This document shows, piece after piece, positions 1-64,000 of a stretch of 64,000 nt of DNA. The notes under the pieces were generated by a model. The model searched no databases and was not told the DNA's origin. It worked only from the letters and a program-made list of their open reading frames with translations. The stretch comes from Streptomyces sp. QL37 (GTDB lineage: Bacteria > Actinomycetota > Actinomycetes > Streptomycetales > Streptomycetaceae). The stretch spans positions 8,645,064-8,709,063 of the forward strand of contig NZ_PTJS01000001.1 in the NCBI RefSeq assembly GCF_002941025.1. The letters are read 5' to 3'. Position 1 is the first letter of the stretch. The number at the start of each line of letters is the position of its first letter. A program made the position numbers and the translations under genes.

Positions 1-707
1 CACGCCTCGGCCCGCGCTATCAGATCCGGCAGTTCGGCGACGGAGCCGAGCACGTGCGTGGCACCGTGCCCGTTGAGCCGGTCCTGGTCGTGGGCTCCGG
101 TCAGGACCCCGGCGACGATGCCGGCTCCGGCGCGTACGCCGCTGAGCATGTCGTAGGCGGTGTCGCCCGCGACCACGGTCTGCCGGACGCCGTCCACGGC
201 GCCCGTGCGCAGGAAGGCGGCAAGGACCATGTCCGGGTAGGGGCGGCCCCGGCCGCCCGCGTCGGCGGGGCAGAGGGTCAGGTCGGCCAGGTCCTGCCAG
301 CCGAGGGCCCGGAGAATGGCGTCCTGGGTGGGCCGGGCGAAGCCGGTGGACAGCACCACGGTCCGGCCCTCGCCCCTGAGCCGCTCGACGGCTTCCCGGG
401 CACCGGGCAGGGGAGCGATGAGACCGCCGTCGACCAGCGTGCCATACGCCTCCTCGAAGGCGGTGTTGGCCTGCTGTGCGAGGTCTTCCTCGCCGAAGAG
501 GTGCCGGAAGACGGAGATCTTGGACTCGCCCATGGTGGCGCGTACGTAGTCGAGCTTCTCCGCGTGATCGGCGGAGCCCGGCTCGACGCCGAGGCGCCCG
601 GCGGCGGCCGAGAAGGCCTGCTCGACGAGGCCGCCGTCGGCGACGGTGGTGCCGGCCATGTCGAGGACGATCAGATTCAGCTTGGCGTCGTGGGTCAACG
701 TCTTCAC
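1..707 (-). CDS. Phosphonatase-like HAD hydrolase (3' end outside window)
   Basis: About 235 residues are visible and the C-terminus runs off the left edge. The N-terminus has the HAD nucleophile motif LDMAGTT (Asp about residue 16), and GDTAYD matches the third HAD motif. This is the PhnX-like (TIGR03351-type) group, close to phosphonoacetaldehyde hydrolase, which cleaves a C-P bond. The GTG start overlaps the stop of the upstream FAD oxidoreductase in a GTGA, so the two are translationally coupled. The natural substrate of this PhnX-like group is not fixed by sequence; a role in aminoethylphosphonate-type catabolism is inferred from the neighbour. Confidence 0.85.
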   Translation of the reverse strand, partial: MKTLTHDAKLNLIVLDMAGTTVADGGLVEQAFSAAAGRLGVEPGSADHAEKLDYVRATMGESKISVFRHLFGEEDLAQQANTAFEEAYGTLVDGGLIAPLPGAREAVERLRGEGRTVVLSTGFARPTQDAILRALGWQDLADLTLCPADAGGRGRPYPDMVLAAFLRTGAVDGVRQTVVAGDTAYDMLSGVRAGAGIVAGVLTGAHDQDRLNGHGATHVLGSVAELPDLIARAEA

Positions 708-1837
708 CAGTTCAGTTCGTTGGCGGTTGTTTCGGCGATGGCGGGTGAGCAGGTCATGCCTCGGCCGCCGGGCCCGGTGACCAGCCAGACGCCCTCGCGG
801 ACCTGCTGGCGGTGGACGACCCTGCTCGTGTCGGTGCACTGGGCGTAGACACCGGCCCAGCGGTGACGGATGCGGGGCAGCGGGCGGCCGAGGAAGGACT
901 CGACGACCCGGGTGAGGTGCTCGTACGGTCCCTCGACGGTGTCGAAGGCGAAGGGGTGCTCGTACTCGTGGGTGTCACCGATGGTCAGTCCGCCGTCGCG
1001 GCGCTGCACCATCAGGAGCTGCATCCGGTGCTCGGCGGCGGTCGGGGCCTGGGCCTGACCGGAGTTGAGCGCGTCGAGGGCCTCGCCGGTGTAGGCCGGG
1101 TAGTAGCGGAAGCTGTCGGCGTCGGCGACCGAGGTGGTCAGGGTCTCGCCGAGCGGGTCGGTCTGCATCATCTGCAGGCGGACGCGGCGAACGGGAAGGT
1201 CCGGCCCGGCCAGTTCACGGACGAGGCCGCCGAGCCATGCGCCGGTGGCGAGGACGACCGCGTCGCCTGTGTGCACGTCGCCCTGGTCGTCGCGGACGGA
1301 TGCCGAACCGACGACCTCGCGCACCTCACGGCCGCCGAGGTAGGTGTACCGCCCCGAGGCCAGCAGCTCCTGCTTCAGGGCGAGCTGGGCGGTGCGCGGC
1401 TCGACGGCCGCGTCCCGCTCGCACCACAGGGCGCCGGCGAAGTCGCCGCGCAGCGCGGGGTTGACCGCCCGGGCCTCCTCGGCGGTGAGCAGCTTGTAGC
1501 CGCGGGCCGCCGCGTCGGGGCGGGCGACGGCCGCCTCGGCGACGGCGGTCTCCCGTGCCGTGCGCACCGGGGTGAGCGAGCCGCAGGGCCGGAAGCCCAG
1601 ACCCGGCACCCGTTCGCCGATGGACTCCCACAGCTCACGGGCCCGGAGTGCGGTCTCCAGCTCCTCGCCGCCTGCCCGACCGCTCACCCATATCTGTCCG
1701 AAATTGCGGAGCGATGCTCCGCGGGCCTCGCTCTCGCGTTCGATCTGTACGACCTCGTGGCCGCGGTCCACTGCGTGCCAGGCGTGCATGGTTCCCACCA
1801 CGCCGGCTCCTACGACGATGACTCTCACGCCGGTCAC
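704..1837 (-). CDS. FAD-dependent oxidoreductase, TIGR03364-type (phosphonate-linked)
   Basis: 377 residues. The N-terminus VRVIVVGAGVVGTMHAWHA is a Rossmann FAD-binding GxGxxG motif, and the body has the glycine/D-amino-acid oxidase (DAO) layout with ATGAWLGGL in the middle and a C-terminal GPGGRGMT FAD contact. Proteins of this type are usually encoded beside PhnX-like hydrolases and are thought to oxidise an amine group of an aminophosphonate before C-P cleavage. I chose the GTG at 1837 because AGGA precedes it by a few bases; a second GTG at 1828 is possible. It is the first gene of a two-gene operon with the HAD hydrolase. Confidence 0.82.
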   Translation of the reverse strand: MTGVRVIVVGAGVVGTMHAWHAVDRGHEVVQIERESEARGASLRNFGQIWVSGRAGGEELETALRARELWESIGERVPGLGFRPCGSLTPVRTARETAVAEAAVARPDAAARGYKLLTAEEARAVNPALRGDFAGALWCERDAAVEPRTAQLALKQELLASGRYTYLGGREVREVVGSASVRDDQGDVHTGDAVVLATGAWLGGLVRELAGPDLPVRRVRLQMMQTDPLGETLTTSVADADSFRYYPAYTGEALDALNSGQAQAPTAAEHRMQLLMVQRRDGGLTIGDTHEYEHPFAFDTVEGPYEHLTRVVESFLGRPLPRIRHRWAGVYAQCTDTSRVVHRQQVREGVWLVTGPGGRGMTCSPAIAETTANELNW

Positions 1838-1902
1838 GTTCCTGGGGGTGGGTGACCTGTATCGATCCTCTCGGCAACGGGAAGGTGAACGACCACCCAA
1901 AC

Positions 1903-1916
1903 TTGGACCAGACCCG
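1903..1916. promoter_or_regulatory. Putative GntR operator, site 1
   Basis: The sequence TTGGACCAGACCCG lies 66 bases upstream of the FAD oxidoreductase start, in the gap after gntR. It matches site 3 (upstream of the alkaline phosphatase gene) at 11 of 14 positions and is followed by a similar GTTACC/GTTATC tail. Its symmetry is weaker than at sites 2 and 3. Similar TGGTC-TAGACCA operators are known for HutC-type GntR proteins such as DasR. Confidence 0.5.
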
Positions 1917-1962
1917 TTACCTTTTCGTGATTGAACAACAAGGCCTTCCGCCTGAGCCGAAG

Positions 1963-2748
1963 TCAGCCCCGCGCGCCCAGCTGGGTCGTGAAGGAGAACC
2001 GGTCGCCCCGGAACAGGGTGCGCACCCGCTCCAGCGGCCGCCCCTCGGAGTCCCGCGAGATCCGGTGGATCAGCAGCATCGGCAGGGCGGGAGGGGTGCC
2101 GATCAGAAGTGCCTCGCGCGGGGTGGCCAGCACGGTCTCGATGCGCTCCTCCGCACCGCCGAAAGTGATCCCGAGGCGGTCGCTGAGGTAGGCGTAGAAC
2201 GACGAGTCGGGGTCGAACTCCTCGTTCAGGTGCGGGGCACGACTCACGGAGACGTAGGTGCTCTCCAGTCCGACCCGCTCGTCGTCGGCGAGCAGCACCC
2301 GCTCCAGGTGCCAGACGGGTTCCCCGCGCACGATGCCGGTCTCGGCGGCGAGTGCCTCGGTACAGGGGAAGCGGTCCAGCCCGATGAGATGGCGGCCGGG
2401 CGTGCGTCCCTGGCGGCGTACCCCCTCGGTGTAGCTTGCGAGCGAGAGCGGCTGTTCGAGCTTGGGGCCCGCCACGACCGTCCCCCGCCCCTGCCGGCGC
2501 AGCCGCCCCTCCAGCAGCAGTTCGCGCAGCGCCTGCCGTACGGTCTCGCGCGACACGGCGAAACGCAGGGCGAGGTCACGCTCGGTGGGGAGGGTGCCAC
2601 CCTCGCCCAACTCGTCGATCAGAGCGGAGACATGCGCCTTGACCACGTAGTACTTGGGGATACGGCCGTGCTCCGGAATGCCGGAACGGATCGGTGCGCC
2701 AGGTGCCTGGTCGGTCGGGAAGTCCACGATAGTAATCGTGGCAGACAC
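1963..2748 (-). CDS. GntR/HutC-family transcriptional regulator with UTRA domain
   Basis: 261 residues. The N-terminal winged helix contains LPTERDLALRFAVSRETVRQ, the GntR signature, at about residues 53-72. The remainder is a UTRA effector-binding domain, with PVWHLERVLLADDERVGLES and later SEGRPLERVRTLFRGDRF. It lies upstream of, and in the same direction as, the FAD oxidoreductase/HAD operon, with 125 bp between. It probably controls that operon and, from shared sites, the two phosphoesterase genes to its right. The GTG start at 2748 is tentative because an inverted repeat (2724-2741) lies just inside it. Confidence 0.85.
   Translation of the reverse strand: MSATITIVDFPTDQAPGAPIRSGIPEHGRIPKYYVVKAHVSALIDELGEGGTLPTERDLALRFAVSRETVRQALRELLLEGRLRRQGRGTVVAGPKLEQPLSLASYTEGVRRQGRTPGRHLIGLDRFPCTEALAAETGIVRGEPVWHLERVLLADDERVGLESTYVSVSRAPHLNEEFDPDSSFYAYLSDRLGITFGGAEERIETVLATPREALLIGTPPALPMLLIHRISRDSEGRPLERVRTLFRGDRFSFTTQLGARG
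2724..2741. promoter_or_regulatory. Perfect 7-bp inverted repeat at start of gntR
   Basis: CCACGAT-AGTA-ATCGTGG lies within the first codons of the assigned gntR frame. It could be an autoregulatory operator, in which case the true start would lie downstream, or a coincidental repeat in coding sequence. Confidence 0.3.
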
Positions 2749-3013
2749 GCCGGCATCCCCTCCCCCGCCAACCCAGGACGCGACCGCCCCTTCGCCGGCA
2801 CGGGAGGGAGGCCTCGCCCCACCGATTCAGGGCGCTATATGCCGGTTTCCGGCGGCGGGACGGGACAGGAGGTCCGGTTCGTCCCGCCCGAAATGAGGCG
2901 AGCCGAGGTCCTTCCGGTAAGGCCACGGGCTCACCGGGCCACGGAGGTTCATGAGCGCTTCATCGCAGGACCCCCGGCGCGTTCCCTCGGCGCTGGTGCG
3001 CGGCACCTACCAT

Positions 3014-3027
3014 CTGGTTCAGACCAG
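3014..3027. promoter_or_regulatory. Putative GntR operator, site 2
   Basis: CTGGTTCAGACCAG is a perfect CTGGT-N4-ACCAG inverted repeat, followed by TTATCA. It lies 45 bases upstream of the secreted metallophosphoesterase start. It resembles sites 1 and 3 and the DasR-type operator shape. Confidence 0.55.
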
Positions 3028-3071
3028 TTATCACTTCGTTATAAGTGATCCCACCACCGACAGGAACTCCC

Positions 3072-4700
3072 GTGAGATTCGCCAGGTACACCCCGCTCGC
3101 GATTGCCGCAGTGTCCGCCGCGCTCCTCGCTCCGGCTCTCGCACACGCCGACACGCGGTCCGCGAACCGCATACTCGACGCACCCACCCTCAGCGTGCCG
3201 GGCGGTCGCTATCAGAAGGCCCTCTCCGTCACTCTGAAGTCCGAGCGTGGGACCGTCGTCCGCTACACGCTCGACGGGACCACCCCCACGCACAAGAGCC
3301 GCAGGTACGTCCCGGGAAAGCCGCTGCTCATCCGCAAGGACACCAACGTCACCGCGGCCGCTTTCGACGGGCAGCAGGCGGGCCCCGCCGTCTCGTACGG
3401 CTACCTCATCCGGGGCGCGGAGCAGCCGGTCGCCGAGATCGTGGTCATGTCCGACGTGCACACGGGCAGCCATGCGGACGGCGACGCGCGCCACCAGAGC
3501 TTCTTCGACACCATCGGCTCGATCTTCCCGAAGCCCGACGCGATCCTGTCCAACGGCGACATGATCAACGACAACGGTGACGGCCGGGGCGCCGACCACA
3601 AGGCCGTGGCGGAGATCTTCCAGGCGAATCTGGACCGCAAGAGGATGACGGACACCCAGCTCCTCGTCTCCAACGGCAACCACGACGCCGGCCTCGCCGC
3701 GATACGCGCCGCCTACCCCCGGGAATGGTTCCCGGACAACGGTGGCGGCTACTACGAGTCGAACATCAACGGCGTCCACCTTTTCACCGTCAACACCGAG
3801 ACGTACAACTCCGACACGGCGCAGCGCACCTGGCTCAAGGGCAGGCTCGCAGAGATCACCGCCGACCCGGCCCGTTGCAACGAGCCGGTCCTCGTCCAGG
3901 GCCACCGCCCGGCGCCCGGCACCGTGATGGACGGTCAGCAGGCGTCCAACCCGCTGCTGACGCAGGATCTCGCGGCCTTTCCCCAGGCCGTCTACTTCAG
4001 CGGCCATTCCCATCTCAACGTCAACGACGAACGGTCGATCGCGCAGAAGGACTTCACCGCCGTCAACGACGGTTCGATGTCGTACGTCGAAGTCGACCAC
4101 GGCTATCAGACGGTCACCGACACCGGCCTCGCCAACCGCTTCGAGGCGACCACCGCCCAGGCCCTCTTCGTCGAGGTCTACAAGGACCGCACGGAGATCG
4201 CACGCGTCAACATGGCCGCCGACAAGCACGACATCTATCAGGGCGGGGTGTGGTCGGCGAACCCGCTGCCTCCGTACGCCAGCGCCGGGACGCTGAGCGG
4301 GCCGACCTGGACCGTGCGGCTCAAGGGCAGCACCAGCCAGGAGATCAAGAACAACTTTCGGTACACCGCTGCCGCCCGGAACACCGTGGCACCCGCCTTC
4401 ACGTCGCGCACACCCCTGAAGGCGGTCACGGCCGCCGGCGGCGACACGGCACTGCGGATCCAGCAGGCCACGGACGACCAGATGGTCCACCACTACGACG
4501 TGGACATCACCGACAGGGCCACCGGTACGAAGGTCCTCTCCACCAAGGTCCTCTCCGAGTACTACTTCATGCCCCGGCCCAACACCCTCGACATCCCCGT
4601 CCCCACCGGTGCCGCCGACGCCTCGTACAGCGCTCGGGTCATCGCCGTCGACGCGTACGGCAACACCTCCCCCGCGGCCTCGCTGAGCTTCGGCCGCTGA
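3072..4700 (+). CDS. Secreted metallophosphoesterase with chitobiase-like and DUF4073-like domains
   Basis: 542 residues. A signal peptide covers about residues 1-26 (hydrophobic AIAAVSAALLAPALAHA, cut after AHA). Residues about 36-115 form a chitobiase/beta-hexosaminidase C-terminal-type domain (RYTLDGTTPT). A calcineurin-like phosphoesterase domain follows, with the metal ligands SDVHTG, NGDM, GNHDAG, GHR and GHSH. The C-terminus resembles DUF4073. The GTG start is chosen for AGGA 6 bases upstream and for the clean signal peptide. It is probably an extracellular phosphodiesterase or phosphatase. It is divergent from gntR and carries a site like the other two promoters, which suggests co-regulation. 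Confidence 0.88.
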   Translation: MRFARYTPLAIAAVSAALLAPALAHADTRSANRILDAPTLSVPGGRYQKALSVTLKSERGTVVRYTLDGTTPTHKSRRYVPGKPLLIRKDTNVTAAAFDGQQAGPAVSYGYLIRGAEQPVAEIVVMSDVHTGSHADGDARHQSFFDTIGSIFPKPDAILSNGDMINDNGDGRGADHKAVAEIFQANLDRKRMTDTQLLVSNGNHDAGLAAIRAAYPREWFPDNGGGYYESNINGVHLFTVNTETYNSDTAQRTWLKGRLAEITADPARCNEPVLVQGHRPAPGTVMDGQQASNPLLTQDLAAFPQAVYFSGHSHLNVNDERSIAQKDFTAVNDGSMSYVEVDHGYQTVTDTGLANRFEATTAQALFVEVYKDRTEIARVNMAADKHDIYQGGVWSANPLPPYASAGTLSGPTWTVRLKGSTSQEIKNNFRYTAAARNTVAPAFTSRTPLKAVTAAGGDTALRIQQATDDQMVHHYDVDITDRATGTKVLSTKVLSEYYFMPRPNTLDIPVPTGAADASYSARVIAVDAYGNTSPAASLSFGR

Positions 4701-4722
4701 CGTCCGGCCGCGCACCGTCGAC

Positions 4723-4740
4723 CGCTGTGAGCTGACAGCG
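4723..4740. terminator. Small hairpin between convergent genes
   Basis: CGCTGT-GAGCTG-ACAGCG can form a 6-bp stem 22 bases after the metallophosphoesterase stop. The rest of the 261-bp gap to the convergent gene is GC-rich and includes a tandemly repeated GGCCCC run and two copies of GGCCGCGCACCGTCG. There is no T-run, so a terminator role is weakly supported. Confidence 0.3.
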
Positions 4741-4961
4741 GAGCCGGCCGCGACGCGGCCGCGCACCGTCGGGACACGGGGCCTTAGCCGTCGGTCAGCC
4801 GGGACGCCCCCGGCTGGTCGACGCGCGGGCGCACAGCGGATTTTACGGACCCGGCCGGACCGGACCAGACCCGGCCCCGGCCCCGGCCGGTCATCGGGCG
4901 CCGAAGGGGCGAAGCCCCGCGTAGGGCGGTGGTGGGGAGCACCCGACGCGGGGCCCCGCGG

Positions 4962-6458
4962 TCAGGAGGCTGTGAGGGACACGGCGTCGACGGTCCAGAA
5001 CCAGTTGTTCCCCCCGGTGTAGCGGAAACGGACGCGCGCGCCGGTCGCTCCCGCCGGCACCTGGAGTGTGATGCTCTCCGTCCTCGACGAGGTGTCGGCG
5101 GTGTACGTCCTCACGACCACGGGGGTTCCACCGTCGTAGGATATGGAGACCTCACCCTTCTGCGGAGATTCCTGAAGGTAGTACGTGGTGTAGCGCAGCA
5201 CCGCCGTCGAGCCGCCCGTGACCGGCCAGGAGGGCGTGACCAAGGTGGAGTCGAAGGTGCCGCCGTAGCTCTTGTCGACCCATTCGTCTCCGTCGGCGAC
5301 AGCGAAGACGTTCCGGGCCCGGATGTTGTTCTCACGCCCCTGTCCCCGCTCCGAAGCGGTCCAGAACTCGTCGGTGGTGAAGCTCCAGCCGCGCCACTCG
5401 GTCATGCCGCCGGTACCCATCGCGCTGTTGTCGACACTCCATCCGGTCGGGGGCGTGTGGGTGAAGCCCACGACGGAGGCACCGATTCCGGTCTCGTCGA
5501 CGCGGGTCCCCAGCCGGCTTCGCAGGGTGTCGAACGCGTCCGGAGCCGGCTGCTGGAGGGGGCGGCCGTCGAGGCCCCAGGACGGGTTGATCGGGATGCC
5601 GAGGTGGGCGAGGGCGGAGACCGCGACATCGGGCATCTTGATGTCGTGGCGGGTGGAACCGGCGCTGATGCCTCCACCGGTGGCGATGAGGAAGGTCTCC
5701 CTTTCGGGAGCGGTGTTGCCGCCGTGGCCGCCTGCGTCGGTGTGGCCGTGATCGGCGGTGATCATGATCAGCCAGTCCTCGGACGCGTAGGTGGAACGAG
5801 CCTTGATCGCTGAGACGATCTGGCCGACCTGCGTGTCCGCGGTGTGGATCGAGGCCAGGTACTCGCTGCTGGCGGCGCCGTTGCTGTGTCCGACGTGGTC
5901 GATGTTGTCGAGGTGGACGAACACCGCGGCCCGGTTGCCGTTACGCACCTCCGCCACGGCACGGCTGGTGGTGCCGGTGTCGTACTCGGCGGAGGGCGTG
6001 GAGACGCGGGTGTCGACCTTCGAGGAGAAGATCGTCGTGGTGATGGGCGCCCAGGAGGCGACCGCGTAGGTCGAGAGGGCGGGCTTCGCCGTCTCGATCC
6101 GGGTGAGGAAGTCCGGGTACCGAGTGAAGGCGGCGCCGGTGAACGCGTTGTCCTTGACGAGGTGCTTGTCGGGCCACACACCGGTGAGGATCGTCGACCA
6201 TCCGGGACCGGAGAGCGTCGGTGCCAACGGGCTGGAGTAGAGCGAACTGGCCGCGGTGAGTCCGCTCGCCATGAGGCTGTCGAGGTTCGGCGCGTCAGCG
6301 GCCTTGATCCGGCCCAGCAGAGCACCGTCGAGCCCGATGACCAGGACCTTGGGGGCGCGGGCGGCAGCCCGCGCGGTGCCCGCCGCGAGCGGACCGGAGG
6401 CAGCGGCAAGAGCTGCTGTGCCGATCAGGAACGACCGGCGTGAGGGGCCAGCAGACAT
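4962..6458 (-). CDS. Tat-exported alkaline phosphatase / type I phosphodiesterase family protein
   Basis: 498 residues. The N-terminus has a twin-arginine signal (RRSFLIGTAALAAASGPLAAG), so folded export is likely. The catalytic domain has VIGLDGA (first metal aspartate), PTLSGPGWSTILTG (nucleophile region), DNIDHVGHS and ADHGHTDAGGHGG, the metal ligands of the nucleotide pyrophosphatase/phosphodiesterase group. About 190 C-terminal residues form an extra beta-rich domain, perhaps carbohydrate-binding. AGGAGAA precedes the ATG. A hairpin and a GntR-like operator lie upstream. It probably releases phosphate or acts on phosphodiesters outside the cell. Confidence 0.85.
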   Translation of the reverse strand: MSAGPSRRSFLIGTAALAAASGPLAAGTARAAARAPKVLVIGLDGALLGRIKAADAPNLDSLMASGLTAASSLYSSPLAPTLSGPGWSTILTGVWPDKHLVKDNAFTGAAFTRYPDFLTRIETAKPALSTYAVASWAPITTTIFSSKVDTRVSTPSAEYDTGTTSRAVAEVRNGNRAAVFVHLDNIDHVGHSNGAASSEYLASIHTADTQVGQIVSAIKARSTYASEDWLIMITADHGHTDAGGHGGNTAPERETFLIATGGGISAGSTRHDIKMPDVAVSALAHLGIPINPSWGLDGRPLQQPAPDAFDTLRSRLGTRVDETGIGASVVGFTHTPPTGWSVDNSAMGTGGMTEWRGWSFTTDEFWTASERGQGRENNIRARNVFAVADGDEWVDKSYGGTFDSTLVTPSWPVTGGSTAVLRYTTYYLQESPQKGEVSISYDGGTPVVVRTYTADTSSRTESITLQVPAGATGARVRFRYTGGNNWFWTVDAVSLTAS

Positions 6459-6492
6459 GTGGATTCTCCTAGAGATGAAAAGAGCACAGTCG

Positions 6493-6515
6493 ACTCCCCT
6501 CTATGTGAGGGGAGT
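6493..6515. promoter_or_regulatory. Perfect 9-bp stem-loop in leader of phosphatase gene
   Basis: ACTCCCCTC-TATGT-GAGGGGAGT is a perfect inverted repeat between the putative operator and the start codon at 6458. It would sit in the mRNA leader and could act as an attenuator, a stability element or a second operator. Confidence 0.45.
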
Positions 6516-6521
6516 TGAGAA

Positions 6522-6535
6522 TGGGTCCAGACCCG
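6522..6535. promoter_or_regulatory. Putative GntR operator, site 3
   Basis: TGGGTCCAGACCCG contains the perfect repeat GGGTC-N2-GACCC and is followed by TTATCA, as at site 2. It lies 64 bases upstream of the phosphatase start. Confidence 0.5.
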
Positions 6536-6734
6536 TTATCATTCCGCGATGAGACTTCGCCGGTCCAGAGAGTCCCGATGAAGTTTCCGGCAACGGTCAG
6601 CTTCCGATGACCAACTTCCAGGCGTCCGCTCAGCCCTCCGGATTGAAGCCGCTGTCCGCTCGGGCGGTTCGAGACCTTCACCGCGTCCATAGCCCGGTGG
6701 CTGGTCAAGAAGCCTGGCGGCGCCTGGAAGACCG

Positions 6735-6855
6735 GCGGCGGCTTTCGTGGACAAGCCCTTGAACTGCACGCAGATCCGGGTCCCGCGCGGGTAGACCGGG
6801 CCCGTGTGCCCGTCCCTACCCCAGGACGTCTCCACGAAGGTGCCGCCCACCCGCC
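6735..6855 (-). pseudogene. Possible remnant of a small secreted protein
   Basis: One reading frame gives a protein-like stretch with VETSWGRD, GPVYPRGTRICVQFKG and normal codon bias, but no start, no clear family and no intact flanks. The rest of 6540-6940 shows nothing convincing. Confidence 0.25.
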
Positions 6856-6940
6856 CCGCGCGCTTCCGGCGTACGTCTCGCTGAAGTGACCGGGGGTGTC
6901 TGAGTGGCGCCGAAAATCGAACATGCGATCTAATTAGTGG

Positions 6941-7183
6941 ATGGAGCGCTTCCTCTTCCCCGACGACCTCGTACACGCCCGGCAGGAATGGCACGACACC
7001 TACCGCGCCCTCGCCCTCCCGCGCCCGCGCCGGGCCACCGAGCTCCGCCGCCGCCTGCTCGCCCTGTCCGTCCGGATTCACTGGCACCCTTTCTGGTCCA
7101 CCCCGCCCGGCCGCACACCCGCGGCCCGGGTGGACCTGCGGCAGCGGACCGGGGGCGGCGGGCGGACGGAGAGCGCGGCGTGA
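6941..7183 (+). CDS. Small hypothetical protein
   Basis: 80 residues starting MERFLFPDDLVHARQEWH. The first 50 residues are Arg/Leu-rich and look helical; the tail is Gly/Arg-rich. Codon use fits a real gene. I do not recognise a family. There is no strong ribosome site, and an upstream AT-rich stretch (TCTAATTAG) could serve as a promoter. The neighbouring VOC gene follows after about 150 bp on the same strand. Confidence 0.5.
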   Translation: MERFLFPDDLVHARQEWHDTYRALALPRPRRATELRRRLLALSVRIHWHPFWSTPPGRTPAARVDLRQRTGGGGRTESAA

Positions 7184-7331
7184 TGCGGCTGCCGACTCGA
7201 TGCGGCCCCGAGGCCCGACGGCACCCCACCATCAGCGGAAGACAACAAAATCTGGCAGGGCGGCTCTGCCGATGAGTTCAACGTCCGCGAACGGTCTACC
7301 CGGCGACACGACCGTTCTCCATAGGAGTGCC

Positions 7332-7700
7332 ATGTCCACCATCCAGCCAGTGATCCTGACTGCTGACCAGAACGTCCTGCTCGGCTTCTATGCGAAGCTG
7401 TTCGGCGCCGAGGAGATCTTCCGGGTACCCAAGGACGGGCCGGCCTTCTACCGCGGCTTGCGCATCGGTGACACCGACCTCGGACTGGTTGCCAAGACAG
7501 ATCTGGGACCCGGGGCTGCACCGCGGATGCTGCTCAGCATCGGTGTCGACGACGTCGACGAGACGCTCGGCCGCGTGGAGGCTCTGGGCGGCTCGGTCCG
7601 CAGCGGCCCCAACGACATGCCGTGGGGACAGCGCGTCGCCCACATTCAGGACCCCGACGGCAATCCGGTGAACCTGACCCAGCCGATTTTGGCCCAGTGA
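7332..7700 (+). CDS. VOC (glyoxalase/bleomycin-resistance-like) family protein
   Basis: 122 residues. It has the paired beta-alpha-beta-beta-beta layout of the VOC fold: an opening PVILTADQ...LLGFYAKLFG, then LRIGDTDLGL, and a final IQDPDGNPVNLTQP, the usual metal-side strand. TAGGAG precedes the ATG by about 5 bases. VOC proteins are metal-dependent lyases, dioxygenases or drug-binding proteins; the ligand here cannot be told. A bidirectional terminator-like hairpin lies about 170 bp downstream. Confidence 0.8.
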   Translation: MSTIQPVILTADQNVLLGFYAKLFGAEEIFRVPKDGPAFYRGLRIGDTDLGLVAKTDLGPGAAPRMLLSIGVDDVDETLGRVEALGGSVRSGPNDMPWGQRVAHIQDPDGNPVNLTQPILAQ

Positions 7701-7872
7701 CAAACCGGTACGGCGCCTGCAGTGAATCCGCAGCCACGAACGCCGAGCCCGGCCGGTCCGGCCGACGCGTTTTCGGGTGGCCCTCTGCGGCGCTGCTGGC
7801 CCGCGCAGACCACGGCTACGCGCGCTTTCTGGCCCGCGCCGCCGAGGAGACCGCAACCGACAGCCGGACCGG

Positions 7873-7907
7873 CGCGACGCCGCCCCGAAGCAGGGGCGGG
7901 CGTCGCG
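7873..7907. terminator. Strong hairpin between VOC gene and helicase fragment
   Basis: CGCGACGCC-GCCCC / GGGGC-GGGCGTCGCG form a nearly perfect long stem with a GAAGCA loop. It sits between two convergent units and suits a bidirectional terminator, although only a short TTGATT follows. Confidence 0.55.
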
Positions 7908-7915
7908 TTGATTCG

Positions 7916-8332
7916 TCAGGCCGCCCATGCCAGCCCGAGTGCGGCGAGTTTGTTGGCAGTGAGCTTGCCCCTGCGGGTCTTGCTGTTCGTGAGAAATACC
8001 CCCAGCTTGACGGGGTGTTCCTCGCCGTCGACGACCACGGTTTCGATGTGGGCCCGAGGCACGGTCACGCTCCCGGTGCGGTTCTTGTACTGCTCCAGCG
8101 CGAGGACGCCTCGCTCGAACGCCCGGGCCGCCGGAGCCGTATTCCTTGCCGGCGCTGCGGGCAGCGGGGTCAGCCCGAGCCCTTCCAGGCGCTGCTGTTC
8201 GGGGAGCAGGTTCTCCCATACGGTATGTTCGCGCTGCCGGTTGATCCATGCGCCGACGTCGCAGCCGTGGGCGACGACGCCCGGCAGCACCTTGGTCAGC
8301 CCATGTTCCTCGGAGAGGAGCGCATCGCACAC
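7916..8332 (-). pseudogene. C-terminal fragment of a helicase-associated-domain protein
   Basis: About 138 residues with the helicase-associated (HA) repeat features W-I-N-R-Q-R, an 'EQYKNRTGSVTVP' strand-turn and 'VKLGVFLTNSKTRRGKL' followed by LGLAW. Such repeats normally follow a DEAD/DEAH helicase core, which is absent, so this is probably a truncated remnant. The helicase at 35806-38154 has the same repeat type but is a different sequence. It ends against the terminator-like hairpin. Confidence 0.6.
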
Positions 8333-8415
8333 AACCGCGGCCGTCCCCTGGAAGGGAATCCAGGGGACGGCCGCCGGCGGCTGACCGAAGTCCGGGGTGC
8401 TTCGCAGCGGGTGGG

Positions 8416-8967
8416 TCAGATGTGGCCGAAGAAGATGCTGCCCGGGGCGTCGGGGTCGCTGGAGAGGAAGTGTTCGCGCACCACGCGGATGAACTCGTGG
8501 CGGGAGATTGCCCCGTCTCCGTCGCTGTCGATCCTGGCGAACAGCTCCATCGGCACCGGCGAGGTGTCCCTCCAGATGTCCCGCATCAGACGGGCGAACT
8601 CGTCCTTGCTGATCTCGTTGTCACCGTCGACGTCGATGACGTCGAAGATCGCGTGGCCGCCGCCCTCGGTCACGTTGAGGCGGCTGCTGTCAATGACCGC
8701 GAGCCGGTTGGCGGTGACGAACTGATCCTTGGTGAGCCGGTCGCTGTCGACGCCCGCGTGGCGCAGCAGCTCCAGCCAGTAGATTTGACAGAAGGTCTGC
8801 AGTGCCCTGGCCCTGCGGTCGTCCCTGGAGAGATTGTACCCCTCGATGTAGCGCTCGCCAAGCTTCTGGTAGTCCGACCAGTCGAGGTAGCCGTCCTTGT
8901 TGGCGTCCATCTGGTCGAAGGTGCGCTCAAGCTTGACGGTGATGACGTCCTGCGCCGCAGTGGTCAT
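8416..8967 (-). CDS. EF-hand calcium-binding protein (calerythrin-like)
   Basis: 183 residues. Three canonical 12-residue EF loops are visible: DANKDGYLDWSD (21-32), DVDGDNEISKDE (112-123) and DSDGDGAISRHE (147-158). A degenerate fourth, around VDSDRLTKDQF (73-83), completes a calmodulin/calerythrin-like fold. The ATG at 8967 has GAAGGG a few bases upstream. It is probably a cytosolic calcium buffer or sensor, as known from Saccharopolyspora and Streptomyces. No linked target is obvious. Confidence 0.9.
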   Translation of the reverse strand: MTTAAQDVITVKLERTFDQMDANKDGYLDWSDYQKLGERYIEGYNLSRDDRRARALQTFCQIYWLELLRHAGVDSDRLTKDQFVTANRLAVIDSSRLNVTEGGGHAIFDVIDVDGDNEISKDEFARLMRDIWRDTSPVPMELFARIDSDGDGAISRHEFIRVVREHFLSSDPDAPGSIFFGHI

Positions 8968-9084
8968 GGGTATCCCTTCGGTGATCAAGTCCGCTGGCCT
9001 GCTCAGAATCAGGCACGGCGCGCCATCAGGGGCCGAAATATCCACTTCGTCACCCGTTTTGGTGATCACTTATGGTTCGGCACC

Positions 9085-9156
9085 GAACTCTGTGACGTCG
9101 GGATCGTCGTAGGCGAGCCCGGCGATCTGCCCACGGATGGTGACCCGTCGGCCCCC
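9085..9156. repeat. Copy 1 of a ~72-bp imperfect direct repeat
   Basis: It begins GAACTCTGTGACGTCG and ends CGGCCCCC. It matches 10391-10463 at most positions, with scattered substitutions and one extra base in copy 2. Read on the minus strand, both encode VTIRGQIAGLA followed by an acidic stretch and VTEF, so they look like two remnants of the same protein-coding gene. Confidence 0.6.
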
Positions 9157-9328
9157 GCTGCAACCGGTCCTGGCCACCGCGGACCGGGACACCGTCAACA
9201 ACCAGCGCGCGATGATCACGGCGATCCCCAACAGCAACTGCAACGGGCTGACCTGCACCATCACCGTCGTCACGAGCAACTACAACAACGACGTGGTGGA
9301 CGTCCCCTTCACGGTCGCCGTCCTCTGA
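9137..9328 (+). pseudogene. C-terminal remnant of a small protein
   Basis: The last ~45 residues (from TADRDTVNNQRAMITA to NNDVVDVPFTVAVL) have coding-type codon use and look like a beta-rich, perhaps secreted protein with two cysteines in NCNGLTC. The N-terminal part merges into the minus-strand repeat at 9085-9156, so the original start seems lost. No family is recognised. A strong terminator follows. Confidence 0.4.
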
Positions 9329-9357
9329 CCTGTCCTGCCGGCCCGGAGACCCCTTCG

Positions 9358-9413
9358 CCTGCCCGGCCGCACCCGCACCGGTGCGGGTGCGGGTGCGGGT
9401 GCGGCCGGGCAGG
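9358..9413. terminator. Very strong hairpin, 22-bp perfect stem
   Basis: A 22-base arm at 9358-9379 pairs perfectly with 9392-9413 around a 12-base loop. The loop and second arm contain tandem GTGCGG units. It is followed by GGCTTTA and lies 30 bases after the preceding stop. It is a likely intrinsic terminator. Confidence 0.75.
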
Positions 9414-9591
9414 GGCTTTACACGTCGACCGGCCGCCTCGAGGGGAACGCCTTGCCGCCAGCGTTGAAAGCCTGTTCTTCCTTGAGCTGAAGCGTTGCCG
9501 TGGCTTCCACTGGATCGGATTGTTGTACGCCGTTCGGGTGTAAAGGGTGGGCAGGGGGGCTTACATCCGGAGCCTCGGGTATCGGGGGGCC

Positions 9592-9963
9592 ATGAAGGAG
9601 ACCCCGCAGATCACGCTCTACAGCGGCACCAACTACACCGGTAAAAGCTGTGTCTTGCCGATTGACGGCTACACGTACACCCTCGCGGCGACGGGACTGG
9701 ACAAGGTCGCCTCGGTCAAGGTGTCCAAGTGGCATCAGAGCCCACACATCCTGGTCGTCCGGCTCTACGTCACGCCCCCCTCGGAGAGGGAGGAGGAGTT
9801 CGGGGTTGACGCCCCTGGGACCTTCAAGGAGGACACCGCCGATACGGGGGAGTCCGCAGGCGCCGGCTGGATCAAGGCGGAGGTCGTATCGGGGTTCCCC
9901 AGCGGTGCGCTTGAACCGGACCAACTGCCGGAGCGGAGGATTCGGGACACCATCGAGGCCTGA
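9592..9963 (+). CDS. Beta/gamma-crystallin-like small protein
   Basis: 123 residues. The first half (ITLYSGTNYTGKSCVLPIDG ... LDKVASVKV) has the strand pattern of a beta/gamma-crystallin Greek-key unit, in which Y/G-rich strands end in a V-S-S-I-K-V-like strand. The second half is acidic, Gly/Glu-rich and unassigned. The ATG follows a GGGGGG stretch. No signal peptide is visible. The fold assignment is by pattern only. Confidence 0.55.
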   Translation: MKETPQITLYSGTNYTGKSCVLPIDGYTYTLAATGLDKVASVKVSKWHQSPHILVVRLYVTPPSEREEEFGVDAPGTFKEDTADTGESAGAGWIKAEVVSGFPSGALEPDQLPERRIRDTIEA

Positions 9964-10059
9964 GCTGGGCCTTCTTCGCCCCATACGTATCGCCGATGGC
10001 TCCGGATCAGGTCCGGGGCCATCGTTCGTTAACAGGTATAAGCGTCGTACACGCCCGCT

Positions 10060-10261
10060 GACCACATCCACTCCCAGGCCTACGCGAACCTCTGGGGCAA
10101 GGCATACAAGGCCCATCAGGCCGGTCTCGATCACCGTGGCGGCTGCGCCACCTACCCGGACCAGGTGGCTCATCTCCCGCGAGGACGCGATGGTGGCCCT
10201 GGCGGAGCCGGACATCGAGCCGTGCGGGGTCTGCCGGCCGGACACCGGACTGCGGGGCTGA
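10060..10261 (+). pseudogene. Frameshifted DUF6233-like fragment
   Basis: One frame gives DHIHSQAYANLWGKAYKAHQ and on to GGCATYPDQVAHL. A second frame then gives REDAMVALAEPDIEPCGVCRPDTGLRG and a stop. The paired cysteines and final CRPDTGL are typical of small Streptomyces DUF6233-like proteins. The frame change in the middle shows a broken gene. The family name is tentative. Confidence 0.4.
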
Positions 10262-10284
10262 ACCGACACCACCGGCTGTATCGT

Positions 10285-10463
10285 CCTCGGCCTACGCGGC
10301 CACGTACGTATGCGCGCGCCCGCCCCGCCACTCCACCCACTCCGGCCGGTCCAGCAGCTGCTCGGCGTCCGGGAGCCCGGCCCGCCGAAGGAACTCTGTG
10401 ACGTCGTCATCGTCTTAGGCGAGTCCGGCGATCTGCCCGCGGATGGTGACCCCGCCGGCCCCC
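10285..10463 (-). pseudogene. C-terminal remnant with in-frame stop (includes repeat copy 2)
   Basis: Minus-strand reading gives VTIRGQIAGLA, a TAA stop, then DDDDVTEFLRRAGLPDAEQL, LDRPEWVEWRGG and a final TAG. Removing the internal stop leaves a plausible protein tail. 10391-10463 is the second copy of the direct repeat at 9085-9156. The family is unknown. Confidence 0.4.
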
Positions 10464-10600
10464 GGTGGGGGAGAGGCGGTGGATGACTATCGGCGCGCTC
10501 ATCTCCCTTAAGACCTTCCTCCACCTGTACCCCACCCTGAACGCCGCACGAAACACCTGAAGACACGGGGCGTCGTGGCCGGCGGCACTTCGAAGTCATC

Positions 10601-10690
10601 TCATTTGGCGAGCCCTGCGGTAGCAGATGAGGGTGCAAGCGATGCTGGTGAAGGCGAGGAAGTGCTCGGGTTTTTCTGGCCTGTCATCGG
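10601..10690 (-). pseudogene. Transposase C-terminal remnant
   Basis: The minus strand encodes KPEHFLAFTSIACTLICYRR, and one extra base shifts the final RLAK-stop out of frame. This is the usual C-terminus of IS5-type DDE transposases. About 30 codons survive. Confidence 0.55.
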
Positions 10691-10725
10691 CCGATGGCGG
10701 GCAGAGGTTGCCCTGCCTGTGCTCG

Positions 10726-12261
10726 CTACGCGGGCGTCGCCTCTCGGCGTCCCGCCGCGGTCGGTGGGGTGGCGGCTCCGTTGAGGCAGCGGTCGAGGAG
10801 TGCGTGCATACGGGCTGCGGGGAGGGACGGGTTGGCCGCGGCGCCTTCTGCGGTGTGGGGGTCGGCGAGGAGGGTCTCCAGGGCTTCCGGTGTCAGGCTC
10901 GGGTTGGCGGCGGCGGCCCGGCGCACCGCCTCGTCGGCGTCGTCCACCGGGGGTTCGGGCAGGGTGGGATCGGCTGAGGCCAGGGCGCGTACCTCGGGAT
11001 CCGGGTGGCCGATGAGGTGGGTCAGGCCGGTGCGCGGGAAGCCGGGCAGCGTCAGCAGGTCCGAACGGTGGTCCCGGCGGGTGACGAAGGCGTCCAGGAG
11101 GAGGTGTGGCGGAGCCAACGGGTGGTTGCAGGCCAGCCGGATCCGGACCTCCTCGTCGTCGTCCTGCGCGAGTGTCCCGACGAGTTCTGCGGGCAGGCCG
11201 GACCAGCTCGCCGCAACCCGTCGTAGCACCGGTTCCCCGGACACCGCGCAGGCGGCGAACCAGTCGGGCGACGGCACGGTGGCCGGGTCGGGGTCCGGTT
11301 CGGTGATCGGGCAGACACATTCAGGACCGTGCCCGATGACCCGGTCGATCACGTCGTACTCGACCCAGGTGCGGGGGAAGGGGTGGAGGCGTGCGCGCAT
11401 CCGCACGTCCGCGTCCGGGTCCTCCCTCAGCTCCGCCACCAGGTCCGGTCCCAGGTCGGGCCGGGCGGCGACCATCTCGCGGACCTTCGCCTCGGAATGC
11501 CGGGCGAGCCGGGCGACGGCATCGGCCGGAGTGTGGGGGTTCCGGGCCAGGGGGCGCACCATGTCGTCCGCGAAGCACTGATCGACAAGCGCGGGCGACA
11601 GAGCGCACCTGCCGAGCACGAACGGCCTGCTGCTCGGACGGATGGACGGCAGCTCGGCCTCCACCCGTACCGGGTCCAGCTCCCAGTTCCTGTCCTGCGC
11701 CGCTTCACGGACCGCGGGGTCCGGATCGTCGAGCAGCCCCGCCCGCTGCGCCGGGGTGAGCGACTCCCACCGCCAAGTGGCCCGTATCCGGAATTCGGGG
11801 TCCTCGCGGCCGGCCATGGAGCGGAAGAAGGACAGCGGGATCTGCCGGGACGAGTCGAGCTCCCAGATGATCTCGTTCGCGGTGACCTTGCCGTCCTCGC
11901 CCCCGTCCTGGGCGGTCAGGAGGGTGACGAGGATGTCGTCCGGCAGCGGTCGGACCCTGCGGGGCCAGGGGCGGAGGTGGGGGTTGGCGAGCCGCGCGCG
12001 GACGAGTCCCGACGGGTCCGTTGCCAAGGGGGCGAGTCGCGAAGGGTCAACGTGCTGGTTGCGGGCGAGCGCGCCGCGGATCCGCCACTCCGGGTGGCGC
12101 AGGGCTGCGTCGATGACGGCGTCGGGCAGGTCGCGGTCCTGACACATCAGCTGGCCGAGTTCACCGGCTGCTTGATCCATCAGGCGTATCAGTACGTCGG
12201 AGGGCGCCGCCGGATTGAAGGCGACGCCGCGCAGCCAGAGTTCATGCAGAGAGTCGGACAC
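10726..12261 (-). CDS. Leucine-rich-repeat-variant (LRV/HEAT-like) repeat protein
   Basis: 511 residues made of ~24-residue alpha-helical repeats of the type 'LA-DPS-LVRARLANPH', 'LARHSEAKVREMVAARPDL', 'HPDPEVRALASADPTLP'. There is a cysteine pair (ECVCP) mid-protein. Such repeats form a protein-interaction solenoid. No catalytic domain is seen. The GTG at 12261 is preceded by an AGGATG stretch. The protein is probably cytosolic with unknown partners. About 360 bp of non-coding sequence without recognisable content separate it from the next gene. Confidence 0.75.
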   Translation of the reverse strand: MSDSLHELWLRGVAFNPAAPSDVLIRLMDQAAGELGQLMCQDRDLPDAVIDAALRHPEWRIRGALARNQHVDPSRLAPLATDPSGLVRARLANPHLRPWPRRVRPLPDDILVTLLTAQDGGEDGKVTANEIIWELDSSRQIPLSFFRSMAGREDPEFRIRATWRWESLTPAQRAGLLDDPDPAVREAAQDRNWELDPVRVEAELPSIRPSSRPFVLGRCALSPALVDQCFADDMVRPLARNPHTPADAVARLARHSEAKVREMVAARPDLGPDLVAELREDPDADVRMRARLHPFPRTWVEYDVIDRVIGHGPECVCPITEPDPDPATVPSPDWFAACAVSGEPVLRRVAASWSGLPAELVGTLAQDDDEEVRIRLACNHPLAPPHLLLDAFVTRRDHRSDLLTLPGFPRTGLTHLIGHPDPEVRALASADPTLPEPPVDDADEAVRRAAAANPSLTPEALETLLADPHTAEGAAANPSLPAARMHALLDRCLNGAATPPTAAGRREATPA

Positions 12262-12624
12262 CGCGTCATCCTGCCACCCCGTCGCGCGCCCGGACCGGGC
12301 CATGTGGCGACCACGCCGCTCGCTGGCAGCTCCATCTGAAGGGCTTCGGTCCAGGCGGCGAGGGCATTGCCCGTCGTGCATACGATGACCGTCCGCGGCA
12401 CGCAGCCAGGGGAACGCACAACATCTGTGCCGATTCAAGCAACCGGGCGTTGCTGAAACTCGGCTACATCGTCTGCCTTGTTCACGGGGTGTTCCTGCCC
12501 TTGGGTGATAAGCGCTCTCGCTCCTGACCGGCAAAGCCACCGCGGCGATCCGGGAACACACCACGGCTGTCGAGGAGTAGGCGACCGGTCCCGGGGCGTG
12601 GTTCATCCCCGGGACCGGATCGGG

Positions 12625-12825
12625 TCACCGCCGGGCGAGCATCTGCACCACCACCACGGTGAGGCAGGACGCACCGACGTGGGTGGCGGTCGACCTGACG
12701 GCCCGTACGGCGCGGCGGGCCGTGCGCTTCGGTGCGGTGAGCCGTGCGCGGCCGATGCTCAGGACGATGTACGGGCGGCGCTCGGCCGGCTTCTCCTTGC
12801 GGCGGGTGGTCTTCTTGGCGGGCAT
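12625..12825 (-). CDS. Small basic hypothetical protein
   Basis: 66 residues starting MPAKKTTRRKEKPAERRPY, rich in Lys/Arg throughout, with a short hydrophobic C-terminal stretch (CLTVVVVQML). GGAGAAGG lies a few bases before the ATG, so translation is plausible. It may bind nucleic acid or membrane. No family is recognised. The IS remnant starts about 55 bp upstream. Confidence 0.55.
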   Translation of the reverse strand: MPAKKTTRRKEKPAERRPYIVLSIGRARLTAPKRTARRAVRAVRSTATHVGASCLTVVVVQMLARR

Positions 12826-12879
12826 GATCCTTCTCCTGTCTGTTCGCTGACGGACAGGACTGTGCGGGATGCGGGGGTT

Positions 12880-13785
12880 AGGCCGTGTATCGAAAGTGGA
12901 TCTTGGGGCGTGAATGATCACGGTTCATGGGTCGCGGAGATCTCACGGACGAACAGTGGGCAACGCTGGAGGCGTTGTTGCCGAAGGGCACGAAGGCCGG
13001 GCGGCCGCCGGTCTGGTCCCGTCGGCAGTTGATCGACGGCATACGGTTCCGGGTCCGGACCGGTGTTCCGTGGCGGGACGTACCGGTCGAGTGCGGGCCG
13101 TGGGGCCGGGTCTATGACCTGTTTCGCCGGTGGCAGCGGAACGGCACCTGGCACCGGATCCTCAGCCGGCTCCAGTCCCTGGCCGACGCGAAGGGCGCGA
13201 TCGTATGGGACCTGAGCGTCGACTCCACGGTGTGCCGCGCCCACCAGCGTGCGGCCGGGGCCCGTAAGCAGGGCGACCTGCAGAAGGAACCGCCGGGCGG
13301 CGTGTTCACCGAGCCCGGAGACCACGGATTGGGACGCTCACGCGGCGGATTCACCACCAAGCTCCCCCTGGCCGTCGAGCAGGGCCAGAAGCCCATGTCG
13401 ATCGTGATCACGACCGGACAGCGCGGCGACTCGCCGCAGTTCGAACCAGTGCTGGCAAAGGTCCGCGTGCCCCGCATCGGGCCGGGCCGGCCGCGCGTCC
13501 GCCCTGATCGGGTGCGGCTGACAAGGCGTATGCCTCCCGCAAGAACCGCGCCTACCCGCGCCTCCGCGGGATCCGCTGCACCATTCCCGACAAAACCGAC
13601 CAGGCGCGCAACCGTCAGAAGCTGGGCTCCCGCGGTGGGCGGCCGCCGCGCTTCGACCCGGTCGACTACCGCGAGCGTCATGCTGTCGAGTGCGGGATCT
13701 ACCGCCTCAAGAGGCACCGCGGTGTTGCCACGCGGTAGGACAAGCTCGCCGTCCGCTACGAGGCGACCGTCCTCGTCGCGGCGGC
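12880..13785 (+). mobile_element. Decayed IS5-family insertion sequence
   Basis: The left end probably lies near GGCCGTGTATCGAAAGTGG (12881 on). The transposase frame runs to about 13780, where it breaks off before the usual C-terminal residues, so the right end is lost. No matching right inverted repeat was found by eye. Confidence 0.6.
12927..13785 (+). pseudogene. IS5-family transposase, frameshifted and nonsense-mutated
   Basis: The N-terminal half is intact: LTDEQWATLEALLPKG, the DUF4096-type N-domain, then VDSTVCRAHQ with the first catalytic Asp. One base is missing near 13517, where the frame should read [16 protein letters not shown], and the frame changes. Later, [17 protein letters not shown] keeps the catalytic Glu region, but a TAG near 13736 replaces the expected TAC of YDKLAVR. 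It is therefore inactive. Confidence 0.75.
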
Positions 13786-13824
13786 CCGGCCGCAGTGGCC
13801 ACCGACCGCGGCCGGTGGTGGCCG

Positions 13825-14617
13825 TTATGGACGGGGCAGGCAACGGACACTTCGACGACAGACCTGGGCAGGATGGCGGCCCGCGTTGTCATATCCGGGA
13901 GGCCCACCGGCCCCACGGCGCAGCCGCATGACGCTGCCCATCCACGCGATCAGCGGACCGCCATGGTCCGCTGCAGCCAGAGGCCCCAGCCACTCCCGCC
14001 CCACCCGCTCACCGAGCCGACGGCAGAACAGCCCGTCGACGGGCAGCACTCGCGGCTGCCCGGCACCGCTGTCCACCCACACCAGCTCGCCCATGCCCGG
14101 ATCCAACGCATCGGCGACGGCCACCACCTCAGGGGGGCTGGTCGGCATCCGCATCAAGGAGCCACCGCCCGTGCCGCGCGCACACACGGTCCCACCGCGG
14201 GGCGTACAGCACCGCCCGCCCAGCCGCCCCCGTACGCCGGGCCGTGCACAGACGACAGCCGAACGCCACCGGCCCGGCAACCGCACCACCGATCCGCCAC
14301 GCCGCCGCCGGCTCCCCGGCATCCGCGGCCGGCAGCCTGGCATCCTCCAGCCCCCAGGACGGCAACGCCCGCGCCAGCACACCCTCCTCCACGCCGCACA
14401 GGCCTGCCAGGAGCTGCCGTCCAGCCGTGTTCAACAGCACCTCGGCGTCTGCCCGCGCGCCCCCGCCGTCGTGCCGAGGCTGGTGGCTGCGCCACTTCCA
14501 GCAGGACCGCAACGCCGTCGCTTCCAGTCCGTAGCGGCTGGCGATGCGGCAGATCAGCGACGACGTCGTCTCTCCGCACAGGGGAGCGGTACGCAGCAGG
14601 CCGGGAGGAAGGATCAC
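13825..14617 (-). pseudogene. TniQ-like gene, internally deleted and frameshifted
   Basis: The N-terminal part has the TniQ opening (LLRTAPLCGETTSSLICRIA) and the zinc motif CRLC...CARHGRW. Directly after RWLLDADADQ the frame shifts to PEVVAVADALDPG and on to a C-terminal helix region resembling the end of the intact TniQ at 45032-46096. About 60 residues present in the intact copies are missing at the junction. It lies next to the IS5 remnant. TniQ is the target-choice subunit of Tn7/Tn5053-like transposons. Confidence 0.65.
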
Positions 14618-14805
14618 TCCACCACGGTCTCGTATCCACCGATCAAGGAGGGCGTCTTCGCGGCAGTTCCTTCCATCCCGCGGCCGTCCTTGGCTCACTT
14701 CCTCAGTGCCGCAGCTGCCCCTTCCGGAAGCCAACGGCCGCAGCGCGACGGGAGGTTAGCCCGTTCGAGCACACCGTGATGATCCGATCGCACTAAGCTA
14801 CGCCT

Positions 14806-15414
14806 GTGGTGGTTGGTGAAGACGCTCAGGTGAAGGGCTTCTCGGGGGCTCGAAGAGCCAAGCAGTGGCTCGAGGGCACGATGCGCATCTTCGGTGCGTA
14901 CGCGAACACGGACTCGGAGTCCTGCGGCCGTCGGCTGACGCTCGCTTGGCCGTACGGGGGCCGGACCTTCTCCTTCGATCTGGGCGGCGCCATGCGCGGC
15001 GATCCCTACCAGAACGACATGTTTTGCGCGGAGGTCAAGAACTACGCGCAACCGAGCGACCAGGGAACGCAGTTCGACGAGTTCCTCGCCAAGTGCTACG
15101 TCGCCGCCCAGGCCCAGCACCATCTCAGCGACCACTTCATGTGGATCACCTGGGCACCGTTCCGGGCGAACTCCTGGTCCACCCTCAACTCGCCTGGCCA
15201 GGTGGAGAGCGCAGTCCTTCAACACAGCAGTCGCGTTTTCGGCACCAGCGACCCCGAGGAAGCCCGAAGACTTCGGGACAGCGAACTCGCCCAGTCGGTC
15301 GCCGCGCGCCTGTGGCTGATCGTCCTTTCGGACAAGCAGGAAACCTTCCTGCCGCTCAAGGACTGGGCAGCCATCGTCGCCGCCGAACTCACCCGCAGAG
15401 AGGGCTCGTGGTGA
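14806..15414 (+). CDS. PD-(D/E)xK nuclease-fold protein, first gene of a two-gene operon
   Basis: 202 residues. FDLGG (Asp about 58) followed 18 residues later by AEVKNY (Glu76-x-Lys78) matches the catalytic pattern of PD-(D/E)xK nucleases. The opening GARRAKQWLEGTMRIFG resembles the N-terminal helix of such proteins. Start choice is unsure: GTG at 14806 has no clear ribosome site, and a GTG at 14830 is possible. It overlaps the next gene by a GTGA. The target may be DNA, RNA or tRNA. It lies in an island of defence-like genes. Confidence 0.6.
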   Translation: MVVGEDAQVKGFSGARRAKQWLEGTMRIFGAYANTDSESCGRRLTLAWPYGGRTFSFDLGGAMRGDPYQNDMFCAEVKNYAQPSDQGTQFDEFLAKCYVAAQAQHHLSDHFMWITWAPFRANSWSTLNSPGQVESAVLQHSSRVFGTSDPEEARRLRDSELAQSVAARLWLIVLSDKQETFLPLKDWAAIVAAELTRREGSW

Positions 15415-16832
15415 ACCTCGTCGAACAGTCGATTTCCCAGACCATGGACGAGCCCGACGACCGGATGATGTTCACCCAGGTCAAGGACATCGTCGCCCGG
15501 CACCTGCGCCGCATGGACCCCGGCGCCACCGTCACCAAAACCGAATTCTTCGACCACACCCACGTCCCCGACATGGTCCTGGAATGGCCCGGCAGACCCC
15601 GCACACCCCGCCGGTTCATCTACCTGCGCACCACATCGGACCAGCGGGAACTCGAGGACGACCTGCAGCGCCTTCCCCGTGCCGACCGGCCGGTGCTTCT
15701 CGCGCTCGGTCAACTGTCCTCCACACGGCAACAAGGAGACCTCCCCCCGCTACCCGGCGGCAGCACGTCGCTCCTCCTCGACACTTCCGCGCTCGGCGCA
15801 CTCCAGCCGGCCGACGACTCTCCCGGCATCCCTCAGCTGGTGTCCCGCTCCGTCCTCGAGGGCGGCCGCGGCACCCTCGACAGACCGGCGACCGAAGCAT
15901 TCCTGAACACAGTCGTCCAGGGAGCGGAAGCCGCCCGCGCGGGAGAACGCGTTCCCACCCGCGATGCTGTCGACGCCCTCACCGCACGCATGACCACCGA
16001 CGTCGCCGACCGGATGTCAGCCTTCCTCGCCGCGCTCTGGCAGGGCGGCGGATCCACGCTCGCCAGCTTCCCCGCACCTCAGCGAGGCGTCGGCCATCTC
16101 GACGAGACGGCCCTGATGTACCTGCTGGAATCCGAGGACATCACCGATACCGCGTTCTGGAACCGGGTCGTCCGCATGATCAGCCTCCCCACCTTGCTGC
16201 GCACCCCGGCTGCAGGCACCGGAAATCTCCAGTACCTCATGCGTGAGGCGATCCGGCTCTGGACCAGCCGCGTCTGCATGATCGTGCCCGGCGTGGCAGA
16301 CGCGGACATCAGCCCGTGGCGCTGGACAGTGAAGGCCGGCCAGCTGATCCTGCAGACCCCACGCTTCCACGTGCTGGTCGCCCAGTCCCAGCGCCAGCTC
16401 CCGTCCGGCCAGGAGCACAACCTGCCCCGCCTCGACGAAGTGAGGAACAGGGCCGACCGCTTCGGCATCCCGTTGACCTCTCTGCGCATGGTCGTGACGG
16501 ACCGCCACGTCGGCTACGGCGGACCCGGGGACGACATCTCCCACGACACGCGACTCGACGGCATCAGCGACGCGCTGGGACAGGCTGAGGGAGTCATCGA
16601 AGCCGAAGCCCGCATTCCCTCTGGCGAGACTCTCCAGTGCATGTTCGCCACAGGGATCGCCAGCGCCCGTGGCGCACGTACCCAGGTACCGCTGGACGCC
16701 CTCCTCGGAACAACGACGCGCCTGCTCTCCGATCTCTCAAGCGATGAAGCCGAGAAGATCACCCAGCTTCTCGGTGCCCAAGGTCCACCCCCTGACCAGC
16801 CGTGGAGCCAGCCCAGCTTCGACGACGTGTAG
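15411..16832 (+). CDS. Unknown partner protein of the PD-(D/E)xK gene
   Basis: 473 residues, translationally coupled to the nuclease-like gene (GTGA overlap, AGAGAGG upstream). Residues about 33-70 (ATVTKTEFFDHTHVPDMVLEW ... RFIYLR) could be a second, degenerate nuclease-like fold. The rest is mixed alpha/beta with no motif I recognise. No membrane segments or Walker motifs are seen. The tight coupling suggests that the two products form one complex or a toxin/immunity-type pair. Confidence 0.6.
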   Translation: MNLVEQSISQTMDEPDDRMMFTQVKDIVARHLRRMDPGATVTKTEFFDHTHVPDMVLEWPGRPRTPRRFIYLRTTSDQRELEDDLQRLPRADRPVLLALGQLSSTRQQGDLPPLPGGSTSLLLDTSALGALQPADDSPGIPQLVSRSVLEGGRGTLDRPATEAFLNTVVQGAEAARAGERVPTRDAVDALTARMTTDVADRMSAFLAALWQGGGSTLASFPAPQRGVGHLDETALMYLLESEDITDTAFWNRVVRMISLPTLLRTPAAGTGNLQYLMREAIRLWTSRVCMIVPGVADADISPWRWTVKAGQLILQTPRFHVLVAQSQRQLPSGQEHNLPRLDEVRNRADRFGIPLTSLRMVVTDRHVGYGGPGDDISHDTRLDGISDALGQAEGVIEAEARIPSGETLQCMFATGIASARGARTQVPLDALLGTTTRLLSDLSSDEAEKITQLLGAQGPPPDQPWSQPSFDDV

Positions 16833-17235
16833 GGCCAGCGCCGGGCCGGTCAGTCCTTGGGGCGCTGTAGAACCCGGCGGGTGCAGGCCCGACTATCAGG
16901 CACGGCGCGAGGCTACTTTCCCGCCTGACGTTGCTCTGCCGGAAGACGCAGGGCAATCGGGATGTCCGTCCTGCCGGTGCACGGGGGGCTTGTGCCTTGC
17001 CCTCATGGCTCCCGTCGGTTCGGCGGGGAATCTCCCGGTGCACATCAATCTGCCAACCCTTCCACCCCTGTGACCTGGGTAAACAGTGTGACAGGCGGGA
17101 AGGTGGGTGGAGTTGGGAAAAGTGTTGTCCTTTGGCATCCGGATCCGGCCCTCCTGTGACGTGTAAGGGATGAGGGCTTCGGCCTTCATCAACGAGTTCG
17201 TCACTACTGGGAGGCCTGGTCGATGACTTGGCCTC
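16833..17235. other. Non-coding gap with no clear gene
   Basis: About 400 bp between the two-gene operon and the truncated TniQ remnant. It contains CCTGTGAC and GTGACAGG about 20 bp apart and another CCTGTGACGTG downstream, which might belong to a lost element end. No open frame with coding character is seen. Confidence 0.4.
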
Positions 17236-17826
17236 AGCGACCTCGAACGCCGAACCAGCGACGGGGGAGCGGCACAGCAGCCTCCGATGATCCTCCTGCG
17301 CTCGAACCACCTCCGGGCATCCAGCCAGCCCGATGACACGGCCCTCGCTGCCAGGCAGGCTCATCAGCCAGTACCGGTGGCGTGGGCAGACTCGCTGGTG
17401 CGCTGCCAGGTACACCCGGGCTGGTGTAACACGACCGGTTCGCGCAGCTACACAGCCCGGGCACGCCGGGCCCCAGGCGGCAACCGTCTCTACCCCGTTG
17501 TGGAGCCGCGCCGTCGGCCTCTCCTTCGAGGGGCCCGACGGCTCCTCCCGCATCCAGGTCGGCAACGCGCGGCGTGTGTCCGCCTGCGGCACATGACACA
17601 GCGCCGAGATCCGGTCCCGGGCCGCGGCGTTCAAGAACACCTCACTGTCGTCCCGTAGAGCCCCAGCAACGCTCTGCTGGCCATCCACGTCAGTAACCGA
17701 CGACAGCAGATTCTGCACTGTCAGGCCGTACCTGTCCGCGATCCGCCCCAAGAACGAGAGCGTCATCTCACCCTGCAGGGGAGCCACCCGAAAGGCACCT
17801 GCGGCCAGCAACAGCATCCTGCCCAT
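17236..17826 (-). pseudogene. Truncated TniQ-like gene
   Basis: The frame begins MGRMLLLAAGAFRVAP and has LQGEMTLSFLGRIADRYGL, then the zinc motif CPGC...CPRHRYWL and a hydrophobic CPEVVRAQEDHRRLLC stretch. After VAEA the sequence stops resembling TniQ and becomes low-quality reading frame, so the C-terminal half is missing. It lies about 70 bp downstream of tpg, on the same strand. Confidence 0.6.
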
Positions 17827-17897
17827 CCCGTCGCCCGTGACAACTGTCGTGCTTCGGCTCACATAAGCAGGTGCCGGGCCCGTCGGCTGGTGTCGGG

Positions 17898-18455
17898 TCA
17901 GTAGTCGAGGTCGAGGTAGTCGATGTCGTTGAGGGTGACGTCGGAGAGTCCTGCGGCGCGGCCTCCGCCGTCCTGGAAGTAGATCTCTTTGAATCCCTCG
18001 GCGATGATGCCGCGCATCTGCTGGTCGCTGGCGCCTGTGTCGCGGGCGTCGAAGAGGCGCTGCGCGTACGCGGCGGGGAGCTTCACGGTGAGGCGGCGGA
18101 AGCGGCCGTCGTCGGTCGACCCGGCGGACGATGTGTAGCCGAACCGAGCCCGGGTCTCCACCGTGATCCCACCGGATGCGGCGGCCTGCTTCTGCCGGCG
18201 CTTGCGCACCATGGGCTGCCAGCGCTGCCGTACGGCGTCGTCGATCTTGGCGGCGACGTCGGCGCGGGCGTGCTTGCGGGCACCGCGCCGGTAGCGGTTG
18301 ACGGAGTCGGCGGTGACCCCGAGCTCCGCCGCGACGGCTTTGGCGCTGCCCATCTGCTTGAGCAGGTAGCCGATCTGGCCCTTGAGCGTCTTGGGGGGTT
18401 CGCGGGTGAAGGCTTCCCGGTCGGCCCGCTCGATGGCGTCCTCGATCTCCCCCAC
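17898..18455 (-). CDS. tpg: Telomere terminal protein Tpg
   Basis: 185 residues, the usual Tpg length. It has the conserved N-terminal PPKTLKGQIGYLLKQ, a helix-turn-helix (AAELGVTADSVNRYRRGAR), the basic RQRWQPMVRKRRQKQ, the ITVETRARFGYTSSAG core and the C-terminal NDIDYLDLDY. Tpg is covalently attached to the 5' ends of linear Streptomyces replicons and primes end patching together with Tap. GTG start. The stop of the preceding tap remnant is 3 bases upstream, the normal tap-tpg order. This copy appears intact although its tap is truncated. Confidence 0.92.
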   Translation of the reverse strand: MGEIEDAIERADREAFTREPPKTLKGQIGYLLKQMGSAKAVAAELGVTADSVNRYRRGARKHARADVAAKIDDAVRQRWQPMVRKRRQKQAAASGGITVETRARFGYTSSAGSTDDGRFRRLTVKLPAAYAQRLFDARDTGASDQQMRGIIAEGFKEIYFQDGGGRAAGLSDVTLNDIDYLDLDY

Positions 18456-18458
18456 GGT

Positions 18459-18767
18459 CTACTCTCCTTCGTCCAGGACGGCGTCGCCGCCCTTGATGTG
18501 GCGCGCCGGGTTGAGGCCTTGTTCCATGAGGTCGACGGCCCACAGCATCGACTGGATGCCCTCCAGCTTCGCCAGGCCGGGCGTGGGTCCGAGGCGGAAG
18601 GCGCCGGGCTGCGGCTTGCCGGACGCGGCGTAGGGGAGGAAGTTGAGCGGGCTCTCACCGGGGCTGGGGTAGACGACGCAGTCGGAGAGCACGGCGAGCG
18701 GGTAGAACCCGGTCATCTTGGCCATGTTGTTGAGCTTGCGGTGCATGTTGACCCGGGCCTTGCTGAT
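18459..18767 (-). pseudogene. tap: Truncated tap (telomere-associated protein), C-terminal ~100 codons
   Basis: Only the last part survives. ISKARVNMHRK ... GFYPLAVLSDCVVYPSPG ... GLNPARHIKGGD aligns with the end of the complete Tap at 43009-45027. Homology stops sharply at 18767/18768, where an in-frame TAA follows three codons upstream. The foreign sequence beyond begins TGTCAGTTACC. The original gene was cut by an insertion or recombination. Confidence 0.85.
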
Positions 18768-18998
18768 TGTCAGTTACCTGCGTAGTTGCAACATCAGCTA
18801 GCTGCTGACCTGGTGTGCTGCAGATGTATTGGTGGAAATTGAGAGGGCTCCTGAACTGCAGTTATGAGGTTGGCTCAACTTTGATCACGCTTCTGAGCTG
18901 GCGTGCGGCAGTTCAAAAAAGAAGTGTTGCAACTCCGTCGGTAAGTTCGTCGCAGAGGTGACGTGTGTACCCATACTTGTTTTCGTCAGATTGACGAA
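18768..18998. other. AT-richer segment with clustered perfect palindromes
   Basis: This begins exactly at the tap breakpoint. It holds GTTGCAAC (18785-18792 and again 18926-18933), CAGCTAGCTG (18795-18804), AACTGCAGTT (18854-18863) and TTCGTCA-GAT-TGACGAA (18982-18998). The last is suited to be an operator for the SIR2-like gene start at 19083. The opening TGTCA is like the ends of Tn5053-type elements, but no partner end was found. Confidence 0.5.
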
Positions 18999-19082
18999 TA
19001 TGGTTTGGGGGTGGGATCCTGCGCCTGGCGGTACGCCAGCTAGGCGGATGCCTGGCAAGGATCTTCCGGTGGAGAAGGAAGC

Positions 19083-19307
19083 GTGGACCACTCGAGCGCT
19101 CAGCACTATGACCAGCAGATCCGGGCGGCCCTGGCGCAGATCAGGCCGTGGGGTGCGGTGGCGATTGTCGGGGCGGGCATGTCTTTCGCCGGATATCCCA
19201 TGACGGCACAGCTGAACCCGCTGCTGTGGGTGGCGCTGGATGATCGTGGGCCCGGGCTTCTGGCTACCGCCCGGGCGTTGGGGCAGCCGCTCGCGCCGGC
19301 CGGGTAG
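19083..19307 (+). pseudogene. N-terminal fragment of a SIR2-like protein
   Basis: 74 residues. AVAIVGAGMSFAGYP is the nucleotide-binding start of SIR2-like domains found in defence NADases. The GTG is preceded by AAGGAAGC. The frame stops after PLAPAG, before the catalytic His region, and a run of nine C's follows. It looks like the stub of a large SIR2-type defence gene cut off by rearrangement. Confidence 0.5.
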
Positions 19308-19356
19308 CCCTCGCTGCTGCCCCCCCCCGGAGCCGAGCGAGATCATGCCGAGGCCG

Positions 19357-22092
19357 CTACCAACGCGCACTGGGCGTGCCGTCTGCTTCCAGTCCACACC
19401 GTGCCAACCCCGTTTCTTCGGTGGGGGAGTGGGGGTGCAGGAGTTGGGCGAGATCGTGCACCACGGTGTAGTCGCCGCCGTCGATAGCACCACGGAAGAA
19501 GTGCTCGGCTTTCACCTCGTCACCGGTGATCGACGCATGCTGGCCCAGCAGCCTACGCGCCTCGCTCCGGTGCGCGGACGCGCTGTGCAGCAAGTCCAGG
19601 ACGTCCGGCGGCACCTCCGCCGCCGCTCTGTTGCCGGTCTGGTCCCACTGCTCAAGCAGCCCCAGGGCCTTCGCCATTTGCGCCGCGGCGGAGCCGTCCT
19701 GCGCAAGACGGCTCAGGCACTCTTCAGCCAGACGCCTGACAACGGGCTGCGGCCGTGTGAGCAGCGGACGCAGGGCCGCCACAGCAGCCGGTGCGCGTCC
19801 AGTCCTGCGACAGTGCTCGATGAGCTCCTGCGCCTTGTCGGGCTTCTTGGTGCTCCAGCGTGAGACCAGTTCGATGACAGCGCGATCGTTGCCGTTGTGG
19901 GCGGCGGCCAGCAGCACGACTGCCGCCTCGCTGTCCCTTCCCTCGCTCTCCAGGAACCTCTCCAGGTCGAAGGGGGCGCTTGTCGCCCCGATGTCCAGTA
20001 GGGCCCGCAGCAGCATCTCAGTCACCTCGGCATATCCGAGTTCCGGCAGGCGAGCCTGCCACCCGAGAGGCAACAGCGACGGCTCGTCGCGAAGGCGGTG
20101 CGCCAGGGCAAACACTTCGCGACGTGAGGTCTTCCTGAGGACACTCGACTCCTGTCCTGGTCCGCTGATTGCTCCGGCCAGCACGGACTTGATCTCCACT
20201 GCAAGAGCCGGAGCAGCCGCCATTTCGGCCGCAGGGCGCTCGACCTCCCGACGTGCGTACGCGACAAGCCGCGCCGCGTCCTCATAGAGACCTGAGCTCT
20301 CCCACAGCTCGGCCAGGGAGAATGCCGCGTCCCTATGCCCAGCGGAGAACGAATCGGCGAGCAGCCCCTCCGCCAGGGTGCAGATCTCCCTGCTGCGCTC
20401 GTCGCTGCCGATGCTCGCCAGGGTGGAACCGAGATACCACAAGCTGTAGCCGCGGTCATCGACATCCCGTGCGAGGGTGACGAGCTCCTCGCGACCTTCG
20501 ATAGTGAGGATGCGGCCGGTTTCCGTGTAGGTGAAGCACAGGCCCTCGACGGCATCCGCGCTGCCCAGTTCGTGGGCGCGCAGGCACAGCGCGCGAGAGA
20601 TCCGGAACCGGCCACGGGAAAACGCCTGCATCGCCAGGCGGTCGAGATCCTCACTCCTATCGAGGTGCTGGTGCGCCGCCTCCCAGAACGTTGCAGGCGG
20701 CACGTAGTCCCAGCGAAGAGCCCCGGCATGCTGCTCAAGGTAGTCCGCCAGATCGACCACACCCGGCATCGGACCCATACCAGTCGGGTGGGGTACGGGC
20801 CGCAGAGCGCTGGTGACCTGCTTGACCGGACGACAGGCATAGTCCAGCGCATCACGGAACCACGACGATGGATCCGCATCGGCCCGCTCATCAGGGGTCA
20901 GGTATCCGGTAGCCGCGTGCTGCAGGAAGACTTTTAAAAGCGGCGCGCGCACTCCGAGCCTTCTCGCATCGATGGCCGCACTGATCACCGCCTTGCCGTA
21001 GACCTGCGGGGCATGCTGCCAGTGCTCCATCAGCTCGGGCCCAGCCGCCAGAAGCTGGGTCACGCCCCCGTCCTCGCCGGCCGAAGCCGCCACCGCAGAC
21101 AGCGACGCGTCCGCCGACGACCGGCGCACGAACTCCTCCCACGCCTCACCGGTGAACGTCTGAGGAATGATCACCATCGACCCACGAGCAAGCAGCGAAC
21201 GAGCCTGACTGTGGCGGTCTGCTTGGCCCTCCAGAGGCGTGGAGATCAACGCTTTGTAGTTGTCCGGCCAGATCGTCGCCACAGCCGCCACAGGACCCGG
21301 CTGATCCAATAGTTCCCTCAGCAGCCCCGCCGCCTGCTCTCCTGCCGACTCGGCAAGCAGCCGGTGAAGATCGTCCAGCCACAACACCGTCCCGGCCGCC
21401 ACCGGCACGCCGGATAACAGCTCCACCAGCGCCTGCGCCGTCTTCGGATACACCAGCCGCCAGCCGGGCATCACCTCGCGCACCGCCTCAAACGCGGAAC
21501 GCGTCTTGCCCGTACACGACCCACCACGCAGCACCAGAAGCTGCGCACCGCCGATCTCGACGAGCTGCCGCAGCCAGTCGCGCACCTGCTCGTCGTGCGC
21601 ACGCTGAACGTAGGCGGGCAGCACGAACTCCCCACCGCCGCCACAGGTCTCGCCCGCGACCGCAGCGTGCACATTGAGCTGACTAGCGGTCCACGTCGCC
21701 ACCTCACGGTCCGGTACCGGCGTCTGTACCAACACGCCTCGCTGTGCCCGACCTGCCCGGGCCGACCTGCTGCGCCCCTCGCCACGGGCGGCCTGCACAG
21801 CACGGTGTGCAGCGGACCAGTCGACGTGGTCGAGGCGGGCCACAAACTCAGCGGTCAAAGGCCCCGTGGCGTGACGTGACGCAGTCAGCAGCACAGTGGC
21901 CACCTTCTTCACGCCATCGATCTCATCAGGGACCGTCCCCCTCTGCAGCCATGCCTCCACGGTGGTCCTCGCCACCCCGACTTGGCCAGCCAGATCGCGC
22001 CAGGACACGCCAACCAGGCCACGCAGATTCCCCAAGGACAGCAGCAGCGTGCGGAAGTACTCCTCCGCCTCGCTGTCCCGCCGACTCGGCAT
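19357..22092 (-). CDS. STAND-like ATPase with N-terminal HTH and helical repeats
   Basis: 911 residues. Residues about 26-52 (VGVSWRDLAGQVGVARTTVEAWLQRG) form an XRE-type helix-turn-helix. A P-loop ATPase follows: Walker A LRGGSCTGKT (about 189-198) and Walker B TVLWLDDLHRLL (about 235-246). The C-terminal half is TPR-like helical repeats (ALCLRAHELGSADAVEG, AAQMAKALGLLEQW). This layout is a signalling NTPase of the STAND class, common in Streptomyces and in defence loci. The ATG at 22092 has GAGAAGGG upstream. It has no fused effector domain, so a partner or DNA target is likely. Confidence 0.75.
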   Translation of the reverse strand: MPSRRDSEAEEYFRTLLLSLGNLRGLVGVSWRDLAGQVGVARTTVEAWLQRGTVPDEIDGVKKVATVLLTASRHATGPLTAEFVARLDHVDWSAAHRAVQAARGEGRSRSARAGRAQRGVLVQTPVPDREVATWTASQLNVHAAVAGETCGGGGEFVLPAYVQRAHDEQVRDWLRQLVEIGGAQLLVLRGGSCTGKTRSAFEAVREVMPGWRLVYPKTAQALVELLSGVPVAAGTVLWLDDLHRLLAESAGEQAAGLLRELLDQPGPVAAVATIWPDNYKALISTPLEGQADRHSQARSLLARGSMVIIPQTFTGEAWEEFVRRSSADASLSAVAASAGEDGGVTQLLAAGPELMEHWQHAPQVYGKAVISAAIDARRLGVRAPLLKVFLQHAATGYLTPDERADADPSSWFRDALDYACRPVKQVTSALRPVPHPTGMGPMPGVVDLADYLEQHAGALRWDYVPPATFWEAAHQHLDRSEDLDRLAMQAFSRGRFRISRALCLRAHELGSADAVEGLCFTYTETGRILTIEGREELVTLARDVDDRGYSLWYLGSTLASIGSDERSREICTLAEGLLADSFSAGHRDAAFSLAELWESSGLYEDAARLVAYARREVERPAAEMAAAPALAVEIKSVLAGAISGPGQESSVLRKTSRREVFALAHRLRDEPSLLPLGWQARLPELGYAEVTEMLLRALLDIGATSAPFDLERFLESEGRDSEAAVVLLAAAHNGNDRAVIELVSRWSTKKPDKAQELIEHCRRTGRAPAAVAALRPLLTRPQPVVRRLAEECLSRLAQDGSAAAQMAKALGLLEQWDQTGNRAAAEVPPDVLDLLHSASAHRSEARRLLGQHASITGDEVKAEHFFRGAIDGGDYTVVHDLAQLLHPHSPTEETGLARCGLEADGTPSARW

Positions 22093-22303
22093 TGTGCTTT
22101 GAGCCCTTCTCCGCCTCCGCCCCGCAGACACGGCGCGTGAATTTCATCGGACACCCAGCAGATCGAAGAACAGCTCCGACCTGCGCACACGGCTGTCCGA
22201 CCACCTACCCGTCCGACTGGCGTGACGGACAGGCGGCCCTCTCGGCACCTTAGGGGCATCACCCCACCGCACAGTGCGGTCCGTCGCAATCGAAGGAGAA
22301 AAC

Positions 22304-22510
22304 ATGCCCCTTGACGTCGTCGTTGCCCTTCTCGTCTTTGCCGTCACCATTCTGGGCGCCGCCGCCATCGCCAGCACGGCCGGCCTGCTGCACAGGCTGG
22401 ACGGGGCGAGCTGGCCCACCGCACTGACGAAGGCCGCTACCACCTTCACCGCGGTCCTCGCTACGGGCATCGCCCTGCTCACCCTCCTCACCGCATGGAT
22501 GTACCGGTGA
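22304..22510 (+). CDS. Small membrane protein
   Basis: 68 residues. Two hydrophobic helices (VVVALLVFAVTILGAAAIA and FTAVLATGIALLTLLTAW) are joined by a short charged loop. GAAGGAGA precedes the ATG, so it is well supported as a gene. It is divergent from the STAND gene with about 210 bp between. No family is recognised. Small two-helix proteins near defence genes can be membrane effectors, but nothing in the sequence proves this. The 220 bp after it hold nothing recognisable. Confidence 0.6.
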   Translation: MPLDVVVALLVFAVTILGAAAIASTAGLLHRLDGASWPTALTKAATTFTAVLATGIALLTLLTAWMYR

Positions 22511-22734
22511 AACGATGCTCTGGCCCGTAAGCCGCCTTCCTGCGGTCAAGCAACTTCCGCATCTGGTTCAAGGAACCGCCCTAACAGCCCGGCTACAACG
22601 ATCCGCAGCCGACGGGCACGTCATGGACTGCCGTGCTCAGTCGAATGCCTGCTCGACCCGAACACCAGCCAACGGCTGCGGGTCCTGGCAACGAACATGT
22701 CGCAAGTCCGCCGGACTGCAGAGAGGGAAACGGC

Positions 22735-23619
22735 CTAGCCGAGATAAGGGGCAAGGGTGGCCGCAGTGGTTGACGACCGCAGGTAGTTCTTGGCGTGATG
22801 GAAGTCGAAGTGGAACCCGACGACGGTCGTGTGGTCCAGAGCGATGCCGTCGAAGAACCCGCCGAGGCCCGGTGGAATGGCCACGGGGTCGCCGGGATCG
22901 GAGATGTTGACCCAGCGCGCTACGCCGGGTGGACAGGCGCCCCGCAGCGCCGGTGCGACGCCCTGGGGTGAGGGGAGCAGCCGCTCGAAGACGGCGCGCG
23001 GCAGAGCTAACGGCGAGCCGATGGTCAGGAACAGCTCCGGCCGCAGTTCGGGGTGCGCGTGCAGGGCTTCGTAAGCGACTACGGAGCCCAGTGAGTGCGC
23101 GATCACGACGCGGGGCCGGTGCCGGGCGATGCGCGCCGCCACCGCCTCGCGCGCCGCGACCCGCTGTGGATCGTCTTCTGCCCGAAGATAGGCAGCGACC
23201 TCGGGAAACAGCATGCGGATGAAGACCCGCAGTGGCCCCTCGGCGAGATCGAACCGCCGGGCCAGCCAGCCGGAGAAAGCCCGCAATGGCACGGTCGCGT
23301 GCCCCTGCGACACCTCGCGCGGAACCTGGAGCTCGCGCGCCCAGGCATCGAACAGGTCCTGCGCCAGCGCATCTTCGAAGCCGTCTTGCATTCCCTGGCG
23401 CACCGGTCCACCGCGGAGGTGGTCGGCGTAATACGCGAAGTCGAGGTCGAAGCGGTCCGGCTCGATGCCGAGACCGGAGCTCAGTTCCCGTGCCCAAGCG
23501 GCAGACCGCAGCGCACGCAGCTCTTCCGTGCGGCTGTCGGATAGGTCGGCGCCGAAGCTGTTGCCGACACCGTGGACGGCGACGACGGACAGAGGGCCGA
23601 CGGCTGGACCGATGGTCAA
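22735..23619 (-). CDS. Alpha/beta hydrolase, coupled to caspase-like STAND gene
   Basis: 294 residues. VVAVHGVGNS forms the oxyanion side, AHSLGS carries the nucleophile Ser176, and SDPGDPVA and the C-terminal HFDFHH offer the acid and His of a triad. This is a lipase/esterase-type fold without a signal peptide. Its ATG overlaps the stop of the large caspase-like gene (ATGA), so it is made in fixed ratio with it. Possible roles are an effector released by the caspase or a lipid/ester hydrolase that kills the cell. The substrate is unknown. Confidence 0.75.
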   Translation of the reverse strand: MTIGPAVGPLSVVAVHGVGNSFGADLSDSRTEELRALRSAAWARELSSGLGIEPDRFDLDFAYYADHLRGGPVRQGMQDGFEDALAQDLFDAWARELQVPREVSQGHATVPLRAFSGWLARRFDLAEGPLRVFIRMLFPEVAAYLRAEDDPQRVAAREAVAARIARHRPRVVIAHSLGSVVAYEALHAHPELRPELFLTIGSPLALPRAVFERLLPSPQGVAPALRGACPPGVARWVNISDPGDPVAIPPGLGGFFDGIALDHTTVVGFHFDFHHAKNYLRSSTTAATLAPYLG

Positions 23620-26600
23620 CGGATCCTCCTGGCGAACGGTTCGAGACTGGCGGCAACGACCTCGTGGCCGATGCTGAGCACGATAGTGTCATTCGGGGCG
23701 ACGGCTATGGCCGATGCTTTGTGCGGCAGGCGAAGGAGCGCGACGCGCGAGCCGGTGTCGAGGTCCCACAAGCGAGCTGTTCCGTCAGCGCTGGTGGTGA
23801 GCGCATGCGGGCGTCCCTCCAGACCGATCACTGCCACCGCCTCGACCCAGCCAGTGTGGCCAACGAGTGTGCGCCTCTGCTGCCCAGAGGCCAGATCCCA
23901 CAGACAGGCCGATCCATCGTGATTCCCGATCAGGGCCTGCGGGGTCCCGCCAAGTTCGGTCACCGCGACGGCCCTGACCGATCCGCTGTGGCCGGTGAGC
24001 TTCCGGGTCTGCTGCCCGGTGACCGGGTCCCACAACCGCACGGACCCGTCGGCGCCGATGGTGAGGACGTGTGGCCGTCCCTCCAACTCGACCGCAGCCA
24101 GGGACACTACGGGGCGTCCATGCCCGGGAAGGCGGCGCGTGGGCCTTCGAGTGGTGAGGTCCCACAGCAACATGGACGGGTCGGTGCCAGCAGTGAGTGC
24201 GTGCGGACGGCCTTCCAGCTCCAGTACGGTCAGGGCGAGTACAGGGCCTCCACGAACCTCGAGTTGGTGGGTCTGTGTTCCAGTCGTAAGGTTCCACAGA
24301 CGCATCGATCGGTCCGTGCCAGCGGTGAGTGCGTGTGGCCCGCCGTCCAGCCCCGTCACCGCCATTGCCCGTACCGATCCGTCGTGCCCCCTCAAGCGTC
24401 GAACCAATTGGCCGGTCGCCAAATCGGAAAGGCGTACGGATCCATCGGCACCAGTGGTGAGGACATGGGGGCGCCCCGCCAACTCGACCACAGCCAGCGC
24501 CCGGATCCAACCGCGGTCGTCGGCGAGCACGCGGACCGGCCCCTCCGGATCTCGATGCCCTGCTGCCCAGCGCACGCTCCAGTGGGGATCGCCCGGCAGG
24601 ACGGTTCTCATCCGGTGGTTGCGCAGCCGTGCGGCGTCCACCGTCAGCAGCTGAAGGCGGGCAGCGGGTGACTCCGCGGCGCGGTGTAGGGTCCAAGAGG
24701 TGCGGTAGACCTTGGCGTTGAGGCGCGCTTGGCGTGCGCGTGCGTGCGGAAAAGCAACAGCTAGGGCAGGCGGGTACGCGTGCACGAGAAATCCGCAGTC
24801 CTCAAGGAGGTCATCCAGGAGCCCCGCATCCAGGGCGTGTTGGGCGGCGTGTCGCCACAGATAGGAGGCGGCCAGATGCCACAGCTTCTGACCCTGTCCG
24901 TCACGGGGAACGCACGTCAGGAGCTGGTCGTACAGGCGTCGAGCGGGTGCGTCTGCAGGGTCGGAGTCGGGCGGGTCAGGGTCGCTAGGATCAGGCGGCT
25001 GCCGATCGGCGGAGTCGCGCAGCCACTCGGCGAGTCCCTCGTGGAAGAGCCGGTAAAGGGTGGTGCCGTCGACGTCCACCGCGCGACGCAGATAGAAGCG
25101 CGCCTCACCGTCCAGCAGCGTGTACAGCTCATGGAGGAGGAGCGGGGCGTCGTTCGGACCGGAGAAGGCCGCCGCGGTGTGCAGAAGGACGCTCTCGGGA
25201 ACGCCGCTGCCCTGACCGAAGGCGAGCGCCGTCAGTACGGCGCGGAGATGCGGTCTGTCCTGGTGGCGTCGCAGGTCGAGTTCGAGAAGCTCTGTGAGGC
25301 TGCGTGGGACTGCCCGGCCGAGTTCGGCCGCCGCCTCGGGAGTGTCGCAGGGCTGCTCGGCGGCCAGGACGTAGTGCACGTACAGCCCCGCGGTCAGGAA
25401 CTCACCTGACTGCAGAGCGTCTTTGCCCTGAGCCGGGCCGAGCTCGGTGAGGCGTGTGGCGATGGCCTGGGCCAGCGCCTGACGGGCGGGTCTGCGGGCG
25501 CCGTGGGCATAGGGCCCGTCGGCGCTGAGGAGCGTATCAACATACTCCGTGACGCCACTGCGCACAGACTCGGGTGCCGCGGCGCTCAGATCCGTGCATC
25601 CGTTCTCATCGCGTGCCATGCGCAGGAGCTCGATGAAGCGGCCGTCGTCGCGAGTCCCGACCAGCAGACGCCAGCCGTCCCGTACGTTCTGCGCCTTCTT
25701 AGCGAGAGGGACCAAAAGGTGCTCGGTGATCTGCTCGGGTCGGTCCGCCTCGTCAAGGGCGTCGATGATGACGGTGACCGTGCGGCCGTCGCTGGGCAGC
25801 AGAGTTGCGAGGTGGTCTACCAGATGTCTGTCCAACGGGGGCGAATCACCGCCCGATTGGACTGGTGAGCCGCCCTGATCCTCAATATGCCGAAGCTGCC
25901 GCACTAGGGAGTCGACGATCTGGCCGAGCCCCAGGCGGCGAGCATGGACGACGACGATCCGTTCGTTCTCGCCGGGGGCCGAGCCACCGAGACCGCGCCA
26001 CAAGGCCCGGGTATGCCTGCGCAACGTCGGGTGCGCGGCACACACCAGCACGCCCAGCAGAGCCGACTTGCCCGCCCCCGGCCTTCCCGTGACCGCACGC
26101 AGGCCCGGGCCTGCTGTCTCGTCGTCCAACCAAGAAGAGAGCTCTTGCAGTTCGTCGTCTCGGCCGCAGAAATAGCCCTCCTCCCAGTCCCGGTTGACGG
26201 GCTCCGCGCCGCCCGCACGCCGCATGAAGTGCTCAGGATCCCAGGCCCAACTGGCCAGCGCGGCGATCTCGGGCGGCATCCCGGTCGGCAGCCCCTGTCG
26301 GGCGCGGGTCTCGCCGTAGGAGGGATTGAGGAAGAAGGGGAGCTGCGAGAGGTCTGCGTGCGAGGGGACGAGGCTCGTGATGATCTTCTGCGGCAATCCT
26401 CCGCCGCCTGTCGCGGCCAAGTCTTGGACCGTGCGCTCGACGTCTTGAAAGACGACGGCCGGCGGGATGTACTGGACCGACGGATCAAACCTGATCTCAC
26501 GGGCGCGGTACTTCCCGAGGACCGCCGTCAGGGCTTTGCTGAGCCGGTAGCCGAAAGCCGGGTCCTTGGGGCCGGTCGCGGCGAGCACCCACGCCCTGCG

Positions 26601-27107
26601 GGCGGCGACGTCCATCTGCGCATGCCAGGACGTCACTGCGACTTCCCCGGCATAGCAGACGTCGAGGACGAAAAGAGTCAGCGGTCGATGGCCCTCCTCG
26701 CGGTCCTCAACCCGTTCGATCCACGCGGATGCCGGGTGCGACAGGCGCTTGCCCGCGCTGTCCAGAATGTACAGTTTTTCGCTGCTGCCGAGAGCCAGCT
26801 CGCCGTGTCCCACGATGTGGACGACGAGCACGTCGATGTCCTCGGAGATCACCGCGCCCTCGACTAGCTGCCACAGATCGACCGGATCGTTTGGCGCCGT
26901 GCCGGCATGGCGCTCGTACTGGAACTCTCGCAGCGCTTCAGTGACGTTTTGTGCGTGCTCCGGAGCCCGCTCGAGCACGTCGAGGTCGACTCTGGGGGAC
27001 TCGCCGTCCGCCGTCCGCGTCAGGGAGATCCCCAATGACAGGACCGCATAACGCTGTTGTGCCGGGCTTCCCTGACCCCGCGACGCGTGCCGCATCGCCT
27101 CCCGCAT
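23616..27107 (-). CDS. Caspase-like protease - NACHT/STAND ATPase - WD40 protein
   Basis: 1163 residues. The N-terminal peptidase domain has VGHGE (His101) and LDVCYAGE (Cys151), the caspase/metacaspase dyad. A STAND ATPase follows: Walker A GRPGAGKSA (341-349) and Walker B VIIDALDEAD (446-455). The C-terminal third has six to seven WD40 repeats (GHDGSVRAM, GADGSVRLWD, TAGTDRSMRLWNL). This is a sensor-switch-protease layout. The ATG at 27107 has GAGAGG 6 bases upstream. It is co-transcribed with the alpha/beta hydrolase and divergent from a nuclease-like gene. The layout fits a cell-death or anti-phage role (inferred). Confidence 0.85.
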   Translation of the reverse strand: MREAMRHASRGQGSPAQQRYAVLSLGISLTRTADGESPRVDLDVLERAPEHAQNVTEALREFQYERHAGTAPNDPVDLWQLVEGAVISEDIDVLVVHIVGHGELALGSSEKLYILDSAGKRLSHPASAWIERVEDREEGHRPLTLFVLDVCYAGEVAVTSWHAQMDVAARRAWVLAATGPKDPAFGYRLSKALTAVLGKYRAREIRFDPSVQYIPPAVVFQDVERTVQDLAATGGGGLPQKIITSLVPSHADLSQLPFFLNPSYGETRARQGLPTGMPPEIAALASWAWDPEHFMRRAGGAEPVNRDWEEGYFCGRDDELQELSSWLDDETAGPGLRAVTGRPGAGKSALLGVLVCAAHPTLRRHTRALWRGLGGSAPGENERIVVVHARRLGLGQIVDSLVRQLRHIEDQGGSPVQSGGDSPPLDRHLVDHLATLLPSDGRTVTVIIDALDEADRPEQITEHLLVPLAKKAQNVRDGWRLLVGTRDDGRFIELLRMARDENGCTDLSAAAPESVRSGVTEYVDTLLSADGPYAHGARRPARQALAQAIATRLTELGPAQGKDALQSGEFLTAGLYVHYVLAAEQPCDTPEAAAELGRAVPRSLTELLELDLRRHQDRPHLRAVLTALAFGQGSGVPESVLLHTAAAFSGPNDAPLLLHELYTLLDGEARFYLRRAVDVDGTTLYRLFHEGLAEWLRDSADRQPPDPSDPDPPDSDPADAPARRLYDQLLTCVPRDGQGQKLWHLAASYLWRHAAQHALDAGLLDDLLEDCGFLVHAYPPALAVAFPHARARQARLNAKVYRTSWTLHRAAESPAARLQLLTVDAARLRNHRMRTVLPGDPHWSVRWAAGHRDPEGPVRVLADDRGWIRALAVVELAGRPHVLTTGADGSVRLSDLATGQLVRRLRGHDGSVRAMAVTGLDGGPHALTAGTDRSMRLWNLTTGTQTHQLEVRGGPVLALTVLELEGRPHALTAGTDPSMLLWDLTTRRPTRRLPGHGRPVVSLAAVELEGRPHVLTIGADGSVRLWDPVTGQQTRKLTGHSGSVRAVAVTELGGTPQALIGNHDGSACLWDLASGQQRRTLVGHTGWVEAVAVIGLEGRPHALTTSADGTARLWDLDTGSRVALLRLPHKASAIAVAPNDTIVLSIGHEVVAASLEPFARRIR

Positions 27108-27237
27108 TGCGCGCCTCTCCGCTCCGGTTGTGCACCCACTCTCGCGAGTGTGCCCTCGACAAGACAACCACCTGGAGCCGAACCGTGGGTGCAGGGGGCG
27201 GGCTGCCACCGCGCTGGAAACGGCCTAGGGTCCCACC

Positions 27238-28302
27238 ATGATCACTGAGGCCGTGCTGCGCGGATACATCCTGGAAGAAGTTCTGGCTTGGCTGTTGCGG
27301 TCCAGTGGGTACGAAGTGCTCACCGCGCAGGACGATCAGGAGAAGGCGCCGTGGAAAGTGCTGGAGGAACGTAACCACGGCCTGGTGGTGCGCGGCCGTG
27401 GAGCATGGCACCAGGCAGACACACTGGGGCAGTTCCGGTACGTCCCGCCCTTCTCGCTGCCGGTGCGCCTGTTCGTCGAGGCGAAGTTCACCCAAAGCAA
27501 GGTCAAACTCTCCACTATCCGAAACGGCCACGGAGTCATGCACGACGTCAACGAAAACGTAATCACCACCGTGACGACGAGCTCAGGCCCACGCCGGCCC
27601 AGGACCCGCTACCGCTACAGCTACGCGATCTTCTCCACCTCCGGATTCACCCAGGACGCCCAAGAGTTCGCACTCGCCCATCAGATATCCCTCGTCGACC
27701 TGTCCGTCCCGGACTTCAAGAAGCTACGCGATCTGGTGAGCGAGACAGCAAAGGACGTCCACGCCGCGATGAAGGCGTTGCCGGCAGCCGAACTCCCGGC
27801 CATCAACGAGATCCGGAACTATCTACGGCGGCCGCTCCTGGACCTGTGGGATGAACCGGTTGCTTCCGACCCCTCGGTCACCACTCCTCTCGACGTCCTG
27901 GCAGACAGCTTGCAAAGCCGTTCCACCTTGGGACTGATCCTGGCCTTCCCCGCCGCACCATTCGTCCTCGGCCTGGCTTCCGACGACCTGTACGCCTTCG
28001 TCAACTACGCACTTGAGCAGCCCACGCACCATGTCCGTCTGCGTCGACTCAGGCAGTCGGCACCACATCGTGTGTGGGAGATTCGCCCGCTGGACGCCCC
28101 GGACGCCTACACGCTGACCTTCGGCCTGCCAGAGCAGATTGAGGCCTGGATCCTCAACCAGAATGCTGGCGCTCCGTCTCGCACACGCTGGGTGAAAGAG
28201 AGCATCCTTTCCGCCATGACCGTCTACTGGATGAACGGCGATCACGCCCATACCTTCCAACTCCGGTACGAGGCAGCTGAACTCCTGCAGGGACTCGAAT
28301 GA
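27238..28302 (+). CDS. PD-(D/E)xK restriction-endonuclease-like protein
   Basis: 354 residues. The N-terminus has the Glu-bearing helix (GYILEEVLAWLLRSSGYEVL), then QADTLGQF with Asp61, then LFVEAKFTQ with Glu81-x-Lys83, the pattern of Mrr-like nucleases. The C-terminal half is unassigned and may bind a target. ATG at 27238 with AGGG upstream. Its promoter region is shared with the divergent caspase-STAND gene (130 bp), so the two may be parts of one locus. Confidence 0.7.
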   Translation: MITEAVLRGYILEEVLAWLLRSSGYEVLTAQDDQEKAPWKVLEERNHGLVVRGRGAWHQADTLGQFRYVPPFSLPVRLFVEAKFTQSKVKLSTIRNGHGVMHDVNENVITTVTTSSGPRRPRTRYRYSYAIFSTSGFTQDAQEFALAHQISLVDLSVPDFKKLRDLVSETAKDVHAAMKALPAAELPAINEIRNYLRRPLLDLWDEPVASDPSVTTPLDVLADSLQSRSTLGLILAFPAAPFVLGLASDDLYAFVNYALEQPTHHVRLRRLRQSAPHRVWEIRPLDAPDAYTLTFGLPEQIEAWILNQNAGAPSRTRWVKESILSAMTVYWMNGDHAHTFQLRYEAAELLQGLE

Positions 28303-28690
28303 GACCCTGCTGAGGGGCGCCAGGCTTTGGGGCTCTCCGGAAGGACGCCTGGATGATCCGTCCCCGGTCGTGTAGGCCGCCTCTTCCAGTTGCCGCGACC
28401 GCTACAACCGGCAGCTGTAATCGGCGGCCGGGGATCGGAACAGGCCGTGATCCTCGTTCCCGAAGAACCACACAATCTGGACGAGTTTGGGTGGCAGTTC
28501 GGAACAGGAATCGCAGGCGAAGCCGACCGGCTTTGTGGCTGTCCTCCGGGTGAGAGGGACTGTGGTTCCGGCTCCGGCGTCTCATGCCGGCGATGGCTCT
28601 TGGCTGAAGTCGCCCGATCCGTGGCCAGGCTCAGCCCCCTCGTGCCCACAGCCACGGCTGATGCGCCCCGTTGGCCCACGGAGGCCCGCC
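28303..28690. other. Gap with only weak coding signal
   Basis: About 390 bp between the nuclease-like gene and the HEPN-type gene. One plus-strand frame gives VILVPEEPHNLDEFGWQFG and a short Cys-rich stretch, but it lacks a good start and continues as a poor frame. I take it as leader or remnant. Confidence 0.35.
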
Positions 28691-30478
28691 TTGCTCGAAG
28701 AAAACCAGTGCGCGGCGGAGCAAGACCACCTGATACTGATCCTTTCGGAGGTCCATGTGGGAATTGACCCGTCTGTGCTTGCCGCCGTGAACGAGGAAGC
28801 TGCAGAGTTCATTTCGCTGCAGGACCTTCTGCAGCGCTGGGTTCGGCGCGTCAATGCGGAACGGCTGCGCGGTCAAGCGGCCGTTGAAGCAGATGCGCTG
28901 TGGGCTGCTTTGTGTTTTCACCGCACTGAGCGGGGCGCGCTTGCGGGGAGCTACCTAGGTCAGGGAACTGATCAGTGGCCGGCGAACCCTCAGCAGGTCA
29001 CGGACGTCGCCGTGGAGATCTGGGCCGAATACGCGGATGCTGTCACCCACCCGATGCTTGCGGCCCGCCTGCATCATCTGGTGTGGGAAGCGCGCAGAAG
29101 GTTCCCTCATGTCCGCAAGGCGATCCAAGGCTACCTGGAGGCCGTACCTCGGTTCTTGGACCTGTCCGACGGCGCGGCGGGACGTTCCCGAGTGTGTGAC
29201 TGCCTGCTCTTCGCGCACGAGCTAGCGGTGCGTCTGAGTGTGCACGATCTCGAACAACAAGCACGACAGGCCATGACTGACTTCATTCGCACGCTCCTGG
29301 ACGATCCCCAGAACTCGGCCCCCGGCCTCGTGCTGGAGGTCATGCGCAGCTTGGTGGCACGCCAACCATCCGACAGCACCGTACGTACGCTGCTGGGTGA
29401 GGCCAGCAGAGTCCATGCCGGGAACACCCCGATTCTGATCGATCTGTTGCAGCTTCGGATGGCAGGGGAGTCAGACCTCGAGCGACGCACGGCCCTGCAA
29501 CGGCAGATCATCACAGCGATGCTCGACGAGGCCGAGCGCCTTCAGGGCTTCGTACGGGTCGACCGGCTCAACGCGGCGGCAGTAGCCGCTCGGAACTATG
29601 GTCTTGAGGATCTGTTTGACACGGCCCGGCTGCAGATGCAGGCGGTCGACTCGGACAAGCTCGGATTGACGAGCTTGCGCTTCGAGATCCCGCTTCAGCG
29701 CGCCGAGCTTGAAGGCTTCACACACAGTGTCCTCAGTCGGGCGCAGACGCCCGCCGAAGCCTTTGGTGTTCTGGCCGGTCTAGCCGCACCGACCGGGACC
29801 AGAGAGGCCAGCCAGGACTACGCGAGGACGGTCGCTTCCGAAGGCCTCTTGTCGTCCCTCATCCCCACGGTGCGAATCAACCCGGCCGGACCCGTTCCCG
29901 TCTCGGACGCAAGAGTGCAGACAGCAGCAGACCACGAGGCGCAGTGGCACGTCACCGCCATGCTGATCACGTCCGCATACGTGCACCACCTCCTCGAGGC
30001 GATCGGGGACCGCTTCGACCCGACCACGACGCAGCTGACGCATCTGTTCACCGCACGCCCTGTCATCCCGCCGCTGCGGGCCAACAAACTGGCTCAGGCT
30101 TTCCGCTACTACTGGAGCGGGGAACAGGACGCGGCCCTTGCTCTGGCACTGCCGCGGATCGAAGGCATCCTCCGTGAACTCCTCCGCCACAACCACGTCC
30201 CCATCGTGCAGCCGGCCCAGGGAGACACCCGTGGCAGGGTGACGCTCCTAACCACCCTCATCGACCGGATGACGGACGTCGGCATGGACGCCGACTGGCA
30301 AGTCTTTCTGCGCCTGCTTCTCGTAGACAGCGACGGCGGACTCAACCTCCGGAACAGTGAGCTACATGATCTTTCCGACTCGGAGACAGTGCCGCAGACC
30401 GTAGCCCTTGTCCTCCTGGCCGCGCTGTACCTCACGGCTCAAGCGCAGCAGGCGACCGCGCCTACTACGAGGAGCTGA
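28691..30478 (+). CDS. Helical protein with C-terminal HEPN-like RNxxxH motif (DUF4209-like)
   Basis: 595 residues from a TTG with GGAGG 6 bases before it; a GTG at 28757, also after GGAGG, is possible. It is nearly all alpha-helical. The C-terminal helix pair contains NLRNSELHDL (Arg554, His559), matching the RNxxxH motif of HEPN ribonucleases as in DUF4209 proteins. HEPN domains cut RNA or act as toxin partners. No membrane segments are seen. It follows the nuclease-like gene on the same strand but after 390 bp, so it may be a separate unit. Confidence 0.55.
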   Translation: MLEENQCAAEQDHLILILSEVHVGIDPSVLAAVNEEAAEFISLQDLLQRWVRRVNAERLRGQAAVEADALWAALCFHRTERGALAGSYLGQGTDQWPANPQQVTDVAVEIWAEYADAVTHPMLAARLHHLVWEARRRFPHVRKAIQGYLEAVPRFLDLSDGAAGRSRVCDCLLFAHELAVRLSVHDLEQQARQAMTDFIRTLLDDPQNSAPGLVLEVMRSLVARQPSDSTVRTLLGEASRVHAGNTPILIDLLQLRMAGESDLERRTALQRQIITAMLDEAERLQGFVRVDRLNAAAVAARNYGLEDLFDTARLQMQAVDSDKLGLTSLRFEIPLQRAELEGFTHSVLSRAQTPAEAFGVLAGLAAPTGTREASQDYARTVASEGLLSSLIPTVRINPAGPVPVSDARVQTAADHEAQWHVTAMLITSAYVHHLLEAIGDRFDPTTTQLTHLFTARPVIPPLRANKLAQAFRYYWSGEQDAALALALPRIEGILRELLRHNHVPIVQPAQGDTRGRVTLLTTLIDRMTDVGMDADWQVFLRLLLVDSDGGLNLRNSELHDLSDSETVPQTVALVLLAALYLTAQAQQATAPTTRS

Positions 30479-30683
30479 ACCGCTGACAGCGGCGCTGAAC
30501 AGGATGAGCCGGCGCCAGCCAACGCCCGGCCAGCGCCGCGGCGTCAGCAGAGCATCTGCGCGTGCCCGGGTCCCGACAGCTCTCGCGCTGAGGACGTGCG
30601 AGATCGGGAAGAAGGCCAGGGCGATCGGCAGCGGGCCTCTCCTCCTACTTGACGTACAAAGATCGATTAATGAATCATGAATC

Positions 30684-31004
30684 ATGCCTCAGGAGCAGAT
30701 GCGCCGTGTCTCCGCAAAGCTGTTCGGCAATCGCTATCGTGCCGAGCTGATGCTGGCGCTGGCGCAGGCAGGTACTCGAGGGGTCTGTATGGGGGATCTC
30801 GGCCTCCGGAACGGGGTATCGCCGGGCGTCTATAGGGCTCCGATGGAGGCGTTGGTGTCGCTGGGGCTGGTGGAAGCTCTCCCCGCAGCGGCGGGGGAGC
30901 GGCGTCGCTGGCACCGCAGGACGGCGCAGTCCTCGCTGTGGCCGTTGCTTCGGCCGCTACTGGACTGTTTGGCCGAGGAGGAGTCGCCCGCACAGGTACG
31001 TTAG
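30684..31004 (+). CDS. Winged-helix DNA-binding protein
   Basis: 106 residues. SAKLFGNRYRAELMLALAQAG and NGVSPGVYRAPMEALVSLGLVEAL are the helix pattern of ArsR/MarR-like winged helices: a helix-turn-helix plus recognition helix, then a wing with an Arg cluster (GERRRWHRR). It is preceded by AT-rich sequence with tandem GAATCAT. It probably regulates the adjacent gene at 31055 and possibly the convergent pair. No cysteine sensor motif is seen. Confidence 0.7.
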   Translation: MPQEQMRRVSAKLFGNRYRAELMLALAQAGTRGVCMGDLGLRNGVSPGVYRAPMEALVSLGLVEALPAAAGERRRWHRRTAQSSLWPLLRPLLDCLAEEESPAQVR

Positions 31005-31054
31005 ACGGGACGCCTCCGCATGCACGGGAATCGCAATAGGGCAGGGTGGGGTCT

Positions 31055-31669
31055 ATGACAGTCGTCGCGAGCAGCGCAGTGGGCCGGTCGGTCAGGGCCG
31101 TTTCCGGCGCTCTAATTCACCCCGGCGGCCACGCGAAGACACTCTCCCTGCTCGGCACCGACACCCTGGTCTTCTACCGCTTCGACGCCACCGAGCACGC
31201 CCGCAGGCAGCGCGCCGGAATGAAGGCCCTGACCGGTATGGCGCGGCTGGAGACGCTGCTGATCCTGCCGGTGGACATGCCCGTCCCCCTGGGCTCCCTC
31301 CATGCGAGGGACAGGGCCGCCGTGCGCAGGCTCCCGGCTGGTTCGGCCAGCCGTGACCGGCATGAGGTCACCCGCCACGCGGTGCGACCCCTCCACGTGG
31401 ATCTGGCCGTGGTGACTGCGGAGCAGCCCAGGCGGGGTCTGGAAGCAGCTACTCGCTTCGCTCCGTTCTGCAGCCGCGCGGTTCTGCTGCGACGTCCGGC
31501 TCCGCGCATGGACGACTTCCTCAACGAGGCCTCGTTCTACGGGGTGGGCGTCCTCGTCGACTCGCCCTCCGGCATTGAAATGGTGCTGGAGCCGCGCCTC
31601 TACCGGCCCCAGCGTCACACCGCCGCGGCCTGGAATTTCACCGAGGAGCTGTATCAGCGGGTGCGCTGA
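31055..31669 (+). CDS. Hypothetical protein of unknown fold
   Basis: 204 residues from ATG 31055, preceded by GGGTGGGG; a GTG at 31046 is also possible. It contains strand-helix alternation (DTLVFYRFDATEHARRQRAG, ETLLILPVDMPVPLG, VDLAVVTAEQ), so it may have a Rossmann-like or nuclease fold, but no motif is decisive. Its end overlaps the end of the convergent TGT-like gene by 16 bp. It lies 50 bp behind the winged-helix gene and is likely in its operon. Confidence 0.55.
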   Translation: MTVVASSAVGRSVRAVSGALIHPGGHAKTLSLLGTDTLVFYRFDATEHARRQRAGMKALTGMARLETLLILPVDMPVPLGSLHARDRAAVRRLPAGSASRDRHEVTRHAVRPLHVDLAVVTAEQPRRGLEAATRFAPFCSRAVLLRRPAPRMDDFLNEASFYGVGVLVDSPSGIEMVLEPRLYRPQRHTAAAWNFTEELYQRVR

Positions 31670-32883
31670 CCCGCCGGCGCCGCACTGCTCGCAGAAACGG
31701 CCTCCGGCACGAGCGCGGCCCACCGCCTGAGCTGCGCGTCCGCCTTGAAGGCACCCTTCTGATCGATGGACGCGTTCAGGGCCGGGTAGTGCTCGACCGC
31801 GTTGCGGCACATGTCGTGCCACCGCTTCTGGCGTCCGTGGCCGGGCGGGGCGGCCATCACCGCGTGCAGCCATGCGCCCATGATCGCGACATTGTGTGCC
31901 GCAGCCTGACGCTGGTGCTCGCTCAGCATGCTGGTGAACCGGTCCAGGCCCTCTCCGTCACAGATCGCGCAGTTGCATCGGGGGCGGTCCGCCGCGGCAA
32001 AGGCCTTTGCGATCTTTGAACCCAGGAAGAAGCCCATCAGCTCCGGCATGAGCACGTGAGGGGCGCGCACGATCGCTCTGCTGGACTGGGTCGGCTGACC
32101 GGGTGGGACGATGTGCCGCACGGAACCGGTCGTTCCGTAGGAACCGAAGGACGCGCCGTGAGCCAGGGCGCCGAAGACCGCGAGGTCGGTGCGCATCAGG
32201 GCGGCCCCGGGGACTGAAGCCAGGACACGGCGGAGGTTGCCGACGGCCTGCGGGAAGCGCCCGAGCGGGTCCATCTGCCCGCCCAGCATGAGGGCCTTGG
32301 GACCCTTGGTCAGGTTGAGCGCCCCGATGAGCTGACGGACGCTGTCGCCCTCCTGCAGCCACCCGACATCAACGGGTGCGGCGAAGATGAGAGAAGGATC
32401 GGCCAGGGCCTCCACCTGCCGGGCGGCGGCCAGAAGTGAATCGGAATCCTCAGCCTGGATATAGCCGGTCGGAGTGATCGCGGCCGTGACACCCGCTGCG
32501 CGCTGCCTGTTCACCGACATTCGCAGCGGGTCGTCGAGCTGAGGGTCTCCGAAGGAGAACCCCTCTTCCTCAGTTCGCGGAAACGGTGCCTCCTCTGTGG
32601 CGACCTGCGACGTGTACACCCCGGGATCGACGAGCAGCGGTGCGGTGAAACGCTCCTTGCGCAGCTCCAGAGCCTTGTTGACGGCACCGTCACCACACAG
32701 CACCAGGCCCCCGCGGCCCTCGTCGATGTGGTCGCGGACCTGCCAGAGTCGGGACATGGAGACGTGCAGCAGCAGACGGCCGTCCAGGGGGCCGGGAGGC
32801 AGGATCGCCCCGCCGGCGGGCTGGCCGAACGGCCCGGCGCCGTTACGAGGCAGCGGGGGGTCAGAGGGGGAAGTGCCGGTCAT
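31654..32883 (-). CDS. tRNA-guanine-transglycosylase-like (TGT/DpdA-fold) protein
   Basis: 409 residues. Barrel-like strands with aspartates (LLVDPGVY, IFAAPVDVGW, LMLGGQMDPLG) are followed by RCNCAIC (Cys303, 305, 308) and His330, close to the C-x-C-x2-C...H zinc site of tRNA-guanine transglycosylases. Relatives called DpdA insert deazaguanine bases in DNA, but no preQ0 genes are nearby here. It starts 4 bp after the stop of the XRE-ImmA/IrrE gene, as a two-gene operon. The pairing suggests regulation of, or toxicity by, the TGT-like enzyme. The fold is assigned by pattern. Confidence 0.5.
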   Translation of the reverse strand: MTGTSPSDPPLPRNGAGPFGQPAGGAILPPGPLDGRLLLHVSMSRLWQVRDHIDEGRGGLVLCGDGAVNKALELRKERFTAPLLVDPGVYTSQVATEEAPFPRTEEEGFSFGDPQLDDPLRMSVNRQRAAGVTAAITPTGYIQAEDSDSLLAAARQVEALADPSLIFAAPVDVGWLQEGDSVRQLIGALNLTKGPKALMLGGQMDPLGRFPQAVGNLRRVLASVPGAALMRTDLAVFGALAHGASFGSYGTTGSVRHIVPPGQPTQSSRAIVRAPHVLMPELMGFFLGSKIAKAFAAADRPRCNCAICDGEGLDRFTSMLSEHQRQAAAHNVAIMGAWLHAVMAAPPGHGRQKRWHDMCRNAVEHYPALNASIDQKGAFKADAQLRRWAALVPEAVSASSAAPAGQRTR

Positions 32884-32887
32884 GTCG

Positions 32888-33997
32888 TCACCTTCGAGAA
32901 GAGTTCACGGACAGCAGGCGGTTGCCTTCGCGGTAGAGACGCAGAAAATCTCCAGGAAGCAGACAGGCGCTTGACGCTGCTTGCTCCGTGGTGAGGGTGC
33001 GCTCTTCCAGCAGCCTGTCGACGAGCAACGGCACGCGACAGGGCTCTTCGAGGGGAACGTGCACCGGTTCGGCGGTGCGATATCCCAAGGCCGACATTTC
33101 GATGATAACCGTGCGGTACTGCCAGTCGGTGATGGCGTTCAACGTCAAGGCGCGGCGCAGCAGAGCGCTCATGGAGACCCTCCAGCGACGCTTCAGACCA
33201 GCCAGTTTGGTGATGTCGATGCCGCCAGTGAACTCTCCGCGGATGTCGCTTGCGGGCATCAGGAACTCCGAAGCGAAGGCATCGGCCTGCTTCTCCTGTT
33301 CCGGGCCGGATCCCGGCTCGCGGTGCATGACGAGATGACCGATCTCGTGGGCCATGCTGAACCGGCAGCGGTCTCCAGGCGCACGGCTGTTGACAAGGAA
33401 CAACGGGGCTTGGTCGACAGTCCACTGACTCACCGCGTCCAGCAGGTCACTCTCAAGATCCCGCAGGACGACCAACGATCCGGCCTCCTCGGCGGAGCGG
33501 ATAACGTCGGGCACGGGCCCGGCAGGCATGCCCCAACGCTTGCGCACCATGCGAGCGGCGTCCTTTGGTGTGAACAGGTCGCTCAGTTCAACCTGGGGAA
33601 AGTCGGCCCGCACGCCCTCTTCCGCGGCCACCCGGTACAGCCCGTTCAGCTGGATCCGCGTCAGGGCGAGCTGCGCATGGATGCGCCGCAGCACCCCGAC
33701 GGGTAGCGAGGCCCGCTTGCGATGGTGGATCAGGCCGATACCGACCCCATGTACCTGTGGATCCAGGCACAAAAGATCTGGCGGATACGACAGGGCGGCG
33801 GCATACAACTCCAGCCGTTCGCCCACGACCGCCAGACGGCCCGACTCGGCCTTGCTCACGTATCCCTGAGACACCGAAGTGCCTGTAACCCCCGAAGCCG
33901 TAGCCATCGCCGCGGCCACGTCCGCCTGGGTCATACCGCGGGACTCGCGCACGAGCGTGAGCATCGCCGGCTGCGCCTGCGCATCCTCGGCCACCAT
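32888..33997 (-). CDS. XRE-family HTH protein with ImmA/IrrE zinc protease domain
   Basis: 369 residues. Residues about 14-56 form a lambda-repressor-like helix-turn-helix (MTQADVAAAM ... GYVSKAESG). The second half has HEIGH (217-221) with a downstream ADAFASEFLMP, the zinc ligands of ImmA/IrrE proteases, which cleave repressors or antitoxins. A ribosome site (AGGGG) precedes the ATG at 33997. It is first in the operon with the TGT-like protein and probably controls and senses for that pair. Confidence 0.88.
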   Translation of the reverse strand: MVAEDAQAQPAMLTLVRESRGMTQADVAAAMATASGVTGTSVSQGYVSKAESGRLAVVGERLELYAAALSYPPDLLCLDPQVHGVGIGLIHHRKRASLPVGVLRRIHAQLALTRIQLNGLYRVAAEEGVRADFPQVELSDLFTPKDAARMVRKRWGMPAGPVPDVIRSAEEAGSLVVLRDLESDLLDAVSQWTVDQAPLFLVNSRAPGDRCRFSMAHEIGHLVMHREPGSGPEQEKQADAFASEFLMPASDIRGEFTGGIDITKLAGLKRRWRVSMSALLRRALTLNAITDWQYRTVIIEMSALGYRTAEPVHVPLEEPCRVPLLVDRLLEERTLTTEQAASSACLLPGDFLRLYREGNRLLSVNSSRR

Positions 33998-34274
33998 CCA
34001 TCACCCCTATCAAGCCTCGAAATTCTACCACCAATTATTCCTAGGGGGATTCGCCAGCATCTGTGTGCTGGCTGGTGCTCCAACAAGGAGCCCCAAAACG
34101 TGAGCCCTTGATGGTCACTCACCTGACTGCGACTCAGTGCCCGCACCTTGCTGACCTGACGAGTTTCCGGTTTGGAACGGCTCCGAACCACAGACCGTCG
34201 CTGCAGGCCCCCTCCGCGAGGAGGGAGTCCCTGCGGTCCGGTGTCAGCTGATCTTGGGCAGGTCCAGGTCGGGC

Positions 34275-34440
34275 TCAGCATGTGGTGAGCTCGGTGTCGG
34301 CGATTTTCGCCTCGTTGAAGGTGCCAAAGTTCGTTGATCGGCTGACGAGAGCGAAGTCCATGTCACCCGCGGTGAACCTGCTGGTGTAGTAGTGCCCAGT
34401 CGCAGCCCGGGGCGCCAAGCCCGTGACCGATATGCGGCAT
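34275..34440 (-). pseudogene. Possible protein-tail remnant
   Basis: The minus strand gives RISVTGLAPRAATGHYYTSR and then DMDFALVSRSTNFGTFNEAK before a stop, with coding-like codon use but no start or family. It lies in a 510-bp gap that also has CCCTCC-GCGA-GGAGGG, a tight hairpin, at 34210-34225. Confidence 0.3.
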
Positions 34441-34511
34441 GCCCCCTCGTGGCGGGGGCTACGGTGCTGGTGCTCCACGCGGGGCGTGTTGTCGTACGGA
34501 ATTTGGGTGTC

Positions 34512-35615
34512 TCAGGCTTGGCCCGAAACCGACCACAGTCGTGCAGCATCTGGCATGGAGGGCTCGTCGCCGAACCGCCAGGGCAGACAGGTCAGTTGTT
34601 CCAAATGAGTATCGGACGGAGCGGCTGTATGGGGGAGTGGGGCGGGGAGCCGACGCCACCGGCCCCGGGATGGCCGTTCCTCGCGGAGGGCCGGAGCGGG
34701 AATGCTGTGCTGGTCCATCCACCAGTCGAGCGCCAAGAACGCCGGTTCGGGCATCTCCCATTCCCGCAGAAGCCCGCTCGTCAGCGTCGACCATGCTTGG
34801 TCGTCACCGGCATCCCACGTGCCCCGCAGACGCCGTCGCTCCCGGGATGCCAGAGCACCGGCAAGGCGCACGGTCTCCGGGTAACTCACCAGGGGAGCGA
34901 TCCGTAGGTCGCTGCCGGCCGGTTCCGTGAGCATTCTGCGGCGCGCGGCCCATGCGGGCGGCGACAGGGCAGGCACGTTCCACCAGAGGGCGGCGATATG
35001 CAGAGCGTCTGCGAACAGGGCACGCCCGCCTGCACCGAGGCGCCGCTCCAACGCAACCCGCTTCTGGTGTGCCTGTACCACCTGGGGCAGTCTGGCCAGC
35101 GACAGCCATGTTGTGTCTGCTTCTCGCAGGTTGTCCAACCACCGCCGGTGCCGTGCACATACCCGCCACCGGGTGACTGAGACGAGGTACACGTCGGAAG
35201 GCCGGCGCCGGGCCTGCGCGCAGAGGTCGCAGGCCCGCACCAGGAACAAGGGGCCTCTGGGCTGCCACTGTGGCCACCGCCAGGCAGGGCCCGACCCGTC
35301 GTCGAGAAGATGGTGAGCCTGCAGATGTGGCAACGCCCGCTGCAGGCCGCTCACGCTGCTCCCGCTCATGACCGCCAGGCGCTGGAGAGCCGAGGCGTTG
35401 AGATAGACCTCGGTGGACTGCACCGGCATGGGCCGCTCACCGTCGCCGATCCTCTCCATGAGTTCGACGACGGGCATGTCGTTCAGTGCCGCCAGACGTG
35501 TGACGAAGGAGCCTGTCGACTCGCCCGCGATCAGCCTCACCGGCCGCGGCAGTCCAGCCGCCGGCCGCCGGGTGCGTTCCCGCGGTGTCTTCCTGCGGGG
35601 GCGACTATCACTCAC
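34512..35615 (-). CDS. tniQ: TniQ-family target-selection protein
   Basis: 367 residues. The TniQ opening is LPRPVRLIAGESTGSFVTRLA, followed by a helical stretch and a zinc finger with Cys129, Cys132, Cys153 and His156 (CDLC...CARH). A C-terminal LTCLPWRFG also ends the copy at 45032. In Tn7-like systems TniQ/TnsD binds target DNA or a targeting complex and recruits the TnsC ATPase. GTG start with AAGGA upstream. It is divergent from the helicase gene by 190 bp and separated by it from tnsABC, which lie on the same strand. Confidence 0.82.
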   Translation of the reverse strand: MSDSRPRRKTPRERTRRPAAGLPRPVRLIAGESTGSFVTRLAALNDMPVVELMERIGDGERPMPVQSTEVYLNASALQRLAVMSGSSVSGLQRALPHLQAHHLLDDGSGPAWRWPQWQPRGPLFLVRACDLCAQARRRPSDVYLVSVTRWRVCARHRRWLDNLREADTTWLSLARLPQVVQAHQKRVALERRLGAGGRALFADALHIAALWWNVPALSPPAWAARRRMLTEPAGSDLRIAPLVSYPETVRLAGALASRERRRLRGTWDAGDDQAWSTLTSGLLREWEMPEPAFLALDWWMDQHSIPAPALREERPSRGRWRRLPAPLPHTAAPSDTHLEQLTCLPWRFGDEPSMPDAARLWSVSGQA

Positions 35616-35805
35616 GTCGCTTCCTTGTCCTCATCTTCTGCCAGCTCACAGGAATGAATCATGCTCCGAATACCCTTTCAGAGAGGCGAGTTAGGCAGGC
35701 CGCGACGAGCAGGAATAGGCCAATCGGGGTCGGCCACCAAGCCTCGGCGCGAGCGGGAGCAGAACTGCACCGCCCGGCCCGTCCCCATCGACCCATAGGA
35801 CCCGA

Positions 35806-38154
35806 GTGCCCGCCACATCCTTAGCCTTGCGCCCCCACCAGATCGAGGCGGTTGACGCAGTCGTCAACGCCGTTGCCGCGGGGGAGCGCCGGGTCACCAT
35901 GATCTCCGCGTGCGGAACCGGCAAGACCCTCACCGCAGCCAGCATCGTGCACCGCCTCGCACCACACGGGGCTGTACTGGTGGCTGTGCCGACCCTGGCG
36001 CTGCTGACCCAGACCATCGAGCGATGGAGGGAGGCCGGCCGCACCGGCACCGTCCTCGGAGTCTCCTCCCTGTCCCAGCGCCGCAGCGGTCTGACTCCCG
36101 AGCAGGCGCTGATGACTAACGACCCGGGCCGCGTAGCCAAGCTCCTGACAGCAGCCCGCGGCCCCGTGACTGTCTTTGTCACTTACGATTCGCTGCGGCT
36201 CATCTGCCGGCTCCCGGACCAGGCCGCCGGTGTCTGGGACGTCATCGTCGTCGACGAAGCCCATCGCACCTGCTCCAAGGCCGGCCGAGGCTGGGGTGTC
36301 ATTCACAGCGACGAGGTGTTGCCCGCCAAAGTCCGGCTCTACATGACGGCCACCCCGCGCATCTTCAACACTCCCGCCCCACAAGGTCCGCTGTCCGCAA
36401 TGTTCGAGGCCATGCCCGACGCCACCATGGACCGCCGCGACATCTTCGGACCTGTCGTCTACCGCCTTGGCATGGCGGACGCCATCGAACGGGGCATCCT
36501 CGCCGACTACCGCGTCGTCATGCCGGTCGTCACCGACCAGGACCTCCACGAGATCCTCAGCGACCGGCCCGCCAACAGCGCCCACCACAACGGGCTGCGG
36601 ACCGCAGCCCTCCACGTCGCCGCGCTGCGCGCCATGGCCGACCACGATTTGCGCCGTGTCCTCGTCTTCCACAACCGTGTCGCCGCCGCCCACGCCTTTG
36701 CCACCCAGCTTCCCGCCACCGCCGCCCAGGTGACCGGCGACCTCCACATCTCCCGCATGTGGTCCCACGCCATCGACAGCCGCCAGAAGATCTCCTTCCG
36801 ACGCCACCTGCTGCAGGACTTCGACGCCACCCCGCAACGCGCCGTCCTCAGCAACGTCCGCGTCCTCACCGAAGGCGTCGACATCCCGGCGATCGACGCT
36901 GTCGTCTTCGCCGCTGCCCGCAAAAGCGTCATCGACTCCATCCAGTCCATCGGCCGCGCCTTGCGCCAGCAACCCGGTCAGGGCAAGAAAGCCACGCTCG
37001 TTCTGCCCGTTTACCTGCCCGACGCTTCCAGTACGCACGACGTGCTGCGCACATCGGAATTCAGCGGGCTGTGGAACATCCTGCAGGCCCTGCGTGCACA
37101 CGACGACACCTTCCTGGACCGCGTGGCGATGCCGCACCGCAACGGCTCGTCCGGCCGTCCCGCACGCACAGTTCATTACCACCTGCCCGAGCGCGCCCTG
37201 GAGATCGCCCTTGCTCTCGGACTGGAAGTCACCCTGCCTCCCACCGGCGACTGGGACGAGGCCTACGCCAGCGCCACCCGCTATCGCGAGCAGTACGGGC
37301 ACCTAGACGTCCCCTTCAATTACCGGGACCCCGACGGCTACGCCGTGGGCGAGTGGATCGCCAATCAGCGCCTGCGGCACACCATGGGCCGCCTCGACGA
37401 CGACCAGCGCCACAGCCTCGACGCCGAGGGCATGCTGTGGAGCATCCCCGACGACGACTTCACCCGCATGCTCCACCACGCCCACGCCTGGGCCATCGAA
37501 CACGGGCACCTCGCCGCCCCCCTGGACGCCACCCACGGCGGCCACCCCGTAGGCCGCTGGCTCAACGACTGCCGCAGGAAGGCCAAAGCCGGCCGCCTCG
37601 CCGCCGACCACGAAGAGTCCCTCACTGCCATCGACCCCTGGTGGAACCCGCCGCCCGGCTTCACGATCGCGTGGCGCCGCCTCTACGCCTACGCCAAGAC
37701 CCACGTCGAGGCCCACGGCACCGGGCACATTCCCAACGCGTACAAGACCAGCGACGGCACACCCCTGGGGCAGTGGATCAACCGGCAACGCAATCACTTT
37801 TATGAACTGCACCCCGAGCAGGCCCGGCTCCTGCTGGATCTGCACCTCGCCCCGGCCGTTGAAGGCATCTACCACGGCGAGCGAGACTCCGACAGGTCCC
37901 GCGAGTTCCGCATCCACCTTGAGGCCGCCGCCAAGTACCTGGCCAGAGAAGGGAACCTCCTGGTTCCGGCCGGGCATGTGGAAACGCTCCGAGGCGGCCA
38001 CATCACCGTGAAACTCGGAAACTGGATCCGCAAGGCACGCAAGGCTCCCCAGCGCCTGACCATCGATGAACGCCTCGCCCTGGAGAGGCTTTTCATGGTC
38101 TGGGTACCGACGCTCAGGCGCCGCAGGAAGCCGGCCCCCGACGAAGGGAGCTGA
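35806..38154 (+). CDS. DEAH-box helicase with helicase-associated repeats (TtrA-like?)
   Basis: 782 residues. Walker A SACGTGKT (34-41), DEAH (150-153), a C-terminal helicase lobe ending in IGRALRQ, and then about 4 helicase-associated domains (YGHLDVPFNYRDPDGYAVGEW, WINRQRN). The GTG start has ATAGGA 5 bases upstream. Helicases of this layout, such as ttrA, occur near Streptomyces telomeres and are linked to transfer of linear DNA. It stands between tniQ and tnsC and converges with tnsC, so it may be cargo or a functional part of the element. The HA repeats probably bind DNA. Confidence 0.8.
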   Translation: MPATSLALRPHQIEAVDAVVNAVAAGERRVTMISACGTGKTLTAASIVHRLAPHGAVLVAVPTLALLTQTIERWREAGRTGTVLGVSSLSQRRSGLTPEQALMTNDPGRVAKLLTAARGPVTVFVTYDSLRLICRLPDQAAGVWDVIVVDEAHRTCSKAGRGWGVIHSDEVLPAKVRLYMTATPRIFNTPAPQGPLSAMFEAMPDATMDRRDIFGPVVYRLGMADAIERGILADYRVVMPVVTDQDLHEILSDRPANSAHHNGLRTAALHVAALRAMADHDLRRVLVFHNRVAAAHAFATQLPATAAQVTGDLHISRMWSHAIDSRQKISFRRHLLQDFDATPQRAVLSNVRVLTEGVDIPAIDAVVFAAARKSVIDSIQSIGRALRQQPGQGKKATLVLPVYLPDASSTHDVLRTSEFSGLWNILQALRAHDDTFLDRVAMPHRNGSSGRPARTVHYHLPERALEIALALGLEVTLPPTGDWDEAYASATRYREQYGHLDVPFNYRDPDGYAVGEWIANQRLRHTMGRLDDDQRHSLDAEGMLWSIPDDDFTRMLHHAHAWAIEHGHLAAPLDATHGGHPVGRWLNDCRRKAKAGRLAADHEESLTAIDPWWNPPPGFTIAWRRLYAYAKTHVEAHGTGHIPNAYKTSDGTPLGQWINRQRNHFYELHPEQARLLLDLHLAPAVEGIYHGERDSDRSREFRIHLEAAAKYLAREGNLLVPAGHVETLRGGHITVKLGNWIRKARKAPQRLTIDERLALERLFMVWVPTLRRRRKPAPDEGS

Positions 38155-38249
38155 TCGCACACGACCCCGTGACCCGCACCTCCCGGGCATGCGGCCCCAC
38201 GGGCATAGCCCCCTGCGGACGGGAGCCACCCGCTGTGAGGCGCCGTCGG

Positions 38250-39311
38250 TCAGATCGCGATAACCCGGCCCACGGTGAGGCTGTCCAGGATCTCCTCTGT
38301 GATGCGCTCCTGCCCGCTGAGCATGGCCTGCTGGCCGGCCTGGCAGATCAGTTGAGACAAGGCGCGCAGGTAGCCCCTGCTGTGCAGGTGCAGGTGCGGT
38401 GAGAGCGTCGTCAGGTCGCCGAGCTGGTGGTCGTAGAGCCGCAGGTCCTTGTCGAACTCGTTAACAACACGCCGGAAGCGGTCCTTCCCCGCCTGGTCGT
38501 AGCCCAGGCGGCTGGTCACCAGGACAGGATGGTCCCCCCAGGGGGACTCGTCGGCTTCCAGCGCTGTCTCACGGTCCCGCAGCATCGGGTCGACGATGGA
38601 GCGGCTACTGCGCCCGCAGTAGAGGAACGTCGCACCGGTTTCGTCGCTGACGTGTTTGAGGAACGCGAACGACTGCTGCACATCGGCACCGTGTTCCAGG
38701 CGCTCGATCCCGTCGATGAGGACCAGCTGAGTGTGGCAGTGCCGCATCACGTAACAGACCGAGTCCGTGGGGTCGCTCCTCATACTCTCGCGCTCCAGCC
38801 CAAGGAAGCGGGCAAAGGCATCAGCCCAGTTCCGGGTTCCGCCGCGGCCTTTGGCAGGCACGCTGAGAGCGATGACGGGAATGCGGTCCTCGTTGTCGCC
38901 GTAGCGATTGTTCAGCCGCCTCTCGAAGTTCTGGCCGATGTACCGCGTCAGCTCGCTCTTCCCGGTGTTGGCAGGGCCTTCGACGATGACACCGATCCGT
39001 CCCCCCGCCCGCCGGGCGTTGGCCCGGAGCTGCTTCGTGACCACCAACTCCGCAGCACTGATCGCCGGCGTTCTTACCGGCCGCATGCTGCCGTGGAACA
39101 GGAACCGAGGATCGTCCGGACTGATCTCGGTGCCCCGCGGTGCGCAGTCGGCCAGCTCGGGCGGCTCCTGCGCGCGTTTCACCGCGCGCCGCCAGTTGGG
39201 CAGCGTGTCGCACCAGACAGGGACCGGCGGCCGGAGCACACCCGCCCCGTCGACCAGATCCTGCAGGTCCTCATCGTCGACGCCGGGGGAGGCCTTCTTC
39301 ACACGTTTCAC
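38250..39311 (-). CDS. tnsC: TnsC-like AAA+ ATPase
   Basis: 353 residues. Walker A EGPANTGKS (111-119) and Walker B QLVLIDGIERL (Asp200) are the motifs of the TnsC/TniB/MuB ATPase that couples target choice to the transposase. GTG start, overlapping the tnsB stop by GTGA. The N-terminal ~80 residues before the ATPase are family-specific. It probably acts as a DNA-bound oligomer in the cytosol. Confidence 0.82.
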   Translation of the reverse strand: MKRVKKASPGVDDEDLQDLVDGAGVLRPPVPVWCDTLPNWRRAVKRAQEPPELADCAPRGTEISPDDPRFLFHGSMRPVRTPAISAAELVVTKQLRANARRAGGRIGVIVEGPANTGKSELTRYIGQNFERRLNNRYGDNEDRIPVIALSVPAKGRGGTRNWADAFARFLGLERESMRSDPTDSVCYVMRHCHTQLVLIDGIERLEHGADVQQSFAFLKHVSDETGATFLYCGRSSRSIVDPMLRDRETALEADESPWGDHPVLVTSRLGYDQAGKDRFRRVVNEFDKDLRLYDHQLGDLTTLSPHLHLHSRGYLRALSQLICQAGQQAMLSGQERITEEILDSLTVGRVIAI

Positions 39312-41731
39312 GCCTGTCCTTTGTCAAGGTCGTTGTCGAGGAACCGGAGCAGCTCGGTATCGGAAGTGTCAGAAACCGGGTCATCCCCGGATTCCGGTGG
39401 CCGGGTCGCTGGATCTTCCAGGGGCGGCAGGTCCTCGAAGTAGCCGGCCTTGAACGCGTCCGCAGCCTCCCGCGTCCACTCACCGCGCCCGGTGCGGGCG
39501 GGGGAGAGGAACAGAGGGTCATGCGACAGCGCCGTCCGCCGCGACAGGTCGGCCGGCCCAGGAAGCCCGTACATGCCCTCGTCCGAGAGTTCCAACAACC
39601 CGCCCCCTGACGTACTTCCGTCCTCCGACACCGGCCCGCCCCCGGCGTAGGGATCAAAGACGCGGCTTTGGGCCTGGGGCAGCGAAGCCGGCCCCCACCC
39701 GTCCGGGACCGCAGCCGCCTCCGCGTGATCCGGGCCGCGCCCTGCCCTGTCCAACAGCTCCGCCAGTGCCTGCGCGACAGCGAAATCATCGTCCTTACGG
39801 CCGCCACGGGCCAGATGCTGCGTCGTGGCGATCTCCCACAGATTTTGCGTCCACGGCGCGCCAATGACCTCCTGGTGCCGGAACGTCGCCGGCACCCACC
39901 ACCCCTGCTCATGATCGCGCAGCCAGACATGCTCCGGCGCATACGGGTTGTAGCGCAGTTCCCACCCGCCACGCCTCTTACCCCCCAACCCGGACTTGCG
40001 TCGCCGGTAAGGACCGAGCTTGTTGCCGGCGCTCTCGTAGACCCGGTTCATGAACTTGATGCCCTCGTCGCTGACACCGACCCAGGCGGTGGGCAGCAGC
40101 CTGAGATAGTCATCCCGGCCGAGCGGAACCGGCACATAGCCTGCGACCTGGACTGCAGCGGCATACATCTGGTTGGGCGTCAGGGACGGCAGGTTGGCAT
40201 CGTAAGGATTGACCAGCTCATCGTGCTGCCGGTTCTGCCAGCCCAGGGCGATCCACTCCTGCAGGAGATCGTCCAGCTGGCTCAGGTTGAAGAGCACTTC
40301 ACCTTCCAGGGTGCGTGCCCGCCTGCTGAAGTCGTTTCCCGTGTACGTGTTCACGAACTGGCTGAACAATGACTTGATCGAACCGAAGGTGCGCTCAACG
40401 ATCGCCTTGTCCGTCGGTGTGCGCTTACGCGCTGTTCTCACCGAGATACCCAGGTACTGGCAGGCATCGAAAAACGTGCGCCCGGCGAACACCGTCCCGT
40501 GATCGATGACGATCATGTCCGGGACGATCACGGGACGGCTCGCGGCCTGGGCCATGCGCTCATCCGCCTGCACCAGCTGCTCGTAGGGCAGGTCAGAGGC
40601 GGAAGCATGCGCCAGTGCCGAAAAGCCGGGGCGCATCGCGGTCGGCACCAGGGCCTGGGCGAGCAGCAGCGATGCGTCCACGGCCTTGGTCGCCCGGCCC
40701 GCTCGGTGGGGGGCGGAGAACAACTCCAGCTTCCGGTCAGCCTTCCGGCGCCGGCCGCGCGCCGTCTTGGGCCGGATGACCGCGGCAATGATGCTGCGGG
40801 TGGCGACGTCTACCATCGCCGTCAGTTCAACCGACGTCGGCTGCCCGTCGTCGCCGAGGACCTTCACGTCCAAATCGGTGGAGTCGATCTGCACCAGCTG
40901 ACCGGGCGCAAGAGCCATCGTCACCGAGAACGCGGCCCGAGGTCGGCCAGCTGCACCGAGCCGTAGCCGGGTCAAGCCCCGCAGGTCCGTCACCTTGATG
41001 CCCAGACGATCCAGCAGCTTGTACAGCGTGGTGTCCGGAGGAACCTTCACTGCCGACTTGTAGCTGCTTTTCACCGAACGGCGCAGCAACACGAACAAGG
41101 CCGACGCAGTGATGCCCCGCTGCTCGTCGGCCAGTGCCAGCAGCGCATCGACCACTCTCGAATCCGTCCGCCCGTACAAGGACGACGTCCGGGTCCGGCG
41201 CTTGTCGACGAGGCCCCAGATGCCCATCTCGGCATACTTCAGCCGCTTACGCTGCACGGTGTGCCAGGACACCTTCCAGTCCAGCACCGCGTTCAGCTCG
41301 GCCGCCTTCGTCTTATACCGCTCGATCAGCGTGTACTCAGCGGGCGCATAACCCGGCCGCGGCACCGCATTCTCCGGAACACCCGGCAGCAGACCGGTAC
41401 ACACCTCAATGATGTGCCGTTCCCAGAGGTCGGCCTCCCGGGCGACCTCGTCGCTGACGCCCTCCAGGACCGACCAGTCGGGCAACTGCTTCTGGACCAC
41501 CGGACGGCCCTGGGAATCCAGCACAGCGAAATCGTCCGCAGCCGCCAGCAGTCCCACCGCCAGCGACACCCGAGGCACACCGCTCCCGGGCCGCGGAACC
41601 AGGTGCACTGTCACACCGTCCAGCTCGGCGACCGTATAGGACTCGCCCCTCCAACGCACCATGCTGCCCTCACACAGCACGCCGTGATGGGCGCGGGAGG
41701 CTGGCAGGACTGAGCCCTTCGAACTGCTCAC
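39308..41731 (-). CDS. tnsB: TnsB-like DDE transposase (Mu-type integrase core)
   Basis: 807 residues. N-terminal DNA-binding domains include a helix-turn-helix (WHTVQRKRLKYAEMGIWGLVD). The catalytic core has VQIDSTDLDV (Asp about 283 or 286), MIVIDHGTVF (Asp410) and TDKAIVERTFG (Glu446, 36 residues later), the DD35E pattern. A beta-barrel follows, then an acidic, Pro-rich C-terminal tail that in Tn7 contacts TnsC. It cuts the 3' ends of the element and joins them to target DNA. The GTG start overlaps tnsA's stop by GTGA. Confidence 0.88.
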   Translation of the reverse strand: MSSSKGSVLPASRAHHGVLCEGSMVRWRGESYTVAELDGVTVHLVPRPGSGVPRVSLAVGLLAAADDFAVLDSQGRPVVQKQLPDWSVLEGVSDEVAREADLWERHIIEVCTGLLPGVPENAVPRPGYAPAEYTLIERYKTKAAELNAVLDWKVSWHTVQRKRLKYAEMGIWGLVDKRRTRTSSLYGRTDSRVVDALLALADEQRGITASALFVLLRRSVKSSYKSAVKVPPDTTLYKLLDRLGIKVTDLRGLTRLRLGAAGRPRAAFSVTMALAPGQLVQIDSTDLDVKVLGDDGQPTSVELTAMVDVATRSIIAAVIRPKTARGRRRKADRKLELFSAPHRAGRATKAVDASLLLAQALVPTAMRPGFSALAHASASDLPYEQLVQADERMAQAASRPVIVPDMIVIDHGTVFAGRTFFDACQYLGISVRTARKRTPTDKAIVERTFGSIKSLFSQFVNTYTGNDFSRRARTLEGEVLFNLSQLDDLLQEWIALGWQNRQHDELVNPYDANLPSLTPNQMYAAAVQVAGYVPVPLGRDDYLRLLPTAWVGVSDEGIKFMNRVYESAGNKLGPYRRRKSGLGGKRRGGWELRYNPYAPEHVWLRDHEQGWWVPATFRHQEVIGAPWTQNLWEIATTQHLARGGRKDDDFAVAQALAELLDRAGRGPDHAEAAAVPDGWGPASLPQAQSRVFDPYAGGGPVSEDGSTSGGGLLELSDEGMYGLPGPADLSRRTALSHDPLFLSPARTGRGEWTREAADAFKAGYFEDLPPLEDPATRPPESGDDPVSDTSDTELLRFLDNDLDKGQA

Positions 41732-42486
41732 TTCTGGCCCTCGACCGTGAAGGGCCTCAGAGCCTTCGCCCGGCCGCCGGTGCGGACCACCGATGCCGGC
41801 CCCAAAGCGACACTCCAGTCCAAGGCAAGCCGTCGGCACCACACCAGGTGATACAGCCGCGGCAGCGCGAGCAGCCGTGGAACTCCTGACGCGCTCACGC
41901 CTTCCATCAACTCCCTGGGCACCGCGAACGCAGCCAGCAGGGCCTGCTCCACGTCACGATCGGCGTTGCGGGGATGACGGTAGCGCGACACCCACTCCAT
42001 ATTGGCCAGAGCCGTCGGCTGCGGCCTCTGCGGGGAGCCGAACTGCCACCCCGCCTCCTCACACGCCTGCTTGAGTACCTCCCGCTGACGTTCCCAGCGC
42101 GCACCGGGCCCAGCCGTTGGTGGACAGGCCACCACGACCGTGGCACCCCCGGCCGTCCTGGTGAAGAAGTCCGGCACGAAGCGGCGCACCCTGCCACGCT
42201 CAGACCATTCCAGGCGCGCCGTCCACGCCGCGAGATCCACCACGTTCGGATGAAAGTCCAGCTGCATCGCCATCGACAGGCGCTGCAACGACCGGCACCC
42301 CACAAACCTGCCCGTCGTCGCCGACCACCAATGCGTGACGATGCTCCGCTCGGACGGATGACGCAGCGGAGTCCAGACCGGAGCCTTCGCCCCGTCCCAC
42401 AATCGCACCCCTGCCACCTGCTCCACCGATGCAGCGACCTCCCGGCCCGAGCCGTCCTTATGAACGATCTGCAGGTTCTTGACCAC
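41728..42486 (-). CDS. tnsA: TnsA-like endonuclease subunit with altered catalytic residues
   Basis: 252 residues. The core SLQRLSMAMQLDFHPNVVDL followed by RRFVPDFFTR matches TnsA, with the catalytic Asp106 kept in PDFF. The Glu expected in the first helix is not visible (Gln/Arg there), and the usual Q/E-x-K strand reads VVVACPP, so two of three catalytic residues appear lost. In Tn7, TnsA makes the 5' cuts; losing it leads to copy-in (cointegrate) transposition. GTG start. It is first gene of the tns operon. Confidence 0.7.
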   Translation of the reverse strand: MVKNLQIVHKDGSGREVAASVEQVAGVRLWDGAKAPVWTPLRHPSERSIVTHWWSATTGRFVGCRSLQRLSMAMQLDFHPNVVDLAAWTARLEWSERGRVRRFVPDFFTRTAGGATVVVACPPTAGPGARWERQREVLKQACEEAGWQFGSPQRPQPTALANMEWVSRYRHPRNADRDVEQALLAAFAVPRELMEGVSASGVPRLLALPRLYHLVWCRRLALDWSVALGPASVVRTGGRAKALRPFTVEGQK

Positions 42487-43008
42487 TCACCACACCCCAG
42501 CATCTGCGAATCGGCGCCGCGTGTCACCAGCCGCACGTAGCCCGCCGAGCTCCGGACCCGGCCATAACAACGACCTGTGGCGAGCACGTGAGCACCCTCC
42601 CGCACACGCATAACCAGGTGGATGATTTTGCGTCATCTTCGCCTGGCAAGCACCCACTAAGCAGCTCGCAGCTCGGCACAAAAGCAGACGAGATAAAAAG
42701 GATTGATCCTGGTGCAGCCCCAGAACGAAGCAGAACATCTCCCCACGCCGGCCGCAGTGCTCATCCCAGAACCTGCGATATTCCCGGCAAGGGCCCAACG
42801 GCATGGCCGCTTCGCTCATCATTCGGCCGTGCCACGGCGACGCCACCTACACAGCGGGTGCGACCACTGACAGCACGTGGGACACGGCTGGCTATACCCC
42901 ACCCGGATAGCGGCCCGTTTCGTGCGCTGCGGCCGCGCCAGCCACGGATGCGCCACAGGTTGGCTTGCAGACGACCTTAGCCCGAGGCGACGTGGCAGGT
43001 TCGCCAAG
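42487..43008. other. Divergent region between tnsA and tap
   Basis: About 520 bp that must hold the tns and tap promoters and perhaps an element end. Features are GATGA-TTTTGCG-TCATC, AGGAT-TG-ATCCT, the doubled GCAGCTC and an AT-rich AGATAAAAAGG (about 42690). I found no clear terminal inverted repeat and no TnsB-type repeat array. Confidence 0.4.
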
Positions 43009-45027
43009 GTGGAAGACGATCACACCGAAGACCTCTTCGCAGGCGTCGATGCCCTCCTGGCCCAGCTCGCCCAGCCCCTCCCACCCGCACACGAACGGGC
43101 ACAGTTGAGGAGTGGCGCCGGCCTGACCAGGGAACAGGTGGCCGCCGCCCTACGGACCAGCGCCGACCTGGTCGAAGCGTGGGAGACCGGGCTTGTCGAG
43201 CCGTCCGGCACCCAGCGCGCCGCCTACGCCCGCCTTCTCCAGGGCCTGCTCGCCCAACGCCAAGCCCTCCGTCAGCCGGCTCCCAACCGCGAAGCACCAA
43301 CCGAGCAACCGACACCGGCCCGCACCCCCTCGCCCGCGCGCCAGAGCTTCAACATTCCCGCTCCCCGGACGACGGCGGCGGCACACAGCATCCCCGCCAG
43401 CGAGGACTTCCCTGCTGGTCCGCTGGCCGTTCTCTCCTTCGACGACGATTTCACCGCGCACTTCGCAGACGGCACCACCCGCCCGTGCCCCGCCGCGACT
43501 ATCGTCGACATCCTGCACTGGGCCCTCGACGCGGGCCTCGGGCAGCCCCCACTGGCAAAAAAGCACGGTCGAGCCGCAGACCCACTGATCGTTCTCACCC
43601 CCTCCGCAAACGACTACCTCGGCCTGCCCCCGCAGCTCGAAGACAGAGCTCGCCTGCGGCTCCCCGAGGACCACCCCTGGTGCGCCGCAATCACCGCGGA
43701 CGGCTGGAAGTTCACACACAGCGGCTTCGGCCCCTGGGCCCGCGTCTACTTACCTCTCCTTAACGGCAAGCGCCGAAGCATCCAGCTCGCCGTCACCGCA
43801 TGGCAGGCGCTCTCCACCGGCGGATGGAACCTGCCCCCCGGACTCCCAGCCACACAGCTCGCCCAATGGCTCGGCACCTACGCACAGCGCGTGCTCACCC
43901 CACGCGGCTCCACCGCTGTATGCGGCCAGGAACTCATGACCTCCCTGCGCCCGCCGACGAAGCCCATCCACGACGGCTCCAAATGGAAGTCCGGTGACAA
44001 TCCGGGTGCCTTATGGAGGGCGATTCCACCAGCACCGCCCGAAGCACACGACGCGCACCCGCTGGCCCGGGGACGCCAGCCCGCCGAGACGATGGACGAG
44101 GAGGCATGGGACTGGCACCGCCCCCTCAGCACACAGGAAAAAGCTGAACCGCACGTAGTCGGCCTCGACATCAATCTCGCCTTCGTATCGGCAGCGGCCA
44201 GCCTCGTCGTCGGGCTCAACGCCCCGCCACGACACGTTTCCCGGCCCCAGTTCGACCCGAAGATTCCGGGTGCCTGGTACTGCGACCTCTCCCACATCAC
44301 CCAAGACCCCCGGCTGCCCTCACCCTTCACCCCCACCGGGCAGCCACCGGCCGGCCCGGCCTGGTACACCACTCACACCCTCGCCTACGCCGCAGAACTC
44401 AAATACGAGATCGCCCCCATCGAGGCATATCTGCGCGACGACGCAGGCCGCTACCTCGACCATTGGCACAAACACTTGCGCGCCGCGTACCTGGCCACCA
44501 TGAACGACCTCGGCATCACGCCCGACATGTCCCAGAGTGACTACCTGACCGCAATGAGCACCCTGTCCCAACAGGACCCCCAGCTGCTCTCCCTGCTCGC
44601 CGCGATCAAAGCGACCGGCAAAGGAGGCATCGGCAAACTCCGGGCAGGCCCCCGCGACCCGCACCGGGCCCCTTTCGAAGCCTGGCCCGCACTCAAAACC
44701 CCCACGTGGCGGCCAGACATCCGCGCCGCAGTCATCTCCAGGGCCCGCGTCAACCTGCACCGCAAAATGCTCAAGACCCACGAACACACCGGCCGCTACC
44801 CCCTGGCCGTCCTCTCAGACTGCGTCCTCTACCCCGCCACCAGGCCCACAGCGCTGGCCACCGTGCCAACCGGACCCGACGGCATGGGCATTCAGGGGCC
44901 CTTCCGGCTCGGCGTTTCCCCCGGCATGGCCAAGGAGGAAGGCGTCCAGACCACCACCTGGTACGAGCACCTGCAAACCGAAGGCTTCAACCCAGCCCGC
45001 TACATCAAGGATGCCGGACCGGCCTAA
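43009..45027 (+). CDS. tap: Telomere-associated protein Tap
   Basis: 672 residues. An HTH covers about 39-64 (LTREQVAAALRTSADLVEAW), then a Pro/Ala linker. The C-terminal half has PolB-palm-like elements: GLDINLAF (Asp387), KATGKGGIGKL (about 534-544) and AVLSDCVLYP (Asp604), and ends FNPARYIKDAG. Tap binds telomere DNA and Tpg and has been described as having priming activity. The GTG at 43009 is chosen because it aligns with the usual Tap start; longer frames lack support. Its end is 4 bp from the end of the convergent tniQ-like gene. Confidence 0.88.
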   Translation: MEDDHTEDLFAGVDALLAQLAQPLPPAHERAQLRSGAGLTREQVAAALRTSADLVEAWETGLVEPSGTQRAAYARLLQGLLAQRQALRQPAPNREAPTEQPTPARTPSPARQSFNIPAPRTTAAAHSIPASEDFPAGPLAVLSFDDDFTAHFADGTTRPCPAATIVDILHWALDAGLGQPPLAKKHGRAADPLIVLTPSANDYLGLPPQLEDRARLRLPEDHPWCAAITADGWKFTHSGFGPWARVYLPLLNGKRRSIQLAVTAWQALSTGGWNLPPGLPATQLAQWLGTYAQRVLTPRGSTAVCGQELMTSLRPPTKPIHDGSKWKSGDNPGALWRAIPPAPPEAHDAHPLARGRQPAETMDEEAWDWHRPLSTQEKAEPHVVGLDINLAFVSAAASLVVGLNAPPRHVSRPQFDPKIPGAWYCDLSHITQDPRLPSPFTPTGQPPAGPAWYTTHTLAYAAELKYEIAPIEAYLRDDAGRYLDHWHKHLRAAYLATMNDLGITPDMSQSDYLTAMSTLSQQDPQLLSLLAAIKATGKGGIGKLRAGPRDPHRAPFEAWPALKTPTWRPDIRAAVISRARVNLHRKMLKTHEHTGRYPLAVLSDCVLYPATRPTALATVPTGPDGMGIQGPFRLGVSPGMAKEEGVQTTTWYEHLQTEGFNPARYIKDAGPA

Positions 45028-45031
45028 CACC

Positions 45032-46096
45032 TCACCGCCTCACCACGACACTCGTCATCGGGGCCCCCAACCGCCACGGAAGACACGACACAGCGTCCAA
45101 CGGCCCGAACGCCGGCACCTTCCGATGAGGCGCCATCAAAGCCAACGGGCGCCTCCGGTACCCCTCCTCGGGAGCCGGCAACGCCAGACGCTCCTTCACC
45201 GGCACCGCATTGCGATGCGCCATCAGCCAAGCCTCCAAAGCCCGATGCCCGCCCGCCGCCATCTCGCTGGCCATCCCGAGCCGCTCACCCACCCACGCAA
45301 CCCACCTACCCGTCGTCCACCCCGCCGGACCCCCCGCAAAGCTCCGCCCCACAGCCCGCTGCCGCTCACGCACCGCCATAGCTTCCGCCAGCACGATCAC
45401 CTCCGGATACACGATCAAAGGCACCGCCCACAGACCCTCACGGCCTACCCCCAACACCGCCGCACGACGGCGCCACACGCCCTTAGAACCCATCTGACGG
45501 CACTGCCACCAATACACCGCCACCTGCGACGCATCCGCCAAAAGCGCCCGCGCATACTCCCCTGAAGCCCGTTCCAGCCGCATCCGCCGCACATGCGCAT
45601 CGGCAATCTCAGGAAGATCACCTACTCCCACCTGAAACCGGCCCTGACCCAGACCAGTCCACCGCCCATGACGGACACACACAGTCCACGTATCACGCCT
45701 CACCCGCCACACAGGACCCTCAGACTTGCCGGCCGCACACAGCACACACGCGTGACCCGGCCGCTGTGCCTGCGGCCAACGCTCCACCCGCACCTGATGA
45801 CGCGCCCGCACCGTGATCCGCGACCCAGCAAGACTCGGCAAGGCCTGCTCCACCCGGACGACAGAGCGCCCACACAACTGAGCGAGCCGCTCACGAGCTA
45901 CAGGCCCCAACCACACCTCATCCACCTCAGGATCTGGCTCCGACAGGCCACCCTGACCGCCGCCCAGCCGCACAACGAGCTCGCCGAACGACCAACCATT
46001 CAGCCCTGCCAGCCGCAGCAGAAACGAAGCGCTCGTCTCATCCCTGATCCATACCGGCTGCCTCGGCAGCCGCGAAAGCACCCCGCCCCTCAACAT
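45032..46096 (-). CDS. TniQ-family protein nested between tap and tpg
   Basis: 354 residues. It begins RLPRQPVWIRDETSASFLLR, the TniQ opening, and has Cys117, Cys120, Cys140 and His143 (CVLC...CVRHGRW). The C-terminal VSCLPWRLG matches the tniQ at 34512. The ATG at 46096 has GGAGGGG 9 bases before it; an in-frame GTG 18 bases further in is also possible. It lies tail-to-tail with tap and head-to-head with tpg, with 59 bp shared upstream. No tnsABC genes belong to this copy, so it may work with those at 38-42 kb or have a telomere role of its own. Confidence 0.82.
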   Translation of the reverse strand: MLRGGVLSRLPRQPVWIRDETSASFLLRLAGLNGWSFGELVVRLGGGQGGLSEPDPEVDEVWLGPVARERLAQLCGRSVVRVEQALPSLAGSRITVRARHQVRVERWPQAQRPGHACVLCAAGKSEGPVWRVRRDTWTVCVRHGRWTGLGQGRFQVGVGDLPEIADAHVRRMRLERASGEYARALLADASQVAVYWWQCRQMGSKGVWRRRAAVLGVGREGLWAVPLIVYPEVIVLAEAMAVRERQRAVGRSFAGGPAGWTTGRWVAWVGERLGMASEMAAGGHRALEAWLMAHRNAVPVKERLALPAPEEGYRRRPLALMAPHRKVPAFGPLDAVSCLPWRLGAPMTSVVVRR

Positions 46097-46155
46097 CCTC
46101 TGAATCCCCTCCACAACACCCGAACCCCGCCCTCTATCCACCCTTAGGAGCGCCC

Positions 46156-46728
46156 ATGACCCTGCGCCGATACGCCAGCACCGTCGCCGAAGCCCTGGAC
46201 CGGGCCGACGCCCGCCACTGGACCAGGCAGCCACCCCGCTCCCACCGATCCCGCATCCGATACCTACTCCAGCACACACAGAACGACCCGCTGGCCCTGG
46301 CCGCCCTGCTCGCCGTACCCAAGAACGACATCCTGGGCGCCTTGGCCGGAGACACGCCAACCGACACCCAAGCCGCCAAGACAGAACGCGAACTCCTGCG
46401 TCAATGGCAGCCCCAAGTGCGCCGCCGAGCCCACCGCACCATCCTCGACAACGGGGGGCTCCTGACCGTGTCCTTCCGCGCATGGTTCGGCTTCACCGCC
46501 GCTCTCGGGACCACCGACGACCCCCGCCTACGATTCCTCACCACAAGCCTGTGCGCGCCCTACCCCGAACGGCTGTTTACCGCGCACCACAGATCATCCC
46601 CAGAACAGGAACTCCACCAAATTCTCGGCGAGGCTCTCGCCGCAAGCTACTTCCACCAGCGCACCAGCTCTCACACACAGGAAGCCGTCACGCTCCAGAA
46701 GATCGACTACCTCGAATTCTCATATTGA
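46156..46728 (+). CDS. tpg: Telomere terminal protein Tpg, second copy
   Basis: 190 residues. It has SRIRYLLQHTQ near the start, ELLRQWQPQVRRRAHR, then GGLLTVSFRAWFGFTAALG and the C-terminal LQKIDYLEFSY, matching the Tpg layout of the copy at 17898 while clearly divergent in sequence. TAGGAG precedes the ATG. It is normally immediately downstream of tap; here a tniQ-like gene lies between. It would be attached to the 5' telomere end. Confidence 0.85.
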   Translation: MTLRRYASTVAEALDRADARHWTRQPPRSHRSRIRYLLQHTQNDPLALAALLAVPKNDILGALAGDTPTDTQAAKTERELLRQWQPQVRRRAHRTILDNGGLLTVSFRAWFGFTAALGTTDDPRLRFLTTSLCAPYPERLFTAHHRSSPEQELHQILGEALAASYFHQRTSSHTQEAVTLQKIDYLEFSY

Positions 46729-46853
46729 CCACACCGAAGCAGACGCCGACTCTCTGCCCCACCCCTCGCAACACAGCTCGTCTGCTCGACGTGACTTCCT
46801 GCGCGGGTGATTTGGACAGCGATCCTCCCGCGTGCCGAGAGCGGATCTCCGGC

Positions 46854-46985
46854 ATGACCAACGCAACATCGTCGTCTTCTACGACCGCGGCACCCGGAGA
46901 CCACCTGCAATTCCTGATCGGGGAGCATGTTGAGGGCACCAGACCCGCCGAATACCCGCTTCGCCAAGACCCACTGGTCTTGTAG
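46854..46985 (+). CDS. Small possible protein
   Basis: 43 residues, Ser/Thr-rich at the start, then HLQFLIGEHVEGTRPAEYPL. There is a weak GGA before ATG, so it is only a possible gene. The surrounding 46.73-47.03 kb shows nothing else. Confidence 0.25.
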   Translation: MTNATSSSSTTAAPGDHLQFLIGEHVEGTRPAEYPLRQDPLVL

Positions 46986-47027
46986 GTGGAGGAGGTCCAG
47001 TCATCCCGCGGCTGTGGGGATCTCTCG

Positions 47028-47192
47028 TCAATTCGGTTCGTCCTCAGCCGAAGGTACGGACCGCGGCACCTGGATGCGCTTGGCGCAGGCGAACGGGTCG
47101 GCGCATTGAGGCTGGGCGTTCCACCACGTCGGAACGCCCAGAGCAGGTTGTCCGCACCACTGGCACATCGGGTTGCATGACTGGTCGTTCAT
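47028..47192 (-). CDS. Small cysteine-rich, zinc-ribbon-like protein
   Basis: 54 residues. NPMCQWCGQPALGVPTWW and CADPFAC give four spaced cysteines suited to one zinc ion. AGAGGAG lies 8 bases before the ATG. A short, acidic tail ends it. The family is not recognised, but such small zinc proteins are frequent beside mobile elements. It is divergent from the KAP NTPase gene. Confidence 0.5.
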   Translation of the reverse strand: MNDQSCNPMCQWCGQPALGVPTWWNAQPQCADPFACAKRIQVPRSVPSAEDEPN

Positions 47193-47443
47193 CCGGATAG
47201 CTCCTCTGCCAGCCCCTCCGCCGCGGGAATGGCCCTTCATCCGTGGCGAGCGCTTCGGGCCCGCGCCGGTGCACCACGAGCTCCGATAGATCAGCGAGAA
47301 AACGCAGCAAGGATGACAGACGATCATGCGCGCTGTCAGGCGCCCGGAACGGTCGGGCATCGTAATCACAAAACTTCAATGATCCGGTCAGACTTCTCCC
47401 ACGATCAACGGACCACGGCGTCGCATGCCTCTAGATTCATCTC

Positions 47444-50245
47444 ATGGCGGCAACGGGGTTCGTGTGGTCTGACGACAGAGAGAAGGCCATCTACCAGCAG
47501 GTGGTGAAGGAGTGCCTGGACGAAGGGCACTTGCAGGAAATGCTGGCGCGGCGACCCGAGGTGTCTGTCGAGCATGTGGCTGAAGCGGTAGGCACCGCGC
47601 CGTATGTCGACAGGGTGTTGGCGGATCGGGCTCACCGCAAAGGACACCTGCTCTACCGGCGAGTGCTGCGGATCTCTGCGCCGGTGAGCTGGGCCATGCC
47701 CGTCAGCGCGACCCTTGGCGAGCAGTGGAAGCAGGAAAACGCAGCGCGGTGGGCCGGCGGAATTTTCTCCTTCACCATGGGAGCGCTCCTTGCTCTGGGC
47801 CCTGCGTGGCCGTGGGGGTTGGGACTGCTGATTCTGCAGTCCCTCTTCTATGCGGCGCTGACCTACCTCGACGGGCGGCTGAGCGGCCCCTTCAGCCTCT
47901 CCCCGCAGACGGGCGGGCCTCTCGTAACGTGGCGTCACGCCTGCCTGCTCGCGCTGCTCAACCCAGTGACGGCCACGCTGTGGTGGGCACAGCGGCTGAC
48001 CCAATGGTTATGGATGTCAGAACTTCGCCGTAGCGGGCTGGCCGTCGAAGTGGGGCTGGCCGTCGAGGAACTCTTCGGTGACGACCTGCACACCCTCCTG
48101 ATGCCCAGCAGTTATGAGGGGCTGAGAGCCCCGCAGGACGACCAGTATCACGTCGACAACACGGCGCTGGCAGAACTGAAACGCAAGATGGCCCACCTGG
48201 ACGGCGGGGCCGTTGCCGTGAGCGGGCCGCGCGGAGTAGGCAAAACGACACTGATGCAGCGGTGCGTGCAACCACGGGACTTCTCGGTCTTCGCCCATGC
48301 CCCCGCCACCTACACCCCGCACGACTTCCTCATCTCGCTGTTTGTCAGCGTATGCAGGACGTACATCGACCGAGCCGGCTACACGGCGCCCGACTTCGTG
48401 CGGCTGTCATACCTGCGCAGGCTGCTGGACCGGATGCTGCCGCCGTTGAGACGACTGCTGCATGCCCTGGCACGAACCGTGCCGGCGCTCGCCCTGATCG
48501 GGCTCGGCCTGTACGCCTGGGGCCGCTCCCGCGTTGAGGATCTGGACCCACGAGTGCGCCATATCCTTGCCTCCGCCGCCGAGGCCGTCGGATCCTTCGT
48601 TCAAGACGTCGCAGCGGGACGGGCACCGGAAGCCGCCCTGGTACTCGCCTTCGCAGGGGTGTTTGTCTGGCAGAGGCGCCTCTCCCAGACCCTGATCCTC
48701 AGACTGAAGATCGCAGCCGTTTCGATCGTCATGTTCTGCGTCCTTGCTGCCTTCCTCTGGCCCGTCCTCTCCCTCCTCATCGATCCCGACCTCCGCGGAA
48801 GGGAGAACCCTGGCACCTTTCGGCCCTGGCAAGCCGGCCTCGTTCTTGCCTGGATCGGCTGCTTGTATCTGTACCTCTCCCCGCCGCCGCCAGGGGAACC
48901 GGCTGACGCCGGACGATTTGCGGACAAGCAACGGTGGTTCGGCCCGCCCGTGAGGCTGCTTCCCTTCGCCTTTGTCGGACTCACCTTCCTCGACCCAGCA
49001 ACCCGCCCCTTCCTCGCCGACGACGAAAACCCGCTCCGTCTCGGCACGTTCCTCCTCGCCTTGCTCATCTGGCAACTCATCAATCAACCCCGGCGCCTAC
49101 TTCCAAGGACCGCACCACCGATGGTGATCGCATGCCGCAATCACCTCTACCGCCTGCAGACCATCCAGAGCGCCACTGCCGGCCTGACCACTGGCGCTGC
49201 CCCCTTCCTCACCCTGGGCACTACGCATTCGGGCGCTCTGACCTCTCTAGCTCCCGCCTACCCCTCCCTCGTCAACGAGTTCCGAGAGCTGCTCACCCGC
49301 ATTGCGCGGGACGAGCACGCCCAGGGCCACCGTGTTGTGATCGTCATCGACGAAGTGGACCGCCTCGGCACGGATGTTCAGGCTCTGAGCTTCCTTGCCG
49401 AGATCAAAGCGATCCTGGGAGTGCCCCATGTGCACTACCTGATTTCCGTCGCGGAGGACGTAGGGGCTGCGTTTGTACGACGCGGGCTGCCGCACCGGGA
49501 CGTGACAGACAGCTCGTTGGACGACGTGCTGCACGTTCTGCCGCGCACTCTGGACGAGTCTGCAGTCATTATGAAGAGGCGGGCGCCAGATGTCAGCGAC
49601 CCGTACATCGCATTTTCCCACGCACTCTCGGGCGGCATCCCGCGTGACCTGATCCGTTACGGCCGACGCCTGATGGAGATCCGTTCAGACACTGACAGCG
49701 TCCAACTGTCCGAGCTGGTGCAGGCGCTGCTGATCGAGGAGCTGTCGGCGACACTGGCTGGCTTCCGCACCCTGCTGGCCAAACAGGAGTGGCAGCCCGC
49801 AACTACGAATATTCTAGACTCCTTCCGCATCCTGGCCGCACACCTGAAGGTCGCCTGTCCCTGTCCGGAACCGACAGACCAACTGCGAGGAGCACTCCAG
49901 TATTTCGTTGCATGTGGCGGCACCGACCTCCCAGACGCGTCCGGTCGTCTTGTTGACGAGGCCACCGCATACGCGTACTTTTCCCTCACCCTCCTCGAAG
50001 TGTTCGGCCAACCCGACTTCGCGGATCGAAGAGCGAGGGCAGCGCGACGCCCTGACGGACACCTTGGCCTGCTCGCAGAGGCCCGATTGGAACTTGCCGT
50101 ATCGCCCTACAGCACCCGCACGGTTATCGATGCGGTGCGCGGTGCGTGGCAGCTCGAGCCGGTGGCCGCCCTGGGGACACACCCTGGCGTCGTGATCCCA
50201 CCGCCGCGCGGAGCAGCGTGCTCAGCGGATCACGCCACGCACTGA
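47444..50245 (+). CDS. KAP-family membrane P-loop NTPase
   Basis: 933 residues. Walker A SGPRGVGKTT (260-269) and Walker B VVIVIDEVDRLG are separated by several membrane helices (VPALALIGLGLYAWG, AAVSIVMFCVLAAFLWPVL, AGLVLAWIGCLYLYL, GTFLLALLIWQLI). This is the KAP feature of transmembrane segments inserted into the P-loop domain. Two further hydrophobic stretches lie near 105-140, before the ATPase. The C-terminus is helical. KAP NTPases appear in defence loci as membrane-linked switches. It is a single gene with an ATG start. Confidence 0.75.
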   Translation: MAATGFVWSDDREKAIYQQVVKECLDEGHLQEMLARRPEVSVEHVAEAVGTAPYVDRVLADRAHRKGHLLYRRVLRISAPVSWAMPVSATLGEQWKQENAARWAGGIFSFTMGALLALGPAWPWGLGLLILQSLFYAALTYLDGRLSGPFSLSPQTGGPLVTWRHACLLALLNPVTATLWWAQRLTQWLWMSELRRSGLAVEVGLAVEELFGDDLHTLLMPSSYEGLRAPQDDQYHVDNTALAELKRKMAHLDGGAVAVSGPRGVGKTTLMQRCVQPRDFSVFAHAPATYTPHDFLISLFVSVCRTYIDRAGYTAPDFVRLSYLRRLLDRMLPPLRRLLHALARTVPALALIGLGLYAWGRSRVEDLDPRVRHILASAAEAVGSFVQDVAAGRAPEAALVLAFAGVFVWQRRLSQTLILRLKIAAVSIVMFCVLAAFLWPVLSLLIDPDLRGRENPGTFRPWQAGLVLAWIGCLYLYLSPPPPGEPADAGRFADKQRWFGPPVRLLPFAFVGLTFLDPATRPFLADDENPLRLGTFLLALLIWQLINQPRRLLPRTAPPMVIACRNHLYRLQTIQSATAGLTTGAAPFLTLGTTHSGALTSLAPAYPSLVNEFRELLTRIARDEHAQGHRVVIVIDEVDRLGTDVQALSFLAEIKAILGVPHVHYLISVAEDVGAAFVRRGLPHRDVTDSSLDDVLHVLPRTLDESAVIMKRRAPDVSDPYIAFSHALSGGIPRDLIRYGRRLMEIRSDTDSVQLSELVQALLIEELSATLAGFRTLLAKQEWQPATTNILDSFRILAAHLKVACPCPEPTDQLRGALQYFVACGGTDLPDASGRLVDEATAYAYFSLTLLEVFGQPDFADRRARAARRPDGHLGLLAEARLELAVSPYSTRTVIDAVRGAWQLEPVAALGTHPGVVIPPPRGAACSADHATH

Positions 50246-50655
50246 GCGCCACGCACCCGGCCTGCCCGTCTGACAATTCACATCGGATCGGGCCGGAATC
50301 GACGGGAAGGGGCAGCAGAAGCCCTCCCTGATCGCTCCGCCACCGAGCTGGACGCGGCGAGGCTGGGCTCCGTGCCTGCGTACTTCTGGACTGCTGATAG
50401 GGGCAGGCGCGCCAGCCTCGACGCTCGCCCCAAAGCGCCGCAATGACGAGGTGAGCGGCGGACCCTTCTCAGAGTTACCAAGGGAGGCTCCACAGACCGC
50501 GGTCCACAGCGGGGCCTGCCCACGCTGCCTTCAGGGCCTCCCGAATCGTCCTCCGGACTACGGCTTTGTGCTGACCTGATCGCTCAGCAATACGTACCAG
50601 GCCAGCAGGTCCGGCGACCGGCCTGACGCTGTCTGAACAGCGGCGTCCGGTGGTG
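50246..50655. other. Gap without recognisable gene
   Basis: About 410 bp between the KAP NTPase and the Mrr-like nuclease genes, convergent. No frame has coding character and no strong hairpin was seen. Confidence 0.4.
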
Positions 50656-51372
50656 TCACTGCGCCGTGCTCCGGATGCCGAGGACGTCGTAGAGGTGCCG
50701 GCCGTGGGCCCATTGCTTGAGTTCCGTGCGTCCGACGAGGACGAGCTTGTGGTGCTGGGCAAAGTCGGTCGCCGGCCGGGTGAAGCCGTTGAGCGCGATC
50801 ATGATCGGCAGGTCGGCCCCGTGGTGTGGGCGAGCTGTCCCGTTGAATTTCTGCACGTGTCCCGATCCGACCGGGCTCTGGTATTGCTTGCACTGGAGGA
50901 TCAGGAGACGGTTGTCGCTGTCGCGGGCGGTGACGTCCACGCCGAGGTCACCGGCGCCGCCGACCCGGCGTGGGCTGAGGAACCCGTCCCGTGCCAGAAG
51001 ATCAGAACATGCCTGCTCGAAGCCCGTCGCGCTCATCGAGGACAGCTCCTTCATCCTGAAGGTGAGCATGTCCGGTCCGGCAAAGGCATCAGGGGCTATG
51101 AGCGTGTCCTGCGGGCCGGCGTAGACAGCGGACGAGGTGTCGGACACGAACGCCACCAGCAGGCCCAGCATGAGGAACACGAGCAGCCCGCCGGACACGA
51201 TGAGCGCGGTCCACCACGGGTGGCCGGTGATCACGCCCCACAGGTCCACGGTGATCCACCGGCTGACGTCCTCGGTGATCCACTCCCAGAGCATCTTGCC
51301 GATGGCCAGCGTAAGAACGGAGTAGAGCAGGAATTTCAGCAGCGGGTCGAGCGACCCGTCTTCGTCGAACAC
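50656..51372 (-). CDS. Membrane-anchored Mrr-like restriction endonuclease
   Basis: 238 residues from GTG 51372 (GGGAGG upstream). Two membrane helices lie near 10-30 and 54-77. The nuclease domain has GFEQACSDLLARDGF, then GGAGDLGVDVTARD (Asp142/146) and LILQCKQY (Gln160-x-Lys162), the Mrr_cat pattern. The end FAQHHKLVLVGR is the usual final strand. It would cut DNA, perhaps modified or incoming, near the membrane. It follows a second such gene with the same direction and a 43-bp gap. Confidence 0.75.
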   Translation of the reverse strand: MFDEDGSLDPLLKFLLYSVLTLAIGKMLWEWITEDVSRWITVDLWGVITGHPWWTALIVSGGLLVFLMLGLLVAFVSDTSSAVYAGPQDTLIAPDAFAGPDMLTFRMKELSSMSATGFEQACSDLLARDGFLSPRRVGGAGDLGVDVTARDSDNRLLILQCKQYQSPVGSGHVQKFNGTARPHHGADLPIMIALNGFTRPATDFAQHHKLVLVGRTELKQWAHGRHLYDVLGIRSTAQ

Positions 51373-51415
51373 CACACCTCCCGACCTGATGAACAAACGA
51401 TCCGGATCCTGCGGA

Positions 51416-52090
51416 TCAGGCAGCCCGCCTGAACCGGCCCGCGCGAGGCCCTGCGGACAGCCCGAGAAGCTCATGCAACGTTGCGCCGTCCCGGGCCCAG
51501 CGCTGCAGCCTGTCGCGGTCAACCCAGTGCACGCCGTGCCGCTCGCCCCACGCCATGGCGTCACGGGTGAAGCTCCCGTTGGTGATGACGACAGCATGCG
51601 CCGCTTTGTGTACCGGACCGGCGGTGCCCTTGACCGCGTACATGACCGAGGAGCCCACCTTCCCGCCGACGCGGGTGTGTTTGGCCTGCACCACGATCCG
51701 GCCGAGCCGCGGATGGTCCCCTATGACATCGGCGGCCTGGTCCCCTGCACCGCCCACCCTGCGGGCCGGACAACCATCGCGGACCAGCAGGTCCCGCAAG
51801 GCATGCTCGAAGCGCCGGTCGTCCATCGCGTCGAACTCGGCCAGGGCGATCCGAAGCGCGGCCACCCGCTCTCCCTCACGACGCCGCCTTGCGCTCGTCT
51901 GCCGCAGGCGCCATACGCCCACCGCTCCCACGAGCAGGACGAGCGCCAGCAGAACGGGCCAGGCCTGCGCTAACGCGCCTGTCGCCGCCACCAGCATCCG
52001 CACAGCAAGCACGAGCACGGCCACCACGACGACGGCGGCCGAGACCACCTCTGCCGTGCCGCGCGGACGCCGCAAACGCAGCAGCGCCAT
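51416..52090 (-). CDS. Second membrane-anchored Mrr-like restriction endonuclease
   Basis: 224 residues. Two N-terminal hydrophobic helices (VVSAAVVVVAVLVLAVRML and WPVLLALVLLVGAVGVW) are followed by FEHALRDLLVRDGC, GAGDQAADVIGDH (Asp121) and IVVQAKHTR (Gln135-x-Lys137). It is a paralogue of the next gene, with little sequence identity outside the motifs. Its ATG overlaps the stop of the small membrane-protein gene (TGATG), so the operon is small membrane protein - nuclease - nuclease. Confidence 0.75.
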   Translation of the reverse strand: MALLRLRRPRGTAEVVSAAVVVVAVLVLAVRMLVAATGALAQAWPVLLALVLLVGAVGVWRLRQTSARRRREGERVAALRIALAEFDAMDDRRFEHALRDLLVRDGCPARRVGGAGDQAADVIGDHPRLGRIVVQAKHTRVGGKVGSSVMYAVKGTAGPVHKAAHAVVITNGSFTRDAMAWGERHGVHWVDRDRLQRWARDGATLHELLGLSAGPRAGRFRRAA

Positions 52091-52302
52091 CAGTGCTCGG
52101 TCTGCGCGGAGGCGGCCGGCTTCGGATCAGCAGCCGGTGTGGGGACAGCGGACTCGCCGAACCCGAACACCTGTCCCCACAGCCACGCGCCCGCCAGCAG
52201 ACCCGCGATCATCCAGCCGCTCATCCGCTTCGCGCTGCGTGGTTTCGGGTTGCGGCGGATGTGCCCGCGTACGCGATGGAATCCGTCCGGTACCTTCGAC
52301 AT
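52090..52302 (-). CDS. Small membrane protein of the Mrr operon
   Basis: 70 residues with a basic N-terminus (HRVRGHIRRNPKPRSAKR), one helix (WMIAGLLAGAWLWGQVFGF) and a Pro/Ala tail. GGGAGGGG precedes the ATG, so it is a good gene. It may be a partner or immunity/anchor protein for the two Mrr-like nucleases. No family is recognised. Confidence 0.65.
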   Translation of the reverse strand: MSKVPDGFHRVRGHIRRNPKPRSAKRMSGWMIAGLLAGAWLWGQVFGFGESAVPTPAADPKPAASAQTEH

Positions 52303-52969
52303 GCTGTTCCCCTCCCGCCGGCAGGCCGCGGAATGCGGCCCGTCCCTTAAGGAATTGGTGTAGCAGCGGGCACTGACAAAAACTGATGGATCATTACGGG
52401 GCGCAGTCCGGCAAAGCCGCGATCAAGCCACCACAGCCTCCGCCACCCTGCCGTCCCGGCCTCCCAAGCTCCAGGCGGCTTCACCTCGGCCGACCTGCTT
52501 CCCGGCTCCCCACCGCCCCTGCCGTCACCCCACAGGCCTTCCAACACGCAGCACCGCAGAGAAGCCCCCCACCTGCACACATGATGGTCGGTGACACCGA
52601 CGGTCCAACCATGGCGAATTGGCGAAAAGCAGCAGGCGCGTACTAGCAGCCGCAGTGCGCCGGGGCCGCCCGCTCCTGACCGCCCCCCGGAGCAGCGAGA
52701 CCGGTGTCCCAGGCGACGACGCCGCGGCGTCGGGAGGCGGTGGGGTGCCGTCCCGGAAGCTACGGTCGGCTGGCGCTGTCCAGCGGCAGGGCCGGGCGGG
52801 CGGCTTCAGCCGCTCAGAGACCGACCGTACGACCCGCCGGGCCGCGGAACTTGCGGTCCCCTCCAAGCGCCACAGCAACTAGACTCAGATATCTGATCAG
52901 ACTTGCATGAGTGGGGGGTCTGCCGATAGCGTCCAAGCGCGGCAACGCCCAGATCCGAGGAGGCAGGCC
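52303..52969. other. Leader region with no clear gene
   Basis: About 670 bp between the Mrr operon and the HTH gene, divergently transcribed. The right-hand part has an AT-richer ACTCAGATATCTGATCAGAC (about 52883-52902) containing CAGATATCTG, a perfect palindrome that may be an operator or promoter for the operon to the right. No convincing gene. Confidence 0.4.
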
Positions 52970-53572
52970 ATGCTGCTGACTACCGGACAAGCCGCAGAGG
53001 AACTGGGCTGTGCGATCACCACGTACCGGCGCCTCATCAGGGCAGGCGTGCTTCCCGGCATCTCCCGGCGCGGTGTTCGCGTGATGACGCCGCTTTGGGT
53101 CGTCCAGGCACTGCAGAAACGCGCCCCTGCCCCCGTGGACCGCCTGGACGCCGACCTGCTCGGGGTCCTGCGTGTCGACGCAGCACGCCAAGTCCAGGAC
53201 ACCGACCGGAACTGGGCAGGCTACGCGGCAGGTCTTGGCCCCGATGACCTGCTCAAGGGCTTGAGGGGCTGGTGGCGCTGTGACGCCGCGAGCGTGGCAG
53301 CCGGGGGAGTGCTGCCGGTGACAGTGTCGGGCTACGTGGTGGCCGTCCTGACCGGCCTGGACAGGTGGGAGAAGGGCGAGGGTGGGCGGCACGCATTTCC
53401 CGATGCAGTCCTCACTGGATATGTCAGCGACCTGGCCACCCCGATAAAACATCTGACCGCACCGCGCCAGGCCGACCGGGACGTCGCGGATCTCCTCCTG
53501 GGGACCCGCTTGCCCTCGCAGTCGAGCGGCGCGATCGCGTACGTCTCCACCCGTAGCAGTTCCGCCAACTGA
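52970..53572 (+). CDS. HTH (excisionase/MerR-like) DNA-binding protein
   Basis: 200 residues from ATG 52970, with GAGGAGG upstream. LLTTGQAAEELGCAITTYRR followed by LIRAGVLPGISRRGVRVM is a winged MerR/excisionase-type helix-turn-helix. The rest is helical and not assigned. It is the first gene of an operon with the Tap-like and Tpg-like genes, 22 bp before the next. It may give the DNA-recognition part that is fused in the classic Tap. Confidence 0.65.
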   Translation: MLLTTGQAAEELGCAITTYRRLIRAGVLPGISRRGVRVMTPLWVVQALQKRAPAPVDRLDADLLGVLRVDAARQVQDTDRNWAGYAAGLGPDDLLKGLRGWWRCDAASVAAGGVLPVTVSGYVVAVLTGLDRWEKGEGGRHAFPDAVLTGYVSDLATPIKHLTAPRQADRDVADLLLGTRLPSQSSGAIAYVSTRSSSAN

Positions 53573-53594
53573 CCTGCAGGCCCAAGGGATCGTG

Positions 53595-55754
53595 ATGGAC
53601 GCAAAGACCTACACCGCACAGCTGGCCGAGCTGCGTGCCCTGCGCGACGACATCAAGAAGACCCAGGCCACCCTCGCCAAACTCGAGACGAACCGTGCCC
53701 GGCAGATCACCGCGCTGGCCGGATACGAAAAGGCGAATGCAGAGCGCATCGCGCCCGCGGCCGGACTCAGCCTCGCTGACGTCGTGGCGATCGCCCCGAT
53801 CCTTGCCCCCGACCAGCTCACCAACCCCGCATCAACAGCCCAGACCGCCGCAGCCGTCTCACCCCCAGTGCCCGCCAGGGAGGCAGCACTGCCCAGCGGC
53901 ACCGAACACGCACAGGCCCAGGCGGCCACGGTCGCCCCGGCCATGACCCGCCCCGCCCCTGAACCAGCAGCGGAACCAGAACCGCCCGCACCAGCGACTT
54001 CCGCGCCGCCAACCACGCCAGCCCCGGCCGCAGCCCCTCTGCGCACGGCCCACGGAACCCAGCGCACCCTTCCCGACATCCCGCAAGGACTCGACGGAGA
54101 CCGCTGGTTCACCCACACCGCGAACCTTGCCTCCACGCACCCGAACTTCACCCAGCAGGCCCGCAGCACCGTCTTCCTCGACACCGAGGCCGGCGTGCTG
54201 GTCCACCGCGACCAGACGTTCCGCGTAGACCTGCCGACCGCCAGCGCCGCAGAAATCCTGAACACCGTCTTCCACGCCCTGCCCGACGGCGTCGAACGGA
54301 TCTACATCACCGCGGGCGCCCCCTGGCACCGCCAGGCCGACCAGCATTCCTTCCTCAAGGACGCCGTCGGAGCCTGGCTGAACGCCCCCACACCCGGCTG
54401 GCGCACGGACACCGGGCGGGGCAAGGACCGCATGGCCGGCCACTTCGTCCACCCCCGCAACCCCGTCGGCCGCTACCAGCGCGAACAGGGCGAACAGCAC
54501 GTCGAGATCCGATCGGCGGGGGAGTGGTTCGACACCGAGGGCACCGAGCCCGCCGTCATCCGCGACGCGTTCGTCCTGCTGTGGAAAGCCCTGCGCCGCC
54601 ACTGGCCCGACGCCGTCCTGATGGGCTCACCGTCCCAGACAGGCCGTGACCTATGGACCCGCACCATCCCCACCAAGGGCCAGCACGCCGACGGCTACCC
54701 GGTCCTGTCCGAAGAACTGCGCGGCCTCTTCCACGCCACGGCCGGACAGGGACGCACCGAACTCATCACCCCGCCCCACGTCCCCGAACAGCTGCCCGCC
54801 CTGGTCGAGTACGACCGGACCTTCGCCTACGCCAAGCACACCTGGAAAGCCGGCATCGGCACCCCCCGCCGTGTCACCGCCACACGGTTCGCCGCCTGGT
54901 CGGAAAAGGAACAGACCAAGGCGCTGTTCGCCTGCGGGCACTGGCACGTCCGCGTCACCGTCCCCCAGACCTGGGACCACGTCGGCATCCTCCCCGCGCC
55001 CGCCCCCGGCGACCGGGCCTGGCACTACCCCGCCACCCCCGGCACCACGTTCACCACCTGGGCGGGCGGACCCGAGATCCACACCGCCCTGTCCAACCCG
55101 CGCAGCCCGTGGAAGATCGAAATCCTCGACGGCATCCTCTTCGACGACGGCAAGCCCCTGGACGACTGGTCCAAGAAGCTCAAGGAAGCCTGGTCCTCCC
55201 TCACCGCCCAGGCCGACCTCAACGGCGACCCCGCCCAGCGCACCGCCGCACACCTCGCAGCCCGGGCGGTGCGCGCCATCCTCCTCTACGGCATCGGCGC
55301 CTTCGCCCAACGCCCCCGCACCGTCACCGGCACCACCCCCCGCACCGCAGAACGTGACGTCCCCACCGATGCCGAGATCATCGGCTTCGACGACCAGACC
55401 ATCACCTGGCAACGCCCCACCGGCTTCACCCGCGACCCCAACGCCCACCCCGAATGGGCCGCCCACATCTGGTCCTCCGCCCGAGCCGCCCTGCTCTCCC
55501 AGCGCCACCGCGACGACAACACCTACGCAGGAGCCCTCCACGCCCCGCCCAGCAGCGTCGTCGCCTTCCGCACCGACGCCGTCTACCTCACCCAGCCCCA
55601 GAACTGGCCCTACCACGGCCAGCCCGGCGACTACCTGAACAAGGGCCACCTCACCGGCCCCCTCACCGCACCCACCACCGAAGACGAACTCCTGACCCTG
55701 CGCGACAAGGGCCGCACCACCCAGCCCACCGCATCCAACAACGAGGGGTCCTGA
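53595..55754 (+). CDS. Divergent Tap-like protein with polymerase-like palm motifs
   Basis: 719 residues. An N-terminal coiled coil (AELRALRDDIKKTQATLAKL) leads to a Pro/Ala linker (110-150), then a C-terminal half that parallels Tap: VEYDRTFAYA (Asp407) for Tap's GLDINLAF, PLDDWSKKLKEAW for Tap's RYLDHWHKHLRAAY, LLYGIGAFA for GKGGIGKL, and VAFRTDAVYLT (Asp661) for AVLSDCVLYP. This is the A/B/C motif order of PolB-type palms. It has no HTH of its own. It is likely the Tap/Tac counterpart of a distinct telomere system (inferred). Confidence 0.55.
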   Translation: MDAKTYTAQLAELRALRDDIKKTQATLAKLETNRARQITALAGYEKANAERIAPAAGLSLADVVAIAPILAPDQLTNPASTAQTAAAVSPPVPAREAALPSGTEHAQAQAATVAPAMTRPAPEPAAEPEPPAPATSAPPTTPAPAAAPLRTAHGTQRTLPDIPQGLDGDRWFTHTANLASTHPNFTQQARSTVFLDTEAGVLVHRDQTFRVDLPTASAAEILNTVFHALPDGVERIYITAGAPWHRQADQHSFLKDAVGAWLNAPTPGWRTDTGRGKDRMAGHFVHPRNPVGRYQREQGEQHVEIRSAGEWFDTEGTEPAVIRDAFVLLWKALRRHWPDAVLMGSPSQTGRDLWTRTIPTKGQHADGYPVLSEELRGLFHATAGQGRTELITPPHVPEQLPALVEYDRTFAYAKHTWKAGIGTPRRVTATRFAAWSEKEQTKALFACGHWHVRVTVPQTWDHVGILPAPAPGDRAWHYPATPGTTFTTWAGGPEIHTALSNPRSPWKIEILDGILFDDGKPLDDWSKKLKEAWSSLTAQADLNGDPAQRTAAHLAARAVRAILLYGIGAFAQRPRTVTGTTPRTAERDVPTDAEIIGFDDQTITWQRPTGFTRDPNAHPEWAAHIWSSARAALLSQRHRDDNTYAGALHAPPSSVVAFRTDAVYLTQPQNWPYHGQPGDYLNKGHLTGPLTAPTTEDELLTLRDKGRTTQPTASNNEGS

Positions 55755-56467
55755 TGCCGCCCCGCCGCCGACGCGCCCCCGCACCGCAACTCAACGACGC
55801 AGCTCAGCTCGCCGACCAGCTCCAGGCAGCCGGCTACACCAAACGCGACATCGCCCGCATCATCAACCGCGACGCTTCCCTCGTCTCCCAGTTCTACTCA
55901 AAGAACAAAGGCGCAGCCTTCGTACCCGCCCTCACCCAGGTCCTCGCCGCTGTCCAGAGCGCAGGTATCACCGACACCGCCGAACTCGCGGCCATCGCCG
56001 CCGGGCACATCACCCGCCGCACCACCGCCGCCGGCACCAAAGCCCGCGTCCGCACCAAAGCACTCCTGATCACCCCCACTGGTACTGGCACCGGCCGCGC
56101 AGGAGCACAGGCCATCGCCTCCGGATCCGCCCGCCTGCGCCCCCTCATCGCCGAAGCCGCCCGTCAGGGCCTGCGCCTGGCCTTCACTGTGCGCCTGGCC
56201 AGGGCCGGCTACGTCCACGCCTCCGGAAGCCGCACCGACTCGCCCGGTATCCGCCGCGACGTCATCCAGCGCGCCGACCACACCGAAGAGCGCTCCTACG
56301 GATCGGCTGCCACTGGCGGGTTCGACGCTGCGGACTTCGCCCGCCGCGTCGACCAGTCCGGCGGAGACGTCACCGCCGCCATCCACCATTGGCTCGTCGA
56401 CACCGGCCGTATCCACCCCGGCGCCCACATCACCCACCTGGAAATCCGCACCTGGCGCCCACGCTGA
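55754..56467 (+). CDS. Divergent Tpg-like terminal protein candidate
   Basis: 237 residues. It begins with a basic PPRRRRAPAPQ and an HTH (YTKRDIARIINRDASLVSQF). The second half has LRLAFTVRLARAGYVHASGS, which parallels Tpg's ITVETRARFGYTSSAG, and ends ITHLEIRTWRPR where Tpg ends NDIDYLDLDY. The ATG overlaps the stop of the Tap-like gene (TGATG), the same gene order as tap-tpg. It is slightly longer than Tpg and is similar in size to the SCP1-type terminal protein Tpc. Assignment is by layout and short matches. Confidence 0.5.
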   Translation: MPPRRRRAPAPQLNDAAQLADQLQAAGYTKRDIARIINRDASLVSQFYSKNKGAAFVPALTQVLAAVQSAGITDTAELAAIAAGHITRRTTAAGTKARVRTKALLITPTGTGTGRAGAQAIASGSARLRPLIAEAARQGLRLAFTVRLARAGYVHASGSRTDSPGIRRDVIQRADHTEERSYGSAATGGFDAADFARRVDQSGGDVTAAIHHWLVDTGRIHPGAHITHLEIRTWRPR

Positions 56468-56572
56468 TCTTGAAGCCAGCCCCAGGCCGCAGCCTCCGCG
56501 TCTCAACCGGGGCAAGACGGAGGCAAGCCAGACCCTGACCTTTGGGATCACATTGAGGAGCAAGCCGTAGTC

Positions 56573-57442
56573 ATGACCGAATCAATCACCGCGCATTTCG
56601 GCACTGACGGAGTCCGCCGATTCCACCCCGTATCCCTCCACGGCGCCCCAGTACCTGAGGACGTTGCCCGCGCGCTGCGAGACCAGGGCGTTCCTGTCGC
56701 GGTCGCACCCTACTTCCGCGCGGCTGCCACCAATGACGCCGCGCAACTCGCAGCGTTCGCCTCCCAGCAAAAGCACCAGTCACCGCCCGGCGCGCTCAGC
56801 CGCTGGCCGCGCCTGGGCACAGACGCAGGCGCCGAGCTGTGCGTCAGACCCGACGGTGCCATCCAAGCCGTCTTCTTGTCCGAGCTGCTTCCGGACATGT
56901 ACGTCAGCGCAAGCGTAGATCTCTTCAACCAAGCGCTGGTACTCCTCGACCGCAGCCTGCCGCGCCTTGCCGCAGTGGACGGCATCGAGGACGCACTCCC
57001 CGTCTTTCACAGCCTCATGACAGGACTCAAGGACCTCGACCCCCTGGCCTTCGCCGAACGGGAAAGCTGGTGGCCCCGAGTCCTGGACGACGTACGGCAC
57101 ACCCTGAACTTCCCCTACTCGGCCTCCTTCGAGTTCAAGCTGCCAGACGGACGCAAGGAAATCGTCACCGACAGCACAGGCCCCGGCCGGCTCCATCCCG
57201 AGGAGCGCGTCTGGCAACGCCTGTCAGCATCCGGGGTCCGTCCGCAAGACGTCACCCGCGTCTACTGCGAACTCCAGCCCTGCCTCATGCCCGGCCACTA
57301 CTGTGCCCAGTGGATGCAAGAGCTCTTTCCCGCAGCGCAGTTCACACACAGCTTCGACTACGGCGTCACCGCGGAATCACGCGAAGAGGGACTGAAGCAA
57401 GCGATCTTGTACGCTGCTCAGCAGGCTGGCCAACAGCAGTAG
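56573..57442 (+). CDS. SUKH-4-like domain fused to a deaminase-like domain
   Basis: 289 residues. The N-terminal 150 residues (FHPVSLHGAPVPEDVARALRD ... RWPRLGTD ... LFNQALVLLD) match SUKH-4-type immunity proteins. The C-terminal part has HPEERVWQRL (His208, Glu210/211) and CELQPCLMPGHYC (Cys237, Cys244), the zinc and catalytic pattern of the XOO_2897-like nucleotide/nucleic-acid deaminases. It is the first of four co-directional genes of a polymorphic-toxin-like locus. Whether the deaminase part is active or a decoy is unknown. Confidence 0.65.
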   Translation: MTESITAHFGTDGVRRFHPVSLHGAPVPEDVARALRDQGVPVAVAPYFRAAATNDAAQLAAFASQQKHQSPPGALSRWPRLGTDAGAELCVRPDGAIQAVFLSELLPDMYVSASVDLFNQALVLLDRSLPRLAAVDGIEDALPVFHSLMTGLKDLDPLAFAERESWWPRVLDDVRHTLNFPYSASFEFKLPDGRKEIVTDSTGPGRLHPEERVWQRLSASGVRPQDVTRVYCELQPCLMPGHYCAQWMQELFPAAQFTHSFDYGVTAESREEGLKQAILYAAQQAGQQQ

Positions 57443-57459
57443 CAGACCGGGGGAGTGCA

Positions 57460-59244
57460 GTGTCCGACAGGACTGGTCTACGCCTGCGCAAGCCGGGCGC
57501 CGGCAGGGAACCTGCAGCCTCAGCGCTGCTCACCTGGCTCACTGACCCACATTCCCCACAGCTCTGCATCCTGACAGGACCTACAGGAGCAGGAAAGTCC
57601 CACCTGCTGGCGTGGCTCCTCGAGCACGGCGGCACAGCCTCCCCACACTCCAGCGACCGCCGCGTCCACGCGGTAGCTCCCCTCACCGGCGTCAGCCTGC
57701 GCGGTGCCGCCTGGCTCCTGGCAGACCACCTGAGACTGGCAGCACGCGCACCCGGCGAACTCATCGCAGCCGTCGCCAAAGACAAGCGGCACACCGTTCT
57801 CATTCTGTGCGACCTGCACCTCTCCCACGCACCCGAAGCGATCCTCGAGCAGCTGATCCAGCCGCTCCTGCAAATCACCCACGTGAAACTGATCATCGAG
57901 TCCCGCACCGGAGCGCCCTGTACCGAAAAGCTCCTCGGGCGCACCCTCCAACCGGCGGTCATGGACCTCAGCCACCCCCGCTGGACCGACCCGGACAGCT
58001 TCCGCCGCTGGGTCCAGAGAGCCAATCCCGCTGCCGACCCCGAACACTGCTACCCGCTGCCCGGCCTGGCCATACAGACCGAGCAGAAGGCCGAAACCCA
58101 GCCCGGCCACGAGCCCTTTGCCTTCACCGCAGAGTCCATCGTGCGGGCAGACCCCCACGCCGTCACCTCCTGGCTGGACCAACAGCCCACCGCCTCGGAA
58201 CCAGCAAGCGACCTCGGCCGCGCTTGGCTACGCGCAGGCCAGTCCCTCTGCGCCCTCGACACCCCCTCAGCCCGCGCACTGACGCTGCTCGCCGCGCTCG
58301 ACAGCAATACAGCAGCCGACACCCGCCGCGCCCTGCACAACCTGGCCCAGCCCGAGCCGTGGCGCGTCGCACACACCTCCACACGCGAGAGCGTGAACTC
58401 ACACTGGCCCGGCCCCGCAACCGCGCTCTGCACAGGAACTGCCCGCTACGCACAGCGGGTGCTGTGCGCCGACCACTTCGGCGACGTACGCGTGCTCGAC
58501 CACGCCGACGGCACGGCCGCAGGCCGACTGACATCCAGCCACAACCGCCCCACCACGGCCCTCCTCTGTCTGCCTGACGGAACAGTCGCCGCGGTCGACG
58601 ATTTCGGTGGCGTCAGCCTCGTCGGTGAAGCTCCACCCAGCAGACCGGGCCTGCAAGCCCTGCTGGAACCCGAAGCAGAGCCGTGGACACAGCTACGCCA
58701 AGCCGCGCTGACCTTCCCGAAACGCATAGCAGGAGCGACGCTGACGGCCGCCTCGTCCCTGCCGGACGGCGCAGTTTTCGGAGACAGCAGCGGCCACGTC
58801 CACGCCCTTCGCCTGAAAGAAGACGTCGTCGACGTCACCTCCCACGTGTTGCACGACGGCCCCGTTACCGCCCTGGCCGGACTCGCACTTGAAGGAACCG
58901 GCCCCACGCTCGTCTACTCCGGCGGAGCCGACGGCCGAATCCGGGCGTGGAGTCCAGGCACACCACCGATGCCCGAACCTCTGCTCCATCGGCCGGACCG
59001 TGTCGTCGACCTCAGCGCCAGCAGCGACGAAGGGCATCCCGCAGAGCTTGCAGCCGCTTGGGCCGACGGCCTGGTCCAATACATCAACCTCGACAGCGGA
59101 GTCATCCTGCCCTTCCGCCCGGGACCACCCGTCCGGGCAGTCTGCTGCCTGCGCACCAGCGCAGGGGAGCCTCGCGTCATGATCGGCATGGACGACTGCA
59201 CGACCACACTCGTTCCACATCCTCAACCCGCCCACAACGACTGA
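57460..59244 (+). CDS. STAND-type ATPase with WD40-like C-terminus
   Basis: 594 residues from GTG 57460, with GGGGGAG upstream. Walker A ILTGPTGAGKSHLLAW lies at the start and VLILCDLHL is the probable Walker B. The C-terminal 280 residues carry beta-propeller-like repeats (RVLCADHFGDVRVLD, LVYSGGADGRIRAWSPG). It lies 17 bp behind the SUKH-deaminase gene, so it is in the same operon. It may sense or gate the toxin locus. No effector domain is fused. Confidence 0.65.
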   Translation: MSDRTGLRLRKPGAGREPAASALLTWLTDPHSPQLCILTGPTGAGKSHLLAWLLEHGGTASPHSSDRRVHAVAPLTGVSLRGAAWLLADHLRLAARAPGELIAAVAKDKRHTVLILCDLHLSHAPEAILEQLIQPLLQITHVKLIIESRTGAPCTEKLLGRTLQPAVMDLSHPRWTDPDSFRRWVQRANPAADPEHCYPLPGLAIQTEQKAETQPGHEPFAFTAESIVRADPHAVTSWLDQQPTASEPASDLGRAWLRAGQSLCALDTPSARALTLLAALDSNTAADTRRALHNLAQPEPWRVAHTSTRESVNSHWPGPATALCTGTARYAQRVLCADHFGDVRVLDHADGTAAGRLTSSHNRPTTALLCLPDGTVAAVDDFGGVSLVGEAPPSRPGLQALLEPEAEPWTQLRQAALTFPKRIAGATLTAASSLPDGAVFGDSSGHVHALRLKEDVVDVTSHVLHDGPVTALAGLALEGTGPTLVYSGGADGRIRAWSPGTPPMPEPLLHRPDRVVDLSASSDEGHPAELAAAWADGLVQYINLDSGVILPFRPGPPVRAVCCLRTSAGEPRVMIGMDDCTTTLVPHPQPAHND

Positions 59245-59328
59245 TAACAGCAGCTCACCACAGGCGTGCGCCCTCTACAGTGGATCACAGCGAAAGACCG
59301 GAGCGACCTGAACACGGGGGTGTGACAG

Positions 59329-60891
59329 GTGGGCATACAACTGCCCGAAGACCTGCGCGACATCATGGAGATGGTCGGCGTCGACTGGCCTGACATCGAC
59401 GAAGACCAACTCACGGACACGGCCCGGGAGTACCGCGAGTTCGCCGAAGAGCTGCGGGACACCATCCGAGACGCCAACAAAGCCTGCAGCAACGTCCTTG
59501 CCGGACGCAGCAAGGGCCTGGCCGTGGACGCGTTCAGGCAGCGCTGGGGCAAGGTCTCCGGCCAGGACATGAAGCACCTCGCCGACGCCATGGACCTGCT
59601 GGCCGGCGCCATGGACACCGGGGCCGGATACGTCACCACCTGCAAGGTCGCCGTCATCGCCGACCTCAGCGCCGCAGCTGCCGCTGTTGCCGGGGGCCTC
59701 ATCGGTGCCATCTTCACCGGAGGCCTCTCCGCTCTGCTGGGAGCAGCAGCAGCCCTGGCCCTGAAGATGGCGGTCAGGGAAGCCATCGACCTCCTCGTCT
59801 CCCAGCTCATCGACATCGCAGTGGAAAAGATCGAAGGGGAGATCCTGGCGAAACTGGAAGGTCTGTTCGACGACACGACCTCCTCCCAAGGCCACGACAA
59901 GAACGGCACCCTCCTCCCGGAAGGGCTCGACTCGGTCGGACAGGACCTCTGGATCGAGTTCGCCGAGTTCGCCGACGCCATCGACCAACTCGGTAAGGAG
60001 CAGGGAAAACTCCACGACAAAAAGAAGAACTTCAAGGATAAACGGTCCAAGCGCAGCCTCGTCACGAAGAAGGACGACCGCTTCGCCAAATTCGGGGCCG
60101 CCATCGACAAGGCCGAGGACAAGGTCGAGGCCACCGCGCACTCCATGCACAAGGAGATCGAGAAGAACGTCACCGGCCTCGACAAGACCAAGCGCAGTAA
60201 TGACGAAACCGACAAACACGTCAAAGGTGAGGTCGACGCCTGCAGTCCCGGCAAGAAGGACGACGACGGCAAAGATGTGCCAATGTACCTCCTCTCCAAG
60301 GACGGCACAGTACAACAACTGCTCCCCGACGGCACATTGAAGGATGTCGACAAGAAAGACGCATCAGGAATCCACGACCTCCTCGAGTCCGACGGAAAGG
60401 CATGGCGACCGGACAGCAGGGCCGAGAAGAAAGAAGTAGGCGTACAGGACGACGAAACCAAAGTCGTCAAATCAAGCCGCGTTGACCCCTACAAGGATCC
60501 GCTGGGACAGGCGACACAACTCGCCCGCTACGCCAACAACGACTACGAGACGAAGCATAATTACGCCGCAGGAAGATACATCGACCCCTCGGACAAGAAC
60601 AAGGAACTCATCCTCATCGGCCGAAGCGACCGCGGCATGCACTCCGAACGCGTAATCGGATACTCTCTCATCCATAAAGGCAAACAGGACGGGCTCGACG
60701 AAGTGTTCACCGAACGGGCGCCATGTCAAAGACGTAACAGTCGCTGCGACGCATGGCTCGCCAAACACTTCGGGGCAGACACCAAAGTCACTGACGCAGT
60801 CCCCTACGACCAGCTCAACGGAAACAGAGAAGAAGGGAACGCGCTACACAAAGCCTACGTAGACAAGCTGAAGACGGCGCACGGTCGCTAA
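59329..60891 (+). CDS. Polymorphic toxin with C-terminal deaminase domain
   Basis: 520 residues. The N-terminal ~100 residues are a helical WXG100-like/secretion domain, then a hydrophobic stretch (SAAAAAVAGGLIGAIF) and Lys/Asp-rich coiled coil. The C-terminal toxin has HSERVIGYSLI (His438, Glu440) and PCQRRNSRC (Cys466, Cys473), the zinc site of nucleotide/nucleic-acid deaminases. This fits a type VII-secreted or contact-dependent toxin that deaminates nucleic acid or nucleotides. GTG start. The neighbouring SUKH gene encodes the likely immunity protein. Confidence 0.75.
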   Translation: MGIQLPEDLRDIMEMVGVDWPDIDEDQLTDTAREYREFAEELRDTIRDANKACSNVLAGRSKGLAVDAFRQRWGKVSGQDMKHLADAMDLLAGAMDTGAGYVTTCKVAVIADLSAAAAAVAGGLIGAIFTGGLSALLGAAAALALKMAVREAIDLLVSQLIDIAVEKIEGEILAKLEGLFDDTTSSQGHDKNGTLLPEGLDSVGQDLWIEFAEFADAIDQLGKEQGKLHDKKKNFKDKRSKRSLVTKKDDRFAKFGAAIDKAEDKVEATAHSMHKEIEKNVTGLDKTKRSNDETDKHVKGEVDACSPGKKDDDGKDVPMYLLSKDGTVQQLLPDGTLKDVDKKDASGIHDLLESDGKAWRPDSRAEKKEVGVQDDETKVVKSSRVDPYKDPLGQATQLARYANNDYETKHNYAAGRYIDPSDKNKELILIGRSDRGMHSERVIGYSLIHKGKQDGLDEVFTERAPCQRRNSRCDAWLAKHFGADTKVTDAVPYDQLNGNREEGNALHKAYVDKLKTAHGR

Positions 60892-60916
60892 CGCCAAGCA
60901 CAAGTAAGGTCAACCC

Positions 60917-61468
60917 ATGAGCTACTCCGTCAGTTCAGACGAGATCATCCGCCTGTTCGGACTCAAGGGAATCGTCATGTTTCCCCGAGAGGAACATCGG
61001 AACCCTGCCGAGCTGTCACGCTCGATGCGCATCCTGCACGAAGTGGGCCTCCCGCACGACGACCTCTTCCTTTCACGCATGGACGTCAAAAATCCCAGCC
61101 AAGAATCCGTGTATCTTGGTGAGTTCCTCGAAACCACAGGGCGGCCCTACCCCCCCGAGGCGCAAAACTGGCTCGTCCTGGGCTACTTCAACGACTCAAT
61201 CCTGGCCTTGAACCCCGGCACCGAACACATCTATGCCTTCCCGGAAGGCACCTCACGGCACCTGCTGCTCCACCGTGACGCCGAGTCGCTGATCTACAGC
61301 CTCTGCGTATTGCAGGCCTATCATGTCGAACGCGACGAAGCCGACGATGAAGAAGCCCTCGCGCAGCAGACACATGCCAAGATCAAACAGTTCGACAACA
61401 CACCCTTCGAGGACCCCATCTCAGAGTGGAACATCATCTTTGAAGAGATTTTCGAGGGCTCCTGGTGA
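60917..61468 (+). CDS. SUKH-4 family immunity protein
   Basis: 183 residues, 25 bp after the deaminase toxin. GLKGIVMFPREEH, WLVLGYFNDSILALNPGTEH and FPEGTSRHLLLHRDAESLI fit the SUKH-4 fold. SUKH proteins bind and block toxins including deaminases, so it is the probable antidote of the toxin at 59329. Acidic C-terminus. ATG with AAGG upstream. Confidence 0.78.
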   Translation: MSYSVSSDEIIRLFGLKGIVMFPREEHRNPAELSRSMRILHEVGLPHDDLFLSRMDVKNPSQESVYLGEFLETTGRPYPPEAQNWLVLGYFNDSILALNPGTEHIYAFPEGTSRHLLLHRDAESLIYSLCVLQAYHVERDEADDEEALAQQTHAKIKQFDNTPFEDPISEWNIIFEEIFEGSW

Positions 61469-61548
61469 GCGGCCCTCAATCAGCGCCCCTCCCGCAGCAA
61501 CACTGAGCCCTTTCCAGCCTGTTTGCCGCGCGCGTGGTGCTCGGCTGG

Positions 61549-61794
61549 TCATGCACCTTCGGTGTCAAGTCGCTCCGCGGACTGGAGCAGGTACTCGGGC
61601 AGTTTTGAACTGGCCGCCAACACCTCGATGCCGATGAGGCGGCCCTGCTCGTCGAAGTCAAGGTTGATCATGCCGTCGACGTCCACTGGATTGCAGGGGT
61701 ACATGCGCGCGGACTTTACGCGGGCCTTCGGTTCGGTGAGGTATACGTACGCTGCGTTGACGGTCTTGTCGTAGGTGACTCTGACGTCTGTCAC
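61549..61794 (-). CDS. DUF2283 family protein
   Basis: 81 residues from GTG 61794. VTYDKTVNAAYVYLTEP, VDVDGMINLDFDEQGRLIGIEVL and SKLPEYLL are the standard DUF2283 pattern, a small beta-rich protein of unknown function, sometimes part of toxin-antitoxin-like loci. It lies in the degraded IS border, so its upstream part may be rearranged. Confidence 0.75.
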   Translation of the reverse strand: MTDVRVTYDKTVNAAYVYLTEPKARVKSARMYPCNPVDVDGMINLDFDEQGRLIGIEVLAASSKLPEYLLQSAERLDTEGA

Positions 61795-61849
61795 GATGAG
61801 CGGTCTCTCTTGCTGTCGTTGATGGTGGCGCTGTCCTTGTCCATACATC

Positions 61850-62640
61850 CGCTATGGCGAGGTGCAAGGCCAGGACGGCCTTGACGATGTTGGTGATGCG
61901 GGTGGTGCTGCAACGGAGTTTGCGCAGGAGCCGCCAGCTCTTCAGGGTGGCGTTGGCCTGCTCTCCGACGGCTCGGATCCTGGCGTGGGAGGAGTTCACC
62001 GCCCGCTTCCCGGCTGGGAGCGTGCTTCAGCGGCCCCGGTAAGGGACCCGGATCGCCCCCGGGCTCCCTGATATCCCTTGTCGGCCCACGTCCGGATGCC
62101 AGCACGGGTGAGCGCTTCGATGATGCCGTAGGTGCGTGCGGCCTTGATGTCGTGGACGGCACCTGGGAGGGAGGTGAGGCCCAGAGCAGGCGTCCGAACG
62201 CGTCCGCGATGACCTGGATGTTCATGCCATGGCGCTTGTGCTTGGCAGAGTAGTAGGGGCGGTCGGCGGCAATGCGGTCGATGCGCAGCAAGGTGCCGTC
62301 CAGGATCACGAATGCCTTGTTGGCGGCGACGGTCACGGCCTGCTGGAGGGCGGGGGCGAGAGCAGCCAGGACCTCAACCGCCTCGACGATGTACCGGTAG
62401 ACGGTGGCCAGCCCGATCCCGAAGCCGGCCGCGAGCTGGGCGTACGTGTGCCCGCAGCGCAGATGGGCCAGCGCCAGCGCGTGCCGCGCTCACGACGCCG
62501 GGCTCTCAGCAGGCCTGACAGGTAGCGCAGGGTCGAGTTGCACAGATCGATCCCCGATGGGCAGACAAGCACAATAAGCTCCGGGCGGACAGATTGATCT
62601 TGGTCGACAACCCATCTACCAGGAGCTTCGCCTTTCCTCA
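61850..62640 (-). pseudogene. Decayed IS5-type transposase
   Basis: Pieces in different frames make up one transposase: LVCPSGIDLCNSTLRYLSGLL, then VTVAANKAFVILDGTLLRID (first catalytic Asp), PYYSAKHKRHGMNIQVIADA, and in another frame NSSHARIRAVGEQANATLKSW (catalytic Glu region) to IVKAVLALHLA. At least two frameshifts break the gene. It is of the DDE_Tnp_4/HARBI1-like IS5 group. Ends were not found. Confidence 0.7.
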
Positions 62641-62894
62641 ACGCGGGCTTCAGTCAACCGACTTGCTACGCAACCAGGTTGGAAAAGCCTCACGGCCTAG
62701 CCGTCACCGAGGTGAGCTGACTTCGGCCGACCCTCTTGCCGACACGACCGCTTTAGGTAAACGACGCACTTACAACGGAGAGGGAGCCGCCGCCGGGCCA
62801 ATAAGCAGCCTCCCTTGTTCAAACTGGCCTTCAGCCGACCAGTCCAGCGGCTGGCCTTCTCCCACATCCCGAGCCCTGCACCCGTGTGGCGCGC

Positions 62895-63506
62895 CTACTG
62901 AGCAGATGCAGACGTCTCGGAGGTAGGCGTGGCGGCGGTGACAGGGGTGTAGTACACGGAGCGGCCCTGCTTGGAGCGTTCCAGGAGACCGCGGGCAACT
63001 CCTTGCTCAAGGGAGTTACGCACGACAGTCGCCTGAACCTTGCGCTGCGGGTGGGCCTCGGTAAGCGCGGCGGCAACCTCGGCTGCGGACTTCGGCTCGC
63101 TCTGCCCGACCAGGTAACTGCCGGCCAGTGCAGCCCAGGTCTCCTCACCCGCCCCCTTGGCCGGGGCGGCCTTCCCAGCAGCTTCCTTTGTGCTGGCCTT
63201 CTTCGAAGGCTTCGCCTTGCCAGGCACCTTCTTCCGCGCTGCAGCTGCCTTCCCATTTCGCGCCGCGGGCACGGAGGCCTTCTTGCTGTCCTTGCCACTT
63301 CCTGCGGCCGACTTACCGGGCCCGCCGAGTACGACCTGCATTTTCACCAGGACCTGCTCGCCCTCCTCGAGCTGGCGGAGTTCGTCCTGCAGTCGGGCCA
63401 GTTCGGCACGCACCCGCTCCTGCTCGCTCCTGGTGACCGCGAGGTCTTCTGTGACCTTCTGCGCGTACCCTGCGGTGACTGTAGAGGTTGCAGCGAGTTG
63501 GGACAT
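62895..63506 (-). CDS. Coiled-coil, Lys/Ala-rich, winged-helix protein
   Basis: 203 residues. Residues about 20-55 form a coiled coil (SEQERVRAELARLQDELRQL); 65-120 is a Lys/Ala-rich linker like histone H1 (KAAAARKKVPGKAKPSKKA); the last 70 residues are a winged helix (SAAEVAAALTEAHPQRKVQA, RGLLERSKQGRSVYYTP). It probably binds DNA and may be a nucleoid-associated or regulatory protein. The ATG at 63506 has GAGGG upstream. Confidence 0.65.
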   Translation of the reverse strand: MSQLAATSTVTAGYAQKVTEDLAVTRSEQERVRAELARLQDELRQLEEGEQVLVKMQVVLGGPGKSAAGSGKDSKKASVPAARNGKAAAARKKVPGKAKPSKKASTKEAAGKAAPAKGAGEETWAALAGSYLVGQSEPKSAAEVAAALTEAHPQRKVQATVVRNSLEQGVARGLLERSKQGRSVYYTPVTAATPTSETSASAQ

Positions 63507-64000
63507 GAGGCCCTCATTTTCCGTATATGAATGGGGATGATCCTCCGATGCTACTCACATACCGCTTGGACAACCTCCCTGCGATGCCTTCACGACCCGC
63601 CTGACATCCCTGCGCTGACCCTGAACGAAGGTGGCACGGTACATCTCGGTGGGCCCCAGCACACCCACCGGAAGTCTTGCGAAGCGCAGTTCTGGCATCA
63701 GGCAGTTCCTGTTAAGGGTCCCGTCCCCGTCTCGCCTCGACAGGACGTTACCGTCGAAGGACCTGTAACCGTTCGAAAAGAGCGCGAGATTGCCCGGCTG
63801 AGCCCCTCGCCTCATGCCGCCAGCCGAGCGGTTTCCAAGTCCTCGTCCACCCCCCATCGAGGGGCCCTCAAGGTTGCGGCCATAGCCTGAGAGATCGAGT
63901 CGCTGCCCCTGTCACGGCTCGTCATCGGCGAGCGGATCAGGCCAAGAGAGCGCCCACCGAACGTCACCGGAGGCAGCCTCGAACGTCCATGACCGCAGGA
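63507..64000. other. Right-edge region without confident gene
   Basis: About 490 bp. A minus-strand frame (63555-63857) gives GYRSFDGNVLSRRDGDG and TEMYRATFVQGQRRDVRR, with weak coding character and no start. The ATACCGC/CGGTAT-like AT-rich stretch near 63520-63560 likely holds the promoter of the winged-helix gene. Confidence 0.3.

What the first reader, a model, noticed from the sequence alone, without database searches (positions are those of the whole stretch)
52970..56467. Third, divergent telomere-replication operon (HTH, Tap-like, Tpg-like)
The middle gene parallels Tap in motif order (VEYDRTFAYA, LDDWSKKLKEAW, LLYGIGAFA, FRTDAVYLT). The last gene parallels Tpg with an HTH and RLARAGYVHASGS versus RARFGYTSSAG. 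Gene order and overlap match tap-tpg. The HTH fused in Tap may here be a separate protein. SCP1's Tac/Tpc set shows that alternative systems exist.
Basis: partly seen in the sequence, partly recalled or inferred. Interest (0 to 1): 0.85.

Follow-up and report, generated by a model that had tools for sequence, protein, structure and literature searches.

The report
Polymerase-like bacterial chromosome-end copying operon
Near one tip of a linear Streptomyces chromosome sits a little-known gene pair, also found on plasmids of other actinobacteria, that most likely helps copy chromosome tips, and its large protein is predicted to be built like the protein-primed DNA polymerase of phage phi29.

The parts
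52970..53572 (+). Gene 1: 200-aa protein with an N-terminal helix-turn-helix (HTH_17/excisionase-like), possibly a regulator or separate DNA-binding subunit
   Evidence: HTH_17 E 6.9e-5 and excise TIGR01764 E 6e-4, both below curated cut-offs; 48.7% identity to the gene upstream of the homologous pair in Kitasatospora NBC_01300, unrelated genes there in pFRL3, pRVR1 and pSVL1
53592..55754 (+). Gene 2: 720-aa Tap-like/Tac-like protein, predicted phi29-type (protein-primed) family-B DNA polymerase fold with an N-terminal helix and low-complexity linker
54807..54833 (+). Proposed polymerase motif A, EYDRTFAYA; D408 candidate metal ligand
   Evidence: D408 invariant in 123 sequences; aligned with Tap D431; match to the phi29 motif A is by eye only, MAFFT did not align it there
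55272..55298 (+). Proposed polymerase motif B, RAILLYGIG; R561 and G569
   Evidence: Both invariant; MAFFT aligns it with Tap KATGKGGIG and phi29 KLMLNSLYG
55566..55586 (+). Proposed polymerase motif C, FRTDAVY; D662 candidate metal ligand (second acidic residue of DTD; the first is not acidic)
   Evidence: D662 invariant in 123 sequences and in all 10 rows of a family + Tap + phi29 alignment
55754..56467 (+). Gene 3: 237-aa protein with N-terminal helix-turn-helix, putative terminal protein (protein primer)
   Evidence: Start overlaps gene 2 stop by one base; homolog adjacent to gene 2 homolog in 19 of 21 Streptomyces genomes with a strong gene 2 match; no Pfam/NCBIfam family over cut-off; priming residue not identified
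42877..45027 (+). Canonical tap (archetypal system) of the same chromosome arm
   Evidence: NF047542 877.8 bits, cut-off 600
46156..46728 (+). tpg gene 1.1 kb downstream of that tap
   Evidence: NF047541 148.2 bits, cut-off 90
17901..18449 (-). Second tpg gene
   Evidence: NF047541 268.6 bits
18489..18779 (-). Remnant of a second tap (last ~97 positions, one stop), described only
   Evidence: NF047542 147.7 bits, below cut-off

Best explanation
The operon encodes a telomere end-patching system, most likely of the Tac/Tpc kind, for telomeres with GNCA-tetraloop hairpins and 5'-GGGGG ends. Inferred mechanism: replication from an internal origin leaves a single-stranded 3' overhang that folds into GNCA hairpins. 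Gene 2, a divergent phi29-type family-B DNA polymerase, binds the overhang together with gene 3. It links the first dGMP to a hydroxyl residue of gene 3 (the terminal protein) and extends it by a short oligonucleotide. A host polymerase then fills the gap, and gene 3 stays on the 5' end as the cap. Gene 1 is an HTH protein, possibly a regulator or accessory DNA binder. Shown here: gene structure, family spread, predicted fold, motif conservation, relation to Tap, and linkage to the telomere sequence. Inferred: polymerase activity, protein priming, hairpin binding and the roles of genes 1 and 3.
Against: No biochemistry. hhalign of gene 2 or Tap profiles against the single phi29 sequence finds nothing, so the polymerase link rests on predicted folds, motifs and a below-cut-off Pfam hit. 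hmmsearch of the PDB with A3 gave no polymerase at E <= 10. Relation to Tap is weaker with other alignments: A3-A4 prob 58, A1-A5 prob 61, A3-A5 prob 17.5. Motif C lacks the first acidic residue. Tap gave no Pfam polymerase hit in 14 members. 7 of the 17 plasmid records opened are marked circular, and only pSCO2 was checked against print. The Tap on the same arm could serve this end. 10 of 20 contig ends fetched from genomes with gene 2 had at most one GNCA hairpin, which I attribute to incomplete ends without proof. The seventh contig-terminal match (G191) is only 26 bases and on another contig than gene 2. The genome searches scored only the best few candidates per genome (2, 3), so counts and absences of Tap are not exhaustive. 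The first 700 bases of the left end of this contig show no telomere-like hairpins by eye.
Confidence: 0.85

Rival explanations
1. The pair is a telomere system, but gene 2 is only a structural telomere-binding and recruiting protein with a decayed polymerase fold; a host polymerase (DinB-type) does the priming.
For: Motif C lacks the first acidic residue and the exonuclease-like region shows no conserved acidic pair in the 10-row alignment; Tap was earlier suggested to tether Tpg for a polymerase (PMC4513846).
Against: The two candidate metal ligands D408 and D662 stay invariant in 123 members; Tap and Tac were reported sufficient for nucleotide addition in vitro (PMC4513846).
Confidence: 0.12
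2. The operon is a plasmid relic whose products no longer act on this chromosome; the Tap and a Tpg maintain both ends.
For: A Tap over cut-off and two Tpg genes lie in the same window; gene 2 relatives are often on plasmids.
Against: The right chromosome end itself has the GNCA telomere that goes with this operon; the reading frames are open and the pair sits in terminal repeats of other chromosomes; G052, G069, G079 and G285 have no Tpg match and no Tap over cut-off (in one search only 3 candidates per genome were scored).
Confidence: 0.1
3. Gene 2 is an ordinary replication or repair polymerase of linear plasmids, not a telomere enzyme; the telomere association reflects co-inheritance on the same plasmids.
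For: Some relatives lie near ParA, helicase-associated or DnaB genes.
Against: Homology to Tap and the constant downstream HTH gene; pSCO2, described in print as carrying tac/tpc, has only one annotated protein over 400 aa and it is this homolog.
Confidence: 0.06

Closest known systems
Tac/Tpc of SCP1 (S. coelicolor), as also reported for pSCO2 of S. collinus
   Same: Gene order large protein then terminal-protein gene; pSCO2, said in print to carry tac and tpc, has a gene 2 homolog (31.8% identity over 75% of the query) as its only annotated protein over 400 aa; 5' ends start GGGGGG in pSCO2 and GGGGG in G132 C20 and G100 C2; Tpc has an N-terminal HTH (PMC3572947 passage).
   Different: By my count hairpin loops are GNCA tetraloops here and mostly GNA triloops in pSCO2; but a PMC7205883 passage says SCP1 telomeres have 4-nucleotide loops, so loop size may not separate them.
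Tap/Tpg (archetypal Streptomyces telomere system; NF047542, NF047541)
   Same: Distant homology of gene 2 with Tap and the same predicted phi29-like fold; operon order; subtelomeric position.
   Different: No NCBIfam hit for genes 2 and 3; no HTH family hit in gene 2, a separate HTH gene instead; different telomere sequence; gene 3 and Tpg not shown homologous.
phi29 DNA polymerase and terminal protein
   Same: Closest solved structure for both gene 2 and Tap models; motif B, the AR motif before C, and motif C align.
   Different: About 12% identity for gene 2, 7-9% for Tap; no profile-level sequence match; DTD reduced to xxD; expected to make only a short primer, as reported for Tap (PMC4513846).
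GtpB/GtpA of S. griseus and the six described telomere classes
   Same: Non-archetypal telomere systems in Streptomyces (PMC7205883 and PMC8743542 passages and sections).
   Different: Loops given there are GNA types, CTTG, or unspecified 4-base loops for SCP1; GNCA was not mentioned in what I read. GtpB/GtpA sequences were not compared. The pRL1 and pRL2 classes could not be checked (source paper not held).

Membership tests
Tap (NF047542) | Match over the curated cut-off of 600 bits | tested here: not met
   No NCBIfam family for gene 2 at E <= 1
Tap (NF047542) | Distant homology and same fold | tested here: met
   hhalign E 1.7e-7 with shuffle controls, weaker with other alignments; both predicted models closest to phi29 polymerase
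Tpg (NF047541) | Gene 3 matches the family | tested here: not met
   No NCBIfam hit; hhalign prob 17 and 38, mainly HTH
Tac/Tpc | Sequence homology to SCP1 Tac and Tpc | tested here: inconclusive
   SCP1 record not held; indirect only: homolog in pSCO2. K. viridifaciens DSM 40239 is ambiguous: published tac/tpc tags BOQ63_42425/42430, homologs here tagged BOQ63_042775/042770 on pKVP2
Tac/Tpc | Telomere with 5' G-run | tested here: met
   Apparently complete ends G132 C20 and G100 C2 start GGGGGCGG; pSCO2 starts GGGGGGCAG. This genome's own assembly stops short of the last bases, so for this strain it is inferred from relatives
Family-B DNA polymerase (protein-primed, phi29 type) | Polymerase fold | tested here: met
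Family-B DNA polymerase (protein-primed, phi29 type) | Motifs A, B, C with two catalytic aspartates | tested here: met
   D408 and D662 invariant; B and C aligned with phi29, A by eye only, first acidic residue of DTD absent
Family-B DNA polymerase (protein-primed, phi29 type) | Pfam PF03175 over cut-off | tested here: not met
   5 of 16 relatives at best E 4.4e-4; where bits are shown 17.9 against cut-off 25.8; none for the window protein
Family-B DNA polymerase (protein-primed, phi29 type) | Polymerase activity with a protein primer | not testable with these tools
   Needs purified proteins
Circular-plasmid Rep family | Match to a known Rep family | tested here: not met
   No Rep family among Pfam and NCBIfam hits of the three proteins or Pfam and PHROGs hits of 16 gene 2 relatives
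GtpB/GtpA of S. griseus | Sequence homology | not tested
   Sequences not fetched

The most novel reading that the evidence does not exclude
Tap, Tac and this family are all descendants of one phi29-type protein-primed DNA polymerase that was tamed by actinobacteria into a dedicated chromosome-end primer enzyme. The present branch, with GNCA-loop telomeres starting GGGGG, can be the sole telomere system of a whole Streptomyces chromosome, and its relatives maintain linear plasmids from Streptomyces to Micrococcus, Kineococcus, Curtobacterium and Cutibacterium.
Probability: 0.72. Interest if true: 0.92.

Novelty: new variant of a known kind. Interest (0 to 1): 0.86.

Why it matters
[quoted passage not shown] If both are phi29-type family-B polymerases, that puzzle closes, the catalytic residues to mutate are named, and Streptomyces telomere replication joins phage phi29 in one evolutionary line. 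It also ties a telomere sequence type (GNCA loops) to its likely proteins; PMC8743542 says that apart from Tap/Tpg and Tac/Tpc no telomeric proteins have been characterised (passage). And it gives 'hypothetical protein' and 'Mucin-19' genes on actinobacterial plasmids a testable function.

Tried and rejected
Tpg homology of gene 3: weak, mostly the HTH, not claimed. Priming residue of gene 3: the few conserved Ser/Thr positions (T29, T73, T233) gave no convincing candidate; left open. Direct profile match to phi29 polymerase: none. PDB sequence search with A3: three hits at E 0.29-0.30 that I take as chance. Sg2247 telomere class: not adopted because its described loops are mainly GGA, GAA and GTA; no Sg2247 sequence was compared directly. 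Using K. viridifaciens to equate the family with Tac/Tpc: dropped because locus tags differ. Tap in viral contigs: no relative confirmed. Phylum-wide profile search: 2 of 396 genomes, this one and another Streptomyces, although relatives occur on plasmids of other genera. Gene 1 as a required third part: not conserved. GtpA/GtpB: not tested. The deposited left end of pFRL3 and the fetched ends of G069, G285 and others showed no GNCA hairpins. Papers: searches (openly licensed PMC only, listings) showed no paper that calls Tap or Tac a family-B polymerase; in PMC7544198 (PolB diversity) a term search found 0 occurrences of Streptomyces, Actinobacteria, linear plasmid, terminal protein or telomere. 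Huang 2007 on Tac/Tpc and Zhang 2006 on pRL1/pRL2 were not seen.
Full report
What is there. The window is C1:8645064-8709063 of a genome whose main contig is 8,772,908 bases; the best protein hits are from Streptomyces. The operon lies about 71 kb from the right end of that contig. Gene 1 (52970-53572, 200 aa) has an N-terminal HTH; gene 2 (53592-55754, 720 aa) and gene 3 (55754-56467, 237 aa) overlap by one base. Pfam and NCBIfam give no family over cut-off for any of them.

Spread. A protein search with gene 2 reports 535 relatives at E <= 0.001 among 7994 scored candidates; of the 120 listed, most names are 'hypothetical protein' or 'Mucin-19' in Streptomyces. tblastn finds 58 plasmid records: 26 Streptomyces, 5 Kitasatospora and 27 others (Curtobacterium, Micrococcus, Cutibacterium, Microbacterium, Clavibacter, Paenarthrobacter, Kineococcus, Glutamicibacter, Rothia); 22 cover at least 80% of the query and some are short pieces. 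In all 17 plasmid loci that I opened, of 58, a 199-305 aa gene follows, directly or after one or two small genes. Ten of these 17 records are marked linear (pFRL3, pLMV7, pKRAD01, pC1b, Rothia, pGnpA106, pRVR1, Kitasatospora NBC_01300, pSVL1, pKVP2) and seven circular, among them pSCO2, which PMC8743542 treats as a linear plasmid with SCP1-type telomeres carrying tac and tpc. For pLMV7, terminal proteins at the 5' ends are published (PMC3869321 passage).

Telomere link. The right end of C1 has eight perfect hairpins with GNCA loops in its last 400 bases and none with another 3- or 4-base loop at stem 5 or more (shuffles at most 1). blastn of the last 610 bases hits 4 of 72,556 plasmid records, the best place of each within 421 bases of a record end. 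Two of them (CP120993, CP134205) carry gene 2 and 3 homologs; the other two belong to Streptomyces sp. NBC_00525 and S. phaeochromogenes, names that also appear with gene 2 homologs on very long contigs (for S. phaeochromogenes the strain was not matched). In the 295 genomes, 16 match the terminal 390 bases (only the 2 best candidates per genome were scored); in 7 of the 16 a match lies within about 420 bases of a contig end (G000, G052, G086, G132, G191, G253, G293), and all 7 are among the 21 with a strong gene 2 match, 6 with gene 2 on that same contig. G191 is a 26-base match on another contig than gene 2. The 9 others are internal. The chance of 7 of 7 falling among 21 of 295 is 3e-9, or 5e-8 without the query genome; genomes are not independent, so this is a guide. 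Gene 3 homologs adjoin gene 2 in 19 of the 21 genomes. In G069 and G284 the pair sits at the same distance, to within a base, from both contig ends, i.e. in terminal inverted repeats. Of 20 contig ends fetched from genomes with gene 2, 10 have 4-9 GNCA hairpins and 10 have 0-1; of 20 ends from 18 genomes without a strong match, all have 0-1. Ends were not chosen blind, and many contigs probably stop short of the telomere.

Natural test of need. G052 (2 contigs) has this telomere at both ends of its main contig, genes 2 and 3, no Tpg match and only a 1.7e-17 Tap match, far under the cut-off. G069, G079 and G285 likewise have no Tpg match and no Tap over cut-off. Only 3 Tap candidates per genome were scored, so a missed Tap is not fully excluded. 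The pair can apparently be the only recognisable system of a linear chromosome.

Tac/Tpc. The apparently complete ends G132 C20 and G100 C2 start 5'-GGGGGCGG, and pSCO2 starts 5'-GGGGGGCAG; SCP1 telomeres start with a run of G (PMC4513846). pSCO2's only annotated protein above 400 aa is the gene 2 homolog. This makes the operon a probable Tac/Tpc relative. Whether its telomeres are a class apart is open: pSCO2 shows mostly GNA loops by my count, but PMC7205883 says SCP1 has 4-nucleotide loops. The SCP1 record was not available.

Verdict. A real, widespread telomere-replication pair without a family name in the libraries used; the polymerase fold for it and for Tap is the most far-reaching result. 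It is a new variant of a known kind of system with a new structural explanation. Activity, priming residue and hairpin binding remain inferred.

Noticed in passing
17901-18779 (- strand): A second tpg (268.6 bits) beside a C-terminal tap remnant with a stop: a decayed archetypal operon.
   Followed up: partly
C1:1-700 (in L032), outside the window: The left end of the chromosome contig shows no telomere-like hairpins by eye, unlike the right end; the assembly may be truncated there or the ends may differ.
   Followed up: partly
45032-46483 (- strand): Between tap and tpg, on the other strand, lies a 483-aa frame with a TniQ transposition-type domain (E 1.4e-8), so the usual tap-tpg neighbourhood is interrupted; an 844-aa IS481-like transposase lies upstream at 39308-41842.
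   Followed up: partly
56573-57442 and 59329-61468: Downstream of the operon: a protein joining a SUKH-4 immunity domain to an XOO_2897-like deaminase domain, an AAA-like protein, and a WXG100-type protein with the same deaminase domain followed by a SUKH-4 gene.
   Followed up: no
50656-52090 (- strand): Two adjacent frames with Mrr-type restriction endonuclease domains just upstream of the operon.
   Followed up: no
47444-50245: 933-aa AAA/KAP-like P-loop NTPase.
   Followed up: no
CP090842 (L203): K. viridifaciens DSM 40239 plasmid pKVP2 carries homologs of genes 2 and 3 with a DNA-binding gene upstream; the strain is reported to have chromosomal tac/tpc under other tags.
   Followed up: partly
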